From Pseudomonadota bacterium (lineage in GTDB: Bacteria; Pseudomonadota; Gammaproteobacteria; Steroidobacterales; Steroidobacteraceae), in the NCBI GenBank assembly GCA_018241505.1, contig JAFEDS010000021.1, positions 1-64,000 on the forward strand: a stretch of DNA of 64,000 nucleotides, given 5' to 3'. Numbering within the stretch: the stretch's first letter is position 1; each line of letters begins with the position of its first letter. Shown here piece after piece: positions 1 through 64,000 of the stretch. The notes under the pieces were generated by a model, which ran no database searches, was not told where the DNA came from, and worked only from the letters and a program-made list of their open reading frames with translations. The position numbers and the translations under genes were made by a program.

Positions 1-657
1 GGTGATGCAGGAGTGCATGTCCGATCCGGTGCCGGCAATGACGCGCGCGGCAAAGGTGGAGGCATTGAACTCGTGCTCGGCGTACAGAATCAGCGAGGTG
101 TGCATGGCGCGCACCCAGGAGGGACTCGGGGAGCGCCGGTGCAGCAGGTGCAGGAAGTGTCCACCGACCGAGTCGTCCTCGGTCTCCACATGGATGCGCT
201 GGCCGTTGTGGCTGTAGTGATACCAGTAGCAGAGCATCGAGCCGAAAGAGGCGATGAGCTGATCGGCAATTTCGCGCGCACCGGCGACGTTGTGGTCATC
301 CTTCTCCGGCAATACGCAGCCCAACACCGAGCAGCCCGTGCGCAATACATCCATCGGATGCGCGGCGGCGGGCAGCGTTTCGAGCGCGGCGCGTACGGCT
401 GCGGACAGGCCGCGCAGCGACTTGAGCTTCAGCTTGTAACTGTCGAGCTCCGAATGAGTCGGCAGCTTGCCGTGCACGAGCAGGAACGCAATTTCCTCGA
501 ACTCGCAGGTATTGGCGATCTCGAGAATGTCATAGCCGCGGTAGTGAAGGTCATTGCCCGTGACCCCGACCGTACACAACGCAGTATTGCCAGCCGTGAC
601 CCCCGACAGCGCAACCGACTTCTTGGCCTTGCCGGCAATAGGGGCAGGTGTGCTCAT
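1..657 (-). CDS. prpC: 2-methylcitrate synthase, 3' end beyond window
   Basis: This is the first 219 codons of a citrate-synthase-fold enzyme that condenses propionyl-CoA with oxaloacetate in the methylcitrate cycle in the cytoplasm. The N-terminal part carries the family blocks [21 protein letters not shown] and [15 protein letters not shown], followed by [10 protein letters not shown] and the conserved stretch around YHYSHNG. The full protein is usually about 375-390 residues, so a little over half is visible and the C-terminal catalytic residues lie outside. The ATG at 657 overlaps the TGA of prpB as ATGA, so the two genes are translationally coupled and transcribed as prpB-prpC. The identification rests on motif recall plus the prpB neighbour. 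Confidence 0.93.
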
Positions 658-1541
658 GATTGCTTTCCAAACAGCTCGTCGAGCTTACGTTCGTAGTCGT
701 GATAGCCGAGTACGTCGTACAGCTCGGCGCGGGTTTGCATCCGATTCACCACGTTCTTCTGCGTACCCTCTTTTCGTATTTCACTGTACACGGCAAGGGC
801 AGCCTGGCTCATCGCCCTGAACGCCGACAGCGGATATAACACAAGCCGAATGCCCACCGTGCCCAATTCGGCGACAGTAAACAGCGGGGTCTGGCCAAAC
901 TCGGTGAGGTTCGCGAGCACGGGTACCCGGATCGTGCTGGTGAACTGTTTGTATTCATCCAGGGTCTTCAAAGCCTCGGCAAAGATCATGTCAGCGCCGG
1001 CTTCAACATATTGGGCGGCACGGTCTACGGCTGCCTGCTGCCCCTCGACGGCATGAGCGTCGGTGCGCGCCATGATGACGAAATTGGGATCGGTCCGACC
1101 GTCCACCGCGGCCTTGATGCGATCCACCATCTCTTCAGTAGGGACCAGGGCTTTACCCGGACGATGGCCACACCGCTTGGCTGATACTTGGTCCTCGAGA
1201 TGCATCCCGCCCGCGCCCGATTTAATGAGATCCGCGCAGGTCTTGGCGATGTTGAAAGCACCTCCCCACCCAGTATCCGCATCAACGAGCAACGGCACGT
1301 CGGTGGCCGAGCTGATTCGGCGCACATCCTCACAAACGTCATTGAGTGACGTCATTCCGAGGTCCGGCAAACCGAATGAGGCGTTTGCGACGCCGGCGCC
1401 CGAGAGGTAGATGGCTCGGAATCCCGCGCGTTCGGCCAGTAGAGCTGAATAGGCGTTAACCGTACCGGCGATTTGGAGGGGTCGTTCTGCATCGACGGCG
1501 GTCCTGAGGCGGGCGCCGGCGGAAAGGGTGGTGGTGTTCAT
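654..1541 (-). CDS. prpB: methylisocitrate lyase
   Basis: The 295-residue protein belongs to the isocitrate lyase/PEP mutase superfamily and should cleave 2-methylisocitrate into pyruvate and succinate, the last step of propionate oxidation through the methylcitrate cycle. It shows the signature loop KRCGH at residues 122-126 with the catalytic cysteine C124, the metal-binding DADTGWGG at about 87-94, and the LEDQ segment just before the loop. The length equals the usual PrpB length. It precedes prpC with a 4-base ATGA overlap. A LysR regulator is divergently transcribed 79 bases upstream, so propionate-responsive control by that regulator is plausible but not shown. Confidence 0.96.
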
Positions 1542-1596
1542 GGGTCCGGATGTTAAAGGGGCGGCTGGGGGTGAAGAAAATACATTGAACGTGGCA

Positions 1597-1609
1597 TCTC
1601 TATATGAGA
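1597..1609. promoter_or_regulatory. candidate LysR box between prpB and lysR
   Basis: The dyad TCTC-N5-GAGA fits the LysR T-N11-A pattern. It lies in the 79-base divergent gap between prpB and the LysR gene, 11 bases before the LysR start, where autoregulation would be expected. Assignment is by pattern and position only. Confidence 0.4.
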
Positions 1610-1620
1610 AAAGTATTGAG

Positions 1621-2514
1621 ATGGAGCTGCGACACTTACGCTACTTCCTGGCGGTGGCCGAGGAACTGAATTTCACGCGGGCCGCCCGGCGCCTCAATAT
1701 GGCCCAACCCCCCTTGACCCAGCAGATCAAGGCCCTCGAGGCCGAAATGGGGGTCACTCTGTTCGACCGCACCGGTTACCGGGTGGAGCTCACCGATGCC
1801 GGACGGTCGTTCATGCCTCAAGTGATGCGCATCCTCGGAGACGTCCGCAATGCAGTGGCCATAGCGCAGCGAGCCGCCGCGGGCGAAGTCGGGCAAGTGC
1901 GGGTCGGCTTTACGGAGTCTGCGTCGTTCAATCCGCTGGTGACCGCCGCCTTTCGCAATTTCAGGGTCGGCTACCCTGAAGTGGAGATGTCGTTAGAAGA
2001 GAGTCCTTCTACGGTGCTGGCGAATGCGCTGCGCGATGGCCGAATTGACGCTGCATTTCTCCGGCCACCCCTGCGGTCAGATGAGGGAGTCACCCTGCAT
2101 CTGATTGATGAAGAAGAAATGGTCGTCGCAGTTCCCAGCAGTCACACCCTGGCTCAACGCACTGATCTGGAAATCCGCGATCTAGCGGAGGAGACATTCG
2201 TTCTTTACCCGCGTGCTGAGCGGCCAGGGCTTGCGGACACAGTGATCGCCGCGTGTGAGAAGGCTGGATTTGCGCCGAAGGTTAAGCAGTACACACCCCA
2301 GTTGTCCTCAACCATCAATCTGGTAGCAGCCTCGCTCGGAATCTCCATAGTCCCTCAGAGCATGCGTGGTCTTCAGCCGGAGGCTGTAACGTACAAAAGA
2401 TTGCGCGGCCTGAAGTTGACGGCGCTCCTTGGTATTGCTCATCGCACAGGCGAGGCATCTGCTCCCATCCTTCGATTCATAGAGACCGCTCGCGCGTCTC
2501 GAGCTGTAAGCTAG
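1621..2514 (+). CDS. LysR-family transcriptional regulator
   Basis: The 297-residue protein has a LysR winged helix-turn-helix at residues 1-60 ([20 protein letters not shown], then [12 protein letters not shown] and LFDRT), followed by a substrate-binding-like effector domain from about residue 90. The start at 1621 is chosen because MELRHLRYF is the canonical LysR N-terminus; an open frame extends upstream but adds only non-family sequence. The N-terminus resembles the BenM/CatM subgroup. It is divergent from prpBC and may control it, although PrpR-type activators are more usual for prp operons. The following GNAT gene begins six bases after its stop and is probably co-transcribed. Confidence 0.93.
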
Positions 2515-2520
2515 ATCGAT

Positions 2521-3222
2521 ATGGATACTCTCCCCGGGCGCCTGTTCGCAGATCCTGCTTGGCATGCGCTGACGACTCAGCACAGCCATCTGGCAGTGAT
2601 TGAGGGTGACGCGCGCCGCTATCCGGTTAATGTTGCGCCCTTTGCCGCACTGGCAAAACCTACGGAATTGGCGCTTTGGGAGCTTCATTCGCTGTTGGCC
2701 CCTGGTGAATACGTTTGGCTCTTTGGGACGCATTACCCCGAACTGCCGGAGCTGCGGAACGAAGGTACGTTGGAATGTGTGCAAATGGTGTTACCGCGCC
2801 AGTTCTCCGCCAAACCGGCGAACATGCAACGGCTGAGTGGGGCCGACTCGGACGCCATGGTCGCCCTGACAGACATCGCCTTCCCTGGCTTCTTCCGAAG
2901 CCATACCTACGAAATGGGAACCTACTACGGTGTTTGGTTGGACTCACGTGACGAGAGCGGCCAACTCGTTGCAATGGCCGGCGAACGTCTCACGTTGGAT
3001 GGTTACACGGAAATCAGCGGCGTATGCACGCACCCCGAGCACCGTGGGAAGGGTCTAGCGACGAGCCTGATAGCGAGGGTTGCACGGGATCATGCTGAGC
3101 AGGGTATCGTGTCGTTCCTCCACGTTACTGCTACCAACACGGGCGCTATCGAGCTCTATCTAAGACTGGGTTTTATAGAGACAGGACGTGTTGTGCTGAC
3201 GCGTATCGCACGGCCAGGCTAG
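2521..3222 (+). CDS. GNAT-family N-acetyltransferase
   Basis: The 233-residue protein has a divergent N-terminal half and a C-terminal GNAT domain at about residues 110-230. The acetyl-CoA pyrophosphate loop is seen as VCTHPEHRGKGLATSLI (R-G-x-G pattern), followed by FLHVTATNTGAIELYLRLGF, the typical fourth motif of FR47-like acetyltransferases. The acceptor substrate cannot be told from sequence. It starts six bases after the LysR stop and likely shares its transcript. Its 3' end faces the zinc-finger gene with only two bases between them. Confidence 0.85.
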   Translation: MDTLPGRLFADPAWHALTTQHSHLAVIEGDARRYPVNVAPFAALAKPTELALWELHSLLAPGEYVWLFGTHYPELPELRNEGTLECVQMVLPRQFSAKPANMQRLSGADSDAMVALTDIAFPGFFRSHTYEMGTYYGVWLDSRDESGQLVAMAGERLTLDGYTEISGVCTHPEHRGKGLATSLIARVARDHAEQGIVSFLHVTATNTGAIELYLRLGFIETGRVVLTRIARPG

Positions 3223-3224
3223 GG

Positions 3225-3491
3225 TCAACGGAGCTGGCTATCCTTACTACCGCGCCGGTTGTACCCACTGAACACCCCATCTTCCTTGTCGTCAGCTTCC
3301 TGGCAGGTGATACACAGACGTACACCGGGCACGGCCTGGCGACGTGCTTCGGGAATGCTGGCGCCACAGTCAGCACAGTGGGTCAATGACGGGCCCCGCG
3401 ACAAACGACTTTGCGCACGGTCGATTCCGTCCTTCACAGTCGCGTCGATCTGGTCCTGTACTGCACCGTCGCCTGCCCAACCCGTCGCCAT
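3225..3491 (-). CDS. DksA/TraR-type C4 zinc finger protein
   Basis: The 88-residue protein carries one zinc finger with cysteines C39, C42, C60 and C63, spaced C-X2-C-X17-C-X2-C, in the sequence HCADCG...LCITCQ. This is the TraR/YbiI type of the DksA family, small proteins that can act in the secondary channel of RNA polymerase. The N-terminal helix QDQIDATVKDGIDRA is typical of the group. The AGGAAAGG ribosome-binding site directly precedes its ATG at 3491. It is convergent with the GNAT gene and divergent from the antiporter. Whether it binds polymerase in this host is not deducible. Confidence 0.88.
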   Translation of the reverse strand: MATGWAGDGAVQDQIDATVKDGIDRAQSRLSRGPSLTHCADCGASIPEARRQAVPGVRLCITCQEADDKEDGVFSGYNRRGSKDSQLR

Positions 3492-3587
3492 GCCTTTCCT
3501 CCGCCAATTAGCCTCCAGTCTTAATAGTTGCCGCTGAGGCCGATTGCAAGCGTAGACTAATTCTAGAACACGAGCGAAGTTTACCGA

Positions 3588-5201
3588 ATGCTGACCACCG
3601 TCCAGCTCTTCGTCGGCCTGCTGGTCGTCATCTCAGTCATTGCCTTCATTGCGGTACGCCTCCAGGTCCCCGCGTCCATTCTGCTGGTGCTGGGCGGCGT
3701 GGGGCTCGGCCTGCCGTCCGCCGTCCCCAATGTCGACCTTTCCCCGGAAGTCGTCCTGCTCCTCGTGCTGCCGCCGATCATTTATTCGGCGTCTGTTGCC
3801 ATGAGTTGGAACGAATTCAAATCCAACTTGCGGCCGATTTCATTGTTGGCGATCGGTTGTGTGGTCTTTACTGCGACGGCCGTCGCGGCGGCCGCTCACT
3901 ACTGGATGGGGTTCACCTGGCAGCTAGGCTTCGTGCTCGGCGCCATCGTGTCGCCGCCCGACGCGGTGGCGCCGTTGTCCATTGCCAGGCGATTGCATCT
4001 TCCGCGCCGGATCGTGGTGATTCTCGAAGGCGAGGGGCTGGCGAACGATGCAACTGCACTGATCCTCTATCGATTTGCCGTTGCCGCGGTGCTGGGCGGT
4101 ACGTTCTCGCTCGCACATGCCGTGGGTGAGTTTGTTGCCATCCTCGCCGGCGAGCTCGTGTGGGGAATGGCGGTGGGTTGGATGATGTTGCGGCTGCGGC
4201 GCTGGGTCGGCGATCCCCGCGTTGAGATCATGCTCTCCGTGTTGACCCCGTTCGCGGCCTACTGGCCGCCTGAATTCCTGGGCGGATCCGGCGTGCTGGC
4301 GACGGTGACCACCGGCCTCTACATCAGTTGGAACGGCCAGCGTCTCATCAGTGCGACTACGCGCCTGCAGGGGATATTTTTCTGGAACTTTCTGATCTAT
4401 GTGATCGAGGGCCTGGTATTTCTGCTCACGGGCCTGCAGGCACACACCCTGGTTTCCGGGCTCAAAACCCATGCGCTTTCCGACCTGGCGCTGTCGGGCG
4501 CCATAGTCAGCGCGGTGGTCATTGTTACCCGCTTCATCTGGATGTATCCGGCAACGTATCTGCCACGCGTGTTGAGTGCCTCCCTACGGCGCCGTGATCC
4601 CGCTCCACCGTGGCAGTGGCCAACCATACTCGCCTTCACCGGCGTCAGAGGAATTGTGTCGCTGGCCGCCGCGCTCGCGATCCCACTCACCGTGGCCGAT
4701 GGCGCGCCATTTCCGGAACGCGATTGGATTCTCGTACTTGCCTTTATCGTTGTCCTCGTGACGTTGGTGGGGCAGGGGCTGACACTACCGTGGGTGGTCC
4801 GGGCATTGGGTCTCGCCAACGCGGGACTTCGGGAGCGCGAAGAACAACGGCTCGAAGAGTTTCAGGCACGAGGCGAAGCGATCGAAGCCGCGGCCCAGCG
4901 CCTGGACGCATTGGCGTCCGACCCCGATGTTCCCGCCGACATCATTGCCCGACTGCGCGCGCATCATCGCTATCGCCTGGAGCAGATCAAGATGCGCAAC
5001 TGCGATAACGCACAGCAGCGCAAGCGCATTGCGCAGGGCGATGCATTCGAGCTGGAGTTGATTGCGGCCGAACGCGAGCTCGTCAACGGGAAATACCGCC
5101 ACGGCACCCTGAAGGACGAGACGCGGCGCCGCCTGGAACACGAGCTCGATTTGCGTGACGCGCAACTGGCCAGTGTGCGGAACGAGGAAAATGGCGGTTA
5201 G
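3588..5201 (+). CDS. CPA1-family Na+/H+ antiporter
   Basis: The 537-residue inner-membrane protein has about a dozen hydrophobic segments in the first 410 residues and a charged cytoplasmic tail (about 410-537) with helical, coiled-coil-like sequence rich in Glu and Arg. Family marks are SPPDAVAPLSIARRL and the ion-binding GEGLANDATALILYRFA in the middle of the protein, plus GVRGIVSLAAALAIP near the last helices. It should exchange cytoplasmic Na+ (or K+) for protons and so help pH and salt homeostasis. It stands alone, and no regulator is adjacent. Confidence 0.93.
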   Translation: MLTTVQLFVGLLVVISVIAFIAVRLQVPASILLVLGGVGLGLPSAVPNVDLSPEVVLLLVLPPIIYSASVAMSWNEFKSNLRPISLLAIGCVVFTATAVAAAAHYWMGFTWQLGFVLGAIVSPPDAVAPLSIARRLHLPRRIVVILEGEGLANDATALILYRFAVAAVLGGTFSLAHAVGEFVAILAGELVWGMAVGWMMLRLRRWVGDPRVEIMLSVLTPFAAYWPPEFLGGSGVLATVTTGLYISWNGQRLISATTRLQGIFFWNFLIYVIEGLVFLLTGLQAHTLVSGLKTHALSDLALSGAIVSAVVIVTRFIWMYPATYLPRVLSASLRRRDPAPPWQWPTILAFTGVRGIVSLAAALAIPLTVADGAPFPERDWILVLAFIVVLVTLVGQGLTLPWVVRALGLANAGLREREEQRLEEFQARGEAIEAAAQRLDALASDPDVPADIIARLRAHHRYRLEQIKMRNCDNAQQRKRIAQGDAFELELIAAERELVNGKYRHGTLKDETRRRLEHELDLRDAQLASVRNEENGG

Positions 5202-5242
5202 GGTGCGCTATTCTGCGTTCTTTGCACGAAGGACACTCCAGG

Positions 5243-7378
5243 ATGTGGCTCGAATATCGCGCGGCGGTCATGGCCGCCTGTCTGATTGCCCCGATCGCAG
5301 CCGCGGCTTCGCAAGCGGCAGCACCGAGCCCAACTCCTGTCGTGAAGACGCCCATCACTCACGAAAAGCTGTGGTTGATGAGGCGCGTGGGCGCACCCGA
5401 AGTCAGCCCTGACGGCAAGTGGGCTGTTTTCCCGGTGCTCGAGCCTGCCTACGAGCCGGAGCGCGAAAGCAGTGATCTCTGGTTGGTCGACACGGACGGC
5501 AAAGCGCCCGCACGCCGCTTGACCCATACCCGCGAGTCCGAGGGGAGCGTGGCCTGGTCGCCTGACAGTAAGTCGATTGTTTTCACCACCAAGCGTGAGG
5601 GGGATGAAGTCGAGCAAGTGTATCTTCTCGAGCTTTCTTTGGGTGGCGAGGCCCGGCGCCTGACCAATGTCGCCACCGGAGCCTCCAACCCGAAGTGGCG
5701 GCCCGATGGCAAGGCCATCCTGTTTGAGTCGTCGGTGTTTCCGAATGCCCTGGACGATGCAGCCAACAGAAAGATCGCGGCCGAGCGCAAGGCACTCAAA
5801 TATAACGTGCATGCCTACGAGCACTTTCCCGTGCGCTACTGGAATCGCTGGCTCGATGATCGCCAGCCCACGATTCTCGTGCAGTCGATCCAGGAGGGGG
5901 CCACGGCCAGGGATATTCTCTCGCCCACGGCTTTCGCGCGGGCCAGCGGATTCTCCGGCGTGCAGGGCGAGACCAACATCTCACTGTCCCCGATCTGGAG
6001 CCCGGATGGCCGCGAAGTCGTGTTTGCCGCGACCACGGAGCGTTGGAATTCAGCGTTTTCTCATGTCGGTTACCATCTCTACAGAATGAGTGCCGACGGC
6101 GCTGCTGAACCCAAAGTGGTGACGCCGGCCGTGGGCGAATACTCCGAAGCCGTTTTCGCTCCGAATGGCAAAGCGCTGTATTTCAAATACGCGCCCCAGG
6201 ACAGCGAAATCTATCACCTGGAAAAGCTGCAGCGAGTCGCGTGGCCGGCGGGCGGCGCGGCTGCCGAGGTCACGCGCGACTTCGATCGAATGGTGTCAGG
6301 TTATGTGCTGACCTCGGACAGTCGCACGATTTACACGCGGACACCGGAGGCGGGGCGGGAAAATATCTATCGTGTCGCGGCTTCCGGTGGCCGGCCGACC
6401 CAGGTCATCGGCCTCGAGGTCGGCGGTTACACTCATATTGCCAGCGCCCAGAAGTCCGCCACGCCGGTGTTGATTGCTACGTACGGCAGTTCCATCAGTC
6501 CGGCGGAGGTCGTCCGGCTCGACCCCAACACTCACCGCCACGTCAACCTGACACAGTTTGACACCGTGATCGCCGCCTCGATCGACTGGCGTCCGCCCGA
6601 GCACTTCTATTTCACCAGCGCCCGGGGACGCAACATCCACAACATGATTGTGCTTCCACCGGGCTTCGATCCCGCCAAAAAATACCCGCTGTTCGTGCTG
6701 ATTCACGGCGGCGCGGCCAGCTTCAATCCGGACCAGATCGGGTTGCGTTGGAACTACCATCTGCTGGGAGCGCCGGGCTACGTGCTGTTGCTCACCGATT
6801 ACACCGGCTCAACCAGCTTCGGTGAACAGTTTGCGCAGGCCATCAAGCTCGATCCCTTGAAGACCCCCGGCGATGAAATCAACCAGGCGGTGGATGAGGC
6901 TTTGAAACGCTACTCCTACATCGATGGCAGCCGGATGTGCGCGGGAGGTGCGAGCTATGGTGGGCACCTGGCCAACTGGCTGGAAGCCACCACGACCCGC
7001 TATAAGTGCATTGTCAGTCACGCCGGTGAGGTGGACCTCACCACCCAGTGGGGCGAGAGCGACGCCATCTATGAGCGCGAGATCACCAACGGCGGGCCGC
7101 CGTGGGCCGGCAGTCCGATCTGGCGCGATCAAAGCCCGATCGCCTACGCCGCAAACTGGAAGACTCCGATACTACTGAGCATCGGCGAGAAGGACTTTCG
7201 GGTGCCGATCGGCAATACATTGGAGAACTGGGCCACGCTGCAGCGCATGCATGTGCCCAGCCGCCTGTTGGTTTGGCCCGATGCCTGGCACTGGATACTC
7301 AAGGCCGAGGACAGCCGCCACTTCTACGACGAAGTACATGCCTGGCTCGGGAAGTATCTGCAAGACCCGAACCACTGA
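5243..7378 (+). CDS. exported S9-family peptidase (prolyl oligopeptidase type)
   Basis: The 711-residue protein begins with a signal peptide (WLEYRAAVMAACLIAPIAAAA). A beta-propeller of WD40/TolB-like repeats follows (DGKWAVF, AWSPDSKSIVFTTKR, IWSPDGREVVFAA), then an alpha/beta hydrolase domain from about residue 460. The nucleophile is S571 in GGASYGGH, and the histidine is in WPDAWHWI near the C-terminus. It should release dipeptides or short peptides in the periplasm. ATG 5243 is preferred over one seven codons upstream because the signal peptide then starts correctly. A strong hairpin lies just downstream of the stop. Confidence 0.92.
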   Translation: MWLEYRAAVMAACLIAPIAAAASQAAAPSPTPVVKTPITHEKLWLMRRVGAPEVSPDGKWAVFPVLEPAYEPERESSDLWLVDTDGKAPARRLTHTRESEGSVAWSPDSKSIVFTTKREGDEVEQVYLLELSLGGEARRLTNVATGASNPKWRPDGKAILFESSVFPNALDDAANRKIAAERKALKYNVHAYEHFPVRYWNRWLDDRQPTILVQSIQEGATARDILSPTAFARASGFSGVQGETNISLSPIWSPDGREVVFAATTERWNSAFSHVGYHLYRMSADGAAEPKVVTPAVGEYSEAVFAPNGKALYFKYAPQDSEIYHLEKLQRVAWPAGGAAAEVTRDFDRMVSGYVLTSDSRTIYTRTPEAGRENIYRVAASGGRPTQVIGLEVGGYTHIASAQKSATPVLIATYGSSISPAEVVRLDPNTHRHVNLTQFDTVIAASIDWRPPEHFYFTSARGRNIHNMIVLPPGFDPAKKYPLFVLIHGGAASFNPDQIGLRWNYHLLGAPGYVLLLTDYTGSTSFGEQFAQAIKLDPLKTPGDEINQAVDEALKRYSYIDGSRMCAGGASYGGHLANWLEATTTRYKCIVSHAGEVDLTTQWGESDAIYEREITNGGPPWAGSPIWRDQSPIAYAANWKTPILLSIGEKDFRVPIGNTLENWATLQRMHVPSRLLVWPDAWHWILKAEDSRHFYDEVHAWLGKYLQDPNH

Positions 7379-7391
7379 CTTCGAGCAGCGA

Positions 7392-7413
7392 GGGCGGGGC
7401 CGTGGCCCCGCCC
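7392..7413. terminator. bidirectional hairpin between convergent genes
   Basis: A perfect inverted repeat (GGGCGGGGCC, two-base spacer, GGCCCCGCCC) lies in the 49-base gap between the S9 peptidase gene and the convergent host-attachment gene. It has no T-run, so it is either a weak intrinsic terminator or a transcript-end stabiliser for both genes. Confidence 0.65.
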
Positions 7414-7427
7414 CGCGGACCCCAGCG

Positions 7428-7877
7428 TTACTTCGCTTGCTCCATCTGCAACATCCGTGCAATTTCCGGTAGCGGCTGTCCAGTCAGATCCTTGGGTATT
7501 TCGGCGGTAATCTTCTGCTCGACTTCCTTTCGTAAGGCCCCGCGCATGCTGCCGAGCGCGCGCGGCGGCGCCACAATCACCAGGTGTTGAAAATTCTGGT
7601 CGTGGGATTTTCTGTAGAGAGCTTCCGCTACGTCCATGGCAAAGCGATCCTCCGCAAGCTGGTGCCAATCCGTCTCCTCCAGGGCACTTTTTGACGCGCC
7701 ATCGGTGCCTGGATGGCGGCCGGGTCGATCGCTTCCCTGGTCCCGGGTAGCGGGATTGTCCTGTTCCATCACTTTTTCGGTCATGAGATCGGGATTTGCG
7801 GCGGCGCCCCGGTTACGTAGGAACAGGGCTTTGCGCCCATCACCTATCAATACCAGCGTGTCATTGGGAATGAGCAT
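7428..7877 (-). CDS. host attachment family protein
   Basis: The 149-residue protein matches the family first named for an Agrobacterium protein needed for attachment to host cells: MLIPNDTLVLIGDG at the N-terminus, a variable polar middle, and the conserved LVIVAPPRALGSMR...EVEQKITAEIPKDLT at the end. The fold resembles the eRF1/Pelota middle domain, and the real biochemical role is unclear. ATG 7877 is chosen because AAAGGAA sits seven bases upstream; the open frame extends 44 codons further without family similarity. The middle part (residues 30-70) is rich in Asp, Pro, Ser and Gly and probably disordered. Confidence 0.85.
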   Translation of the reverse strand: MLIPNDTLVLIGDGRKALFLRNRGAAANPDLMTEKVMEQDNPATRDQGSDRPGRHPGTDGASKSALEETDWHQLAEDRFAMDVAEALYRKSHDQNFQHLVIVAPPRALGSMRGALRKEVEQKITAEIPKDLTGQPLPEIARMLQMEQAK

Positions 7878-7980
7878 GGGGTTCCTTTGACTGAAGCTGT
7901 TCGCATTGCTGATCCCAGCCAATCCTGCAAGGCCCATACCCGCTTGGACTGGGCGTTCCCGGCACGCGCACGTGGCGATG

Positions 7981-8376
7981 CTAAAGAAACGGCTCGTCAA
8001 CCTCCACATCCAATGCCGTCACCAGCCGGTTGGTTTCATTCGCCAGGCCGACAATCGCCAGCAGCTCCGAATACTGACTTTCGGTCATGCCTTTGTTGCG
8101 GGCGGCGGAGCCGTGCGAGGCAATACAATAGCGGCACCCATTGGATGCGCTGACCGCCACGTACAGCATTTCCTTCACCAGCGGATCAATCGTCCCAGGT
8201 CCCATCACTTCCTTGATGTTCGCCCAGATGCGGCGCAGGGCAATCGGGTCGTGGGCCAGGACCTTCCAGAAATTGTTGATCCAGTCGGTCTTGCGTGTGG
8301 CCATGATGTCGTCATACACGGCGCGCACTTCGGGTGAAGCGTCCTCGTACTCGATCGGCTGACGTTTGGCGCTCAT
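7981..8376 (-). CDS. carboxymuconolactone decarboxylase / AhpD-like protein
   Basis: The 131-residue all-helical protein carries the AhpD-type active-site pattern C81-X2-C84-X3-H88 (CRYCIASH) preceded by E69. Members act as alkylhydroperoxidase partners or, without the cysteines, as lactone decarboxylases; the intact cysteine pair points to a peroxidase-like redox role. It is the last gene of the 13990-7981 operon and starts nine bases after the quinone oxidoreductase stop, with GAGGG six bases before the ATG. Its place in a catabolic operon suggests removal of peroxide made by a partner oxidase, which is inference. Confidence 0.9.
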   Translation of the reverse strand: MSAKRQPIEYEDASPEVRAVYDDIMATRKTDWINNFWKVLAHDPIALRRIWANIKEVMGPGTIDPLVKEMLYVAVSASNGCRYCIASHGSAARNKGMTESQYSELLAIVGLANETNRLVTALDVEVDEPFL

Positions 8377-8385
8377 GGGCAGCCC

Positions 8386-9360
8386 TCAAACTGTGAGAAT
8401 GATGGCCCCGGTGGTCGACCGGGACTCGAGTGCAGTGTGTGCTCGGGACGCTTCGTTCAAGGGCACGCGCAGGCCGATGCGCGGCGTCAACACACCCGCC
8501 AGCACCATCTTGAAGGTTTCCTCCGCCATGGCATCCCGCGCTGAGCGCTCGCGCAAATAATGGAACACAATCGGCCTCACCACCGCATTCGAGCGGGCGG
8601 CCAGGCGTGAAATGGCGAAGGGCGGTACTGGGCCGGATGACTGGCCGAAATTGACCAGGGTGCCGAAATAACCCAGGCACTCCAGGGAGCCGTCGAAAGT
8701 GTCGGCGCCCACCGAGTCATAGACAACATCGACACCGCGGCCGTGCGTGAACGACTTGACACGTTCCACGAAGTTTTCATTCCGATACAGAATGACTTCG
8801 TCGGCACCACAGCCCCGGGCAATTTTGGCTTTCTCGGTCGAGCCCACGGTTGCAATCACCCGTGCTCCCAGGTGCTTACCCCAATGCACGAGGAATTGCC
8901 CGACTCCGCCGGCGGCTGCGTGCACCAGAATGGTTTCCTCTGGCAACACACGACGTGTATGTCGCAGCAGCATGCACGCGGTGAGACCCTTTACCGCCAG
9001 GCTGGCAGCCGCTTCATTGCTGATGGCATCGGGTATGCGGAAGGCGACAGAGGCGGGCAACACGCGCTGCTCGGAGTAGGCGCCGTAGCTTTGCGTGACA
9101 TAGACGATGCGGTCACCCGGAACGAACGCAGTCACATCTGTGCCGACTTTCTCCACAACTCCGGCGGCCTCGACACCCGGTATGCCGGGCAGCGTCAAAG
9201 TCTTGTAACTACCGCTACGGACATAGGTGTCATGAAAATTGACACCAATGGCGGTGTGACGGATGAGCAGCTCACCGGGTCCCGGCTCACCAACAGGCAC
9301 ATCTTCCCACAGCAGCTTCTCCGGACCGCCGTACTCTCGAACAACAATGGCGCGTGTCAT
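8386..9360 (-). CDS. NADPH:quinone oxidoreductase, zinc-independent MDR family
   Basis: The 324-residue protein is a medium-chain dehydrogenase/reductase of the QOR type. It shows GVNFHDTYVRSG near the N-terminus, the nucleotide loop HAAAGGVGQFLVHWGKHLGA, and YDSVGADTFDGSLECL later. The structural and catalytic zinc cysteines of true alcohol dehydrogenases are absent. It should reduce quinones or alpha,beta-unsaturated carbonyls with NADPH. ATG 9360 overlaps the TGA of the aminotransferase gene (ATGA), which fixes the start; a longer frame upstream is a shadow of the aminotransferase coding sequence. Confidence 0.92.
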   Translation of the reverse strand: MTRAIVVREYGGPEKLLWEDVPVGEPGPGELLIRHTAIGVNFHDTYVRSGSYKTLTLPGIPGVEAAGVVEKVGTDVTAFVPGDRIVYVTQSYGAYSEQRVLPASVAFRIPDAISNEAAASLAVKGLTACMLLRHTRRVLPEETILVHAAAGGVGQFLVHWGKHLGARVIATVGSTEKAKIARGCGADEVILYRNENFVERVKSFTHGRGVDVVYDSVGADTFDGSLECLGYFGTLVNFGQSSGPVPPFAISRLAARSNAVVRPIVFHYLRERSARDAMAEETFKMVLAGVLTPRIGLRVPLNEASRAHTALESRSTTGAIILTV

Positions 9361-10403
9361 GGAATGACTCTGACCCAGTTGAACGGATCGGGTGCCCGGC
9401 GCTCCTGAATGGCCAGCAGGGCCTCCCGCAGACGGCTCGCAACGACGTTGATCTGTCTCGTTTTGTGCAGATTGTCTGAATCGGCGAGGGCTGAAATCGG
9501 CATGATGATGGCGGCGGTACCGCAAGCGAAAGTTTCGCTGCAGCGCCCGCTGCCGATTTGAGTCAGCAACTCGTCAATGTCCATCTGGCGCTCATGCACG
9601 GTGTAGCCGAGGTGGCGCGCGAGCGTGATCACGGAGTCACGGGTGACGCCGGGTAGTATCGCGCTGTCGAGCGCCGGAGTGTGCAACTCGCCGTCAATGA
9701 CGGCAAAGAAGTTCATGCCCGACAACTCCTGGACATATCGATGCGAGGCCGCATCGAGCCAGAGAGCTACCGCGTGTCCCCGGGCGACCGCCGCAGTCGA
9801 GCCCCGAAGCGAGGCCGCATAGTTGGCGGCTGTCTTGGCGGCTCCAACACCGCCCACGGCTGCCCTGACATCGTGCCGCTCGATTGCGACGGATGGAGTG
9901 CCGGATGCATAGGCCTCCACGGGGTTGGCGATCACCATGAAGCGGAAAGTCGTGGAGTTGCGCAGCAGGTAGCCGCTTTCAGTACCGAACACAAACGGCC
10001 GCAGATACAACGACTGCCCGGATTGGGACGGAATGAAGGTCTCGCACGCCCGGACGACCGCTTCCAACGCGCCAAAAAACAACTCGTCGGGTACCGGCGC
10101 CATGGACAAGCGCGACGCCGATTGTTGCATCCTGCGGCAGTTGGCATCCGCCCGGAACAAGTTCGGCCGTGATTGTCCGACCCGGTAGGCCTTCAATCCC
10201 TCGAATACCAACTCACCATACTGCAACGCCCGCGCGCCCGGCAGAACCGGGATGGGGCCGTAAGGGAGCAATTGCCCCGGGCCCCATTTGCCGTCCTGCC
10301 ACTCGGCGCTGAACATGACGGGTGCATTGACCGCGCCAAAACCCAGCTTGTCGGGCAGCCGGAACTGTTGGATGGCGGCCGCGACCTCAGGAGTGATTGT
10401 CAT
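9357..10403 (-). CDS. branched-chain amino acid aminotransferase-like (fold-type IV PLP enzyme)
   Basis: The 348-residue enzyme is a class IV aminotransferase of the IlvE type. The PLP lysine is K190 in GAAKTAANYAASL, with FEGLKAY at 68-73, LYLRPFVFGTE and ELSGMNFFAV as further family marks. IlvE interconverts branched-chain amino acids and 2-oxo acids with glutamate. It abuts the cupin gene with no gap and is coupled to the oxidoreductase by ATGA. Its location in a TonB-receptor operon rather than with ilv genes suggests a dedicated catabolic role. The exact amino donor is unknown, so I do not assign ilvE. Confidence 0.88.
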   Translation of the reverse strand: MTITPEVAAAIQQFRLPDKLGFGAVNAPVMFSAEWQDGKWGPGQLLPYGPIPVLPGARALQYGELVFEGLKAYRVGQSRPNLFRADANCRRMQQSASRLSMAPVPDELFFGALEAVVRACETFIPSQSGQSLYLRPFVFGTESGYLLRNSTTFRFMVIANPVEAYASGTPSVAIERHDVRAAVGGVGAAKTAANYAASLRGSTAAVARGHAVALWLDAASHRYVQELSGMNFFAVIDGELHTPALDSAILPGVTRDSVITLARHLGYTVHERQMDIDELLTQIGSGRCSETFACGTAAIIMPISALADSDNLHKTRQINVVASRLREALLAIQERRAPDPFNWVRVIP

Positions 10404-10802
10404 CTATTTTCTCAAGTACGCATCGGTACCGCTCAACCAGTCCTGCCGGGGCGGATTGAACACATCGACATCGAGGGTGTCTTCGAGCGCCAGTGCGCGA
10501 TGCGGTACGTTGGAAGGAATCACAACCACTTCGCCCGCGCGCACCGTGATCTCATCCTTGCCGTCGGCACCGAACCAGAAGTGCAGGGCGCCGGACAGGA
10601 TGTAGGTGAGCTGCTCGTTTTCGTGTTTGTGCAGGGGGACGTCGTCGCCTTTCTTGAAATACACGTGGGCAATCATCATCCGCTCGGAGGTGATCAGCTT
10701 GCGCGTGAGCGTGCCTTTCAAGGTCTCGGCGGGCAGGTTGTTCCAAACGTAGTGCGCAACGCCGCCGGCGGCGGTCGTCGTGGGGGTTGTTTTGACGGGC
10801 AT
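10404..10802 (-). CDS. small cupin-domain protein
   Basis: The 132-residue protein is a single cupin barrel. Metal ligands are visible as H58, H60 and E63-Q64 (HKHENEQLTYILSG), with a second motif around NVPHRALALEDT at about residue 100. Such proteins are dioxygenases, isomerases or sensors, and the substrate cannot be read from the sequence. It lies between the cyclase and the aminotransferase in the operon, with the stop codon directly adjoining the aminotransferase ATG. Confidence 0.87.
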   Translation of the reverse strand: MPVKTTPTTTAAGGVAHYVWNNLPAETLKGTLTRKLITSERMMIAHVYFKKGDDVPLHKHENEQLTYILSGALHFWFGADGKDEITVRAGEVVVIPSNVPHRALALEDTLDVDVFNPPRQDWLSGTDAYLRK

Positions 10803-10815
10803 CGTAGTCTCTCAG

Positions 10816-11616
10816 TCAAGGAGTTATGGCTATCACCCGTGCCGGGAAACCACTGCCCTGTTCGGGCTTGGGGAAGCTGACCAGAACCAGCCCGCCGGAC
10901 TCGGGCACCTGGTCCAGGTTGGCGAGCATCTCGATCTGGTAGTGGTTCGTTCCGAGCACATAGGTTTCCAGAGAATAATCGTCTTTGGTCGTGGCCACAC
11001 CCGGATCTGTATCGGTCGTCTCGTGGCCCGAGGCGGCGATGTGCCGATCCTCATATAGGACCTTCAGAACCGCCATGCTCCAGCCCGGGTAGTGCGCCAC
11101 CCCTTTACTGTCCTTGTTTTGCATGCGCTCGTTGTCCGGCCAGCGTTTTGACCAGTCCGTGCGCATGGCCACGAAGGAATGCGCCGGTATGCGCCCATGC
11201 CGCGTTTCCCAAGCCCGGACATCGTCAAGGGACAGTATGTAGTCGGGGTTCTTGGCGACCTTTTCGTGAACGTCCAGTACCACGAGGGGCAGCACCATGT
11301 CCTTGGGGTCGATCTGGTCCACGGTCTTCAGGCCATCGTGAAAATGCGCCGGCGGATCGACATGGGTTCCCCATTGCCCGACGTGACAGAACTCTTCCAC
11401 GTGGAAGCCCGCCTTCGGGATGGTGTAGAGCGTCGTCCGCTTCATTTCGCCGAAGCCTTTCCAGTGCGGCGTCGAGACTCCGAACGAATGAGTCAGGTCG
11501 ACGAAGTGCTTGCTCTGGAGCGCCGTATAGATATTCATCAGGTCCGGCTGGGCATCGGCGCGGGCCACCGACACGAGCGAGGCACAAAGGACTGCGAGAA
11601 ATGCACGGTTCAGCAT
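10816..11616 (-). CDS. exported cyclase-family hydrolase (kynurenine formamidase-like)
   Basis: The 266-residue protein starts with a signal peptide (FLAVLCASLVSVARA-DAQ). It then shows the cyclase/KynB core: VDLTHSF at 39-45 and the metal motif GTHVDPPAHF with H85, D87 and H91. Family members hydrolyse N-formyl-kynurenine, cyclic amides or esters using zinc or manganese. The signal peptide means this one acts in the periplasm. It lies between the TonB receptor and the cupin gene, so it may process the substrate brought in by the receptor. Confidence 0.9.
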   Translation of the reverse strand: MLNRAFLAVLCASLVSVARADAQPDLMNIYTALQSKHFVDLTHSFGVSTPHWKGFGEMKRTTLYTIPKAGFHVEEFCHVGQWGTHVDPPAHFHDGLKTVDQIDPKDMVLPLVVLDVHEKVAKNPDYILSLDDVRAWETRHGRIPAHSFVAMRTDWSKRWPDNERMQNKDSKGVAHYPGWSMAVLKVLYEDRHIAASGHETTDTDPGVATTKDDYSLETYVLGTNHYQIEMLANLDQVPESGGLVLVSFPKPEQGSGFPARVIAITP

Positions 11617-11626
11617 GTCGAGATCC

Positions 11627-13990
11627 TCAGAAGTGGTACAGCACGTGCGCTTTCCACCACCGCGGGTTCCCCGGGTAGAGCTGCGCCAGGCCGTTGATTC
11701 CGGTGTTGTCGAAGCCCATCACGCCGTAGTGCTTGTTCGCCAGGTTTTCAATTGAAGCGCCGACTTCCCACTTCGCGGTGTTCGGTGTGTAGAACAAGCG
11801 CGCATTGCCGATACCATAGCCCTTCTGCTGGACGACCGGCGTGTTGGCCAGATTAAACCAGAAGCTCGTCATGTAGTTGCCGTCGAGCTGCAGGGACATT
11901 GTTCCCGAGCCGATCGGCTGGTTGTAGCGGGCCAGCGCGTTGCCGCTCCAGCGGGGCGCATTCGGGGCAGTGAAATCGCCCTTGACGCCGGTGCCACGCG
12001 AATCGACGTTCTGGACCACTGCATCGACATAGGAGCCACCGAGGCCAAACTGCCAGTAGCGGTTGGGCCGCCACTCGGCCTCGACTTCAGTTCCCTTGTG
12101 CTTGGCATTGGCATTCACAATGAGCTGCTCCAGGGCCACCGTGTAGATGAGAGCCTGGTAATCCTTGTAGTCGTAGTAATAGGCCGCTGCGTTGATACGC
12201 AGGGTATGGTCGAGCAACTCCGACTTGAAGCCGACTTCATACGAGTTCAGCTTCTCCGGGTGGAATTTCAGCGGTGCGAGATCCCCAATCGTGTCGGGGA
12301 ACAACGGCGCTGTGAAGCCGCCTCCCTTCACGCCGCGGTTGTAGCTCGCATACGCCAGCACGTCCCGCGTCAGATGAAAGTCGATCTGTGCCTTGCCGCT
12401 CCACACCGTGTTGGACAGGTTGTTCGAATAGTTGAACAGCGCGTTGCCGACCCCGGGAATGACCGGCGGCGTGAGTCTCGTCAGGGTGCCATCGGCAAAC
12501 GACTCGAACGGATACCAGCTAAACTGGAAATCCTTCTGGTCGTGGGTTGCGCGGCCTCCCAGTGTCAGACCGATCAGGTCAGTGAGCCGGTACTCCACCT
12601 GTCCGAACGCGGCATACGATTTGATCAGTTGTGAGTAGGGGGAGCGGATACCGGGCGTGCCGCCGTCCGCGCCGGGCACACCCGGGTCGGTGGTGTACGG
12701 GCAGGTGCCGTAGGGCCATCCCCCATCGGGCGGGAATCCGCAGCCGCGGTTGGGGTTCGGGGCCGGATCCGTGAACTCCTGGGCGGCGAAGAAGGCAGGA
12801 CCGTAATAGCCCTCGTAGTAGTTGCCCGCGACCCGCAACCCGTACAGACCCGCCGTCCAGTTGAAGCCCTTGTCGCCTCCGTTCAGCCGTGCCTCGAGGG
12901 ATTGCTGCTTGACGTTGCTGCCGTTGAAGAATTCGAACAGCGTCAGCGGGGATGCGTCCGAGTCCTCCTGGTAGTCTTTTCTGAGGGTGGAATAGTCCGC
13001 TATCACTGTCAGCGTCGGGCCGCCGATATCTTGCGTGTATTTCCCGCTGACACCGGACGTCTTGATCTTCGCGAAGCCGCTGATGTTGTCCCGTGTCGTA
13101 AACGGTCCGCTCGCGGGGAGCCCGCTGGCATTGCAGCCATTGCACGTACCGTAGGGATTCAAATTGGCCGGTACGAAGTCATCGATGCCGGGAGCCACAT
13201 TGTAGATTGGCCGTTCCTCCCAGGCGCCTGCGTGAACGTCTTCGCGGGCGAATCGGCCAGTCACCAACAGCTCGCCGGCGTTCGGCAGCTTGAACAGCAA
13301 TTCACCGCGCAGCGCCCAATCGTTGCCGTTTTCGCTGTCGGCCGCGCCACCCGCGACGTTCTTGAACAGGGGATCGTAGTGGTTGGTCTCAAACGCCAAG
13401 CGCGCATCCACCCCGTCCACGATCGGCGAGTTGACCGCACCCTCTACACGAGTCAGGTTGCGCTCACCGAAGGTGACGTCTACATACCCCGTCTGCTCGT
13501 CGGTCGGCTTGCGCGTGATGAAGTTGGCCAGGCCGCCGGTGGCGTTGCGGCCGAACAGGGTGCCTTGCGGACCGCGCAGCACCTCGACGCGGTCGATATC
13601 GAAAAGCGAGAAGGCGAGGCCGGCCATCTGACTGACGTACACCTCGTCGATATAGATGGCCGCCGGGCTCTCCTGGTGATCGGCGAAGTCGTTCTGGGTG
13701 ACACCGCGGATCGACAGCGAGAAGGAGGATGGCCCGTTTGGTTGCGTCATTACCACAGCGGGTACGGATCGGGTGATATCGGTAGCGGCCACCGCCCCGA
13801 GGGTCTGCAGGTCCGACCCGGAGACGGCGGACAGGGAAATGCCGACATCCTGGGCATTCTGGGCGCGCTTCTGCGCGGTGACCACGACTTCTTCCAGAGT
13901 GCTGGCGGGTGCCGATTCTTCAGCGGCGTAGCCGGTTCCCGCCAGAACCGCACCCACCATCAGTAGTGATTCGAGCTTCTTGAGCCGCAT
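11627..13990 (-). CDS. TonB-dependent outer-membrane receptor
   Basis: The 787-residue protein has a signal peptide ending near GTGYAAEE. A plug domain follows, marked by LEEVVVTAQKRAQNAQDVGIS, then DRVEVLRGPQGTLFGRNATGG, and a long beta-barrel ends with an aromatic C-terminal residue (HVLYHF). It belongs to the large group common in Steroidobacter, Sphingomonas and Caulobacter relatives and should import a substrate powered by TonB-ExbBD. GGGGGA precedes the ATG by a suitable distance. It is the first gene of the operon running to 7981 and diverges from the LysR gene at 14103. Confidence 0.93.
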   Translation of the reverse strand: MRLKKLESLLMVGAVLAGTGYAAEESAPASTLEEVVVTAQKRAQNAQDVGISLSAVSGSDLQTLGAVAATDITRSVPAVVMTQPNGPSSFSLSIRGVTQNDFADHQESPAAIYIDEVYVSQMAGLAFSLFDIDRVEVLRGPQGTLFGRNATGGLANFITRKPTDEQTGYVDVTFGERNLTRVEGAVNSPIVDGVDARLAFETNHYDPLFKNVAGGAADSENGNDWALRGELLFKLPNAGELLVTGRFAREDVHAGAWEERPIYNVAPGIDDFVPANLNPYGTCNGCNASGLPASGPFTTRDNISGFAKIKTSGVSGKYTQDIGGPTLTVIADYSTLRKDYQEDSDASPLTLFEFFNGSNVKQQSLEARLNGGDKGFNWTAGLYGLRVAGNYYEGYYGPAFFAAQEFTDPAPNPNRGCGFPPDGGWPYGTCPYTTDPGVPGADGGTPGIRSPYSQLIKSYAAFGQVEYRLTDLIGLTLGGRATHDQKDFQFSWYPFESFADGTLTRLTPPVIPGVGNALFNYSNNLSNTVWSGKAQIDFHLTRDVLAYASYNRGVKGGGFTAPLFPDTIGDLAPLKFHPEKLNSYEVGFKSELLDHTLRINAAAYYYDYKDYQALIYTVALEQLIVNANAKHKGTEVEAEWRPNRYWQFGLGGSYVDAVVQNVDSRGTGVKGDFTAPNAPRWSGNALARYNQPIGSGTMSLQLDGNYMTSFWFNLANTPVVQQKGYGIGNARLFYTPNTAKWEVGASIENLANKHYGVMGFDNTGINGLAQLYPGNPRWWKAHVLYHF

Positions 13991-14102
13991 GAGCGTCCCC
14001 CGTGACCGGATTTTTGTTTAAACCTCATTATTTCCGCTGCCGTGGGTTTTTGCCAACATCTTATTTGTACCGTGCATATGCGAAACGGGTATGGTGCAAG
14101 GT
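13991..14102. promoter_or_regulatory. divergent promoter region, TonB receptor / LysR
   Basis: This 112-base AT-richer gap must hold both promoters. Two perfect 8-base palindromes are present, GTTTAAAC at 14016-14023 and GCATATGC at 14074-14081, each near one of the two start codons. Either could be part of a LysR binding site. I cannot define -35 and -10 boxes with confidence. Confidence 0.4.
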
Positions 14103-15071
14103 ATGCAAGACCTCAATGTGCGTTACTTGTATGAGGCTGCCCGGCTGGGGTCCATGCGGGCGGCCGCCGACCAGTTGGACGTCGCCGTGTCCTCCATCAG
14201 CCGCCAGATCTCGCAACTGGAGGCGGAAGTCGGGGTCGCCCTGATTGAGCATGGCCGCCGCACGGTCATGCTCACCGAGGCCGGCAAGCTGTTGATTGAG
14301 TATTACGCTGAGCAGCGCGACCACCGTGAGACTTTCGAGCGGCGGTTGGCTGACCTGAAGGGTCTGAAGGCAGGACGGGTACGCCTGGCCATCGGGGAGG
14401 GCTTCATTGGCGATCCTCTCTCCGGCGTGTTGTCCCGGTTCGTGGCCAAGCATGGCGGTCTCAATCTCGATGTGCGCGTGACTGCTTCCTCCAGCGAGGT
14501 AGCCCGGCTCGTGGTTGAGGACGAGGCGCATCTCGGATTGGCCTTTCAGTCATCGGACGATCCGCGCATCCGCGTGCTGGCTTCGGTGCGTCATCCCCTG
14601 TGCGTGATCCTGCGGCCGTCGCATCCGCTCGCGCAGCAGGCGAGTGTGCGCCTGGCCGATCTACAGGGTTACCCGCTGTGTTTGCCCGAGTCCTCCTTGC
14701 GGACCCGCCAGCTCCTGAAAGAGGCGGAAATAGCCGAGCGGGTGTCCCTGCAACCCAGCATTACTTCCAACTCGCTGCTGCTGTTGCGCAACCTGTTGGG
14801 TACGAGCGATCTCGTGACCCTGATGCCGATGTTGGCGGTCATGGAGGAAATCGAGCGCGGCGAGCTGGTTGCCCGGCAGTTGGTCAGCGGGGTGCTGCAG
14901 GAGACTTCGGTGCACGTGATCTGCCGCCTGGGACGGCATTTGACACCCGCGCCGCTGCGGCTGATGGACCAGTTGGTGGCGTACCTGAATGGGTACGAGC
15001 GCTGTCTCGAGCGGGCCAACGCCACAACCGCGCAGGCCGGGGGCGAAGCGGCTGGATTGGCTCTCGCCTGA
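14103..15071 (+). CDS. LysR-family transcriptional regulator
   Basis: The 322-residue protein has an N-terminal winged helix (DLNVRYLYEAARLGSMRAAA, VSSISRQISQLEAEVGVALIEH) and a LysR effector-binding domain from about residue 90 to 300. ATG 14103 or the ATG four codons earlier could start it; the former matches the family N-terminus better. It is divergent from the TonB-receptor operon ending at 7981 and sits before the aldo/keto reductase group, so it could control either. LysR proteins usually regulate the adjacent divergent operon. Confidence 0.92.
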   Translation: MQDLNVRYLYEAARLGSMRAAADQLDVAVSSISRQISQLEAEVGVALIEHGRRTVMLTEAGKLLIEYYAEQRDHRETFERRLADLKGLKAGRVRLAIGEGFIGDPLSGVLSRFVAKHGGLNLDVRVTASSSEVARLVVEDEAHLGLAFQSSDDPRIRVLASVRHPLCVILRPSHPLAQQASVRLADLQGYPLCLPESSLRTRQLLKEAEIAERVSLQPSITSNSLLLLRNLLGTSDLVTLMPMLAVMEEIERGELVARQLVSGVLQETSVHVICRLGRHLTPAPLRLMDQLVAYLNGYERCLERANATTAQAGGEAAGLALA

Positions 15072-15084
15072 GCGCAGGCGCCGT

Positions 15085-15193
15085 GCGTTGATGCCGCCTG
15101 AGGGGCGGTTCTGCCGTATACGTTGCCCGCCTCAGGGTCCGCGCACGCGTTGATGCCGTCTTCCGGACGGCTTCATTGCCGAAAACGCAACGA
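15085..15193. repeat. two imperfect direct repeats, each forming a hairpin
   Basis: In the 206-base gap before the aldo/keto reductase, the unit GCGTTGATGCCG opens two copies at 15085 and 15147, each followed by a short hairpin (GCCGCC/GGGCGG and GCCGTC/GACGGC) and by TGCCG-(A/T)A-(A/T)-ACG. CCTGAGG near 15096 can also pair with CCTCAGG near 15130, giving alternative structures. No coding sequence is evident in the gap. It could be a terminator pair for the LysR gene or a leader element of the next operon. Confidence 0.5.
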
Positions 15194-15277
15194 CCCCGGT
15201 CGGCGTTGTCATTGAATCGTTGCGGCGCCCCGGGGCATCCTGCCGGCTGACGTTCTGACACACTGCAGATTGCCAAG

Positions 15278-16315
15278 ATGGCTGGAATTCCGCGCACCCG
15301 ACTAACACCTCAGTACGAGATTGCCCGTGTCATCAAGGGTGGCTGGCAGCTTGCGGGCGACCATGGGCCGATCGATCCGACGAGCGTTGATCGCGACATG
15401 GCTGCGTTCGTCGAGGCGGGCATAACGACATTCGACTGCGCCGATATCTACACAGGCGTGGAAGCGATGATCGGCCAGTTCAGAGCCCGCCATCCGGACC
15501 TGGCGGCGCGCACCCAGATACACACGAAGTTTGTGCCTGACCTGACGGAGCTGCAGCGCGTCGATGACGCCTACGTGGAGCGCATCGTGGACCGCTCCCT
15601 GCAGCGGTTGCACACCGACCGCTTGGATCTGGTGCAATTTCACTGGTGGGACTACGCGGTGCCGCGCTATGTCGAGGCGGCTATGGCGCTCGACCGGTTG
15701 CGTGTCAAAGGCAAGATTGCCCACATCGCCGTGACCAACTTCGATGTGCCGCACCTCATGGAGCTGCTCGACGCGGGCGTGCCCGTTGTCGCCCACCAAC
15801 TCCAATACTCCTTGCTCGATGACCGCGCCCGCAACGGCATGGTGCATGCCTGCCAGGCGAGGGGTATCGGCCTTTTGTGTTATGGCACGGTTGCCGGCGG
15901 CTTCCTGTCCGACCGCTGGTTGGGTCAGCCGGAGCCCCCCAGCGGCTTCAACAATCGGGGTCTCACCAAATACAAGTTGATTATTGATGACTTTGGCGGC
16001 TGGGACTTGTTCCAGCAGTTGCTGCGGGCACTCCGCGGCGTCGCTGATGAGCACTCCTGCGATATCGCTACCGTGGCCTCTCGCGTCATGTTGCAACGCG
16101 AGGGAGTATCGGCGGTCATTGTTGGTGCCACGAACGCATCGCACCTGGGCGCCAATGCCCGCATCGGCGCGGTCGAGCTGGATTCCGCCGATCTGGCCGC
16201 GATCGATTCGGTCGTCCGGCGTCATCTGGGGCCTGCAGGCGATGTCTTCACACTGGAACGCGATCGCCAGGGTCGGCACGGCCGAATCATGAAATACGAC
16301 CTGAACGAGAGGTGA
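15278..16315 (+). CDS. aldo/keto reductase
   Basis: The 345-residue protein is an AKR TIM barrel. Catalytic-type residues are visible as D56 and Y58 in FDCADIYTG, the lysine in IHTKFVP, and the histidine in LVQFHWWDY. The C-terminal cofactor region includes VASRVMLQREGVSAVIVGA. It should reduce a carbonyl or oxidise a hydroxyl with NADP(H). It is the first gene of a plus-strand group with the SnoaL-like protein, TonB receptor, DUF885 protein and amidohydrolase, with short gaps throughout. No signal peptide is seen, so it acts on the imported product in the cytoplasm. Confidence 0.9.
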   Translation: MAGIPRTRLTPQYEIARVIKGGWQLAGDHGPIDPTSVDRDMAAFVEAGITTFDCADIYTGVEAMIGQFRARHPDLAARTQIHTKFVPDLTELQRVDDAYVERIVDRSLQRLHTDRLDLVQFHWWDYAVPRYVEAAMALDRLRVKGKIAHIAVTNFDVPHLMELLDAGVPVVAHQLQYSLLDDRARNGMVHACQARGIGLLCYGTVAGGFLSDRWLGQPEPPSGFNNRGLTKYKLIIDDFGGWDLFQQLLRALRGVADEHSCDIATVASRVMLQREGVSAVIVGATNASHLGANARIGAVELDSADLAAIDSVVRRHLGPAGDVFTLERDRQGRHGRIMKYDLNER

Positions 16316-16320
16316 TTGCC

Positions 16321-16800
16321 ATGTCCGTACTGTCGATCAAACGCCGCGCGGTTGCCGCCGGAGCGTGCCTCATGCTGGGGTTGCTGTCGTCGGGTCTGAA
16401 TGCCGCGGCTGCCGCGCACCATGATGTCCTCATTGATATGTTTGTCTGGTGGAATGCCGCGTACCAGCAGAAGGACGGCTTCACGGAGGCCGCGTTTGCC
16501 AAGTACTTCACCGCCGATGCCATCCTGCGCGTCAACGGCAGCGACCGCAGCAAGGGACTGAAGGATCTTGCCGCGCACTTTCGCGACATCCAGAAACGGA
16601 CTGAAATGGTGAAGATCGAGCTGCCGTTCATTGACGAGTTCACGTCACCGAACGGCGACCGGATTTTTACCCATCACATAGTCAAGGCCCGCGAGAACGG
16701 CACCGACAGCGCCGAGCGCGTCATGGGTTATGCCGCCATCCGCGACGGCAAGATTTCACTGATCAACTTCGTCAGCGTTCCCGACGCTGCCACAAAATAA
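16321..16800 (+). CDS. exported SnoaL/NTF2-like protein
   Basis: The 159-residue protein has a signal peptide (SVLSIKRRAVAAGACLMLGL...AAAA) followed by a nuclear-transport-factor-2 fold of the SnoaL/DUF4440 type, with NAAYQQKDGFTEAAFAKYF at the start of the domain and an ISLINFVSVPD strand at the end. The cavity could bind a small hydrophobic molecule or catalyse an isomerase-type step. ATG 16321 is chosen because AGAGG lies about eight bases before it. It sits between the aldo/keto reductase and the TonB receptor. Confidence 0.8.
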   Translation: MSVLSIKRRAVAAGACLMLGLLSSGLNAAAAAHHDVLIDMFVWWNAAYQQKDGFTEAAFAKYFTADAILRVNGSDRSKGLKDLAAHFRDIQKRTEMVKIELPFIDEFTSPNGDRIFTHHIVKARENGTDSAERVMGYAAIRDGKISLINFVSVPDAATK

Positions 16801-16818
16801 CACCCCGGGGAGAATGAC

Positions 16819-19074
16819 ATGACGGTTCGACTCAACTCGCTGGCAGCGCGCCGAGTGCCGATAGCCGTGAGGGCTGCGCTCTGTGCAGTCACGCTGGCTG
16901 CCGCGGGCGTGCAGCCGGTACTGGCCGCTGATGAAGAAGGCGATATGCTGTCCGAAGTCGTCGTCACCGCCCAACGGCGCGTGCAGAACCAGCGCGACGT
17001 TCCCATCAGCCTCACCGTGTTCTCGGCGGACTCGGTGGAAAAGCAGAACTTCCAGGGCGTTGAAAACTACTTTGCGCAGACCCCGAACGTCAGCTTCACC
17101 ACGCAGGGCTCGCGCGACCGCAAGGTGTTGGCGCTTCGCGGCGTCAGCGACCTGCTGTCACCGGATTCGAATATCCGCGAGGGCAGCTTCGCATTCTACG
17201 TCGATGAATTCGACGTGGCTCCGGGCACGGTCAATCCGGAGCTCGTGGACGTGGATCACATCGAGGTCCTGCGCGGTCCACAAGGCACCTATTTCGGCCG
17301 CAACTCGGTTGGCGGCGCAATCAACATCGTCACAAAGCAGCCCACGAACGACTGGTACCTGGAAGGCTCCTCGCAGTACTCGAGCTTCAACACTGTCGAT
17401 TCGCACGTTGTCCTGAACGCGCCCCTGGTCAATGACCTGGCCGCTTTGCGCATCGTGGGGCGCTACGAGCGCAGCGACGGCAACATCAAGAATATCAACC
17501 CCATTGGGGGCGGCAACGACAACCAGTACGACTACGGCAAGGCACAACTGCGCATCACGCCCAACGAGCAGCTCACCGTGGATTTCATCGGTGCCGTCAC
17601 CAAGGAAAATGCGGGCATGCGCGACGGTGTGCCCTCCGGCGTACTGGCGAGCTTCTCCCAGTTCCTGTACGGCGAGCCGCCCTACAATGGCAAGGCCATT
17701 CCCGACGGCGTCGGTTTCTGGCCCAACAACACGAACAAGGTGAACTTCAACCGTCCACAGGATGTCGGCACCCGGTATGCGTACGGCGAGAACCGGATCC
17801 GCTACTCGACGGACGCGTTCAACATCACCAATGTGTTCGGCTATATCAATTCCAACGAGTTCCTGCAGGGCGACATCGACGGCAGCAGCATCGATTTCTT
17901 CTATGAGCGCGAGTCCATCCGCCGCGATGCCCTGAGTGAAGAGCTGCGCATCTCGTCGAATCCCGGCAAGCCGGTCGACTGGACCGCCGGAATATTCTTC
18001 TCGCACGATCGCGGCCACACGCGTCAGTTCACGTTCGCCGGTGCGCAGGCAACGCTGGGGCTGCCTGACGGCGCTGAGATCACCTCGTCCTATTCTGATG
18101 CGGATGCAAAAAGCTTTGCCGGTTTTGCGGAAGCCGTGTGGCACGCCACGCCTGCTCTGGCCGCGACGTTCGGTGGCCGCTTCACCCATGAACAGGTTGC
18201 GCAGCTTGCCTACAACACCTCGGGCGGTGTCATCAACAACAAGGTCGATGCGAGCGCCACCTTCAACAACTTCTCGCCGCGTTTCTCACTCAACTACGCG
18301 CTGACCGACACGCAGAATGTGTACACCACCATCTCGCGCGGCTTCAAGTCGGGCGGCGTGCAGCCGGGAACCCCGCTGACCACGCAGTCCTATGCTCCGG
18401 AAACGCTCTGGAACTACGAGGTCGGCTTCAAGGGTGAGTTCCTGGAGCGGCGCCTGCAGCTCAATTCGTCGATCTTCTACATGGACTGGAAGAATATTCA
18501 GACCGAGTCGGCCTTCGGTCAGACTAATGAGAGCGGTGCCATCGAGTTCACTGGCGTCATTGGCAATGCCGCCTCCGCCAAGAGCTACGGTGTCGAGTCC
18601 GAGCTGATCGGGCGCGTATTCCCCAATCTCACGCTGTCCGGCGGAATCGGCTACGACCAGGCGAAGTTCGGTGACTACAGGAATGCCTACGTGGAGGGTG
18701 CGCTGCGAGACTTGAGCGGCGCGCCACTGCCCAACGCGCCCCGGTGGACGGGGCACGCGGCGGCCGAATACGAACATCGCTTTGACAGTGAGCACGATGG
18801 GTTCGTGCGGCTCGAGTGGAACTTCAAGGGCGCCATCAAGCCGGATCTCACCTCCGAGGTTCATTCCGGGTTCCCCTACGATGTGCCGAGCTATAATGTG
18901 ATGAATCTGCGCATGGGTGTGAATGCAGGCAACTGGGACGTGATTGCGTTCGCGGAGAATCTGCTGGACCGGAAGTACTACACCAACGCCTACGAGAAGG
19001 CCTTTGCAGGCGGCATGTTCCTCAATCCGTCGTACCGCAGCTTTGGTGTCAAGGTCACCGTGAGGACTCAGTGA
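16819..19074 (+). CDS. TonB-dependent outer-membrane receptor
   Basis: The 751-residue protein has a signal peptide (RAALCAVTLAAAGVQPVLA) followed by a plug domain with LSEVVVTAQRRVQNQRDVPIS, VDHIEVLRGPQGTYFGRNSVGG and NIVTKQPT, and then a 22-strand-type barrel with TISRGFKSGG and AENLLDRKYY near the end. It should bring the operon substrate into the periplasm. Its stop codon overlaps the GTG start of the DUF885 gene (GTGA), so receptor and hydrolase are made together. Confidence 0.93.
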   Translation: MTVRLNSLAARRVPIAVRAALCAVTLAAAGVQPVLAADEEGDMLSEVVVTAQRRVQNQRDVPISLTVFSADSVEKQNFQGVENYFAQTPNVSFTTQGSRDRKVLALRGVSDLLSPDSNIREGSFAFYVDEFDVAPGTVNPELVDVDHIEVLRGPQGTYFGRNSVGGAINIVTKQPTNDWYLEGSSQYSSFNTVDSHVVLNAPLVNDLAALRIVGRYERSDGNIKNINPIGGGNDNQYDYGKAQLRITPNEQLTVDFIGAVTKENAGMRDGVPSGVLASFSQFLYGEPPYNGKAIPDGVGFWPNNTNKVNFNRPQDVGTRYAYGENRIRYSTDAFNITNVFGYINSNEFLQGDIDGSSIDFFYERESIRRDALSEELRISSNPGKPVDWTAGIFFSHDRGHTRQFTFAGAQATLGLPDGAEITSSYSDADAKSFAGFAEAVWHATPALAATFGGRFTHEQVAQLAYNTSGGVINNKVDASATFNNFSPRFSLNYALTDTQNVYTTISRGFKSGGVQPGTPLTTQSYAPETLWNYEVGFKGEFLERRLQLNSSIFYMDWKNIQTESAFGQTNESGAIEFTGVIGNAASAKSYGVESELIGRVFPNLTLSGGIGYDQAKFGDYRNAYVEGALRDLSGAPLPNAPRWTGHAAAEYEHRFDSEHDGFVRLEWNFKGAIKPDLTSEVHSGFPYDVPSYNVMNLRMGVNAGNWDVIAFAENLLDRKYYTNAYEKAFAGGMFLNPSYRSFGVKVTVRTQ

Positions 19075-22000
19075 GGCGGTACGCTCGGATCGTGCCGCGG
19101 TTGCTCGCCGCGGCGGTTGTTTTCTGCTGCGCGGCCCAGGCGCAGGAATCCGAGTCGCAGCGCTTCCGGGCCTTTCTGGACCATGCCTATGACGGCGTGG
19201 TCCAGCGCGCCCCGATTCTCGCTTCCGAGTTTGGCGAACACGTCGGCGCGGATCGCTGGGACGATGTGTCGGAGCCCGGCCTGGCCGTCGATGCGAAAGC
19301 GGTCCGCGATCAGCTCGAGGCGGTCAAAACCCAGTTCTCCTATGACAAGCTCGATGCATCCGGAAAGTTGCAGTACCGGGTATTCGTAAACGAGTCGCAG
19401 CTTCTGCTCGATCGATATCGCTGGCGGGTTCAGTTCTATCCACTGAATCAGATCGTCGGCCTGCATGTCGAAGTGCCTGATGTTCTGATCAACCAGCAGC
19501 GGCTCGATTCCGTTGCCGACGCGCAAACCTATATCAAGCGCGTGGCTGCGACGCGGACGCTGTTCCTCCAACTGACAACCCGTATGTCGGCTCAGGCGCA
19601 GAAAGGCATTTACATGCCCAAGAGCGTCTATCCGCTATTGATTGACGGCGCCCGCAATGTCATCACCGGGGCGCCGTTTGACAAGGGTCCGGATAGTGCG
19701 ATTTTTGCGGACTTCAAGCGGCGGACGGGTCTGCTGCCCATTTCGGAACCGCAGAAAGCGCGCCTGGTAAAGGACTGCCGCGCGGCATTGCTGCTGCAAC
19801 TCGGTCCCGCGTACCGTTCACTCATCGACCTGCTGCAGAAGCAGGCCACGCAGACCCAGGTGGACGGCGGCGTATGGCAGATCCCACACGGCGATGAGTT
19901 TTACCAGTTCCTGATCCGTCAGTTCACAACTACCGACATGACACCGGCCGACGTGCATGCGTTGGGACTCGAGCAGGTCGCCAAGGTGCATACGCAGATT
20001 GAGGCAGTCATGCGCCGGATCGGCTTCCAGGGCTCGCTGCGGGAGTTCATGGACGAGACCCGGGCCGATCCGCGCTTCTACAACGAAAACACGGACGCGG
20101 GCCGCGAGGCACTGCTGGCGCGAGCTCGCGGAATTGTTGCAGCCATGCAAGCTCGGATCACTGACGAGTTTGTGTCGGCAGCTCCGCTGCCGCTGGAGGT
20201 GCGGCGGACGGAAGCCTACAAGGAGGCTTCTTCCCCGGCTGCATTCTACAATCCCGGCTCACCGGACGGCCGCCGGCCCGGCGTGGTCAATCTCAACCTG
20301 TCGGACATGAAGTTGCAGCCGACTTACGAGTTGGAGGATCTGCTGTATCACGAAGGCCTTCCCGGTCACCACATGCAGATCTCGACCATTCTCATGGACC
20401 CCGGGATCCCGAAGCTGCGCAAAGTGAATCAGTGGTGGCAGGACACCGCGTTTGTCGAAGGCTGGGGCCTGTACGCCGAACAATTGGGCAAGGACATGGG
20501 GTTCTACCAGGATCCTTACTCCGATCTCGGGCGCCTGACGGGCGTGTTGTGGCGCGCGTGCCGGCTCGTGGTCGACAGCGGTTTGCACTACAAGCGCTGG
20601 ACTCGTGAGCAGGCCATCCAATATCTCGATGAGAACTCGGCCGCGCCGCACGGCACCATTGTGCGCGAGGTCGATCGGTATCTGGCGGTACCGGGTCAGG
20701 CGACCGCTTTCACGGTCGGCATGCTCAAATTCATTTCCGAGCGTGAGCGTGCGCGGCAGGCGCTGGGCCCGAAGTTCGATGTTCGTCAGTACCACCGCAT
20801 CGTGCTGGAGAATGGCTACCTGCCGTTGTGGGCCGTTCACGATCGGGTCAACGAGTGGATTGCAGCGGAGCAGCCACCATTTCGCGCGTTGCTCGAAAAC
20901 TATTGGCACGACTACCTGAAGCTCGATCCCGCGCTGGCGCTGTCCGTGGGAGACTTCTCGGCCGAAGAACGGTTTGATGAGTCTCTGACCGATGAGTGGC
21001 GCGCCAGGATGCTGGCCACGCTGCGGCATTATTCCGCCGAGCTGGCGAAATTCGATCCGTCACAGCTCTCCGAGGACGAGCGGGTCAGCTACAGCATGCT
21101 GCGCTATCGGCTCGACAGTGACCTCGGCTTCTACGGTGGCCCGTCATTTGAGCTCTCACGGCTGTTGCCCCTCAATCAATTTCAGGGACTGCAGGTTCAG
21201 TACGCCGTGGAAGCGGCCGGCTCCGGCGCGTTTCCGTACAAAACCGCCGCCGACTACGAGAAGGGATTGCTGCGGGCCGATGGTTTTGCCCGTTGGGCCG
21301 ATGAAGCCATTGCCCGCATGCGCGAGGGAGTTGCCCGGAACGTGGTTCTACCGAAGCTGATTGTGGAGCGGATGTTGCCGCAGTTGCAGGTTCACCTGCA
21401 CGTAGCGCCGCAGAGCAGCCAGTTCTGGCACCCGATCGAGACCCTGCCGGCGTCAATTCCGGCCGCGGACCGGACGCGGCTGGCAGATGCGTATCGCCAG
21501 AAGATTGCACAGGTGATCCAACCTGCGTATCAGCGGCTGTATGACTTCCTGTCAGCGGAATATGCCCCCCACGCGCGGGCAACGGCAGGTCTGGGCGCAT
21601 TGCCTGGGGGGCAGGAGCTCTATCGCTACTACGTGAGACATCACACCACCACCGACATGACTCCGCGACAGATCCACGAGCTGGGCCTCGCCCAGGTGCG
21701 TGAGATATCCAGCCAACTGGCGGCGATTGAGAAGCAGGTGGGCTTCAAGGGACCGCTGCCGAAGTTTTTCGCCCGTGTGCGGGATGATCCTGCGCAACAC
21801 TTTGCGCATCCTGAGGAGGTGTTGCCGGCGTTCCAAGCCGGGCGTGATCGCATCGTTCCTCATCTGCCGTCGCTGTTCGGAGTGTTGCCGAAGGCACCCT
21901 ATGAAGTCCGCGCACTGCCAGATTCATACCGACAGTCGCGCGACAACGGTTATTATTCGGCGGCCGCCGCGGACGGCTCGCGGCCCGGCATCCTCTGGAT

Positions 22001-22592
22001 CAACATCTACGCTCCCGGTGTGCAGGACAAATTCAATCTCATGACCTTGTCGCTGCACGAGGGACTGCCGGGACACCACTTCCAGACTTCCATTGCCGCC
22101 GAGCGCCAGGACCTGCCGTCGTTCCGCCGCTTCGACGAGACCAACGCCTACGTTGAAGGGTGGGGGTTGTATGCTGAGTCGCTCGGCCGTGAGATGGGGT
22201 TCTATACCGATCCCTGGCAGCTCTACGGACATCTCAACTACGCCATCCTGCGCGCCAACCGGCTGGTAATCGACACTGGCATCCATGCAATGGGTTGGAG
22301 TATCCAACAGGGCGTTCGCTGGATGACCGAACATTCCTCCATGACCGAGGCCCAGGCCGCCGCCGAAGTAGAACGGTATGCCGCCTATCCGGGCCAGGCG
22401 CTGTCCTACAAGTTGGGCGAGTTGAAGATCCTGTCGCTGCGCAATCGCGCGCAGCAGCAGTTGGGCTCGCGCTTCGACATCAAGGCGTTCCACGACCAGA
22501 TCCTGACGGGTGGCAGCATGCCGCTGCAGATCCTCCAGGAGAAGATGGACCGCTGGCTCGCCAACCAACCCGCAGCCCCAGTGACCCACTGA
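19071..22592 (+). CDS. exported protein with two tandem DUF885 domains
   Basis: The 1173-residue protein starts at GTG 19071, overlapping the TonB receptor stop, and has a signal peptide (RIVPRLLAAAVVFCCAAQAQ). It contains two copies of the DUF885 domain, each roughly 570 residues. The signature HEGLPGHH appears at residue 427 and again at residue 996, and the flanking VEGWGLYAE, GFYQDP/GFYTDP and PGQA segments are repeated in the same order. Single-domain DUF885 proteins are about 600 residues and are predicted metal-dependent peptidases or amidases. Both copies keep the motif, so both may be active. The copies are diverged, so this is an old duplication. Confidence 0.9.
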   Translation: MRRYARIVPRLLAAAVVFCCAAQAQESESQRFRAFLDHAYDGVVQRAPILASEFGEHVGADRWDDVSEPGLAVDAKAVRDQLEAVKTQFSYDKLDASGKLQYRVFVNESQLLLDRYRWRVQFYPLNQIVGLHVEVPDVLINQQRLDSVADAQTYIKRVAATRTLFLQLTTRMSAQAQKGIYMPKSVYPLLIDGARNVITGAPFDKGPDSAIFADFKRRTGLLPISEPQKARLVKDCRAALLLQLGPAYRSLIDLLQKQATQTQVDGGVWQIPHGDEFYQFLIRQFTTTDMTPADVHALGLEQVAKVHTQIEAVMRRIGFQGSLREFMDETRADPRFYNENTDAGREALLARARGIVAAMQARITDEFVSAAPLPLEVRRTEAYKEASSPAAFYNPGSPDGRRPGVVNLNLSDMKLQPTYELEDLLYHEGLPGHHMQISTILMDPGIPKLRKVNQWWQDTAFVEGWGLYAEQLGKDMGFYQDPYSDLGRLTGVLWRACRLVVDSGLHYKRWTREQAIQYLDENSAAPHGTIVREVDRYLAVPGQATAFTVGMLKFISERERARQALGPKFDVRQYHRIVLENGYLPLWAVHDRVNEWIAAEQPPFRALLENYWHDYLKLDPALALSVGDFSAEERFDESLTDEWRARMLATLRHYSAELAKFDPSQLSEDERVSYSMLRYRLDSDLGFYGGPSFELSRLLPLNQFQGLQVQYAVEAAGSGAFPYKTAADYEKGLLRADGFARWADEAIARMREGVARNVVLPKLIVERMLPQLQVHLHVAPQSSQFWHPIETLPASIPAADRTRLADAYRQKIAQVIQPAYQRLYDFLSAEYAPHARATAGLGALPGGQELYRYYVRHHTTTDMTPRQIHELGLAQVREISSQLAAIEKQVGFKGPLPKFFARVRDDPAQHFAHPEEVLPAFQAGRDRIVPHLPSLFGVLPKAPYEVRALPDSYRQSRDNGYYSAAAADGSRPGILWINIYAPGVQDKFNLMTLSLHEGLPGHHFQTSIAAERQDLPSFRRFDETNAYVEGWGLYAESLGREMGFYTDPWQLYGHLNYAILRANRLVIDTGIHAMGWSIQQGVRWMTEHSSMTEAQAAAEVERYAAYPGQALSYKLGELKILSLRNRAQQQLGSRFDIKAFHDQILTGGSMPLQILQEKMDRWLANQPAAPVTH

Positions 22593-22615
22593 TCCGCGCA
22601 CCGACGGAGATGCTC

Positions 22616-23938
22616 ATGATTCGCTTCCGACTGGCTCTCGCCCCACTGGCTGCCTGCCTGGTGTTGACTTGCTCGGCTGCGTGGGCTCAGGCGCCGCAGG
22701 CGGCGATGCAAGCTCCGGCGGCGGCGGTCGTAGCACTGGTGGACGGCACCGTTGTCGCCATCGACGGCGGGCCCGCCTTGCAGAACGCGGTGGTGTTGGT
22801 CGAGGGCGATCGCATCTCGAAGATCGGCGCCGCCAACACCGTCACCGTTCCGCCCCACGCCAAAGTCATTTCAATGAAGGGCAAATGGCTGATTCCGGGG
22901 CTCATGAACATGCACGTTCACCTCGGCCTGCGCCTCCCCGGCGCTGCCGGGGCTGAGTTGATCAATGAATCCGACCGCGAGCAGGTGTTGCGCATGGCCT
23001 CCAACGCGCGCCTGTCGCTGTTGTCCGGGACCACGACACTGCGTTTGGTTGGTGAGGATCGGGGCAACGACTTTGTGTTGCGTGCCGCAATTGAAAAGGG
23101 CGAGGTCATCGGCCCGCGCCTGAAGACGGCGGGCGGCGTGATTGTGCCGACCGGAGGGCATGGCGATACCGAGGCGGATGGTCCTTACGGGTTGGCGAAA
23201 GCAACCCGCGAACAGATCAAGCTGGGGGCGGACTGGATCAAGATTGCCATTTCAGGCGGGATCGCGGATACCCATGGGAGCATCTCCGCCGCTCCCATGA
23301 CCGATGAAGAAATGAAGGTGCTGATTGAGGTGGCTCACCGCAATGGCATCAAGGTGACCGCGCACAACGGTTCATCCGTGGCCGCGCATCAGGCCATGCA
23401 GTTTGGAATCGACGGCTTCGAGCACGGCTACCATCTCGATGAGAGTGTGTTGAAGGAGATGAAGTCCAAAGGTGTCTGGCTGGTGCCCACCATTGTGGTG
23501 AGTCAGCCGGGCGCGCGGGAGTTCTATAAGAAGATAGGTTCACCGCCCTGGTACCTGGCCCGCGTTGACAGCACCGGCAAGGATCATTGGGCGATGTTGC
23601 AGAATGCCATCAAGCTCGGAGTCAACATTGCATTGGGCACCGACCAGTTTCCTTTCGAGCCCAACGGCGGCACGACGGCAACGGTCGCGGAAGCCGAGCT
23701 CTATGTCAAAGCAGGTATGACACCGCTGCAGGCCCTGCAGTCAGCCACTACACAGTGCGCGAAGATGATGGGAGTGGAAGCCGACCTGGGCAGGTTGCAG
23801 CCGGGCAAGTACGCGGACATTGTGGCCGTCGAGGCGGATCCCACCAAGGATATCAGCGCGCTGCGGACTATCGATTTTGTGATGAAGGGTGGGGTGGTCT
23901 ACCGCAACGACTCGGCACCGCTGCTCCCGACGAGCTGA
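22616..23938 (+). CDS. exported amidohydrolase-family protein
   Basis: The 440-residue protein has a signal peptide (LALAPLAACLVLTCSAAWAQ) and a metal-dependent amidohydrolase barrel. Ligands include H100 and H102 in MNMHVHLG, the DWIKIAISGG strand, histidines in VTAHNGSS and FEHGYH, and the aspartate in LGTDQFPF. The type is the imidazolonepropionase-like, periplasmic Xaa-Pro dipeptidase/prolidase-like group. ATG 22616 is preferred because GGAG lies six bases before it. It follows the DUF885 gene by 23 bases, and together they could hydrolyse peptide or amide material delivered by the receptor. Confidence 0.9.
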   Translation: MIRFRLALAPLAACLVLTCSAAWAQAPQAAMQAPAAAVVALVDGTVVAIDGGPALQNAVVLVEGDRISKIGAANTVTVPPHAKVISMKGKWLIPGLMNMHVHLGLRLPGAAGAELINESDREQVLRMASNARLSLLSGTTTLRLVGEDRGNDFVLRAAIEKGEVIGPRLKTAGGVIVPTGGHGDTEADGPYGLAKATREQIKLGADWIKIAISGGIADTHGSISAAPMTDEEMKVLIEVAHRNGIKVTAHNGSSVAAHQAMQFGIDGFEHGYHLDESVLKEMKSKGVWLVPTIVVSQPGAREFYKKIGSPPWYLARVDSTGKDHWAMLQNAIKLGVNIALGTDQFPFEPNGGTTATVAEAELYVKAGMTPLQALQSATTQCAKMMGVEADLGRLQPGKYADIVAVEADPTKDISALRTIDFVMKGGVVYRNDSAPLLPTS

Positions 23939-23957
23939 CAGCGCGCCACCGACGGGC

Positions 23958-23977
23958 CGCCGCGACCCGACGCGGCG
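23958..23977. terminator. putative hairpin between convergent genes
   Basis: CGCCGCG and CGCGGCG are separated by six bases in the gap between the amidohydrolase and the convergent MFS gene. There is no T-run. It is a weak candidate for transcript ending on both strands. Confidence 0.4.
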
Positions 23978-24042
23978 CTACTGCTGCCTGCGAGCGGATA
24001 TGGCTGCGGCGGGCGCGCGCTCCGCCCACCGCCCTCGACGCC

Positions 24043-25281
24043 TCAATGCACGTCGGCCACGGGTTTGGCCACGGCGACGGCCATTCCGTACGCGGCCATG
24101 CAGAACGCCGCCGCCACCATGATCGGTATTCCGGGTTGATGAAGCTGCGCGTCGTGCCTGACCGCGAACGCCAGCAGCGACAAGTACAGAATCGGCCCGA
24201 AAATGGCTGTCAGTCCCATGAACGCCGAGTTCAACCCCTGCAATCGTCCCTGCTCGTTCGAGGCCACCCGCCGCGACATCAAACTCTGCAGGCCCGGCAT
24301 GATCAGTGCGCCCAGTGCGCCGGCGGGCACACCCATGAAAAACCAGAGGGGCGTGGGCGCCAATCCGTAGGCTAGAAATGCGAGGACAGCGCTGCCGAGC
24401 CCGACCAACAGCGCGCCGCGCTCGCCAATGGCCTTGACCACGCGCCCCACCACGAGGGTCTGCACCACGATCTGGCTCAAACCTGTGGCGACGAGCATGG
24501 CCGACGCGGCAAACGGCCCCCAGTTGAACCGGTATCCCACATACAGCACAAAAATGCTCGGGAATACATTGTGAGCAAACAGATACAACACATTGATGGA
24601 CACCAGTCCGAGCAGGTTGGTGCGCTCCCGGAGAAAATCCAGCGCACCCACTGGGTTCGCCTTGCGCCAGTTCAATGCCGGCGTCCGGCGTTCGGGCGGC
24701 AATGACTCGGGCAGCACGAAGAACCCGTATAGCCAGTTGATTGTGGCCAGGCAGGCCGCCAGCCAGAAGGGCAGGCGCAGGTTGATATCGCCCAGCGCAC
24801 CGCCGATCGCAGGACCCACCAGGAAGCCGATTCCAAACGCGGCGCCCAGCATACCGAAAGCTTTGGCACGCTCCTGGGGAGGTGTTACGTCTGCGACGTA
24901 TGCATTGGCGGTGGAAAAGCTGGCGGAAGTGATACCGTTGATGACCCGGCCGACGAACAGCCATCCCAACGTCGGCGCCAGCGCCATGAACATGTAATCC
25001 ACGCCCAGTCCGAAAATAGACAGCAGCAGCACGGGGCGACGTCCGAAGCGATCGGACAACATGGCGATGATCGGGCCGAAGAAGAACTGCATCAGTCCCC
25101 AGGTGACCGCGAAGGAGACTGTGTATTGAGCCGCCAGCGCCGTATCGCCGCCGGCGAATTGCTTCACCAGGTTGGGCAGCACCGGGATCATGATGCCCAG
25201 GCTGATGACGTCCATCAGAGCCGTGGCGAAGATGAAGACGACCGCGGCCTTCCTTGGGCCTTTCGGGGCTGCGTTCAACAA
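24043..25281 (-). CDS. MFS transporter, TetA/DHA1-like exporter
   Basis: The 412-residue protein has about twelve membrane segments, the motif-A loop SDRFGRRPVLL and the antiporter-type motif FGIGFLVGPAIGGALG after the fourth helix, as in TetA-family drug:H+ antiporters. The start is TTG at 25281 (or 25278), overlapping the TGA of the response regulator gene; no ATG lies before the first helix. Coupling to a two-component pair suggests that export is made in response to the signal that pair senses. The exported compound is unknown. Confidence 0.85.
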   Translation of the reverse strand: MLNAAPKGPRKAAVVFIFATALMDVISLGIMIPVLPNLVKQFAGGDTALAAQYTVSFAVTWGLMQFFFGPIIAMLSDRFGRRPVLLLSIFGLGVDYMFMALAPTLGWLFVGRVINGITSASFSTANAYVADVTPPQERAKAFGMLGAAFGIGFLVGPAIGGALGDINLRLPFWLAACLATINWLYGFFVLPESLPPERRTPALNWRKANPVGALDFLRERTNLLGLVSINVLYLFAHNVFPSIFVLYVGYRFNWGPFAASAMLVATGLSQIVVQTLVVGRVVKAIGERGALLVGLGSAVLAFLAYGLAPTPLWFFMGVPAGALGALIMPGLQSLMSRRVASNEQGRLQGLNSAFMGLTAIFGPILYLSLLAFAVRHDAQLHQPGIPIMVAAAFCMAAYGMAVAVAKPVADVH

Positions 25282-25664
25282 TGCGCTTCGGTGTGTGAAG
25301 GACCCACCGACGCCAGTGCCCGGCTCAATGCCTTGAGGAGGTCCTGCGGGCTGCTCGGCTTTTGCAGAATGGCAAAGAAAAGCTGCCGGTCATTGTCGAG
25401 GGTGGCCGGCTGCGCGGTCTGTGCAATCACCGGGATGTGTTTCAGGGCGGCATCGCGGCTCAGATGTTGAGTGGCCGTGAGGCCGTCCATGATGGGCATG
25501 AAGATGTCCATCAAGATCGCCGCAGGTGGCCGGGCACGAGCGCTGGCCAACGCCTCGGCGCCATCACGTGCCTCTGACGTCATGATCCCGGCGTGCGCGA
25601 GGATCAACGCCACGATTTCCCGTGAATCGTCGTTGTCATCGACGATGAGAACGTATCCCGACAT
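25275..25664 (-). CDS. stand-alone response regulator receiver protein
   Basis: The 129-residue protein is only a receiver domain: acidic pocket DD at 9-10, phospho-acceptor D53 in LMDIFMP, and K102 in LQKPSSP. There is no output domain, so it acts through protein contacts, as CheY or Spo0F do, possibly within a phosphorelay with the hybrid kinase next to it. Its ATG directly adjoins the TAG of the kinase gene. Its stop overlaps the TTG start of the exporter. Confidence 0.9.
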   Translation of the reverse strand: MSGYVLIVDDNDDSREIVALILAHAGIMTSEARDGAEALASARARPPAAILMDIFMPIMDGLTATQHLSRDAALKHIPVIAQTAQPATLDNDRQLFFAILQKPSSPQDLLKALSRALASVGPSHTEAHC

Positions 25665-27314
25665 CTACTGGATCGCTGCGCGGCCGGCCAATTGGGCAAT
25701 CTGACCGACCAGCTCCAGTGGCTGCACCGGCTTTTCAATGAAAACCTGGAATCCCGCCGACTCGGCCTCCGCGGCATGCTCGCTGGCTAGATACGCGCTC
25801 AGTACCGCGGCGGGAATCTTGCCAGCCGGAGTTGGCAGAGCGCGCACGGCGCGCACCAGGTCAAACCCAGTTCGACCCGGCATGGCCAGATCCGATACCA
25901 GAACCGCAGGTTGATGCTGATCCAACAATTTCAACGCCTCATCCGCCGAAGCCGCTGTCAGGACCTCGGCGCCATGATGCCGGAGGATACCCTCCAGCGT
26001 CGACAGTACCTCGGGCTCATCATCCACAACCAGGATGGATACGCCATCGAGGCGCGCTTCAGGCGGGGCGATGCCGGCGCGCCGGCGCAGCCACGTGCCT
26101 GGCTGATCCAACACCGCCGGCACGGGGAATTCCAGGGTTATGGTGGTGCCCCGGTCCTGGCCTGCGCTCGCGGCCTCGACCGTGCCGCCGTGCAGGTGCA
26201 CGAGCTCCTTGACGATCGTCAATCCCAGGCCCATGCCGCCGAAGCGGCGCGTCGAGCTGGGATCCGCCTGGCGGAAGCGATCGAAAATAAACGGCAAAAA
26301 CTGCGGCGCAATGCCGATACCCGAATCCTCGATCACCACGCAGGCCCGGCGATCGCCACGCGAAATCCTGACGAGAATGCGCCCGTCGTTGGGTGTGAAC
26401 TTGATGGCGTTGTTGAGTACGTTCCAGAGGATCTGCTGCACCCGGTCCGGGTCGCCCCAGATGAAAGCGGAGGTTTCCTGTTGGACGTCGAGCTGAATGT
26501 TCTTGGCGCGGGCGCTCAGTCTCAGCACCTCGACCACCGCAAGGCACGCGGAGGCCAGGTCGACCAGCCGTGTGTTGAGTTGCAGCCGGCCGGCGGAGGC
26601 TCGCGACACATCCAACAGGTCCTCGACCAGGCGCGATTGCAGAGCGACGTTGCGCTCAATGACCTCCAGGGCTTTCTTCAAGGCCGGCGGCGGTTCGGTG
26701 CGGTTGAGTTGCCAGATCCAGCTCTGGATGACGTGCAGCGGCGTACGTAGCTCGTGCGAGAGCGTGGCCAGAAAGTCGTCTTTGAGCTTGTTGGCCGTTT
26801 CCGCACGCTCGCGTGCCGTGCGCTCACGTTCGAGCGATCTTTGCAGGTCACCGTACAGCTCGATATTACTGAGGGCGAGGGCCGCGGCATTGGCTAACGC
26901 CTGCAGGACCTTCTGCTCGGCCGGAGTGGCTTCATGGGGTTGGGCCCAATAGGCGCCGATGGCGGCAATCGGATCATCCCGCCGCACCGGCACCATCACC
27001 AGGCTCTTCACGAAGGTCGGGCGATAGGCCTCATGCGGAATTCGTGCATCCGCGTAGATATCCGCGACCACCGCAATCTGCCGGTTGAGCATGGCCCAAC
27101 CGGATATGCAGCTCTGCAGCGGGAAGCGGCTGCCTTTCCAGAGCGGCCCGATAGCTTCCTCGTCGGCGTAAAAGCACTTGTCATCCTCTCGAAGGACGAA
27201 CGTAACGCCATCGGCTTTCGTGAGCTCGCGCGCGGAGCTGCGCACGATGCGAGTCACCTCATCGAGCGTCCGCGCGGACGCCAACGCGGTGACGGTTTCG
27301 AGCAGCGAATCCAA
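25665..27314 (-). CDS. hybrid sensor histidine kinase (GAF, HisKA, HATPase, REC)
   Basis: From TTG 27314 the protein has 549 residues. A GAF domain covers about residues 10-155, then HisKA with the phospho-histidine in FLATLSHELRTPLH (residue 187), HATPase_c with WNVLNNAIKF, DSGIGI and GMGLGLTIV (about 295-400), and a C-terminal receiver with DD-E and D475 in VSDLAMPG. There is no membrane segment, so it senses a cytoplasmic signal or partner. TTG 27314 is preferred because GAGGGAG lies six bases before it; a frame with GTG at 27416 has no ribosome-binding site and would run through a perfect palindrome. Histidine and both receivers allow an H-D-D relay. Confidence 0.88.
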   Translation of the reverse strand: MDSLLETVTALASARTLDEVTRIVRSSARELTKADGVTFVLREDDKCFYADEEAIGPLWKGSRFPLQSCISGWAMLNRQIAVVADIYADARIPHEAYRPTFVKSLVMVPVRRDDPIAAIGAYWAQPHEATPAEQKVLQALANAAALALSNIELYGDLQRSLERERTARERAETANKLKDDFLATLSHELRTPLHVIQSWIWQLNRTEPPPALKKALEVIERNVALQSRLVEDLLDVSRASAGRLQLNTRLVDLASACLAVVEVLRLSARAKNIQLDVQQETSAFIWGDPDRVQQILWNVLNNAIKFTPNDGRILVRISRGDRRACVVIEDSGIGIAPQFLPFIFDRFRQADPSSTRRFGGMGLGLTIVKELVHLHGGTVEAASAGQDRGTTITLEFPVPAVLDQPGTWLRRRAGIAPPEARLDGVSILVVDDEPEVLSTLEGILRHHGAEVLTAASADEALKLLDQHQPAVLVSDLAMPGRTGFDLVRAVRALPTPAGKIPAAVLSAYLASEHAAEAESAGFQVFIEKPVQPLELVGQIAQLAGRAAIQ

Positions 27315-27345
27315 AAACGACTCCCTCAACCGGCTTACGCCCGAA

Positions 27346-27365
27346 GTCTGTATAAATGTACAGAC
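27346..27365. promoter_or_regulatory. 20-bp perfect inverted repeat, candidate operator
   Basis: GTCTGTA and TACAGAC flank a six-base spacer, 32 bases before the preferred TTG start of the hybrid kinase gene. The spacer region is AT-rich and could overlap a -10 element. This looks like the binding site of a dimeric regulator of the kinase-regulator-exporter genes, but no DNA-binding protein is encoded next to it. Confidence 0.55.
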
Positions 27366-27436
27366 ACCACGGGCGATTGTAATGCGGCGCAATCCTAGCG
27401 TGTCACGGGTTTGCACGGAAAGTGCGCAGGCGCGCG

Positions 27437-28645
27437 CTAACTCAATTTCGCATCTCGCGCTTCACGCCCGATGGCCGTCAGAACCAGGATCGCCACAGCC
27501 GCGGCCACCGCCACGCTGGCCAGCGCGAAGGCGTAGTTTCCGCCTTCGTTCTTGGCAATGGTTGTCTGCAGCACCGCGTTGGATGAGGCAATGAAGTTAC
27601 CCAACTGGTAGACCGTACCCGGAAAGGTGGCGCGCGCATCGGCGGGTGAAAGCTCATTCAAATGGGCGGGAATGACGCCCCACGCCCCCTGTACACAGAC
27701 CTGCATCAGGAAGGCGCCGCACGCGAGCCCCACCATGGTGGTGGAGTAGGCCCAAAGGTACACAACCGGAAGCGACAGAATCGCGCCGATGATGATGGTG
27801 CGGCGACGGCCGAGTGTCTGACTCCACAGCCCGAATGTCCAACCGCCCAAAATCGCGCCAATGTTGTAAATAACAGCGACCGTGGTGATTTCACGAACAC
27901 TGAATCCATGTTGCGCCTGCAGGAAGCGCGGATAGATATCCTGCGTACCGTGGCTGAAGAAGTTGAATGCAGTCATCAACACGATGGCGTAAAGCGCGGT
28001 GCCCCAGTGCTTCGCGAGCACCGCAAGGATATTCCCCTGGCGGGCGCGCTCCTTGTTCCAGCCCGGTGACTCGGGAACGTGCCGGCGAATGTACAGGACG
28101 AGCAGAGCGGGGAGGGCGCCTACCATGAACATGCCTCGCCACCCGATCGTGTTGTAAACGAGCCCGTACACAACGGACGCGAGCAGATAGCCTGTCGGAT
28201 AACCCGACTGCAACAGTCCGGACACGACGCCGCGCGATTCCTGCTTCACTGACTCCATGGTCAGTGACGCGCCGATGCCCCATTCACCTCCCATGGCAAC
28301 CCCGAACAGGGCGCGGATGACCAGAAACGACGTGAGATTGGGCGCGAATGCCGTTGCAAAGCCGAGCATGGAGTACAGCCCGACGTCCAGCATCAATATG
28401 GGGCGCCGTCCGAAGCGATCAGCCAGGCGTCCGAAAATGAAGGCTCCCAGTGGCCTACACGCGAGCGTCAGGGTGATGGCGAGCGCGACCTGGCTTTCCT
28501 CGACGCCGAATTCTTTGGTTACGTCCTTGAGTACGAAAACCAGGAGAAAAAAATCGAAGGCGTCCAGCGTCCAGCCCAGATAGCTGGCAATCACCGTATT
28601 CTTCTGCGCAGGCGACCAGCCCTTCAACGCGTCCAATAGCGCCAT
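27437..28645 (-). CDS. MFS transporter, sialate/aromatic-acid:H+ symporter type
   Basis: The 402-residue protein has about twelve membrane segments. Family marks are ASYLGWTLDAFDFFLLVF in helix 1, LADRFGRRPILMLDV after helix 2, and GEWGIGASLTMESV in helix 4, typical of the NanT/PcaK metabolite:H+ symporters. It should take up an organic acid. It is divergent from the aldehyde dehydrogenase gene 96 bases away, so it may feed the dehydrogenases at 28742-32160. It also precedes the hybrid kinase gene on the same strand. Confidence 0.88.
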   Translation of the reverse strand: MALLDALKGWSPAQKNTVIASYLGWTLDAFDFFLLVFVLKDVTKEFGVEESQVALAITLTLACRPLGAFIFGRLADRFGRRPILMLDVGLYSMLGFATAFAPNLTSFLVIRALFGVAMGGEWGIGASLTMESVKQESRGVVSGLLQSGYPTGYLLASVVYGLVYNTIGWRGMFMVGALPALLVLYIRRHVPESPGWNKERARQGNILAVLAKHWGTALYAIVLMTAFNFFSHGTQDIYPRFLQAQHGFSVREITTVAVIYNIGAILGGWTFGLWSQTLGRRRTIIIGAILSLPVVYLWAYSTTMVGLACGAFLMQVCVQGAWGVIPAHLNELSPADARATFPGTVYQLGNFIASSNAVLQTTIAKNEGGNYAFALASVAVAAAVAILVLTAIGREARDAKLS

Positions 28646-28741
28646 GCATACCCCTTCTGGATGGTTCTGACGTGGAGACTTAGTCTTATTGAAGCCTTAG
28701 GATACGCTGGAACGAATCGCGCAGTGATGAGGACTCGAGCC

Positions 28742-30175
28742 ATGGCTTACGAATACCGCAAGTTTTACATCGACGGCCAGTGGGTGGACCCCGCCCAGCC
28801 CAAGGAATTCAAGGTCATCAATCCGGCGACCGAAGAGGTGGCGGGTGTGATTTCAATGGGCAATGCGACGGATGTAGATCGTGCGGTGGCCGCGGCCCGG
28901 CGCGCATTTGACAGTTTCTCCCAGACCTTGCCCGATGATCGGCGGGGCCTGCTGGAGAAGATCCTGAGCGTCTACAAAAAGCGCTACACCGATGTCGCCA
29001 ACGCCATCCGCGATGAAATGGGCGCACCCGCGAAGCTCGCCAACGGCTCCCAGGCCGGTATTGGCGTGGGTCATCTCACGGCAATGATCGATGTACTGAA
29101 GAATTTCAAATTCGAGGACCGTCACGGTCCCGCGCGCCTGGTGTTGGAGCCGATCGGTGTGTGTGCGCTGATCACCCCGTGGAACTGGCCTATCAACCAG
29201 GTCGCCGCGAAGGTCGTGCCGGCGCTGGCCGCCGGTTGCACCATGGTTCTGAAGCCGTCTGAATTCTCACCGTTCAGTGCCATGGTCTGGGCGGAGGTGT
29301 TGCACGAAGCCGGTGTTCCCAAGGGTGTATTCAACCTCGTCAACGGAACCGGCATGGAAGTGGGCGCGGCGCTGGCGTCGCATCCCGAGGTCGATATGGT
29401 GTCCTTCACTGGCTCGACCCGTGCGGGAACCGAGGTTGCCAAGTTGGCCGCGACGACGGTCAAGCGCGTTCACCAGGAGCTCGGCGGCAAGTCACCCAAC
29501 ATCCTGCTGGACGATGCCGACTTTGAAAAGGCCGTGAAGGCGGGTGTGCTGCACGTGTTTGAAAATTCCGGCCAATCGTGCAATGCGCCCACACGCATGC
29601 TCGTGCCGGCCGGCCGGCTGGCGGAAGTGGAGGCGATTGCGAAGAAGACGGCGGAAGGCGTCACGGTCGGCGATCCCACCTCGGCGGAAATCCAGGTCGG
29701 ACCGGTGGTGTCCAGTATTCAATTCGAGCGGGTCGAGGACTTCATTGCCAAGGGCATTGCCGAGGGCGCGAAGTTGGTGATCGGCGGCGAAGGCCGGCCG
29801 GCGGGTTTGAGCAAGGGTTACTTCGTCAAACCCACGATCTTCTCCAACGTCAACAACAACATGTTGATTGCACGTGAGGAGATTTTCGGGCCCGTGCTCG
29901 CGATCCTGCCTTATCAGACGGAAGAAGAGGCGATCAGGATCGCGAACGACACGCCGTACGGCCTGCAGGCGTATGTCTGGTCGAACGACCTCGCGCGTGC
30001 CAACCGGGTCGGGCGGCGCATTCGCGCCGGCCGGATCACCATCAACGGCAAGGCGGGCGACATGAACACGCCGTTTGGCGGATTCAAGAAGTCAGGCAAC
30101 GGCCGCGAGTGGGGCGAGCACGGCTTGCGTGACTTCCTCGAGGTCAAAGCCATGATCGGCGCCGAAGTCGCCTAG
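28742..30175 (+). CDS. NAD(P)-dependent aldehyde dehydrogenase
   Basis: The 477-residue enzyme has the complete ALDH active site: general base E246 in HQELGGKSPN, nucleophile C280 in ENSGQSCNAP, and the cofactor stretch SFTGSTRAGTEVA. PWNWP at 146-150 and EIFGPVLAI near the end are further family marks. The length is normal. ATG 28742 has GAGGA upstream and begins the typical YRKFYIDGQWV. It oxidises an aldehyde to the acid. It leads the ALDH-SDR-FMN dehydrogenase group and is divergent from a metabolite symporter. The substrate is not determined. Confidence 0.93.
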   Translation: MAYEYRKFYIDGQWVDPAQPKEFKVINPATEEVAGVISMGNATDVDRAVAAARRAFDSFSQTLPDDRRGLLEKILSVYKKRYTDVANAIRDEMGAPAKLANGSQAGIGVGHLTAMIDVLKNFKFEDRHGPARLVLEPIGVCALITPWNWPINQVAAKVVPALAAGCTMVLKPSEFSPFSAMVWAEVLHEAGVPKGVFNLVNGTGMEVGAALASHPEVDMVSFTGSTRAGTEVAKLAATTVKRVHQELGGKSPNILLDDADFEKAVKAGVLHVFENSGQSCNAPTRMLVPAGRLAEVEAIAKKTAEGVTVGDPTSAEIQVGPVVSSIQFERVEDFIAKGIAEGAKLVIGGEGRPAGLSKGYFVKPTIFSNVNNNMLIAREEIFGPVLAILPYQTEEEAIRIANDTPYGLQAYVWSNDLARANRVGRRIRAGRITINGKAGDMNTPFGGFKKSGNGREWGEHGLRDFLEVKAMIGAEVA

Positions 30176-30213
30176 CGGACAGCCGGCTCGCCCAGGCGAT
30201 TCCGCCGGGAATG

Positions 30214-30238
30214 AGCGGAAATGCGCTGCATTTCCGCT
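30214..30238. terminator. perfect 11-bp hairpin between ALDH and SDR genes
   Basis: AGCGGAAATGC and GCATTTCCGCT are separated by three bases in the 120-base gap between the two genes. No T-run follows. It could be a partial terminator or an mRNA-stabilising element that sets unequal expression of the dehydrogenases. Confidence 0.55.
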
Positions 30239-30295
30239 GTCCGCTCGACCTGTTGGCCGTTGCGTCCTCTGTCCACGGCGGAAGAAAATCAGAAC

Positions 30296-31027
30296 ATGAG
30301 CCGACTGAAGAACAAAATCGCACTGGTCACCGCCGCGGGGCAGGGCATCGGGCGGGCCTCCGCCGAGTTGTTCGCGAAGGAAGGCGCGCGCGTCATTGCA
30401 GTGGACATCAACCCCAAGACGCTGGCGAGTCTCTCCGGCATGGAGACTCGCCAGGTGGATCTGACGGACGCAGCCGCGATCGAAGCCCTGAGCCGGGATG
30501 TCGGTGGCGTCGACATCCTGTTCAACTGTGCTGGATTCGTGCACGCAGGGACCCTGCTGTCAACCAGCGACACTGATTTTGACTTCTCGTTCAATCTCAA
30601 CGTGAAGTCGGCTTTTCGCATGATCCGGCAGTTCCTGCCCGGGATGATTGCCCGTGGCGGCGGCTCGATCATCAACATGTCCTCGGTGGCCAGCTCCGTC
30701 ATCGGCGTACCCAACCGGTTTGTTTACGGTGCCTCAAAGGCCGCGCTCATCGGCCTGACCAAGTCGGTGGCCATTGATTTTGTGAAAGACAGGGTCCGCT
30801 GCAACGCGATCTGTCCGGGCACCGTGCAATCGCCCTCGCTGGAGCAAAGACTGGCGGCGACCGGGGATGCAGCCAAGGCGCGCGCCGAATTCATTGCCAG
30901 GCAGCCCATGGGCCGTATTGCGACAGCGGAAGAAATCGCCGAGCTGGCGTTGTACCTGGCCAGCGATGCCTCCGGGTTTACGACCGGAGCCACGCATATC
31001 ATTGATGGTGGATGGTCAACCGGATGA
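30296..31027 (+). CDS. SDR-family oxidoreductase (DHRS6/BDH2-like)
   Basis: The 243-residue enzyme is a classical short-chain dehydrogenase: cofactor loop [11 protein letters not shown] at about 12-22, NCAGF, catalytic serine in [10 protein letters not shown], and YGASKAA with the tyrosine-lysine pair. The overall pattern, including [15 protein letters not shown] and [14 protein letters not shown], recalls the DHRS6/3-hydroxybutyrate dehydrogenase type 2 group, which also holds bacterial 2-keto-3-deoxy-L-fuconate dehydrogenases. ATG 30296 matches the family start. Its TGA overlaps the ATG of the FMN dehydrogenase (ATGA), so the two are coupled. Confidence 0.92.
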
Positions 31028-32160
31028 TCATTTCCTCCACCCTGGATTTTCGCGAGGCCGCCCGCAGGCGTTTACCCCGCTTCCTGTTCGACTACGCCGA
31101 TGGCGGAGCCAACAGTGAGCACACCATGCAACGCAACGTGCTCGATCTCGGGGACGTCGCGCTTCGGCAGCGAGTGCTGGTGGGCGGTGGCACGGCCGAT
31201 CTGACAACAACGCTCTTCGGTCAACAACGGCCGCTGCCGGTCATGCTCGGGCCGGTGGGTATTGCCGGCATGTTCCGGCGGCGCGGCGAGACACAGGCGG
31301 CGCGGGCCGCCAGGGCCGCCGGAATTCCTTTTTGCCTCTCGACGGTGTCGCTGTGCTCCTTGTCGGAAGTGGTGCAGGCGGTCGGCCACGAGCTGGTCTG
31401 GTTTCAGCTCTATGTGTTGCGCGACCGTGCTTTCATGCGAGACCTGCTGGCAACCGCGCAGGGACTGGGCGTGAGGACACTCGTATTCACTGTTGATATG
31501 CCGGTTCCGGGCGCACGCTATCGCGATGCTCACTCGGGCATGTCAGGCCCGAATTCGTCCCTGCGCAGAGTCCTCCAGGCAATGTCCCACCCGGCGTGGG
31601 CCTGGGATGTGGGCTTGAACGGCCGTCCCCACCAGCTCGGCAATCTACAGCCCGTGCTCGGCAAAGCGAGCGGCTTGAAAGATTATATTGGCTGGCTGAG
31701 CGGCAACTTCGACCCCACCATCCGCTGGCAGGATCTCGAATGGATCCGCTCGAGCTGGCAGGGGTCGCTGATTCTCAAGGGCATCCTGGATCCGGAGGAT
31801 GCGCGTGAAGCTGTTGGCATCGGTGCGGATGGCATCGTGGTATCAAACCACGGCGGCCGGCAGCTCGATGGTGTGTTGTCGAGCGCGCGGGCGCTTCCTG
31901 CCATCGCCGATGCGGTGGGCGACAAGACCACGGTGTTGGCTGACTCGGGCGTGCGCTCGGGGTTGGATGTGGTGCGAATGTTGGCCCTCGGCGCTAAAGG
32001 CGTCCTGCTCGGCCGCGCATGGCTCTATGCCATGGCAGCACGAGGTGAGGCAGGCGTCACGCAACTGCTGGATCTGATCGCGAAGGAAATGCGAGTGGCC
32101 ATGACCTTGACAGGCGCCCACAAGATCGCCGACATCTCCAGCAAAAATCTTGCGGGTTAG
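31024..32160 (+). CDS. FMN-dependent alpha-hydroxy acid dehydrogenase (L-lactate dehydrogenase-like)
   Basis: The 378-residue enzyme is a TIM-barrel flavoprotein of the LldD/glycolate oxidase family. The catalytic histidine is H276 in [12 protein letters not shown], the substrate arginine follows in that motif, and FCLSTVS, FQLYV and [10 protein letters not shown] mark the FMN site. It oxidises L-lactate or a related 2-hydroxy acid to the 2-oxo acid. ATG 31024 overlaps the SDR stop. With ALDH and SDR it could complete oxidation of a diol- or deoxy-sugar-derived hydroxyaldehyde, which is inference. Confidence 0.92.
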
Positions 32161-33458
32161 CCCTTTTTATCCATCGCCAGCGTGGCGCCCGAGGGTTGCG
32201 TGGTGGCACGCAACTTCTTGGCAACCAACTCCGCTTCCCGCATCGCCCGTAACACGTTGCCACCCGTCACCTTCACCAGGTCATCGTGTGACCAACCGCG
32301 GCGGGCCAACTCCGCGATCAGCGCAGGATACTTGTCGACAGCGTCGAGGCCCTGAGGGGCCTCCGGGATCCCGTCGAAATCCGACCCAAGGCCAACACAG
32401 TCCTTGCCCGCCACCTTGGCGATATGCTCGACATGGTCCGCCACCATGCTGAGGGTGACCACGGGTTTGGGGTGCGACGCGAGCCATTGAGCGTAGGCCG
32501 CCTTGGCCCGATCCGGCTGTCCAATGTAGAGGCCGCCGAAGGGAGGCGTCTGCTCGCGGGCCTTTTCCGCCACCTCTTCGGCATCCCAGCGGGCCCGTTC
32601 CTGTGACACATACCCCGGGAAAAAATTGACCATGACGACGCCGCGATTTTTAGCGACCAGCGCCAGTACGTCATCCGGCACATCGCGGGGGTGATCAATC
32701 AATGCCCGGGCGCCCGAATGCGAGAAGATGACAGGCGCCTGGGTGACCGCCAGCGCATCCTTCATGGTCTTGGGCGAAACGTGGCTGAGATCCACCAACA
32801 TGCCCAGCCGATTCATTTCCGTGACCACGACGCGGCCAAAAGCCGTAAGGCCATTGTGGGCCGGTGCCTCGGTCGCCGAGTCGGCCCACGCCGTATTCGT
32901 TGCATGGGTGAGCGTCATGTAGCGCGCACCCATGTCGTAGAACTGCCGCAGGGCAGCCAGCGAGTTGCCGATCTGATGGCCGCCTTCCACCCCCATCAGG
33001 GAAGCGATGCGGTGTGCATGCTCGATCCGCACCACGTCCGCGGCCGTGTAGGCCATTTCGAAATCGCTCGGATAGCGCGCCACCATGCGCTTCACCAGGT
33101 CGATCTGCTCGATTGTGGCCGTGATCGCCGCGGCATCCTGCAACTCGGTGGGCACGAAGACTGACCAGAACTGCGCACCTACTCCCCCCGCCCGCAGACG
33201 TGGAATATCAGTCATCAAGGGCACCTGATCCGGTGGGGCTTTCGGGCCGGGCGGCAGGTGCGAGGTGTCCTTGGAGAGGTCAATAGCGTCGAGGTTGGAG
33301 GCGAAGCGCTCGCGAATTTCCCACGGCAGGTCATTGTGACCATCGATCACCGGGCTGTCCGCCAGCACCTTGGCTACATCCACCGCCGGAGCGGCCGCTT
33401 CAGCGACCGCGATTGAGCCCAGCAGACCTGCGAGAATCACCAGTTTGATGTGTTGCAT
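32157..33458 (-). CDS. exported membrane dipeptidase (peptidase family M19)
   Basis: The 433-residue protein has a signal peptide ([19 protein letters not shown]) and a zinc amidohydrolase barrel of the renal dipeptidase type. H41 and D43 in [16 protein letters not shown], the bridging glutamate in GVEGGHQIG, and histidines in [11 protein letters not shown] and FSHSGARA are the expected metal ligands. It hydrolyses dipeptides, often with D-residues at the C-terminus, in the periplasm. Its 3' end overlaps the convergent FMN dehydrogenase by four bases. The upstream MFS gene lies on the same strand only 19 bases away. Confidence 0.93.
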
Positions 33459-33477
33459 CCGCCAAGCGTAATGGAAT

Positions 33478-34596
33478 CTACGCGCTGGCCGCTAGTGGCT
33501 GGGTACGCCTCAGCCGCAGATACACGCTCGCATAACTCAGCAGCGAGCCGACGGCGAACAGCGCAACTACGCCCAGCATTTGCGCAAATCCGAGCTGCTG
33601 GTCCAGCAAAGTTCCCGCCAGGAAGGGACCGGCGCTCTGTCCGATGCCCTGGGCGGCCGGTATCAGGGCCACGTGGCGGCCCGAAGGGTCGATGCCCGTC
33701 AGCGTGCTGAGCTGATAGACGCTCGCCATTGACCACACCTCAAAAAATATCAAGACGCCCGAGATGTAGGCTGGAACCGAGAGACTGACAGCCCAGACCG
33801 CATACACGCCAATCATCACAATGATGGCGCCGAGCTGCGGGCGGTGTTGTCCCCAACGGCGGCCCAGTGCATAGGCGAGCATCGAGCCCGTGAGGCTGAA
33901 CAGGTTGCACACAGTCAGTGTGTTCGAAATGCTGTTCTCGGTCATTCCGACCGACAGGCCGATCCGCTCCGCGTAGGCGTAAAATGCGCTGGCGGCAACA
34001 CAAAACAACACGACGCCCAGCAGGCAAGCCCAAGCCAGCGGCGCCGCGCTCGTGGCGGGCGCCGGATCGGCAGCGCTCGTTTCAGCCAGTCCCCTGGGAA
34101 TGCGCGCAATCAACAGGGCAGGCGGCAGGAAAAGCAAACCCAGCACCGCGTAGATTCCTCTGGCGTGCCAGGCGGCCACGACGTCCGGAATGAGCCACAG
34201 CTCCAGAGAGTTCGCGATCACCAGAATGACCACGAAGATGCTGAAGTTGCGTGCGGACTGCTTTGTGAGTGAGAGCGCGGCGATGGCGGCGGAGTAGCAG
34301 ATACCGCTGCCGACTCCGGTGAGCAGGCGAATCGCGCAGAACGAAGCGAAGGAAGTGATGCCCAGAGTGGTGCCATTGCCGGCCAGCGCGATCGCAATGC
34401 CCACGGCGGCGAGTACGCGATAGGAAGCCCATCGGCCCAACACCGACACGCTGACCGAGCCCAGCAGCATGCCGGCATTCTCCGCGGCGCCGATCCAACC
34501 TATCTGCGGGTTGCTGAACCCATACTCATCGGCCAGCGCGCCGAGAATGAGCGGCAGCCCGAGATACACTCCATAGGCTGCCACGCACGCGAACAT
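33478..34596 (-). CDS. MFS transporter
   Basis: The 372-residue protein has about eleven or twelve membrane segments and a degenerate MFS motif A. The ATG at 34596 lies within the first helix; in-frame hydrophobic sequence continues about eight codons upstream (IAVGAC) without any ATG, GTG or TTG, so the true start may be a rare codon or the first helix is short. It is too far from well-known subfamilies to name a substrate. It follows the TonB receptor gene on the same strand and precedes the M19 dipeptidase gene, so the three may form one uptake-and-hydrolysis transcript. Confidence 0.8.
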   Translation of the reverse strand: MFACVAAYGVYLGLPLILGALADEYGFSNPQIGWIGAAENAGMLLGSVSVSVLGRWASYRVLAAVGIAIALAGNGTTLGITSFASFCAIRLLTGVGSGICYSAAIAALSLTKQSARNFSIFVVILVIANSLELWLIPDVVAAWHARGIYAVLGLLFLPPALLIARIPRGLAETSAADPAPATSAAPLAWACLLGVVLFCVAASAFYAYAERIGLSVGMTENSISNTLTVCNLFSLTGSMLAYALGRRWGQHRPQLGAIIVMIGVYAVWAVSLSVPAYISGVLIFFEVWSMASVYQLSTLTGIDPSGRHVALIPAAQGIGQSAGPFLAGTLLDQQLGFAQMLGVVALFAVGSLLSYASVYLRLRRTQPLAASA

Positions 34597-34660
34597 GCAA
34601 GCCCCAACCGCGATGGGGCTGTCACGATCGCCAGTGCCCGCAACAACGTTGGCGGCGATG

Positions 34661-36949
34661 TCAGAACTCCCGTTTCAGCTCCAGGCCGACGGTACGTGGA
34701 CGGGTCACAAACAGCTTGGGGCGATCCGGCAGCTCGGCGCCTTCAGGGATCAGGTCGCCGATGACCCCCAGTTTGTTGAACACATTGCGAAGGGACAGTG
34801 TGAGCTCCCACGGCCCCTGGTTCACACCCGCGCGCAGGTGCAACAATCCATACGAGCTCAGCGGCCGGCCGCCATCGGCGGGCGGTACATTGTTGAAGCT
34901 CGTGCGCGCTCCGGTGAATTCATATTGCGCGCGGAAGAACGCGGACCGCTCGCCCAGCGGGAGCACATATTGCGCGGAAGTCGAGCCCGACCACCTCGGC
35001 ACGCCGGTCAGCGGCTGGCCCACGATCGTGCGCGATGCTTCAGTCGCTTCGGTGATCTTGGCATCTTCGTAGCCCGCCGACAGGTTCAGGGTCAGATGGT
35101 CAATGACCGCCAGGTCCATTTCGAACTCCGCACCCGTGCTTTCCGCGGCCCCCGAGTTGGCCACGAGATTGAAGGTGCAGGGCAGGTAGACCGACTGTTG
35201 GATGCCCTTCCACTTGATCTTGTAGGCGGCGGCGCGGGTGCGGACCCGATTGTCCATGAAGGTGTTCTTGGAGCCGATCTCATAACTCCACAGGGAGTCC
35301 GACTCGAATGCCGCGCCATTCTTCAGTCCCAACGCGGCCAGATCGCCGTCGCAGATGGGGGGCAGCAAAGAGTTGGTGCCGCCGATGCGGAAGCCCTTGG
35401 CGGCTGATGCATACACCATCTGATCCGGCGCGTACTGATATTTGGCTGTGTAGCGCGGCGCCGTCTGGTACTGGTGTGCCTCGGAGTAGGTATCCGGCGG
35501 CCCGGAGGTTCCGCCATTGAGAGGTCCGGAAGCAGTGTACGCGCCTTCATGAGCAAGGTAGGCACGCCGCACGCCCGCGGAGAACTCCCACTTCTCGGTG
35601 GGCTTGTAGTTCACATCGATGAATTCCGCGCGCTCGCGATCGGCGTTGGGCGTGTTCTGGACGTATTCCAGATCCGTGCCAATGGTGTAGCCGGAAGCCG
35701 CATCGAGACCGGGTGCCAGGTAGTTTTCGCGGAAATGGCGCTCGGATACGGAGTCGAAGAACCCGACCACGAAATTCACGGGACCCTTGAAGGTCGACTC
35801 GAAGCGCACTTCACCGTTCCAGGTGCGGGTATTGAGGACGTTGGGCAGGGGTGCCGGGACGTAGTAGGGCAGGCCCCAAAAGACGATTGCATGGGAATCC
35901 GACGTGTCTTCGAGGTCGTACGCCCGGCGATAGAAATAGGTTCCGGTGGCAATGACCCGGCCGAACGCCGCCTCGTGTTTGATCGTGAGGCTGCCGAAGC
36001 TCCAGGTGTCTTCCACCGCTTCCGGCACATTCAACGGCCGCTTCTGCGTAAAGTTGTCAGCCGTGTAGTCAGCAAGCGGATACCCGTTCGTATTCGTGTG
36101 CTGATACATGTACATCGGAGTGATGCTCAGTCCGGGAACTGCCTCGGGCGTTATCTTCAGGGTTACTGAGTATCCCTGACCCTGTTCGGCGCCCACATGA
36201 TCCTTGTGGCCGACGGGCGCGCCTCCAGGCGGGTAGTCGATGCTCGGCGAACGCGGATCCTGCGGTCCACCCCAGGTCCGGGTAAATAAACCCGGATCGA
36301 AGGCACTGTAGCCGCTGATTCGCACTGCGACATTGTCCTTGATGAGCGGCGCATTGAAGGTGCCCTGGGCGGAATAGCCGCCGCCGCCGTGATCGACCTG
36401 CGTGCCTTCGAGATCGACCTTGCCGGACATGACGTCCATGCTGGGATCGCGCGTTACGAGCCGGACCGTGCCGCCCATCGATCCCTGGCCGAACAGGGTG
36501 CCCTGCGGTCCGCGCAGTACTTCCAGGTGATCGATGTCGACCACTCGCGGATCGAGCGACATGGGCACCGGCGTGTCATTGAGATAGAAGCCGGTGGTGT
36601 TGTTGCCAAACACACCGCGGATGGCGATGGCGCGCGTGGAGGAAACCCCGAAGGCGTTGCCGTTGCCGCCGGCGCCGGCGCCGGTGCTCTGTGCCAGGTT
36701 GGGAATGCTGGCCGCGTAGTCGGTGAAGCTCTTGTCGCCGAAGCTTTCCAGTTGCGCGCCGGTGACGGCGGTCATGGAGATGGCCACGTCCTGCAGCTTC
36801 TCCGAGCGGCGCGTGGCGGTGACAATCACATCCTCGAGCTGATCGCCGGGCGGGGCGGGTGCCTGTGCCAGGACCGGGAGGCTCGCGCCGAGGAGGCAGA
36901 TGACTGTTGCGTAGAGCGTGGAGCGCGGAACAGGGCGGGACCGGGTCAT
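34661..36949 (-). CDS. TonB-dependent outer-membrane receptor
   Basis: The 762-residue protein has a signal peptide (LYATVICLLGASLPVLA) and a plug with LEDVIVTATRRSEKLQDVAIS and DHLEVLRGPQGTLFGQGSMGG, then a barrel ending in GLELKREF with a C-terminal phenylalanine. TTGGAGGA precedes its ATG. The operator pair at 36993-37023 lies 47-72 bases upstream, so it appears to be under the same GntR control as hyuA and the catabolic genes to the right. It is the likely outer-membrane entry route for that pathway's substrate. Confidence 0.93.
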   Translation of the reverse strand: MTRSRPVPRSTLYATVICLLGASLPVLAQAPAPPGDQLEDVIVTATRRSEKLQDVAISMTAVTGAQLESFGDKSFTDYAASIPNLAQSTGAGAGGNGNAFGVSSTRAIAIRGVFGNNTTGFYLNDTPVPMSLDPRVVDIDHLEVLRGPQGTLFGQGSMGGTVRLVTRDPSMDVMSGKVDLEGTQVDHGGGGYSAQGTFNAPLIKDNVAVRISGYSAFDPGLFTRTWGGPQDPRSPSIDYPPGGAPVGHKDHVGAEQGQGYSVTLKITPEAVPGLSITPMYMYQHTNTNGYPLADYTADNFTQKRPLNVPEAVEDTWSFGSLTIKHEAAFGRVIATGTYFYRRAYDLEDTSDSHAIVFWGLPYYVPAPLPNVLNTRTWNGEVRFESTFKGPVNFVVGFFDSVSERHFRENYLAPGLDAASGYTIGTDLEYVQNTPNADRERAEFIDVNYKPTEKWEFSAGVRRAYLAHEGAYTASGPLNGGTSGPPDTYSEAHQYQTAPRYTAKYQYAPDQMVYASAAKGFRIGGTNSLLPPICDGDLAALGLKNGAAFESDSLWSYEIGSKNTFMDNRVRTRAAAYKIKWKGIQQSVYLPCTFNLVANSGAAESTGAEFEMDLAVIDHLTLNLSAGYEDAKITEATEASRTIVGQPLTGVPRWSGSTSAQYVLPLGERSAFFRAQYEFTGARTSFNNVPPADGGRPLSSYGLLHLRAGVNQGPWELTLSLRNVFNKLGVIGDLIPEGAELPDRPKLFVTRPRTVGLELKREF

Positions 36950-36992
36950 GAGTCCTCCAAGTTATTTTCGCGTTATCAAATGATGCTAGCAG

Positions 36993-37023
36993 ACATGATC
37001 ATGGGTGTAAATCGTGATCACAG
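36993..37023. promoter_or_regulatory. paired TGATCA operator 1 (TonB receptor side)
   Basis: Two TGATCA cores, at 36996-37001 and 37015-37020, are separated by exactly 13 bases (centres 19 bp apart). The left one sits in the palindrome CATGATCATG, the right one in GTGATCAC. The site lies in the 159-base divergent gap, on the side of the TonB receptor gene. The same architecture recurs at three other promoters in this window. Confidence 0.75.
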
Positions 37024-37076
37024 ATGCGATCTTGGGTCACAGCGCCGCAGTGTTGATTCCGCAAGCCGGGTAGTGC

Positions 37077-37107
37077 ATGTGATCAAAGAATGGGTGTATG
37101 ATCACGG
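37077..37107. promoter_or_regulatory. paired TGATCA operator 2 (hyuA side)
   Basis: TGATCA cores at 37080-37085 and 37099-37104 are again 13 bases apart (centres 19 bp). The right core overlaps the -10-like hexamer TATGAT and lies five bases before the hyuA ATG, so a bound protein would block the promoter or initiation. Confidence 0.75.
37097..37102 (+). promoter_or_regulatory. -10-like TATGAT of hyuA, leaderless start predicted
   Basis: TATGAT ends six bases before ATG 37109, so transcription would begin at or next to the start codon. There is no Shine-Dalgarno sequence. The spacing is identical at 47047-47052 before the FAD oxidoreductase gene. I see no good -35 match. Confidence 0.5.
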
Positions 37108-37108
37108 A

Positions 37109-39220
37109 ATGGAAAAGCTGACGAGTCGACAGACGGGTGCCGGCGGCTACCGCATCGGCATCGACACCGGGGGCACGTTCACTGATGTCGTGGTCGGAGA
37201 CGACACCGGCATTCTGAGTGTGGGCAAGGCATTGACGACGCGGGAGCGCATATCCCGGGGCCTGCTCGAGGGCCTCGCGGTCGCCGCGAAACCGCTCGGC
37301 ATGGATGTACGAACCCTGCTGCAACGGACAGCGGTGTTCATCTACGGGTCCACCCGCGCCACCAATGCCATTCTCGAGGGTAAGACAGCGCGCACCGCGT
37401 TGCTGGTCACCGCGGGATTCCCGGACATCCTGGTCCGGCGCGAGGGAGGTAAGACCAATCCCTGGGATTACTCTAAGGATTATCCCGAGCCGTATGTGCC
37501 GCGGCAGCTCACCTTCGAAATCCGGGAGCGCATGACCGCCGAAGGCGTCGCCGCGGTTGCGTTCGACGAAGCGGCGGCGCTGGAAGTTATTCGCAAGCTG
37601 AAGTCACAGCGCATCGAAGCCGTCGCAGTGTGCTTCCTGTGGTCGATTGCCAATCCGGCGCATGAGTTGGCAGTCGGCAGGTTGCTCGAGCGCGAACTGC
37701 CCGGAGTTCCTTATACGTTGTCGCACCAGGTAAATCCCATCGTGCGCGAGTACCGGCGTGCCTCGTCAGCTTCAATCGATGCGTCGCTCAAACCCTTGAT
37801 GCAGCACCATCTGCGTGAGATGGAGACTGATCTGCGCGCGGCGGGCCTCGAAGGCGAGCTGCTGCCTGCCATCTCGCTCGGCGGGGTGATGCATATAGAA
37901 GGAGTCATCAACCGGCCCATTCACATGGTGCGGTCCGGGCCCTCGCTGGCACCGATTCTGGGCCAGGTCACGGGCGCTGCGGAAACCGGGGCCACCGAAG
38001 TCATTGTCTGCGATACGGGAGGCACCAGTTTCGACGTCAGCCTGGTTCGCGACGGCCGGCCCGTGTTTGGGAGAGATACCTGGCTCGGCCCCCGCTACAC
38101 GGGGCATCTCACAGGTCTGTCGTCCGTCGACGCGCGCAGCATTGGTTCGGGTGGCGGTTCCATCGCCCGGATCGACTCGGGCGGATTGCTTTGTGTGGGC
38201 CCGGAGAGTGCGGGCGCGGACCCGGGGCCGGCGTGTTATGGCCGAGGGGGGACTCATGCGACGGTGACCGATGCCGCCCTCGTGTTGGGATATCTGGACG
38301 CCGAGTATTTCAATGGCGGCCGGATGAAGTTGTACACGGACGCCGCGCGCAGAGTGATCGGGCGCCTGGCCCAGGAGCTCGGCAAAAGCGTCGAGGACAC
38401 CGCCGCCGGGATCCTGACGGTCGCCAGCGAGCACATGGTGGCAGCCATCAAGGAAATCACCATCAACGAAGGCGTCGACCCGCGTGACAGCCTGCTGATG
38501 GCCGGTGGCGGCGCCGCAGGCCTCAACATTGTGCCGATCGCTCATGAGTTGGGTTGTGCCCAGGTGCTCGTGCCGCGTATGGCCGGTGCGCTCAGCGCCT
38601 GTGGTGCGCAGTACACCGATGTGGTGACGGAGTTCAGTACCAACCAGGTGACGCAGTCGGATCAATTCGACTTTGACGCGGTCAACCAGGCGTTGTCCGG
38701 CCTCGAAACCTCCATGAAGGACTTCGAGGCAAGCCTGCGCGCCCGCGGCATCGAGAAGTTCCGCTTCGAGTTCTTTGTCGAGGCGCGCTACCAGTACCAG
38801 GTCTGGGAGCTCGAAGTACCCTTGGCGAAGCCGCGCTTCGCGGCGGCGGCGGATGTCGCTGCCGTGGTGCGCGCGTTCCATGCCGCCCACGAGTCGATTT
38901 TCGCGGTGTCGGAAACGGACCGGCACGTCGAGTTTATTCAGTGGAAGGGACGCGTCACCGGTGAGCTGAGCCGGCCGCCATTGAAGCCGATGGCGACTGC
39001 CAGCGGCGCCACGCCCGTACCGAGCCGCAAGGCGCACGCCTATTTCACCGCCACCGGCACGGTCGAAATTCCTCTCTATCGGGGGGAGACCCTCGGGCCC
39101 GGTACCGAGATCGCAGGTCCAGCCCTGATTGTCGAGCCGATCACCACCCTGGTGTTGTATCCCGGCAGCCGCGCTAGCGTCACGAAGTTCAACAACTACA
39201 TGGTGGATGTACCGTCATGA
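37109..39220 (+). CDS. hyuA: hydantoinase/oxoprolinase subunit A (HyuA family)
   Basis: The 703-residue protein is the ATP-binding, acetate-kinase-like subunit of the hydantoinase/5-oxoprolinase/acetone carboxylase superfamily. It starts with the phosphate loop GIDTGGTFTDVVVG at residues 13-26. It then shows YGSTRATNAILEG, LSHQVNPIVREYRRASSASI, CDTGGTSFDVSL, and GPESAGADPGPACYGRGG, all typical of HyuA. The family uses ATP to open cyclic amides (hydantoins, 5-oxoproline, lactams) or to carboxylate ketones. ATG 37109 is chosen because the family N-terminus begins there; open frame further upstream runs antisense to the TonB receptor. The gene overlaps hyuB as ATGA. hyuA is a family name here, not a proven substrate. 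Confidence 0.92.
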   Translation: MEKLTSRQTGAGGYRIGIDTGGTFTDVVVGDDTGILSVGKALTTRERISRGLLEGLAVAAKPLGMDVRTLLQRTAVFIYGSTRATNAILEGKTARTALLVTAGFPDILVRREGGKTNPWDYSKDYPEPYVPRQLTFEIRERMTAEGVAAVAFDEAAALEVIRKLKSQRIEAVAVCFLWSIANPAHELAVGRLLERELPGVPYTLSHQVNPIVREYRRASSASIDASLKPLMQHHLREMETDLRAAGLEGELLPAISLGGVMHIEGVINRPIHMVRSGPSLAPILGQVTGAAETGATEVIVCDTGGTSFDVSLVRDGRPVFGRDTWLGPRYTGHLTGLSSVDARSIGSGGGSIARIDSGGLLCVGPESAGADPGPACYGRGGTHATVTDAALVLGYLDAEYFNGGRMKLYTDAARRVIGRLAQELGKSVEDTAAGILTVASEHMVAAIKEITINEGVDPRDSLLMAGGGAAGLNIVPIAHELGCAQVLVPRMAGALSACGAQYTDVVTEFSTNQVTQSDQFDFDAVNQALSGLETSMKDFEASLRARGIEKFRFEFFVEARYQYQVWELEVPLAKPRFAAAADVAAVVRAFHAAHESIFAVSETDRHVEFIQWKGRVTGELSRPPLKPMATASGATPVPSRKAHAYFTATGTVEIPLYRGETLGPGTEIAGPALIVEPITTLVLYPGSRASVTKFNNYMVDVPS

Positions 39221-41001
39221 GCCAGGAAAAGAAGCCGCGGAAGCTCGATCAGGTGGTGGTCGCCGTGCTGGCCAACCGGCTGGATTCCATCGTCCGGGAG
39301 ATGACCAACACCCTGTTCAGGACGGGGCGCTCGGCCATCCTGAACACCGCGAAGGATTTCTCCTGCTCCATTGTGACAGCCGACAACCAGTTGCTGTCCT
39401 CGGCGGACGGCTTGCCGATTCACGTGCTGGGAGGTGGCCGCCAGACCGAATCCATGCAGGAGTTTCATCCGGACCTGGCCGCCGGGGATGCCTATCTCCA
39501 CAACGACCCCTACCTCGGCAACACGCACACGGCGGATCACACCATCCTCGTGCCCGTGTTTGTCGGTGGCCGCCACATGTTTACCGTGGCGGCGAAAGCA
39601 CACCAGGCTGACTGCGGAAACTCGGATCCCTCCACCTACATGCCTTTTGCCAAGGACGTGTACCAGGAGGGGGGTCTCAACTTCCCCTGTGTCCGCATCC
39701 AACGCGACTATGAGGATGTGGGCGACATCATTCGGATGTGCCGCCGCCGCATTCGCGTGCCGGAAGTCTGGTACGGCGACTATCTGGCGGCTCTTGGCGC
39801 CGCGCGGATTGGTGAGCGGCGCTTGCAGGCGCTGGTGGAGCGCTACGGCGCTGAAACGATAGCGACGTTCGTGCGCGAGTGGCTGGACTATTCCGAGCGG
39901 CGCATGACTCACGCCATCAAGAGCCTGCCTGCCGGCAAGCTGGTGGCGGAGGGCCGTCACGATTCATTGCCCGGATTGCCGCACGGAGTTCCGGTCAAGG
40001 TGAAAGTGGAGGTTGACCCGGGCGAGGGCCTCGTAACGGTCGATCTGCGCGACAACATCGACTGCGTCGCTGTTGGAGTCAATCTCTCGCAAACGTGTGC
40101 GACTGCCGGTGCGCTCATCGGCGTGCTCAACTGCATCGACCCGTCCGTTCCGCGTAACGAAGGTAGTTTTCGCCGGATCCGGATCCTGCTGAAAGAAAAC
40201 TGTGTCGTGGGCATCCCGCGATTCCCGGCATCGACCTCCATGGCCACTTCGAATGTCACCAACCGCCTGATCAATGCAACTCAGCGCGCCTTCAGCATGC
40301 TGGGCGACGGCTATGGCCTCGCGGAGGGAGCTGCCTCCATGGGCGCGGGCTTTGGCGTGGTGTCAGGGTTGGATCGGCGCCATGGCAACGAGCCGTATGT
40401 CAACCAGATGGTCATCGGCAACAACGGCGGCCCGGGCGCGCCCGGGTGCGACGGCTGGGTGACCTACTGCATGCCGGACGCCGCCGCTTCGGTGATGGTC
40501 GACAGCGCGGAGATCATTGAACAGAAATATCCGCTCCTGATTCGCTCGCTGCGTCTCGTCGAAGACAGCGGCGGTGCAGGCCGATTCCGGGGCGGTCCCG
40601 CCGGCGAGATCGTGTACGGCCCACTGCACGATCCCATGACGGTGGCCTATTTCGCGGAAATGCACGAAGACCCGCCGAAGGGCACGCGGGGTGGCGGCGC
40701 AGGGTGCCGGTCCGAGGTAACCAGGATCTCACGCGAAGGCCGTGAGGAGCCCTTGCCGCCGATCGGGCTCGTGGAGTTGCAGCCCGGGGAGTTCATTCGC
40801 GGGCGCGAGTCCGGTGGCGGTGGCTACGGCAATCCGCTCGAGCGCGATCCCAACCGGGTGCGTCACGATGTCCTCGAGGGTTGGATCTCGCTGCCCGCGG
40901 CACGTAGCACCTATGGCGTGATCTTGCAGGAGGGCAGCCTCGATGTGGACAGTGCGGCAACGAGCGCACTACGCCGCGAGCTGGCTGGACAGCGATCCTG
41001 A
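39217..41001 (+). CDS. hyuB: hydantoinase B/oxoprolinase subunit (HyuB family)
   Basis: The 594-residue protein is the partner subunit of HyuA. Typical blocks are LANRLDSIVREMTNTLFRTGRSAILNT cut into short family signatures, SCSIVTADNQLLS, HNDPYLGNTHTADHTILVPVF and AKAHQADCG, and FPASTSMATSNVTNRL in the second half. These residues form the metal site and the amide-hydrolysing or carboxylating centre of the complex. Its ATG overlaps the hyuA stop, giving equal expression. Its own TGA overlaps the proposed CTG start of the downstream permease. The length is normal for bacterial HyuB, so the pair is separate rather than fused as in eukaryotic 5-oxoprolinase. Confidence 0.92.
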   Translation: MSQEKKPRKLDQVVVAVLANRLDSIVREMTNTLFRTGRSAILNTAKDFSCSIVTADNQLLSSADGLPIHVLGGGRQTESMQEFHPDLAAGDAYLHNDPYLGNTHTADHTILVPVFVGGRHMFTVAAKAHQADCGNSDPSTYMPFAKDVYQEGGLNFPCVRIQRDYEDVGDIIRMCRRRIRVPEVWYGDYLAALGAARIGERRLQALVERYGAETIATFVREWLDYSERRMTHAIKSLPAGKLVAEGRHDSLPGLPHGVPVKVKVEVDPGEGLVTVDLRDNIDCVAVGVNLSQTCATAGALIGVLNCIDPSVPRNEGSFRRIRILLKENCVVGIPRFPASTSMATSNVTNRLINATQRAFSMLGDGYGLAEGAASMGAGFGVVSGLDRRHGNEPYVNQMVIGNNGGPGAPGCDGWVTYCMPDAAASVMVDSAEIIEQKYPLLIRSLRLVEDSGGAGRFRGGPAGEIVYGPLHDPMTVAYFAEMHEDPPKGTRGGGAGCRSEVTRISREGREEPLPPIGLVELQPGEFIRGRESGGGGYGNPLERDPNRVRHDVLEGWISLPAARSTYGVILQEGSLDVDSAATSALRRELAGQRS

Positions 41002-42416
41002 AGAAGACGCTCAAACGCCGGCATCTTTTTACGCTCGGCGTCGGGACGATCGTCGGTGTTGCGTGGCTGGTGGTGCTCGGGTCCGTGCTCGTTTCCGCCG
41101 GGCCGCTCGGTGCGACGATCGGTTTTGTGGTGGGCGCCGGGATCATGATTCCCATCGGCTTGTGCTACGCGGAGTTGACCGGAGCTCTGCCGCATGCCGG
41201 CGGTGAGATCGTCTATGCGTACACGCTGTTTGGAGTCCGCTGGGCCTACGTGGCGGGTGTTTGTCTCGCATTGATCTACGTGATCAACTGCGTATTTTTC
41301 GCGATTTCAGTGGGGTGGCTGCTCAATGCGTTGCTTCCGGGAATCGAAGGATCCGCGCTCTATACCGTGTTGGGCGCGACGGTGCACGGCGGCGACATCG
41401 TGGTCGGCGTCGCGGGAACACTCATCCTGTTGGTCGCCCATTGGCGCGGTGCGAAAGATGCCGCGCGGCTGCAGGATCTCGCGACTTATCTCCTGCTCGC
41501 GGCAACGTGTATTTTTGTTGCGATCGGCATAGGGCAGGGACACGCCGCCAACCTGCAGCCGCCCATCGCGCCTTCCGATTGGGCCGGCGGCTATGGCGGA
41601 ATACTGGCGGTCCTGGCGGTCACTCCCTATTTCTTCGGCGGATTCAACACCATTCCGCAGGCGGTGGCGGAGCTCGAGGACGAGCGCGATCGCCGCCGGA
41701 TTGCCAGCATGTTGGCAGGCTGCATCCTCACGTCGCTGGTGTTTTATTGCCTGGTGCTGCTCGCGGTGTCGATGGTCTTGTCGCGCGATCAGTTGCTGAA
41801 GTTCGAGTTGCCGGTGGCGGAAGCCTTCCGCGCTGCCTTCCACTCGGCGCTGATTACCGACATTGTGCTCGTGGGCGGACTGCTGGGGCTGATTGCGGTC
41901 TGGAATGCGCTGTTTTTCGCGGCTACTCGCGTGTTGTATGCGCTGGGCCGGGCGCGGCTCCTGCCGCCGATCCTGGGCGACCTGGGTGCCGGTGGACGTG
42001 CGCCCACCACCGCGATCGGCGTCGTCACGGCACTCAGCATCGGCGGGCTGTTCCTCGGTAAGGGCGCGCTGCTGCCGGTAGTCAATGTCACTTCGACTCT
42101 ATTTGCCCTGATGTATGTGATTGTCAGCCTGGGCGTCCTGCGCCAGCGGCGACTCACCACCGGGCCGGTCGCGGGTTACCGCGTGCCCGGCGGCCTGCTG
42201 TTGGTATGGGCCGCCGTGCTGTTCTCTTTTTACCTGCTGGTGTTGTCCCTGGTCCAGCAGTGGATGGATGCCGGCCGCCGGCTGCCTGCCGAATGGGCGC
42301 TGTTGGTCGGCTTCGGCGCGCTGTCCTGGCTGTTGTGGCTGGGCCTGCGCAGCTCGCGCGACAGTCTGAGCACCGGCCAGCGCCGGCGCATCATCCTGGA
42401 GGAAGGGCCGGCCTGA
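40998..42416 (+). CDS. APC-superfamily amino acid/amine permease, probable CTG start
   Basis: The protein has about twelve membrane segments and APC features (GVGTIVGVAWLVVLGS in helix 1, CYAELTGALPHAGGEIVYAY in helices 2-3, FFGGFNTIPQAVAELEDER in the middle). The first ATG/GTG/TTG in frame is GTG 41070, which would delete half of helix 1. The frame is open upstream, and LKKTLKRRHLFTLGVGT encoded from 40998 restores a normal N-terminus of 472 residues in all. CTG 40998 overlaps the hyuB TGA as CTGA, which fits coupled initiation at a rare codon. It probably imports the HyuAB substrate. Confidence 0.82.
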   Translation: MKKTLKRRHLFTLGVGTIVGVAWLVVLGSVLVSAGPLGATIGFVVGAGIMIPIGLCYAELTGALPHAGGEIVYAYTLFGVRWAYVAGVCLALIYVINCVFFAISVGWLLNALLPGIEGSALYTVLGATVHGGDIVVGVAGTLILLVAHWRGAKDAARLQDLATYLLLAATCIFVAIGIGQGHAANLQPPIAPSDWAGGYGGILAVLAVTPYFFGGFNTIPQAVAELEDERDRRRIASMLAGCILTSLVFYCLVLLAVSMVLSRDQLLKFELPVAEAFRAAFHSALITDIVLVGGLLGLIAVWNALFFAATRVLYALGRARLLPPILGDLGAGGRAPTTAIGVVTALSIGGLFLGKGALLPVVNVTSTLFALMYVIVSLGVLRQRRLTTGPVAGYRVPGGLLLVWAAVLFSFYLLVLSLVQQWMDAGRRLPAEWALLVGFGALSWLLWLGLRSSRDSLSTGQRRRIILEEGPA

Positions 42417-42444
42417 GCCGCTTGCAGCCAACCAACATTTCACC

Positions 42445-42473
42445 TTGACGTGATCACAAAATGATGTTGTGAT
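42445..42473 (+). promoter_or_regulatory. promoter candidate of the BKACE gene
   Basis: TTGACG at 42445-42450 and TGTGAT at 42468-42473 are separated by 17 bases and match the sigma-70 boxes at five and four of six positions. Both overlap the operator pair, so a bound repressor would occlude polymerase. Confidence 0.5.
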
Positions 42474-42479
42474 CACAAC
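42448..42479. promoter_or_regulatory. paired TGATCA operator 3 (BKACE gene)
   Basis: TGATCA cores at 42451-42456 and 42470-42475 are 13 bases apart (centres 19 bp). The second core is the centre of the perfect 14-base palindrome GTTGTGATCACAAC, the best-conserved version of the half-site in the window, with the TGT...ACA shape common to GntR-family operators. Confidence 0.8.
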
Positions 42480-42492
42480 AGGAATCAACAAC

Positions 42493-43455
42493 ATGCCAAA
42501 CCTGACCTGGCGTTACGCCGACACCTTCGAGTACATGGAGCACACCCGCGCGGGCTTCCCGCCGGCCATGATCTGCGTTGCCTGCAACGGCGGCATCCAG
42601 GGAAAGGAGACTCACGCCGGGTTGCCGGAAACACCGCAGGAAATAGCGGAATCCGTGCAGGCCGCCTACGAGGCGGGAGCGAGCATGGTGCACGTGCACG
42701 CGCGCGACTCGCGCGATTTCACCCAGGGCGCGCGCCGTATCGATGAGTGGCTCGAAGTCAACAGCCGGATCCGCGCGCTGTGTCCCGATATCATCATCAA
42801 CAACACCACCGGCGGCGATCTCACCATGAGCATGGAGGAGCGGCTGTCCTGCCTGGACGCCGGCCCCGAGATCGCCTCCCTCAATCTGACCCCTGACATG
42901 AGCCGCTTCACCATGAAAGCGCGCCGTGCGCCGTTGCCGCATCCGCGTCCGGAGACCGAAGTGGATGCGTGCATACCCTTCACCTACGGCCTGGTCGAGA
43001 AGTTCGCAGCCGAGATGCAAAAGCGCGGCATCAAGCCGGAGATGGAGACCTATCACACCGGTGGCGCGTGGGTCATGCGCGACCTCATCGAGCGCAAGCT
43101 GGTCGAGCCTCCCTACCTCATCCAGACGGTCATGGGCGCGCAGACCGCCAGCTATCCAACACCCGAACACGTCATCAACCTGTTACGCGAGGTTCCCGAC
43201 CAGACGGTTTGGCTGTGCTCGGGTATCGGGCCGTTTCAACTGCCACTGACCACATTGGCATTGCTCATGGGCGGCCATCCCCGTGTGGGTCTCGAAGACA
43301 ACCTCTACTACAGCCGCGGACGTCGTTTCAAAGACAACGCCGAGGCTGTGAAGCGCGTAGTGCGCATTGCCAGCGAGCTCAACCGCCCCGTTGCGACGCC
43401 CGCTGAATCTCGCGCCTTGCTCGGCCTGCCGGCGAAGCCGGCCCAGGCGGCCTGA
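42493..43455 (+). CDS. BKACE-family beta-keto acid cleavage enzyme (DUF849)
   Basis: The 320-residue TIM-barrel enzyme carries the zinc ligands H67 and H69 in MVHVHARD and E268 in GLEDNLYY, the pattern of Kce, the 3-keto-5-aminohexanoate cleavage enzyme. The family condenses a beta-keto acid with acetyl-CoA and splits it into acetoacetate and a new acyl-CoA. The specificity for the variable part cannot be read here. AGGAA lies nine bases before ATG 42493; the GTG-type start eight codons earlier would fall inside the operator. A beta-transaminase gene follows 29 bases downstream, which could supply the keto acid. Confidence 0.92.
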   Translation: MPNLTWRYADTFEYMEHTRAGFPPAMICVACNGGIQGKETHAGLPETPQEIAESVQAAYEAGASMVHVHARDSRDFTQGARRIDEWLEVNSRIRALCPDIIINNTTGGDLTMSMEERLSCLDAGPEIASLNLTPDMSRFTMKARRAPLPHPRPETEVDACIPFTYGLVEKFAAEMQKRGIKPEMETYHTGGAWVMRDLIERKLVEPPYLIQTVMGAQTASYPTPEHVINLLREVPDQTVWLCSGIGPFQLPLTTLALLMGGHPRVGLEDNLYYSRGRRFKDNAEAVKRVVRIASELNRPVATPAESRALLGLPAKPAQAA

Positions 43456-43484
43456 GCGTCGACCGACCCGGAGCAGACGATCGA

Positions 43485-44813
43485 ATGAATACGGCCACTC
43501 AAACTTCCCCGACCCTCGAGGCGGCTGTCGCGGCCGCGGAGGCCCGCTTTGCCGCTGCGAACCCCAGGAGCCGCGCCCGGCACGAGCAGGCGTGCGCCGT
43601 GCTGCCGGGCGGGCATTCGCGCCAGACCCTGTTTTTCGCCCCATTTCCCCTGACCATGCAAGGTGGGCACGGCGCGCGCATCACCGACCTCGATCAGCAC
43701 GAATACCTGAACCTGGTGGGCGATTTCGCGGCCGGTGTGTTCGGCAGCACCTGTGAGCCCATTCAGAAGGTGGTGAGTGAGACCTTGCGCGGCGGCATTT
43801 CGTTGAGCGGCCTGAACCTGCACGAGTCGGAGCTGGCGCGTTTGATTTCCCAGCGCATGCCCTCGATAGAGCAGGTGCGGTTCTGTAATTCCGGATCCGA
43901 GGCGTGCCTGTATGCCGTGCAGATTGCGCGCCATGCCACCGGCCGCTCCAAGCTGTTGGTATTCAACGGGTGCTATCACGGCGGCTTCATGATCTACGGC
44001 GACAAGGACCCGCCGTTGAGCATTCCATTCCCGCTCGTCAAGGCCACCTACAATGATGTTGAAGGCACCCGCAAGCTGATTCGTGCCCACGCCGCCGAGC
44101 TGGCGGCCGTCGTTGTCGAGCCCGTGATGGGATCCGGCGGCGCAATTCCCGGCACGCGCGAATTTCTGCAGATGCTGCGGGATGAGACCCGGCGCGCCGG
44201 CCCGATGTTGATATTCGACGAGGTGATGACTTCGCGGCTGGGGCCCGGCGGGGTTCAGGGCTTGCTGGGAATCCAACCTGACCTGACCACGCTCGGCAAG
44301 TTCTGGGGCGGCGGTTTCGCGTTCGGTGCCTTCGGCGGTGCGTCCGAGTTGATGCGCCACATGGACGTGAGCCGCGGCGGCCTGTTGTCACAAGGCGGCA
44401 CTTTCAACAACAACGTGGTGACCATGGCCGCGGGGCTGGTCGGCGCACGCGACGTATACACGCCGGAGGCCTGTCGTTCGCTGAATTCGCGCGGCGACTG
44501 GCTTCGTGAGCAACTGAACGGACTCGGTGCGAAGTCCGGCATTGCCTTGCAGGCCACGGGGATTGGCGGTGTGCTCAACACGCATTGGACGGTGGGGCCG
44601 ATCACGCATCCGGGGCAAGTGGTGCCCATCCATGCGCCGGTACGGCGGTTGTTCCAACTCGAGATGATTGAAAGCGGCTTCTTCGTGGCGCAACGCGGCA
44701 TGATCAACCTGTCGCTGCCGGTGGAGCAGGGGGATCTGGCGGCGTTTGTGCGCGCCGCCGGTGAATTCCTGACACGTCATTCAGCATTGCTGCCACGAGC
44801 GGTTGTCCACTAG
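43485..44813 (+). CDS. class III aminotransferase, beta-amino acid transaminase-like
   Basis: The 442-residue PLP enzyme belongs to the glutamate-1-semialdehyde aminomutase-like group. The lysine is K272 in TLGKFWGGG, D245 in FDEVMTSRLGP binds the pyridine ring, and GTFNNNVVTMAAG marks the phosphate site. LPGGHSRQTLFFAPFPL, with R46, and the short C-terminal LLPRA recall the beta-phenylalanine aminotransferase of Variovorax more than true GSA mutases (recall only, not aligned). Such enzymes turn beta-amino acids into beta-keto acids. It lies directly after the BKACE gene, whose substrates are beta-keto acids, and this juxtaposition is the main support for the role. Confidence 0.88.
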   Translation: MNTATQTSPTLEAAVAAAEARFAAANPRSRARHEQACAVLPGGHSRQTLFFAPFPLTMQGGHGARITDLDQHEYLNLVGDFAAGVFGSTCEPIQKVVSETLRGGISLSGLNLHESELARLISQRMPSIEQVRFCNSGSEACLYAVQIARHATGRSKLLVFNGCYHGGFMIYGDKDPPLSIPFPLVKATYNDVEGTRKLIRAHAAELAAVVVEPVMGSGGAIPGTREFLQMLRDETRRAGPMLIFDEVMTSRLGPGGVQGLLGIQPDLTTLGKFWGGGFAFGAFGGASELMRHMDVSRGGLLSQGGTFNNNVVTMAAGLVGARDVYTPEACRSLNSRGDWLREQLNGLGAKSGIALQATGIGGVLNTHWTVGPITHPGQVVPIHAPVRRLFQLEMIESGFFVAQRGMINLSLPVEQGDLAAFVRAAGEFLTRHSALLPRAVVH

Positions 44814-44879
44814 CCCGCCGTGGCCGAGCGCGAAAAGAACCCGGGCTGCGCGCGGCCAGTGCCGCGCCAATAGACGACA

Positions 44880-46250
44880 ATGACCGACGCACCCCGCCTC
44901 CGCGGTAACATCGGTCGCTTTCAGTACCTCGCCCTGGGTTTCGGCACGATGATCGGCTCCGCGTGGGTCATCCTGCTCGGCGACTGGTTGGGCAAGGCTG
45001 GTCCCGGCGGCGCGGTCCTCGGCTTTCTGGCCGGTGGCGCGGTCGTCGTGTTGGTGGGCACCTGCTATGCGCAGCTTGCGGCACATCTTCCCGAGGCCGG
45101 CAGCGAGTTCGTTTATGCGCGGCGCGTGTACGGGCGGGGCCTGGCATTCACCGTCGGCTGGTTTCTGATCCTCTACCTGTTGAGTGTCACGGTTTTCGAA
45201 GCGCTGGCATTCGCCTGGATCGTGGAAACAGTCCTGCCCGGTGCTGCGCCGTTGCCCGTCGGTATCGGCGGCGCGATCGTCATCGCCACCCTCAACTTTC
45301 GCGGCGCGCGGCTGGCGGTCATATCGCACACGTTTCTCACCTACAGCTTCTTTGCTGTGGTGGTATTCATTCTGCTGCTGTTACTGGCGAACGGCTCGGC
45401 TCACAACGCGGCACCGCTGTTTGGCGCTACCAACGGTCGCAACTGGTACCTGGGAAGCGGCGCCATCTTCGCGTTCTGCGCCTATGCGTTGAACGGTTTT
45501 CAGACCATTCCGCATGCGATCGAAGAGCGCTCCGGCAATATCAGCCTGGATGCCATTGGCTGGATCATCATCGGCTCCATTGGCGCGGCGGCTGCATTTT
45601 ATTGCCTGGTTGTCATAGCGGCCGCGGTCATCGTGCCCTGGCAGGGGCTCGTGGCCGCGCCACTGCCCATGGTAGCCGCGGTACGCAGCTTGCCGCACGG
45701 GCAGGTATTCGCGCTGGTGTTGCTGGTAGCGACGGCGGCGTCGCTCCTGAAGGCCTGGAATGGCGTTTTCATGATGGCGGTGCGGCTGTTGGTTGCGATG
45801 GCACGCGCCGGCTGCGTGCCGGGCGTGTTTGCACGCTTGCATCCCCGGTTTCAGTCGCCGGCGCCGGCGGTTCTGGCCGCCGGGACATGCAACATCGCCG
45901 GCATTTTCCTGGGCAAGGGCGCCATCGAGCCCATCACCGACATGAGCGCGATGGTGCTGACCCTGACCTATGCGATGTGTTGTTGGACGGTGCTGCGGCT
46001 CCGGCGCCGAGGCTGTCTCGTCGCCGGATCGGGCGCGGCCTCCTGGCTCGTTGTGCTCGCGTTACTCGGGAGCGCTTTGATGGCCGCCTGTGCCTTCCTG
46101 ACTCCTTTCTGGCAACAACCCGGCTTCCCCCTGGAGTATCAGTTACTCGCCGCCTGGGGCGTCCTGGGTCTCGTGGTGTGGCGCTACGCGCTCACCCGGC
46201 CGTCAGGTCCAGACTCTCCCAGTACCCCGGCACCTTGGTCAGCCCCATGA
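44880..46250 (+). CDS. APC-superfamily permease
   Basis: The 456-residue membrane protein has about twelve helices. It shows the APC helix 1 pattern LALGFGTMIGSAWVILLGDWL, CYAQLAAHLPEAGSEFVYARR, and FCAYALNGFQTIPHAIEER in helix 6, similar to the permease at 40998 but clearly diverged. It probably takes up an amino acid or related amine. Its last 59 bases overlap the 3' end of the convergent GntR gene. It follows the aminotransferase by 66 bases and is likely part of the operator-3 transcript. Confidence 0.88.
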   Translation: MTDAPRLRGNIGRFQYLALGFGTMIGSAWVILLGDWLGKAGPGGAVLGFLAGGAVVVLVGTCYAQLAAHLPEAGSEFVYARRVYGRGLAFTVGWFLILYLLSVTVFEALAFAWIVETVLPGAAPLPVGIGGAIVIATLNFRGARLAVISHTFLTYSFFAVVVFILLLLLANGSAHNAAPLFGATNGRNWYLGSGAIFAFCAYALNGFQTIPHAIEERSGNISLDAIGWIIIGSIGAAAAFYCLVVIAAAVIVPWQGLVAAPLPMVAAVRSLPHGQVFALVLLVATAASLLKAWNGVFMMAVRLLVAMARAGCVPGVFARLHPRFQSPAPAVLAAGTCNIAGIFLGKGAIEPITDMSAMVLTLTYAMCCWTVLRLRRRGCLVAGSGAASWLVVLALLGSALMAACAFLTPFWQQPGFPLEYQLLAAWGVLGLVVWRYALTRPSGPDSPSTPAPWSAP

Positions 46251-46947
46251 GATCCTTGCTCATGGCTTCCTGGGCCGCGAGCGGATCGCGCGCCTGGAAT
46301 GCCGCCAGCAAGCGGTCATGATTCTCCGCGGCCACCTTGCGGAACACGCCGCCTTTGGTCGTCATGAACGGCACCATGTTGGCCACCAGCGGCGCCATTC
46401 GCAGCCACAGCATCTGGATCAAGGGAATCAGCATCGCGTTGTCGGCAATGCGATAGATCTCGAAATGGAATGCCATGTTGAGTGACAGGTGCGTGCGGGT
46501 ATCGCCCTTGGCAACACTTTGCTCCATCCCCTGCTGCAAGGCGCGCAGATGTTCGATCTGCACGAGCGTGATGTTGCGGGCGGCCAGGGCGGCGGCCCGG
46601 CCTTCCAGGTCCTCGCGCAGCTCGAGGATCTGCTCGACCTGCCGGCGCGTCAGCACCGGCACGCGGGCCGAGCGGTTGGGTAATGACTCGAAGGCGCCCT
46701 CCGAAGTGAGGCGCCGCAGCGCCTCGCGTACCGGCATCTCGCCAATCGAAAGCTCTTTGGCGAGCGAACGCAGGGTCACCACCTCACCCGGCCGGAACTG
46801 GCCGGCGAGGACCGCTTCCTTCAGAACCCCATACGCGCGGATGTGCGCGGCCTCGCCCGGGGCGGCCCGCTCGGCACCCGCAAGCGCGGCGCGCTTCGTA
46901 ACGGCTTTTCTTCCAGAGGTCTTTTTTCGGGGGTTCGTCGCTTGCAT
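46192..46947 (-). CDS. GntR-family regulator, FCD (FadR/VanR) subgroup
   Basis: The 251-residue protein has a basic N-terminal extension (residues 1-30), a GntR winged helix at about 33-100 (LKEAVLAGQFRPGE, LAKELSIGEMPVREALRRL), and an all-helical FCD ligand domain at about 110-240 with likely metal histidines in NMAFHFEIYR and AENHDRLLAAF. It lies amid the genes preceded by the TGATCA pairs and is divergent from one of them, so it is the best candidate to bind those operators, probably as a repressor released by a pathway acid. Its 3' end overlaps the permease gene by 59 bases. Confidence 0.92.
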   Translation of the reverse strand: MQATNPRKKTSGRKAVTKRAALAGAERAAPGEAAHIRAYGVLKEAVLAGQFRPGEVVTLRSLAKELSIGEMPVREALRRLTSEGAFESLPNRSARVPVLTRRQVEQILELREDLEGRAAALAARNITLVQIEHLRALQQGMEQSVAKGDTRTHLSLNMAFHFEIYRIADNAMLIPLIQMLWLRMAPLVANMVPFMTTKGGVFRKVAAENHDRLLAAFQARDPLAAQEAMSKDLMGLTKVPGYWESLDLTAG

Positions 46948-47026
46948 GCGCGGGGCTTTTCCTTCGGCGGTGCGAAGGATGCAAGCCTATGCTGCGCGAC
47001 CCGGGTCATACAACTGTTTTCCGTGA

Positions 47027-47057
47027 TTTTGATCACAGCTAGATGTTATGATCACAA
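47027..47057. promoter_or_regulatory. paired TGATCA operator 4 (gntR / FAD oxidoreductase)
   Basis: TGATCA cores at 47030-47035 and 47049-47054 are 13 bases apart (centres 19 bp), in the 111-base gap between the divergent gntR and FAD oxidoreductase genes. It could serve both autoregulation and control of the oxidoreductase. The right core overlaps TATGAT, as at operator 2. Confidence 0.78.
47047..47052 (+). promoter_or_regulatory. -10-like TATGAT of the FAD oxidoreductase gene, leaderless start predicted
   Basis: TATGAT ends six bases before ATG 47059, the same spacing as at hyuA. No ribosome-binding site is present between them, so a leaderless mRNA is predicted. A clear -35 box is not visible. 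Confidence 0.5.
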
Positions 47058-47058
47058 A

Positions 47059-49377
47059 ATGAATATTCCATCATCTGCCCGCGTCGTCGTGATCGGCGGC
47101 GGCATCGCCGGTTGCAGCGCCGCCTGGCACCTGGCATCCCTCGGGGTCCGCGATGTGGTGCTGCTGGAGAGGGCGGCGCTCAGCTCCGGCACCACGTGGC
47201 ATTCCACCGGGAACATGGAGACCTACCGCCCGGACCCGGTGATTTTCGAGATGGTGCGTTATGCCCTGGAGACCTATCCGCGGATTGCCGCGGAAGCCGG
47301 CCAGGACATCGGCTGGCGCAGTGTCGGCCGGGTGATGTACACCGACCGCGAGTCTCGTTGGGAGTCGATGCGGACTCTGCCGGAGCTGGGGCAGGCTCGT
47401 GGCATCGAGCTCGAGCTGCTGACGCCCGCCCAGGTCCAACAACGCCTTCCCATCATTGCCACCGCCGAACTGCTCGGCGGCGTCTGGGTGCCGAGCGACT
47501 CCAGGGTCAATCCAACTGATGCCGTGATGGCATTCGCGGCCGCGGCCAAGGCACGTGGTGTGGGCATCTATCAGGATGTGCCGGTCACCGGAATCGAGCT
47601 GCGTGACGGCAGGGTGCAGGGCGTTGTTACCGCCCATGGCACGATCGGCTGCGACACCGTAGTGGTCGCCGCGGGGCTGTGGTCCGGCGATCTCCTCGAG
47701 AGCTGCGGAATTCAACTGCCTTTGCACGCGCTCGAGCACCAGTATCTGATCACCCAGCCGCTGGGCATTGATCGCAACCTGCCGCTGTTCCTATCATTGG
47801 ACGATCAGCTCTACGGCCGCGAAGAGGTGGGTGGCATCATGGTCGGCAGTCTCGATGACGGCGCGATCCCGTTGTCCACCCGGCAACTGCCGCAGAATTT
47901 CTCATTTTCACTGCTGAGTGAACGCTGGCCGCAGTTCGAGCCCTACATGGCCACGGCGATGCGGCGCTTTCCGTTACTGCAGAACGCCGGCATCAAGATG
48001 TTGCTGAACGGGCCGGAGAGCTTCACGCCCGATGGCCAGATGTTGCTCGGCCCCGTGCCGGGCGCGACCGGGTTGTTCAGCGCCTGTGGATTCAACTCCA
48101 ACGGGATGGCCCTGGCACCGGCGGCGGGGCGGTTTGTTGCGGAGTGGATCGTCGAAGGCGCACCCAGTGTCGAAGTCGCCCAACTCGATGTACGGCGCTT
48201 TGGCGCCGCGCAGGCGAGCGAACCCTATATGAGGGACCGGGTCACGGAAATACCCGGTTACCACTGCCGGATTCACGCGCCGGACGCCGATTATGCAACC
48301 TCGCGCGATGTGCTTCGCTCGCCGTTGCACAATGAGCTTGCCATGGCGGGCGCCCGGTTTACGGCGGTCAACGCGTGGGAGAGGCCGTTGTGGATCGCAA
48401 CTTCCTCTGATTGGACGACCGCGGTCGCCGCCGAGGTTGCGGCCGCTGAGGAATCCGTTCTATTGATCGATCGGTCCGCGGACGCAAAGCACCTGCTCAC
48501 AGGCTCGCAGGTCGATGAATGGCTGCCGCTCAACGTCACGACGTTGTTGCCGTCAAGCAAGACGGCTGCCGTGTTGACACCGCTATTGGGCCGGCGCGGA
48601 CAGATCGAAGCGTTGGTGCGGACGCTGCGTTGGACAGATGATGCAACGATGTTGATCGCCGGCCCGGAGCAAAGTACGCGACTGCAGGAATGGCTGCGCC
48701 TGGCGGACCTGCCGGCAGGTAGTCGCCGCGAGGACGTCACGACCGGATACGCGATGCTGGAGCTGCACGGCATGCGGCGTGCGGCGCTGCTCAACGCGTT
48801 GGGCGTGCGCCCGAAAACTGTCGACCCATGTTGGATCGGAGCCGTTTCGGTCACTGTGCGTGACGATCCGGCCAATGATTCAACTCTGCTGATTACCGCC
48901 AGCAAGGGTGCTGCTGTGTTGTGGCAAAACCTGTTGACGGTCGGCAAGGCGTTCGGATTGCGCGTGGGTGGCCATTGGGCGCAGGAGGCAGCCCGAATCC
49001 AACGCGGTGTCCCTGGATTTGGCCGGGAGGCAACGCCGAATCGGCTTGCCGCGGAGCTGGGCGGCCAGATGCTGGCGGCGAGCGCCGCGGGCCGCGCCAA
49101 GGCGGACCCGGTGGGCAATCACCGCAAGCGGGTCCTGAGAGCCTTCTCCAGTCCGATCCCGTTGTTGGGCTTTGGCGCCCAGGAAGTTGTTTTGCAAAAG
49201 GGACGGACCGTGGGCGAGCTGACTTCGCGAGTGCGCCTGCCGGGCTGGTCCAGTGCGCTGCTGCTGGCACTGCTCGATCCTGACAGTTGGAATGGCAACG
49301 CCATTGAAACGGTTGCGGCCGGCCGGCGGTGGCCGCTGGTTCCCAGGCCGACGCCATGGTCAGCAAGGTTGAGCTGA
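47059..49377 (+). CDS. FAD-dependent oxidoreductase with GcvT-like C-terminus (dimethylglycine dehydrogenase-like)
   Basis: The 772-residue protein has a FAD Rossmann loop VVVIGGGIAGCSAAWHL at about 9-25 and the flavin-site stretch SSGTTWHSTGNM, whose histidine corresponds to the covalent flavin attachment in dimethylglycine dehydrogenase. The DAO fold runs to about 385. Beyond about 410 it resembles the aminomethyltransferase (GcvT) module of sarcosine/dimethylglycine dehydrogenases, but its folate-site sequence looks degenerate. It should oxidise a secondary or tertiary amine in the cytoplasm. ATG 47059 is fixed by the family N-terminus. It faces gntR across operator 4, so it belongs to the same regulon. 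Confidence 0.88.
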   Translation: MNIPSSARVVVIGGGIAGCSAAWHLASLGVRDVVLLERAALSSGTTWHSTGNMETYRPDPVIFEMVRYALETYPRIAAEAGQDIGWRSVGRVMYTDRESRWESMRTLPELGQARGIELELLTPAQVQQRLPIIATAELLGGVWVPSDSRVNPTDAVMAFAAAAKARGVGIYQDVPVTGIELRDGRVQGVVTAHGTIGCDTVVVAAGLWSGDLLESCGIQLPLHALEHQYLITQPLGIDRNLPLFLSLDDQLYGREEVGGIMVGSLDDGAIPLSTRQLPQNFSFSLLSERWPQFEPYMATAMRRFPLLQNAGIKMLLNGPESFTPDGQMLLGPVPGATGLFSACGFNSNGMALAPAAGRFVAEWIVEGAPSVEVAQLDVRRFGAAQASEPYMRDRVTEIPGYHCRIHAPDADYATSRDVLRSPLHNELAMAGARFTAVNAWERPLWIATSSDWTTAVAAEVAAAEESVLLIDRSADAKHLLTGSQVDEWLPLNVTTLLPSSKTAAVLTPLLGRRGQIEALVRTLRWTDDATMLIAGPEQSTRLQEWLRLADLPAGSRREDVTTGYAMLELHGMRRAALLNALGVRPKTVDPCWIGAVSVTVRDDPANDSTLLITASKGAAVLWQNLLTVGKAFGLRVGGHWAQEAARIQRGVPGFGREATPNRLAAELGGQMLAASAAGRAKADPVGNHRKRVLRAFSSPIPLLGFGAQEVVLQKGRTVGELTSRVRLPGWSSALLLALLDPDSWNGNAIETVAAGRRWPLVPRPTPWSARLS

Positions 49378-49432
49378 CCACGATTCTTCAATTGGCGCGG
49401 CACTGGTCGCGCGGAGCCCAGGTGTTTTTCCA

Positions 49433-49458
49433 CCGCCAAAAAGCGTGGTTTTTGGCGG
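49433..49458 (+). terminator. hairpin after the FAD oxidoreductase gene
   Basis: CCGCCAAAAA and TTTTTGGCGG form a perfect 10-bp stem with a six-base loop, 55 bases after the stop. The outer CCACC/GGTGG can extend it. It is a good candidate for the transcript end or for partial read-through into the next permease. Confidence 0.6.
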
Positions 49459-49535
49459 CTGCGGTGGTAGGTAGGGCGCCTGCGGCGCATTAGCCGCGCG
49501 CAGCCCGGGTCCTTTTGCGCTCTGGGGGCTTTGAA

Positions 49536-50750
49536 GTGTCAACAGGTCCTGGTCCTGCTCCTCTGACTCGAGCCGTTGGGTTCTGGGGGCTCGCCGCCGC
49601 GATTGTCAACATTACCATCGGCGGAAGTATTTTCGCCTTGCCCGCTACGTTGTATCTGACACTGGGCCCGGCGGCACCGCTTGCCTACATTCTCGGCGCG
49701 GCACTGTTTGCTCCCATCGTCCTGTGCTTTGCCGCCGCGGGCAGCCGCTTCACCACCACGGGCGGACCTTATCGCTATGTCGAATCGGCCTTCGGGAAGG
49801 TCCCCGGCCTGTTGGTGGCGGCGCTGTTCTGGATATCCAATGTCGCAGGAAGTGGCAGCATGGCCGCTATTCTCGTGAACCAGGCCACGCACATCCTGCC
49901 TGTCCTCGAACAACCTCTGCCGCGCGCCGCGTTTCTGGCCGTGGTCTATTCGGTCCTCTTCACCTTGAATGCGCGCGGCGTGAAGTTGGGTGCACGGGCC
50001 ATTGTCGCATTCGCCGCGGCGAAGATGATTCCGCTGCTGTTGCTGGCAGCGGGCGGTCTCATGTTGGTGCATCCTGCGAACCTGCAGATTGTCACGGCTC
50101 CCGATGCCCGATCCCTGGGCCGGGCATTGGTGGTTGCCGTGTTTGCTTATTCCGGCATCGAGACGGCGCTGGCGCCGTCAGGTGAGCTGCGCGATCCCGC
50201 ACGGGTCGTGCCCGGAGCGGCCCTGGTTGGTGTTGCCATTGTCGTAGTGTTGTATGTCAGCCTGCAGGTCGCGGCCCAGGGTGTTCTGGGCCCCGCGCTG
50301 GCCGGCCATGACGCGCCTCTGTCGGCCGTTGCCGAGCGGCTTCTGCCAGGATCCGCGGGGCTCGTGATTGTGACCGCTTCCGTCTCCCTCATTGGCGTGC
50401 TTCTGGGCGATCTGCTCGGTTCCTCGCGGCTGCTGTATGCGCTGGCCCAGGATGGGCTGCTACCGTCGGCTCTGGCGTCGGTCTCCGCCAGGTACCGCGT
50501 TCCCACGCGGGCGATATTCACGCATGCGGCGGTGGGTTGGGTGCTGGCGGCCTCGGGTACATTCAACACCCTGGCGATGGTTTCGGGCGCTGCGTTCTGC
50601 GTCGTCTATATCGCCTGTTGCGCGGCCGCATGGCGCCTGCAGAGCACCGGAGCCACGGAAACTTCAGCGCCGTTCCGCTTGCCCGGCGGGGGACTGATCC
50701 CCGCCGTCGGAATCGCCTGTTTGCTGCTGGTGCTATTGAGCCTCGCATAA
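49536..50750 (+). CDS. APC-superfamily permease
   Basis: The 404-residue membrane protein has about twelve helices, with the APC helix 1 motif NITIGGSIFALPATLYL, FTTTGGPYRYVESAFGKVPGLL, and AYSGIETALAPSGELRDP in helix 6, which resembles amino acid or polyamine transporters. GTG 49536 is chosen because GGGGG lies eight bases before it; a TTG seven codons earlier lacks such a site. It is the third APC permease of the region and differs from the other two, so it may carry another intermediate or an unrelated amino acid. Confidence 0.87.
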   Translation: MSTGPGPAPLTRAVGFWGLAAAIVNITIGGSIFALPATLYLTLGPAAPLAYILGAALFAPIVLCFAAAGSRFTTTGGPYRYVESAFGKVPGLLVAALFWISNVAGSGSMAAILVNQATHILPVLEQPLPRAAFLAVVYSVLFTLNARGVKLGARAIVAFAAAKMIPLLLLAAGGLMLVHPANLQIVTAPDARSLGRALVVAVFAYSGIETALAPSGELRDPARVVPGAALVGVAIVVVLYVSLQVAAQGVLGPALAGHDAPLSAVAERLLPGSAGLVIVTASVSLIGVLLGDLLGSSRLLYALAQDGLLPSALASVSARYRVPTRAIFTHAAVGWVLAASGTFNTLAMVSGAAFCVVYIACCAAAWRLQSTGATETSAPFRLPGGGLIPAVGIACLLLVLLSLA

Positions 50751-50789
50751 TTCCAGCGGCGAGAACTGGGTCACGGGTGGATCCGGAGC

Positions 50790-50817
50790 GAGGGCCAGGG
50801 GATTCGACCCTGGCCTC
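50790..50817 (+). terminator. hairpin after the third APC permease
   Basis: GCCAGGG at 50794-50800 and CCCTGGC at 50808-50814 flank a seven-base loop, and GAG/CTC extends the stem with one bulge. It lies in the 138-base gap before the GGDEF/EAL gene and probably ends the permease transcript. Confidence 0.55.
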
Positions 50818-50888
50818 AGATTCTGTGCGTTGCGGCCGATACGATACTACGAGCCGTTTGTCTATCGCATCGCAACAAAATAGCCAAA

Positions 50889-53669
50889 GTGCACACAGAA
50901 GTGGCTGCCACGGAATTGAGTGTCCCCGCCGCCGCGCCGCGCTGGGTGGACTCGCTTTATTTGGGCGTGGTTATTTACGCGACGGTCTGCGCGGTCGCGA
51001 TGCTGGCCCATATCGGGGGGGAGTCCGCCGCGCACCTGATCGGACTCCTGTCGGATGCGCCGGCCAACCTGGGCGCCATTGTCATTGCCGCGGCCGTGGC
51101 ACGGCGCGCCCGTACGCGGCCCCTGCGCCGGGCCTGGGTCGCCCTGACAGCGGCCCTCGGTATCAATCTGGTGGGTACGTTCATTTCCGTGTACGACTGG
51201 TTCAAGGGCATCGATCCCTTTCCAGGCGTGTCGGACGTGTTTTTTATTGCCTTCGCGCCCTCGATGATATTCGCGACCGTGCTGCTCATCCGGGCGGCGG
51301 CGATCCGCATCCCCTGGACGCAACTGTGCCTGGACGCAACCATCTTCGTGGTTGGATTCGGAACCTTCTTCTGGTTCCTGGTCATTCACCCGAGCACGGC
51401 CCACAGCCAGGTCGATGAGTTGAAACAGACTCTGAGCCAGGCATATGCGGTGCTCGATTGCCTGGAGTTGCTTTCGCTGGGCGTGCTGCTGCTGGCGGGC
51501 GCGGAAGGGCGCCGGGTTGCGTTGCTGCTGATGGCGGGATTTGCAATCATGTTCATGGCCGACATCCTCTGGTCATTGGCGAAGCTCGGCGGCTACTACG
51601 TGCCCGGCGACCTGCAGGATGTGTTCTATCTGCTTTGTTATGTGCCGTGGGCCGCGGCCGGCCGCCAGCAAATGCGGACCAATGCGCGGCCGACGTGGGC
51701 TCACTCTTACAACTCGGACGCGCTGACGAGAACGTTGCCGTACGCAGCGATGCTCACGGCGTTTCTGGTTCTCGTGTACTTCAGCCGTGGCGATATCGGT
51801 GGCACGACCGGGCTGATGACCATTATCGTGTTCAGCCTGACCCTGCTCATGATGGTGCGGCAAAGCCTGGTATTGCGCGGCGACGCGCTCATCCGTGAGA
51901 AGCGCGCGGCGCGCATGGTGGAGGATCGTTTCGCTTCGCTGATCGCCAATGCTTCCGACGTCATCATGATTGTCGAGCCCGACGGCGTGTTGCGTTTTAT
52001 CTCGCCGGCTTCCGAACGCACGTTGGGATTCAAGCCGGACGCGGCAGTCGGCAAGAACCTGCTCGAGCTCTGGGGCGGGGTGGACCGCGACCGGTTGCAG
52101 GCACTGCTCACGGAATTGGCCGCGAGTAGCGGCGGGCAGGTGGGCCCGGTAGAGCTTGCAATCGAGCGCGGCACGACGCGCCACGTGCTCGAAAGTGTCG
52201 GCAGCAACCTGACCGCGGATCCGGCGGTGAGCGGGCTCGCACTCAACTTCCGCGACATCAGCGAGCGCAAGGCGTTGGAAGAGCAGTTGCGGCAACAGGC
52301 TTTCCACGATCCCCTGACCCTGTTGGCCAATCGCACGTTGTTCAAGGATCGGGTGCAACATGCCTTGACCCTGACCCAGCGCAGCAGGGGTACCGTGGCG
52401 GTCCTGTTCCTGGACCTCGACAACTTCAAGACCATCAATGACTCGCTCGGTCACGATGCCGGCGACCGCTTGCTGCAGTCGGTGGCGCAGCGAATCGTGA
52501 AGAACACCCGGCCCTCGGACACGGTCGCCCGCCTGGGCGGCGATGAATTCGCCATCCTGCTCGAGCGGGTGGCGAATCCCGCGGAAGCCGAGGCCGTCGC
52601 GGCCTCGCTCATTGACACTCTCGGCCAGCCGTTTGTACTGAATGCGGTGGAGGTGAGGGTGGCGGCGAGCATCGGTGTTGCATTTTCGTCGGCAACCACC
52701 GGCGCCGAGGCGCTGCTGGGCAATGCCGACATTGCCATGTATCACGCCAAGGCGGCGGGCAAGAACCGCCATGCGCTGTTTGAGCCGCAAATGCAGGATG
52801 TGTTGCATGAAAGGTTGCGGCTGGAAGCCGATATCGGCCGGGCGCTCGACCAGGAGGAGTTTTTCCTCGAGTACCAGCCGATTGTGGACCTCGGTACCGG
52901 AAGTCTGCTGGGAGTGGAAGCGCTGGTGCGCTGGCGGCATCCCGAGGCCGGGGTGCTGATGCCCAACCGCTTCATTCCGGTCGCCGAAGAATGCGGGCAG
53001 ATAGTGCGGCTGAGTCGCTGGGTTTTGCTGGAGGCCTGCCGGGCGCTGCGTGCCTGGCGCACTTGCGTTGCCGGCGGCACGGGATTGCGAGTCTCCGTCA
53101 ACATCTCGGGCCGGCATCTGCAACACGGCGAACTGCTCCAGGATGTGGCGCGCGCGCTGGAGAAGTCGGGCCTCGAGCCGCAGAACCTCGTGATCGAGCT
53201 GACGGAGAGCACGATCATGTACAACACCGATGCCACACTGAAGCACCTCGAGCAACTGAAGGCATTGGGCGTGCGGTTGGCCATCGACGATTTCGGCACC
53301 GGCTATTCCTCCCTGTCGTACCTGCATCGCTTCCCCATCGATATCCTGAAAATCGACCGCTCATTCGTCAGCCGGCTGACCAACTCGGAAAATGGACCCG
53401 AGCTGGCGCGTGCGGTGATCACCCTCGGCGACACGCTCGGGCTGGACACTGTTGCGGAAGGCATCGAGCTCGAGCCGCAGGTGGCCGCGCTCCTGGACCT
53501 CGGCTGCGTGGCCGGCCAGGGCTTCCTGTTTTCCACCCCCGGCTCGTTGGAGGCCTTGTCTGACAGCTCTTTCGTCAGGCGGCGCGCGGAACTGTGGACC
53601 GAGCAATCGGCCGATGAAACGCTTTCGGCCAGCGGCCGCTTCAATGCGCTGAAAGTGAACCGCGCCTAG
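50889..53669 (+). CDS. membrane-bound diguanylate cyclase/phosphodiesterase (PAS-GGDEF-EAL)
   Basis: The 926-residue protein begins at GTG 50889 and has about nine membrane helices in residues 15-325, a PAS domain at about 345-465 (RFASLIANASDVIMIVEPDG), and a GGDEF domain with the intact catalytic motif LGGDEFAIL near residue 550. An EAL domain follows, with FFLEYQPIV, VEALVRWRHPE near residue 676, TESTIM, and DDFGTGYSSLSYL. Both halves keep key residues, so it may make or degrade cyclic di-GMP, with one side often regulatory. Its 3' end overlaps the DUF4198 gene by four bases. Confidence 0.93.
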   Translation: MHTEVAATELSVPAAAPRWVDSLYLGVVIYATVCAVAMLAHIGGESAAHLIGLLSDAPANLGAIVIAAAVARRARTRPLRRAWVALTAALGINLVGTFISVYDWFKGIDPFPGVSDVFFIAFAPSMIFATVLLIRAAAIRIPWTQLCLDATIFVVGFGTFFWFLVIHPSTAHSQVDELKQTLSQAYAVLDCLELLSLGVLLLAGAEGRRVALLLMAGFAIMFMADILWSLAKLGGYYVPGDLQDVFYLLCYVPWAAAGRQQMRTNARPTWAHSYNSDALTRTLPYAAMLTAFLVLVYFSRGDIGGTTGLMTIIVFSLTLLMMVRQSLVLRGDALIREKRAARMVEDRFASLIANASDVIMIVEPDGVLRFISPASERTLGFKPDAAVGKNLLELWGGVDRDRLQALLTELAASSGGQVGPVELAIERGTTRHVLESVGSNLTADPAVSGLALNFRDISERKALEEQLRQQAFHDPLTLLANRTLFKDRVQHALTLTQRSRGTVAVLFLDLDNFKTINDSLGHDAGDRLLQSVAQRIVKNTRPSDTVARLGGDEFAILLERVANPAEAEAVAASLIDTLGQPFVLNAVEVRVAASIGVAFSSATTGAEALLGNADIAMYHAKAAGKNRHALFEPQMQDVLHERLRLEADIGRALDQEEFFLEYQPIVDLGTGSLLGVEALVRWRHPEAGVLMPNRFIPVAEECGQIVRLSRWVLLEACRALRAWRTCVAGGTGLRVSVNISGRHLQHGELLQDVARALEKSGLEPQNLVIELTESTIMYNTDATLKHLEQLKALGVRLAIDDFGTGYSSLSYLHRFPIDILKIDRSFVSRLTNSENGPELARAVITLGDTLGLDTVAEGIELEPQVAALLDLGCVAGQGFLFSTPGSLEALSDSSFVRRRAELWTEQSADETLSASGRFNALKVNRA

Positions 53670-54493
53670 AGGCCGAAGCTCAGGCTGGAAAACCAGGTTT
53701 CAAAGTCCGTCTCCCGAGTCTGCGGCAGAGGCTGACTCCAGATCACATTGAGAAGCCAGCGCCCCTGGTCGGGCATCGCGAAGCGCGAGCGTCCGTCCGC
53801 ATCGGTGCGATGAGTTTCCACCGGCTGCGCGTCATGCTCGAGGTTGGTCAGCTTGATGAGAGCGCCTGTCAGGGGCTTGCCCTCAAAGAGCACATGCACC
53901 GGCAATGACGTGGGTCGCGGCGTGGCATATGGATCGATGTCCGGGACGATCTCCAGCGTCATGCCGACCGGTTGGGTCACCAGCGATGACGATTCAGCCC
54001 GCGGCGCTCGGACCTGTACCAAGGCCTTGGAATGGCGGCTGTAGCTCTCTGATCCGTCCGCATCCATCTTGTGAGTGCGCTCTCGCTGCGCGAGTACGGC
54101 TGTCAGTCCCTCGGCGTGCAGGTAGTCGTTGAAGCGAATCGAGGGCAGGTGACTCTGTGCCTGGTTGTCAGTCTCCAGCACAACGACGTAGGTGCCCGGT
54201 TGTTGGAGTTGCAAGGAGCCGTCGTCCGCCGGCTCACCGAGATGCAGTCTGCTGCGCAGATCCACGTTCTGTGCATTGGGTGCGATCGCCGCGAATCGGG
54301 TAATCCTTCGCATTGGCAGCGGCGAGCGCTGCCGATAGGGCCCGTGACCGACCTGTAGGGTGATCGGCAGCAGCGCCTCCGGCGCTACCCGGTAGTTGAC
54401 TGGCTGCACCCAGAAATCGTGTGCCTGCACGGCGCCGGTTCCGGCCAGCAACAGGGCGCAGGCGCGCATGTTATTCAATATGATCGGGTTCAT
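53666..54493 (-). CDS. exported DUF4198-domain protein
   Basis: The 275-residue protein has a signal peptide (NNMRACALLLAGTGAVQA) and the DUF4198 N-terminus HDFWVQP right after cleavage, so a histidine becomes the mature N-terminal residue. A beta-sandwich domain follows, ending with DADGRSRFAMPDQGRWLLNVIW. Members occur with nickel/cobalt uptake genes and may bind metal in the periplasm. The ATG lies inside the end of the 41-codon small gene (23-base overlap). It closes the DUF4331-HupE-small peptide-DUF4198 operon. Confidence 0.85.
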   Translation of the reverse strand: MNPIILNNMRACALLLAGTGAVQAHDFWVQPVNYRVAPEALLPITLQVGHGPYRQRSPLPMRRITRFAAIAPNAQNVDLRSRLHLGEPADDGSLQLQQPGTYVVVLETDNQAQSHLPSIRFNDYLHAEGLTAVLAQRERTHKMDADGSESYSRHSKALVQVRAPRAESSSLVTQPVGMTLEIVPDIDPYATPRPTSLPVHVLFEGKPLTGALIKLTNLEHDAQPVETHRTDADGRSRFAMPDQGRWLLNVIWSQPLPQTRETDFETWFSSLSFGL

Positions 54494-54596
54494 AACCTGG
54501 AGTCACCGGTAGAATGTGCAGCGTTGCAATCAACACGAGCACCGCGAGCAACCAACTGCCCGCGACCGCCAATACAATGGAAACTTTGCGATTCAT
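54471..54596 (-). CDS. 41-residue single-helix membrane peptide
   Basis: The peptide has a basic start (MNRKVS), one hydrophobic helix (IVLAVAGSWLLAVLVLIATLH) and a short polar tail ending in DHIE. Its ATG at 54596 overlaps the hupE TGA as ATGA, and its end overlaps the start of the DUF4198 gene by 23 bases. That tight packing on both sides supports real translation. I do not recognise a family. A small subunit or assembly partner of the HupE transporter is a guess. Confidence 0.65.
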   Translation of the reverse strand: MNRKVSIVLAVAGSWLLAVLVLIATLHILPVTPGYEPDHIE

Positions 54597-55180
54597 GACA
54601 TGATGGCCGCGTAGCTGAACCACACCCCCAAAGCCCCGATGATGCCGCCCACGCCGCGAATCAACGCGGCCCCACCGGGGCGATCGCTCCAGCAACCCAG
54701 GCCGATGCCCGTCACGTGTAACAGACCGGTCGCCAGCACGAATCCAGCGCTGTAGCCGATTGGGTCGGCCGCCGAGGGCAGCTCCTTTCCATGGGCGTAG
54801 CCGTGGAATATTCCAAAGCAGGCCACGATTGCGGTGGCGAGCCACACCGGTGACTCGAACCGCAACGCAATGCAAACACCCAGGACCAACACCGAGACCG
54901 CAATCCCAATCTCCACGGGCGGCACGGGTACACCCAACATTGCCAGGATCGCCCCACCCACCATCATTCCCGGAAACACCACCGGCAGCACCTGCAGCAG
55001 GGGTGGCCCCAGAAACGCACCCCACAACCCCACGGCAACCATGGCGAGCAAATGGTCAAAGCCCGTGAATGGATGGGCGAATCCCGGCGCAAAACCGCCT
55101 GCCAGCCCGGTTCCTGTATGAGCTGCCGCGCTTCCGCACAGCACGAGCGCAGCGCTGCCGAGAACGATCCGCCGGCTCAT
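54593..55180 (-). CDS. HupE/UreJ-family protein (putative nickel permease)
   Basis: The 195-residue membrane protein has a cleavable-looking N-terminus ending AAA-H21, then about six helices. It carries the family metal motif H-X5-D-H as H36...D42-H43 (HPFTGFDH), which in HupE/UreJ proteins is linked to nickel transport. A second histidine cluster, FHGYAHGKELP, sits in a later helix. No hydrogenase or urease genes are nearby, so the metal need is elsewhere. It is coupled on both sides by ATGA overlaps, to the DUF4331 gene upstream and the small peptide downstream. Confidence 0.88.
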   Translation of the reverse strand: MSRRIVLGSAALVLCGSAAAHTGTGLAGGFAPGFAHPFTGFDHLLAMVAVGLWGAFLGPPLLQVLPVVFPGMMVGGAILAMLGVPVPPVEIGIAVSVLVLGVCIALRFESPVWLATAIVACFGIFHGYAHGKELPSAADPIGYSAGFVLATGLLHVTGIGLGCWSDRPGGAALIRGVGGIIGALGVWFSYAAIMS

Positions 55181-56346
55181 TTGGGTGCCGCAAGGAATGG
55201 GAATTGCGTCGTCGAATGCACTCGATCATCCTCGTGTATCCCGTCATCGACGCCGGCAAACGTCCCATCGACCAGCAAGGACCGGTAGACGTTCACTGAA
55301 TCGTAGTTCGGTGTGCGTCCGCCACAGTCATCGAGCAGGTCCTCGTAGCCGGCAAGCATCGACAACTCAACACCAAACAACTGGGTACAGACACCCGATG
55401 CACTGTTGACCCAGAGGCGGTCGTCCGCCAGCAGTGTGGCCATTTCCCGATATTGCGGGTCATGCCTGGTGAGCAGCGCATTACCGCAGTGCCCGTCGAA
55501 TGCGTCGTACTTGCCCAGTGCTTTCTGGATCTCTGGAATGAATCGGGCCGCGGTCTGCGGTGTCGCCGCGTTGTATTCCTCCTTCAGGGCGTTGCTGACC
55601 GCCTCGGAAGCGAAAAGCCCCAGCAACGCATTGCCGGTCAGAGGCCGGCCTTCGCGGTCGATCTGCCGGGTAGGTCCGAGCGTGGCGCCCCACACCGCCA
55701 GCATCGGGCCGCCCCGGTTGACCAGCCCCAGATCCACCGACACGACGATGGCGGCCGGTGTCCAGCCCGCGAGAAAGTTGGTCCCGGGACCGCCGTCCGT
55801 ATGCCGCCATTGGTCCAGGATGGCCTTGGAGGTTTGGGCGTCGAAGTGGGGGCAGCTCGCGGTCTGGCCCTGCAGCGCCTTTGCGGCAACGGTGTACGCC
55901 GCTCTCGTGCCCTTTACGTTGTTGAAGAACGGATCGTCCCTCAGGCCTGCGAAAACCCGAAACCGGTGTTTCGCGCCCTGCAGGCCCGTCGGCACACTGG
56001 CGTCACCCTGGGCGCGGTCCGCGTCCTTGCCGATCTGACAGTCTGCCTGGGTAGCCGAGGCGAACCGGCAGGTAACGTCGGTCGTCACCGTGGTGCGTCC
56101 AAACTGCTTGCCGCTGTCGACATGAAAGACGTAGGCCACCTTGTCCGAGAACGAGTGGCCGACAATGGTCATGACGAGATTCAGTTGTCGATGATCGGGG
56201 GAAGTCCACGCATAGACATCGCCGATGTCCGTACGCGGGTCGGCGATCACCGTGGGCGAATCCAGGTGGTCTGAAGCCCACGAGTGGGCGCCGCCGGACA
56301 GCAACAGCACTGAGCTCATCAGTGCCAAGGGGTAACGAGGCCGCAT
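55177..56346 (-). CDS. exported DUF4331-domain protein
   Basis: The 389-residue protein has a signal peptide (RYPLALMSSVLLLSGGAHSWA) followed by the DUF4331 start SDHLDSPTVIADPRTDIGDVYAW, with its conserved HLDSP and D-D-YAW pattern. The core continues through NLVMTIVGHSF and GAKHRFRVFAGLRDDPFF to C-terminal cysteines. The function of the family is unknown. ATG 56346 is preferred because AGGAG lies eight bases before it; the GTG two codons earlier is too close. It is the first gene of the four-gene operon with HupE and DUF4198, which hints at a metal-related periplasmic role. Confidence 0.9.
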   Translation of the reverse strand: MRPRYPLALMSSVLLLSGGAHSWASDHLDSPTVIADPRTDIGDVYAWTSPDHRQLNLVMTIVGHSFSDKVAYVFHVDSGKQFGRTTVTTDVTCRFASATQADCQIGKDADRAQGDASVPTGLQGAKHRFRVFAGLRDDPFFNNVKGTRAAYTVAAKALQGQTASCPHFDAQTSKAILDQWRHTDGGPGTNFLAGWTPAAIVVSVDLGLVNRGGPMLAVWGATLGPTRQIDREGRPLTGNALLGLFASEAVSNALKEEYNAATPQTAARFIPEIQKALGKYDAFDGHCGNALLTRHDPQYREMATLLADDRLWVNSASGVCTQLFGVELSMLAGYEDLLDDCGGRTPNYDSVNVYRSLLVDGTFAGVDDGIHEDDRVHSTTQFPFLAAPK

Positions 56347-56435
56347 CTGCACATCTCCTGAAGGGGCGATGCGCGGTATCAGACCTCGGCGAGCCTGCGC
56401 TCGCTGTCGAGATCTTTAGCGATCGATGCGGCGGA

Positions 56436-56465
56436 AGGCCCGCCGGTCGATTGACCGGCGGGCCT
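56436..56465 (-). terminator. strong hairpin after the lipoprotein gene
   Basis: A perfect 13-bp stem (AGGCCCGCCGGTC with its complement) and a four-base loop lie seven bases past the lipoprotein stop. A long U-run is missing, but stem length and position fit an intrinsic terminator separating the lipoprotein gene from the DUF4331 operon. Confidence 0.75.
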
Positions 56466-56472
56466 GTGGACT

Positions 56473-57069
56473 TCAGCCCTGCTTCATGCCGAGCGTATGC
56501 ATCAGCTCGGTCGCCTTGTCCTTCACAGCCTGTCCTTTGGTCACAGCGCCGGCGTAGTCGCCGCTGGACATGGTGTCATCAGCGTCTTTCCACATGCCAT
56601 CGAGCGATGCGACGCCGTCCTTGACAGTTGCGAAGGAGGCCTTCGTAACGCCTTTGGGCACTGCATTGCCCTTGTAGCTGTCGACTTGCGCGTGCAGCCC
56701 GGCGACCAGTTTCGGCACTTCGAGACTGAGCGTGCGCCATTCCTGCTTTACTTTGGCCTGCTCGGCATCCGCCGCGGCCTGTTTCTGTCCTGCATCCGTT
56801 CGCAGGGTCGAAACGGCCGTGTTGACCGCCGGTGCCTGCGCCAGCACTCCGGCGTAATCGCCCTTGGCATAGGTCTGCTTTATTGCCGCCACCTGCGCTT
56901 CGACCCCCGGCAGGGCGTCCGGCGTATATTTCGCGGCCGAATCGTGGATCATGGCCATCGTATTATCGATCTTGTTGATCGCCTGTTCGGCGGGTTCCTT
57001 CTGACTCGAGCACGCGGACACGAGCAGGGTGGCGATGCCTGCTGTGATCCAGACGGATCTGTTCATCAT
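56473..57069 (-). CDS. helical lipoprotein
   Basis: The 198-residue protein has a lipobox LVSAC with the lipidated cysteine C20, then SSQKEP and a mostly helical, Ala/Lys-rich body with two related segments around KGDYAGVLAQAPAVNTAV and SGDYAGAVTKGQAVKDKA, suggesting an internal repeat of a TPR-like helix pair. I do not recognise a named family. ATG 57069 has AGGAG six bases upstream. It is divergent from the chalcone-isomerase-like gene. The Ser after the lipid cysteine suggests sorting to the outer membrane. Confidence 0.82.
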   Translation of the reverse strand: MMNRSVWITAGIATLLVSACSSQKEPAEQAINKIDNTMAMIHDSAAKYTPDALPGVEAQVAAIKQTYAKGDYAGVLAQAPAVNTAVSTLRTDAGQKQAAADAEQAKVKQEWRTLSLEVPKLVAGLHAQVDSYKGNAVPKGVTKASFATVKDGVASLDGMWKDADDTMSSGDYAGAVTKGQAVKDKATELMHTLGMKQG

Positions 57070-57257
57070 GAGCAACTCCTGAAGTGACTCCGGTTCCGCA
57101 GTCACGCCGCCAAACTGGCGATGTTCTAATTGGTCATGGAGCGGCGAGCCTGCGCCGCACAAGGTAAACCTGTATGACAGTAATGACAATTGTGTGTGAC
57201 GAATGCCATGCTCGGCACCGGCGCTCCGAGCGTCGCCCGCCGGTCCTGGCACGCCCT

Positions 57258-57824
57258 ATGCATTGCCGTATCCCGTTGTTCCTGGCCCTGTTTCTGGCTT
57301 CCGGCACGGCCGCCGCCGCGGACGCCACCTGCCGGGACATCAGTTTCCCGCGTCACGTGACGCTGAGCGGCACCGACCTGACACTCAACGGTCTCGGCGT
57401 CCGCAAGGCAACATTTCTCAAGATCAACGTTTATGTTGCGGCCTACTACGTGACTCAACCCAGCCACGACAGCCAATCGCTCATTGAATCTGACACCCCC
57501 CAACAGCTCACTTTGCAGTTCGTGCGCAGTGTGGGAGTCGATGACCTGCGCAAGGCGTTCGTCGAGGGCTTCGAGCGCGTCGCGGTGGCCGGCCTGCAGG
57601 AGCGGGTGGCCCGGCTGAATGCGTGGATGACCGACATGAAGAGCGGCCAGCGCCTGACCTTCGCCCGGATACCGCACGCCGGTGTGCAAATCAGCGTAAA
57701 CGGGGTCCAAAAAGGGGTCATCGAGGGCGCGGACTTCTCCCGTGCCCTGATCTCAATCTGGCTGGGCCAAGTGCCGCCGAACCCGGAATTGAAGACGGGT
57801 TTGCTGGGCGGGGACTGTGGCTGA
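57258..57824 (+). CDS. exported chalcone isomerase-like protein
   Basis: The 188-residue protein has a signal peptide (RIPLFLALFLASGTAAAA) and the chalcone-isomerase-like fold of the bacterial group: FPRHVTLSGTDLTLNGLGVRKATFLKIN split over two strands, VYVAAYYV, LTLQFVRSVG and a final GVQKGVIEGADFSRALISIWLG. Bacterial members are periplasmic and their role is not settled; fatty-acid binding is one proposal. ATG 57258 is chosen to place the signal peptide. It converges with the GNAT gene seven bases away. Confidence 0.86.
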   Translation: MHCRIPLFLALFLASGTAAAADATCRDISFPRHVTLSGTDLTLNGLGVRKATFLKINVYVAAYYVTQPSHDSQSLIESDTPQQLTLQFVRSVGVDDLRKAFVEGFERVAVAGLQERVARLNAWMTDMKSGQRLTFARIPHAGVQISVNGVQKGVIEGADFSRALISIWLGQVPPNPELKTGLLGGDCG

Positions 57825-57831
57825 GGCTGCG

Positions 57832-58317
57832 CTACCGCACAAACCAACGCATCTCATTGGTGGCATGAAAGCCGAGTGACTCGTAAAGCGGCCGGCCGGC
57901 GGCGGATGCGTGCAGCACGACTCGATCGGTTCCCTGTGCCGTTGCCCACTCCATCACGGCACGCATCAAACCCCGAGCCACGCCCCGGCCGCGCCAATGC
58001 GGCTCGGTATAGACATTCACCGCGAGCGGCACCGCGGAAGTCTCGACTCGCTGGTGATCGTGCGAGATCCGCGGGAGTTGCGGCTTGATGTGGACGCCGG
58101 CCCCCGCAATCACGTTTGCTTCGCCGTCAATTGCAAACCAACCAACGTAGCTGCCCTCCGTCAGGAGAGCCGTGAGCGCGGGAGTGGATTTCTGCAGCAG
58201 CTCACTCGCGAGCTCGGCGGTTGGAACATCGCCCATGTCCCTGAACATCTCCACGCGGTGCCGGGCGATTGTTGCGGCGTCGTCGGGCGTGCAGCGGCGG
58301 ATTGTGTATGGATTCAC
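57832..58317 (-). CDS. GNAT-family N-acetyltransferase
   Basis: The 161-residue protein is a GNAT enzyme: YTIRRCTPDDAATIARHR at the N-terminus, acetyl-CoA loop EPHWRGRGVARGLMRAV, then LHASAAGRPLYESLGF near the end. GTG 58317 overlaps the TGA of the TrhO-RluA gene as GTGA, which fixes the start; sequence upstream in this frame is a shadow of that gene. Coupling to an RNA-modification enzyme raises the possibility of RNA or ribosomal-protein acetylation, but the GNAT sequence alone does not show it. Confidence 0.87.
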   Translation of the reverse strand: MNPYTIRRCTPDDAATIARHRVEMFRDMGDVPTAELASELLQKSTPALTALLTEGSYVGWFAIDGEANVIAGAGVHIKPQLPRISHDHQRVETSAVPLAVNVYTEPHWRGRGVARGLMRAVMEWATAQGTDRVVLHASAAGRPLYESLGFHATNEMRWFVR

Positions 58318-60098
58318 TTGGCCCAGTCTGGCGCAGTGGCGGTAAAGGTGACGGTCTTCCGATCCAGTGGATGTCGGAACGTGAGGCACCAGGCATGCAG
58401 ACACAACGGCGGATCCTGAGGGTCCAGAGTCTGACTCTCGCCCAACAGGTTGGCCGCCAGGTAGGCCGGATCGCCGCAGACCGGATAGCCCAGGTGTGCC
58501 AGGTGAATCCGGATCTGGTTGGTACGGCCGGTGAGTGGCCTGGCTTCGAGCAGCGCCGTGCCGTCGGCCAGGCGGCGCTGTACGCGAAAGTCCGTGCGAG
58601 CCGGCAGCCCGGAGGCGGTGTCAACTGCTCGAGAGCCCAACTTGCCGGCGTCGCTGCTGATGGGTGCTTCGCACACGAGCTCATCCCAGTCGGGGTGACC
58701 GCTGACCCGCACCAGGTACACCTTCGTGACGGCGCCCTCGGCGAACTGAGGTTGAATCTGTCCGGCGAAGTGCCGCGTTCGCGCTACGACAACCACCCCT
58801 GTTGTGTTGGCATCGAGGCGATGGGAAGGGCGGGGCTTCTGTGGTGAGTAGACCGTGTCGAGCAGGTGTTGCAGCGTATTGCGCAGAAAGCGGCCGCCCG
58901 GATGCATGGGCAGGGGAGCGGGCTTGTTGAGCACGACCAGGGCCTCATCCTCATGCAACACTTCGACGTGCATATTGACGTCGGGCTCAATCACCGCCGG
59001 TACTCGATGCAGATAGCGCTCGCCAGCTCGAACGATCTGCGCCGCAGTGACTGTCTTGGCGTCCGCATTCAACATCGCACCGTCGGCAAAGCGCGCGCGC
59101 CAGGTATCGGCTGGCATGTGAGGAAAGATGCCGCAGAGCGCTTCGAGCAGGGGCGCGCCATCGAAGCGGGCCGGAATATTGACGGGCTTCAAATGATCGT
59201 AAGGCCGACTGCCGGGCAGAGACGCGGCGAGGCGGCCGATCTGTTCGTTGCGCCGGGCGAGGGCCGCCGCACGCACCTGAGCGGGTGCGCGGAAGCAGTA
59301 GGGGCAGGATTCACCCGGCACATAGTGAGGATGTTCCTGGTCGGCCTCGCTCAAGGGGCTCTGGCAGTTGAAACATTGCGACGAGCCGGTCTCGTGCAGG
59401 CTGGGATCGAGGCCCACCCGCTGATCGAACACAAAGCACTCGCCCCGGTAGTGCTCCCCACCGACTTCTTCGAAGTACTTGAGAATGCCGCCGTCGAGTT
59501 GGTACACCGACTCGAAGCCCTCCCTCTCCATGTACGGACCCGCCTTCTCGCAGCGGATGCCGCCGGTGCAGAACATGACAATGGGCTGCTTCTTCAACTC
59601 CGGCGGCAGTTGCGCGACGGCCCGGGGGAAGTTGCGGAAGTGGTCCAGGCCCAGGGTGAGGGCATTCCGGAAGGTACCGAGCTTCACTTCGTAGTCGTTG
59701 CGGGTATCCAGCAGCGTAATGGGGCGGCCTTCATCCAGCCACTTCTTGAGCTCCTGTGCCGGCAGCTTGGGGGAGGTGCGACGCGCCGGATCGATTCCCT
59801 CCACTCCAAAGGCGATGATCTCCTTCTTGAGCCGGACCAGCATGCGCCGGAACGGCTGATGATCGTTTTCACTGAACTTGGGTTGCAGGTCCGCGAGACC
59901 GGGCCAGCGGCGCAACTCGGCCAGGAGCTGCCCGATGCCGGAGGCCTCACCGGCCACAAACAGGTTGATGCCTTCGTGACTCAGCAGAATCGTGCCCTTG
60001 AGGTCGGCCTGCTTGCACAGTGACTGCAGCAGGGACCGCCGTGCCCTCAGGTCGGTGAGTGGCAGAAACCGGTAGGCCGCGATGTTTACAATCGTCAT
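58314..60098 (-). CDS. fusion of TrhO-type rhodanese and RluA-type pseudouridine synthase
   Basis: The 594-residue protein joins two RNA-modification enzymes. Residues 1-215 are the TrhO/YceA family, which hydroxylates U34 of tRNA, with rhodanese cysteine C177 in MFCTGGIRCEKAG. Residues 242-268 carry a zinc-ribbon-like C-X2-C-X19-C-X2-C. Residues about 305-365 resemble an S4-like segment, and from 375 onward lies an RluA domain with catalytic D429 in SHRLDANTTG and GRTNQIRIHL. All key residues are kept, so both activities are likely. ATG 60098 overlaps the glycosidase TGA; its own stop overlaps the GNAT GTG. Confidence 0.9.
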   Translation of the reverse strand: MTIVNIAAYRFLPLTDLRARRSLLQSLCKQADLKGTILLSHEGINLFVAGEASGIGQLLAELRRWPGLADLQPKFSENDHQPFRRMLVRLKKEIIAFGVEGIDPARRTSPKLPAQELKKWLDEGRPITLLDTRNDYEVKLGTFRNALTLGLDHFRNFPRAVAQLPPELKKQPIVMFCTGGIRCEKAGPYMEREGFESVYQLDGGILKYFEEVGGEHYRGECFVFDQRVGLDPSLHETGSSQCFNCQSPLSEADQEHPHYVPGESCPYCFRAPAQVRAAALARRNEQIGRLAASLPGSRPYDHLKPVNIPARFDGAPLLEALCGIFPHMPADTWRARFADGAMLNADAKTVTAAQIVRAGERYLHRVPAVIEPDVNMHVEVLHEDEALVVLNKPAPLPMHPGGRFLRNTLQHLLDTVYSPQKPRPSHRLDANTTGVVVVARTRHFAGQIQPQFAEGAVTKVYLVRVSGHPDWDELVCEAPISSDAGKLGSRAVDTASGLPARTDFRVQRRLADGTALLEARPLTGRTNQIRIHLAHLGYPVCGDPAYLAANLLGESQTLDPQDPPLCLHAWCLTFRHPLDRKTVTFTATAPDWAK

Positions 60099-62518
60099 GA
60101 GCCGAAGTTTACAGTGACCTTGGCGTGGCCTGGCGCGCCGCTCACGGTAAAGTGACCGTCGGCTGTAAAAGTGGCGCCGCTGGCACCCGCGATTTTCCAC
60201 GGCGTGCGCAGCTCAAAGCCCATGGGCTCCGCGGTCACCCGGTCCAGTTCCAGTGTCAGGACCTGATCGGCCAGATGGACTGCCGTTACCTTGCCGCCGC
60301 GACTCGGCTCTCCGACCAGGGGCCGCACAGCCGCGGGAAGCACCACGACGCCGCCTGAGAACACCAGCGTGTGAGTCGACTCACCGGCCGGTACCTCGAT
60401 CCGCATCCGCCCGTGAGTGTCCTCGGGATTCTGCTCAACCTGGGGCCCGCTCGCCCCAAGCGGCAATTGCGGACTGAACAGCAGTGTTACCGGCGCGCCC
60501 CGGTTTTGCACCTGCAGTTGGATCGCGGACAGTGACTGCGTCATGCGCAGAGTCAACTCCGAGCTTCCCACGCGGACGCGGCGCACGACTACCGATGCCC
60601 AGGCCGGCGGCAGGTGCGGCGCGAATGTCACGTGTTTTGCAACAGCATCGACCTGCAATCCCAACATTCCCTCTACGCTCGTCGTGAGGAACGAGGCCGA
60701 TGACCAGGTCTGTTCCGGGACTGACTCGATTTCCGCGTGGTAGTAGTCGCCTGCCAAGGTCTCGTGCAGGTGGCCCAACGAGTCGAGACTGTTCCAGTGC
60801 AGGAGCGCGCTCCAGATCGGCAGGGCAGTGAGCGGACGGTGGCCAGCCCAGAATGCACCGGCAACGTCCGCTGAACCGATGGCCCAGACACTGCCACTCG
60901 CATAGGCATTAGGGTCGTACCGGTCATCCGTCGAGGGCCGGCCCCGGGTGCCCCAGTCGGTCTGAAAATCGGCGGCCGCAAGTTGATCCAAGGCCGCGCC
61001 GCGTTGCTCGACTGTGAACAGTCCCTGTTTGACGGTGCTCGCCGGGCGGCTTTCGCGGTCGCGCGTCGGTTCGCCGGAGCGAGTGTGGCCGCTGATCCAA
61101 TAGTGGCGCTGCTCATCCCAGTAGCGCGCGCCGATGGCATCACGGGCCCGCGCGCTGGCAGCGCGAGCTTCCCGCGCCTCGGATTGATGCCCCGTGGCCG
61201 CCGCCAAGGCCGCGAAACCGTCCGCGGCGGCTACCCATCCGGCGGAAAGTGACAACTCATCGCCGAGCGCGTCCTGTTCGTTCGCGCCTTGCTTGTCAGC
61301 CGGAATTCGCGGCAAACCCCGTGAGTCGAGCAGCGAGAAGCTGTATCGGTAGGCCAGCCGCAGCGCCCGCCAATGCGTTGCCAAGAAGTCGCGATCACCG
61401 CTCGCCTGATAGTAATTGGCAGCGGCCGCCAGGAAATCGGCAGTAATTCCAACATGGACATACATGTAGGGATACTGCTTCCAATTCAGCGTGGCGGCAC
61501 TTTGTGTGAGCTCGTGCCAGATCATGCCGCTTTGCCGGTCCTGGTAGCGCAGAATGAATTCCAACTCCTGGCGTGCGCCGGCGTACTGTCCAGATGCGAT
61601 CAGGGCATCAGTCGAGACGAGCCCGTCACCCGCGAAGAACCAGTCGTACTGGGGGCGCCGGCCGCGCCGCGACGGTCCGTATCCACCCACTTGCCCGCAG
61701 CCGAGATCCGCACTACAGACCCACGCCTGGTCGAGTGCAATCTCAGACCACGCCAGGGCCCGATTCACTTGCGCATCGGGTGTCTCGATCTCGAGCGCGC
61801 CATCCAGCACCTGTTGATAGTGATCGCGAGCCGCCTGCTCCGCGACAGCGTTCTCGGCAAGTCGGTCGGGGCCGCCCGCAATCTCAATGCGGGCCCGGCG
61901 ATCGGCGTCGGCGCGAAGCACAACAGCCACGCTGGATCCGCTCGACTTGTTGGCGTTGTGTATCTCGTCGTGAGCCACGATGTTGGGGGAGGTGACGTGC
62001 GCGAAGTAGCGATGGGTGGGCTCTGACAACACGTAACCTGACGCACGCGCGTCCCAGCGGATTTCCTGACCCCCAATGGCGGCCGGCCACATCAAATCCA
62101 GTACCGGAGTGAATCGGGCGATGATGTCCACCGGTTGCTGGCCTTGCACCTCGTAGGTGATGAGGGTCCCGGGTTGCTCCAGCGGTACAAAAATCCTTTC
62201 GCGCACCACGAAGTCCGGGCCCACGTAGATGCGGGTCACGGCTTCCGGGCTGTACTCGATGCGGCGTAGGATCGCTTTGCCGTCGATTTCAGTGACGCTC
62301 TGCGGCCGCCGGAAAGAGACACCGAAAGATGTCAGGATTTGCAGGGGGTACGCCCAGCTCTCCAGGCCGTTCTCGGAATAGCCGAATGTGGCGGAGCGGC
62401 GTCCGTGGACGGCCAGGAACCGGCTGGTGGGAGCGGAGTCACTGCTCCAGCTCAGCTCCGCGCCCGGCAGTACTGGCGAGCTGAGCAGCGCGAACAGCAG
62501 AAGAGCACCCGCACGCAA
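60095..62518 (-). CDS. exported six-hairpin glycoside hydrolase (GH63/amylo-glucosidase-like)
   Basis: The 807-residue protein has a signal peptide (RAGALLLFALLSSPVLPG), a beta-sandwich N-terminal region, and an (alpha/alpha)6 catalytic barrel from about 235 to 640. YDWFFAGDGLVSTDALIASG likely holds an acidic catalytic residue, and SVEGMLGLQVDA and HWNSLDSLGHLHE are further barrel parts. It resembles the glycogen-debranching/GH63 trehalase-like group. TTG 62518 is the start, with GAGGG about nine bases before it and no ATG available before the signal peptide. The sugar substrate is not determined. It is coupled to the downstream RNA-modification gene, an odd pairing. Confidence 0.86.
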   Translation of the reverse strand: MRAGALLLFALLSSPVLPGAELSWSSDSAPTSRFLAVHGRRSATFGYSENGLESWAYPLQILTSFGVSFRRPQSVTEIDGKAILRRIEYSPEAVTRIYVGPDFVVRERIFVPLEQPGTLITYEVQGQQPVDIIARFTPVLDLMWPAAIGGQEIRWDARASGYVLSEPTHRYFAHVTSPNIVAHDEIHNANKSSGSSVAVVLRADADRRARIEIAGGPDRLAENAVAEQAARDHYQQVLDGALEIETPDAQVNRALAWSEIALDQAWVCSADLGCGQVGGYGPSRRGRRPQYDWFFAGDGLVSTDALIASGQYAGARQELEFILRYQDRQSGMIWHELTQSAATLNWKQYPYMYVHVGITADFLAAAANYYQASGDRDFLATHWRALRLAYRYSFSLLDSRGLPRIPADKQGANEQDALGDELSLSAGWVAAADGFAALAAATGHQSEAREARAASARARDAIGARYWDEQRHYWISGHTRSGEPTRDRESRPASTVKQGLFTVEQRGAALDQLAAADFQTDWGTRGRPSTDDRYDPNAYASGSVWAIGSADVAGAFWAGHRPLTALPIWSALLHWNSLDSLGHLHETLAGDYYHAEIESVPEQTWSSASFLTTSVEGMLGLQVDAVAKHVTFAPHLPPAWASVVVRRVRVGSSELTLRMTQSLSAIQLQVQNRGAPVTLLFSPQLPLGASGPQVEQNPEDTHGRMRIEVPAGESTHTLVFSGGVVVLPAAVRPLVGEPSRGGKVTAVHLADQVLTLELDRVTAEPMGFELRTPWKIAGASGATFTADGHFTVSGAPGHAKVTVNFGS

Positions 62519-62632
62519 CTGAATCGACCCTCAAAAGCCCGTTCCGCCGGATTATATCGTGTCCGGTTGCCGGCTCTGCCGGCTTGCCCGCGGTGCTATC
62601 TTGCTCGCCCCAGCGAATGGCCGGAGTTGCCA

Positions 62633-62962
62633 ATGCAGATGTCCGATATCCCTTTTGGTGTCACGGATTGGGCGCAGTTGGAAGTCACAGAGCACAAGGG
62701 CGAGCGCGGCGCCGCTCTCTGGCGCACACGGCACTTTGGCGGTATCCGTGTCCGCCTCGTCGAATACACACCGGGCTACCTGGCCGATCACTGGTGTCGC
62801 AAGGGGCACATCCTTTTGTGCACCGAAGGGGAGCTGCTGACGGAGCTCGAGGACGGCCGCACCTTCACACTGCGGCCGGGAATGAGCTACCAGGTTGCCG
62901 ACAACGCCGAGGCGCACCGTTCATCCACGAGCTTGGGCGCGAAGCTCTTTGTAGTCGACTGA
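62633..62962 (+). CDS. small DHCW-type cupin-fold protein
   Basis: The 109-residue protein is a single small cupin. ADHWCRKGHILLCTEGELL (residues 51-69) contains D52, H53, W54, C55 and H59, which matches the small family annotated as DHCW-motif cupin, and RPGMSYQVADNAEAHRSST forms the second barrel motif. The role is unknown. GGAG lies six bases before ATG 62633. It stands alone, divergent from the glycosidase gene and convergent with the DUF374 gene. Confidence 0.8.
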   Translation: MQMSDIPFGVTDWAQLEVTEHKGERGAALWRTRHFGGIRVRLVEYTPGYLADHWCRKGHILLCTEGELLTELEDGRTFTLRPGMSYQVADNAEAHRSSTSLGAKLFVVD

Positions 62963-62979
62963 GGCGTGTTGGTTCCGGG

Positions 62980-63750
62980 TTATTGAGCCGATCCCGGCGC
63001 TTGTAGTGGCGCGCTGTCGCTGAATCCCGTGCGTGCGTCCAGCTCGATATGCATGGCAATGAGGCGCCGCTGCAACTCGAGCCGTGCCGACTCGGCCTGC
63101 TGTTCATCCATCTTGGGCGGCAGCTCGATGGGCTCGCCAATGAGAATCCTTATTTGGGCACCGGGCTTGGGAATGACCGTCCGGTCCCAGGAGCCGAGAA
63201 TCCAGGACTTCGATGCCGATGCGGCCACCGGCAGGAGCACCCCTGAGCTCTTGCGCGCCAATGTCAGAATCCCCAACTGCGCGATCCCGCGGGGTCCGCG
63301 CGAGCCATCGACGGCGAGACACGAGTTCAGGTGCCGGTCTTCACGCTGGGCCTTGATCATTTCCGCCAGCGCGCGCGCGCCGCCGGACCCGGATGAGCCG
63401 CGGGCGACACGGTACCCGAGCCCTCGTTCGACCTTCGTCATGAGGTCGCCGTCGCTGCTCTTCGAGCACATCAGCATCCAGCGGCCGCGGTGGGGCCGGC
63501 TGAAGTAGTATAGGAGTTGGAATGTACGGGCGTGGAGGAAAGCTCCGACGATCGGCTTGTCCCCTTTGAGCAAGTCCGTCAGGATCGGCTCGTTCTCAGT
63601 GGTGTAGTGCCAGGTTCGGGCCATGCCCCCATACACGCCTCGCGCGATCGGCGGCAGAATGTGGCGTACAACAAATTGTTTGACGGGTTTCTTGCGTTTG
63701 GCTGGGACTGCCGCGGGTGTGGTTGCGTCCAGAGCGTCCGAGTTGCTCAC
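62980..63750 (-). CDS. DUF374 lysophospholipid acyltransferase-like protein
   Basis: The 256-residue protein belongs to the DUF374/LpxL-like acyltransferase group: FLHARTFQLLYYF with H73 as the likely catalytic base, MCSKSSDGDLMTKV and RGSSGSGGARALAEM in the middle, and the anion-binding AVDGSRGPRG at about 146-155. It may add an acyl chain to a membrane lipid. GTG 63750 overlaps the HMG-CoA reductase TGA as GTGA, so I start there; upstream sequence in this frame is a shadow of that gene. Residues 1-25 are rich in Ala, Pro and Lys and probably unstructured. Confidence 0.87.
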   Translation of the reverse strand: MSNSDALDATTPAAVPAKRKKPVKQFVVRHILPPIARGVYGGMARTWHYTTENEPILTDLLKGDKPIVGAFLHARTFQLLYYFSRPHRGRWMLMCSKSSDGDLMTKVERGLGYRVARGSSGSGGARALAEMIKAQREDRHLNSCLAVDGSRGPRGIAQLGILTLARKSSGVLLPVAASASKSWILGSWDRTVIPKPGAQIRILIGEPIELPPKMDEQQAESARLELQRRLIAMHIELDARTGFSDSAPLQAPGSAQ

Positions 63751-64000
63751 GATTCGTGGCTGCCGCTGCCGTTGGTCACACGCTTTTCGTTTGCCGTGGC
63801 GCCCTTGCGGCCGCCGGAGGCGTGGGCCGCGGCAAACTGGCCGCTGGCCATGGCGCCGACAATTGCCAGCTCGCCGGCCAACGCCACCGTCGCGCAGATT
63901 TCCGCAAACTTGCGCGCGTGGCCGCCACCTGCGCAGCCGAGCATCGACAAACACTCGTGTGCGGTGGGTAGATAGGTTCCGCCACCGACCGTGCCGACTA
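63747..64000 (-). CDS. hydroxymethylglutaryl-CoA reductase, C-terminal end only
   Basis: Only the last 84 codons are inside the window. They read VGTVGGGTYLPTAHECLSML and then GCAGGGHARKFAEICATVAL, the hallmark glycine-rich and C-terminal catalytic region of class I-like (eukaryote/archaeal type) HMG-CoA reductase, with the histidine in GGGHA as the general acid. The enzyme makes mevalonate with NADPH. Most proteobacteria use the MEP route, so this is unusual. The stop overlaps the GTG of the DUF374 gene. The last 25 residues (about NEKRVTNGSGSHES) are a polar tail. Confidence 0.9.
   Translation of the reverse strand, partial: VGTVGGGTYLPTAHECLSMLGCAGGGHARKFAEICATVALAGELAIVGAMASGQFAAAHASGGRKGATANEKRVTNGSGSHES

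Follow-up and report, generated by a model that had tools for sequence, protein, structure and literature searches.

Four exact copies of the paired motif TGATCA-N13-TGATCA stand before genes of a single cluster in the 64,000-nucleotide stretch of DNA analysed here (the window), and they are probably the operators of one local regulon under the GntR/FCD protein that the cluster itself encodes. They are very probably no product of chance but a genuine local control system, since four pairs precede genes of one cluster and the same pair, the same spacing and the same regulator recur in relatives. One pair heads each of the four inferred transcription units (TonB, hyuA, BKACE and FAD). The features of the cluster are as follows.

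33478-34596, minus strand: MFS transporter, downstream of the TonB gene (Pfam; it also follows the TonB gene in L060 and L102)
34661-36949, minus strand: TonB-dependent receptor (Pfam)
36983-37011, minus strand: candidate TonB promoter TTTACA-17-TAGCAT, which overlaps the operator (promoter scan)
36996-37020, minus strand: putative TonB receptor operator pair (exact match; same place in L053, L102 and L104, the three relatives in which the hyuA/TonB gap is seen whole)
37034-37039, minus strand: putative third, degenerate core of the TonB operator (GGGTCA, or TGACCC in the direction of the gene; one 19-bp step past the adjacent core)
37080-37104, plus strand: putative hyuA operator pair (exact match; right core overlaps TATGAT at 37097-37102; ATG at 37109)
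37109-39220, plus strand: HyuA, hydantoinase/5-oxoprolinase/caprolactamase-like subunit (profile matches)
39217-41001, plus strand: HyuB, hydantoinase B/caprolactamase-like subunit (profile matches)
41070-42416, plus strand: APC amino acid permease 1 (Pfam)
42451-42475, plus strand: putative BKACE operator pair (exact match; TTGACG at 42445-42450 adjoins the left core)
42493-43455, plus strand: BKACE, beta-keto acid cleavage enzyme (Pfam, 7e-79)
43485-44813, plus strand: class III aminotransferase (nearest solved structure: beta-phenylalanine aminotransferase 4ao9, 410 bits)
44880-46250, plus strand: APC amino acid permease 2 (Pfam)
46192-46947, minus strand: GntR/FCD transcription regulator, 251 aa, putative binder of the pairs (Pfam)
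47030-47054, plus strand: putative FAD oxidoreductase operator pair (exact match; ATG at 47059)
47059-49377, plus strand: FAD oxidoreductase fused to a GcvT-like domain, dimethylglycine dehydrogenase-like (Pfam)
49515-50750, plus strand: APC amino acid permease 3, following the FAD gene and lacking a pair of its own (Pfam)

The four pairs lie where an earlier note, made from the letters alone, had placed them, each before a cluster ORF as it had said (the TonB receptor on the minus strand, hyuA, BKACE and the FAD/GcvT oxidoreductase), and the 14-base palindrome that it had singled out at 42466, GTTGTGATCACAAC, occupies 42466-42479. Its description of the operators as identical holds for the 12 core bases and fails for the 13-bp spacers; these differ from one another, so that the four pairs are not copies of a repeat. 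The pair at 47030-47054 is the sole exact one in the FAD/gntR gap. The window holds four pairs, whereas 100 dinucleotide shuffles give 0.00 on average; lone TGATCA is mildly enriched in it (24 occurrences vs 14.8 expected). The operators, short flanks included, are AT-rich (34-43% GC) compared with the cluster (64% GC). In the whole genome (7,882,944 bases; assembly of 46 contigs, 93.9% complete with 5.67% contamination) the same four are the only exact pairs, and the reversed pattern used as a control gives 0 matches. Pairs frequent outside the cluster, which the earlier note had named as evidence that would count against it, are thus not seen (0 other exact pairs in 7.88 Mb). One-mismatch pairs occur at 13 further places in this genome, all within ORFs of at least 211 codons (ORFs, not gene calls), so no distant regulon member is found; intergenic exact or one-mismatch pairs outside the cluster are likewise absent from it. 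A looser pattern, allowing up to two mismatches, matches at 233 places in the genome and is uninformative.

A scan of 84,980 species genomes returned seven loci with a relative of the GntR protein. In the family, a profile search of 217 genomes finds a clear ortholog in eight (E <1e-118; the next match is at 5.6e-44). At least two exact pairs on one contig are present in six of these eight and in 0 of the 209 others (Fisher 2e-10, a p-value that is indicative only, because the genomes are related). Thus the search of relatives that the earlier note had proposed shows the pairs tracking the GntR ortholog. The six genomes (G000, G059, G479, G481, G482 and G584) are those with a close ortholog, which sits in the cluster in every one of them; none of the other 211 has clustered pairs, and the two with a diverged ortholog (G464 and G465) have 0 exact pairs. 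Six other genomes carry two or three pairs, each on a separate contig (G005, G509, G516, G548, G598 and G612). Outside the six, scattered pairs number 39 in 32 of 211 genomes, or ∼0.05-0.07 per Mb with total bases estimated. One of them, in G478, belongs to a truncated copy of the G482 cluster at the edge of a contig. Another, in G055, lies across the 5′ end of the longest AraC ORF and faces an S9 peptidase ORF; after the AraC ORF comes a GntR gene 34% identical to that of the window. Among 45 places fetched around distant GntR paralogs, this is the only one with an exact pair.

The cluster loci of the six genomes hold 19 independent exact pairs, six before FAD, six before BKACE, three before hyuA and four before TonB. 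The FAD and BKACE pairs are therefore present in 6/6 genomes each, and absent hyuA or TonB cases coincide with a contig end (G584) or other gene content (G482); in G479 the hyuA gap is in view and contains no exact pair. At FAD, the right core ends 4-7 bases 5′ of the start codon in 6/6 genomes (start codons as read here). When the upstream regions are aligned, the two cores stand out as the longest stretches without variation in sequences with a mean column identity of 62% (FAD) and 57% (BKACE), and the BKACE region also keeps CTTGA just 5′ of the left core. Pairs stay with the GntR ortholog as cluster content changes. No hyu gene and neither permease 1 nor permease 2 turned up in L052 and L105, where a different TonB gene is present; an exact pair precedes BKACE, and a one-mismatch pair precedes this different TonB gene. 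The FAD gene of L052 is broken, and L103 shows the same end piece as L052/L105.

Since the GntR ortholog comes with the cluster, regulator and genes cannot be told apart by co-occurrence alone; only one genome, G773, and the changed G482 cluster help to do so. G773 belongs to another family of the same order and has a similar cluster (BKACE 68%, aminotransferase 53%, FAD 48%, TonB 40%, permeases alike) with a GntR protein 38% identical to that of the window. No exact pair occurs in the 40 kb fetched from it, and two of its gaps have in common a stretch resembling CTGAGATCT, with GATC 7 bp apart. In this one genome, the enzymes without the pair indicate that the pair seems to go with the type of regulator, not with the enzymes. 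In wider searches at E <1e-50, the order-level profile search matches 7/396 genomes, G773 alone lying outside the family, and the phylum-level search finds the window's own genome only, of 398. By pattern, 99/369 genomes of the class have at least one pair. Clustering was examined in five of them, two having two pairs each and three being those richest in pairs. In four of the five the pairs are not close, the nearest on one contig being 39 kb apart (G369) and 50 kb apart (G416, where one sequence occurs twice). The fifth, G118, has four pairs within ∼1.2 kb, which are copies of a 19-bp unit in a tandem repeat and a false positive.

The regularity of the spacing is strict. All TGATCA-TGATCA distances below 30 bp in the window, L052-L056 and L102 equal 19 bp (19/19). 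The flanks are symmetric about each core, with T two bases outside in 26/38 and A two bases inside in 27/38, which favours a dimer on each core over a single dimer spanning the two. At the TonB operator, in 4/4 genomes (window, G059, G481 and G479), a third core, TGACC(C/G), with two mismatches, lies one 19-bp step farther from the gene; it reads TGACCG in L053, L102 and L104. A comparably core-like hexamer, CCATCA, stands at a 19-bp step from the FAD site of the window, inside the FAD ORF, and is not retained in relatives; operators other than these two have no third core as near to consensus at that step. In the loci of the 50-51% identical orthologs (L057 and L058) the cores are decayed, e.g. 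to AGATCA. With a weight matrix built from the close group, 19 bp comes out best among 37 spacings in 4/6 upstream regions (2/2 in L057, 2/4 in L058), regions that had been picked after weak pairs were seen there, two of eight being excluded as shorter than 60 bases. The other two L058 regions show no 19-bp preference, and one L057 site, at 9135, is ∼600 bp from the aminotransferase gene. This suggests that the spacing is kept while the core letters drift. The earlier note had put the two cores on one face of the helix, which stands as an approximation: at 10.5 bp per turn, 19 bp amounts to 1.81 turns, ∼70 degrees short of the same face.

Pfam detects GntR (1.1e-13, 51 bits) and FCD (2.4e-23, 83.3 bits) domains in the regulator, both above cut-off, as the earlier note had read them. 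The order of the two, an N-terminal GntR winged helix and a C-terminal FCD domain, places the protein in the FCD branch of the GntR superfamily. An N-terminal extension of ∼36 residues is rich in basic residues; in the five close orthologs (68-71% identical in alignment) it is of like length and basic-rich, though poorly conserved letter by letter, and it is shorter in L057 and L058. The structure model is of moderate confidence (pLDDT 74, pTM 0.57), with dimer contacts outside its reach and low confidence in the first 29 residues and in 88-96. In this model the C-terminal domain is all-helical, with six helices between 101 and 234, a number that, rather than seven, presumably suits the VanR group. 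The nearest solved relative in both sequence and fold is E. coli McbR/YncC (4p9f), at 26% identity in the fold alignment, and the VanR-type Atu1419 is among the next. A score of 97.9 bits falls below the cut-off of 225 for NCBIfam NF008504, which we take to be the model covering McbR/YncC. The target genes and operator of McbR/YncC differ from those of the window regulator. The genome contains 15 further matches to this GntR protein, the next best 38% identical, so cross-talk is possible.

The reading that best accounts for these features is a local repressor. Each TGATCA core with its outer bases (TnTGATCAnA) would bind a single GntR dimer through its two-fold symmetry. Two dimers would sit side by side 19 bp apart, and three at the TonB gene, and neighbours would probably stabilise each other. 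The dimers would cover the promoter and, at hyuA and FAD, reach the start codon, and the genes would thereby be shut off; binding of a pathway compound by the FCD domain would then release them. A bolder form of this proposal, which we hold tentatively and at somewhat less than even chances, is a phased-array GntR/FCD repressor that keeps a strict 19-bp step through dimer contacts and controls a route, not yet described, for an N-methylated, lactam-like beta-amino acid compound. Here the step would be under stronger selection than the core letters, because it survives in the 50-51% orthologs with decayed cores.

Among alternatives, the one that survives best, though it is rather unlikely, keeps the protein on the cores and lets promoter geometry set the step, with the left core by the -35, the right core on the -10 and the dimers non-cooperative. 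The right core does overlap TATGAT at hyuA and FAD, the conserved CTTGA abuts or nearly abuts the left core at BKACE, and a single core is already a full palindrome. The TonB promoter-like site, however, is arranged differently, with TTTACA between the cores and TAGCAT beyond them, without any change in the 19-bp step, which the weak third core also keeps in 4/4 TonB operators. As to the local-repressor reading, the promoter-like site that overlaps the TonB operator speaks for it; that the promoter scan calls a sigma-70-like site at the TonB gene only and none at hyuA, BKACE or FAD counts against it. The TATGAT of hyuA is a by-eye reading that the scan does not call, and the idea of a -10 beneath the right core with leaderless starts, also read by eye, was set aside as unsupported by the scan.

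Less probable again is that the protein acts at the pairs as an activator or dual regulator. Activators rarely act at sites abutting a start codon, as those of hyuA and FAD do, and the -10 region seems to lie under the sites; the promoter-like site of the TonB gene also lies beneath its operator. In favour of activation, AkgR, with the same single-core motif, is called an activator (PMC6365646).

It is improbable that a regulator other than this GntR protein binds the pairs. GntR itself is a putative binder, and G773 illustrates that such a cluster can do without the pair; against this, GntR is the sole regulator among the 12 cluster proteins scanned in the window, its ortholog is constant in the six genomes, and a global regulator would have sites elsewhere, of which the search for exact and one-mismatch intergenic sites found none. 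A switch by Dam methylation, as at pap or agn43, is very improbable and was rejected: regulatory GATC pairs are known and every core contains GATC, but the genome has no match to the Dam family TIGR00571, which the same search found in the E. coli control. Chance or a repeat element is refuted by the genome and family searches, for although scattered pairs occur in the family and a 19-bp tandem repeat can mimic a cluster, ∼0.0006 pairs are expected in 10 kb vs four found, the spacers differ and the places are conserved in relatives.

Under the local-repressor reading, the regulated genes point to a pathway. They are laid out as hyuA-hyuB-permease, BKACE-aminotransferase-permease, gntR on the opposite strand and FAD/GcvT oxidoreductase-permease; an M19 dipeptidase lies downstream of the TonB receptor with the MFS transporter, which is probably in one operon with the TonB gene. 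After its best solved relative, the aminotransferase matches beta-transaminases at 371 and 369 bits, then drops to 237. For the FAD protein, the closest match is dimethylglycine dehydrogenase. HyuA and HyuB resemble 5-oxoprolinase, N-methylhydantoinase and caprolactamase, and score 528 and 285 bits against the curated CapA/CapB caprolactamase cut-offs of 1000 each. Collectively, the genes look suited to importing an amide-, lactam- or hydantoin-like compound and degrading it to a beta-amino acid, a step to which the aminotransferase points, and on to a beta-keto acid, to which BKACE points. The result gives a regulator with its likely operator and likely whole regulon. With cooperative binding, the pair would be a compact switch, unique in its own genome. 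The genes linked to it suggest a pathway for a beta-amino acid, which a compound that releases the protein from DNA could help to identify.

The earlier note knew of no described operator of this form, and this is so in part. The palindrome GTGATCAC is linked to GntR-like regulators, Pseudomonas simiae PS417_07240 of the deoxyribonate cluster and Rhodobacter AkgR, in a section of PMC6365646, so the single core is already known; the 19-bp TGATCA pair was not met in the open-access literature searched, an absence that is weakly supported. DhdR is no precedent, since TGATCA appears in the DhdR paper only in altered sites. PS417_07240, like the window regulator, is a GntR-like gene beside a beta-keto acid cleavage enzyme gene with the same core, but it and AkgR serve another pathway, with one palindrome at -47 to -40 and no second 19-bp core mentioned in that section (PMC6365646). 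Agrobacterium Atu1419, of the VanR type, is an FCD regulator with 10-bp palindromes, one of them over the -10 box (PMC7797058; 6z74 and 6za3), and its fold matches that of the window regulator. It differs in looping palindromes 190 bp apart as a tetramer and in its ATGTATACAT core, and the passages describing it mention no 19-bp neighbour sites (PMC7797058). The FadR subfamily shares double sites at constant distance, nearly constant in 29/100 divergons with such sites and read as cooperative in the relevant part of PMC4494728. Its consensus given there, TKGT/ACMA with 2-3 nt between GT and AC, is not that of the window, where the invariant core is TGATCA, an outer G occurs in 22/38 and the GT-AC distance would be 4 nt. 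E. coli NanR is a GntR-type repressor of which, according to the account in PMC8012715, three dimers bind cooperatively, next to one another on a repeated operator, through a 32-residue N-terminal extension. As with NanR, at least two sites recur here at a fixed close spacing and the protein carries an N-terminal extension, which may play a like part; unlike the palindromic cores of the window, the NanR repeats are non-palindromic GGTATA (PMC8012715). The strict 19-bp paired or tripled layout, not met in the literature searched, is a well-supported variation on the familiar kind of local regulon rather than a new kind of system. If binding is cooperative, it would stand beside NanR as a palindrome-based design for placing GntR dimers side by side.

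The start codons of hyuA (37109) and of the FAD oxidoreductase gene (47059) each lie 6 bases after a TATGAT hexamer. Upstream of the FAD gene in six genomes, this hexamer is TATGAT in five and TGTGAT in one, with the start codon following 6 to 9 bases on. The start codons in the window being only 6 bases past TATGAT, this suggests leaderless mRNAs for hyuA and FAD. In genome G482, the FAD gene was detected as its first and last parts only (L052:3750-4177), and its operator pair is intact.

Downstream of the TonB receptor and MFS genes, the window carries this gene:
32157-33458, M19 membrane dipeptidase gene
In relatives' loci L060 and L102, where an MFS gene follows the TonB gene, tblastn gave no match to this dipeptidase adjoining the TonB/MFS genes.

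Beyond these loci, the TGATCA pairs in L068 (G118:C155) belong to a 19-bp tandem repeat and are a false positive of the pattern. In G055, an AraC-type ORF carries an exact pair at its 5' end (L061:10067-10091), and the gene after this ORF encodes a GntR/FCD protein that is 34% identical to the window's regulator; opposite the pair lies an S9 peptidase ORF and, farther out, a TonB receptor. This pair is possibly a distant relative of the window's operator type. In G773, from another family, locus L123 combines enzymes of like kinds to those of the window with a diverged GntR, and two gaps (L123:9288-9298 and 13886-13896) contain different GATC-bearing stretches with a GATC spacing of 7 bp.

Finally, locus L057, with its diverged GntR ortholog, displays three consecutive core-like hexamers (CGATCA, TGACCA and TGATCA; L057:9116-9159) in 19-bp steps, adjoining a short ORF and with an aminotransferase gene ∼600 bp away. 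This array resembles the TonB operator, both having successive core-like hexamers spaced at 19 bp.
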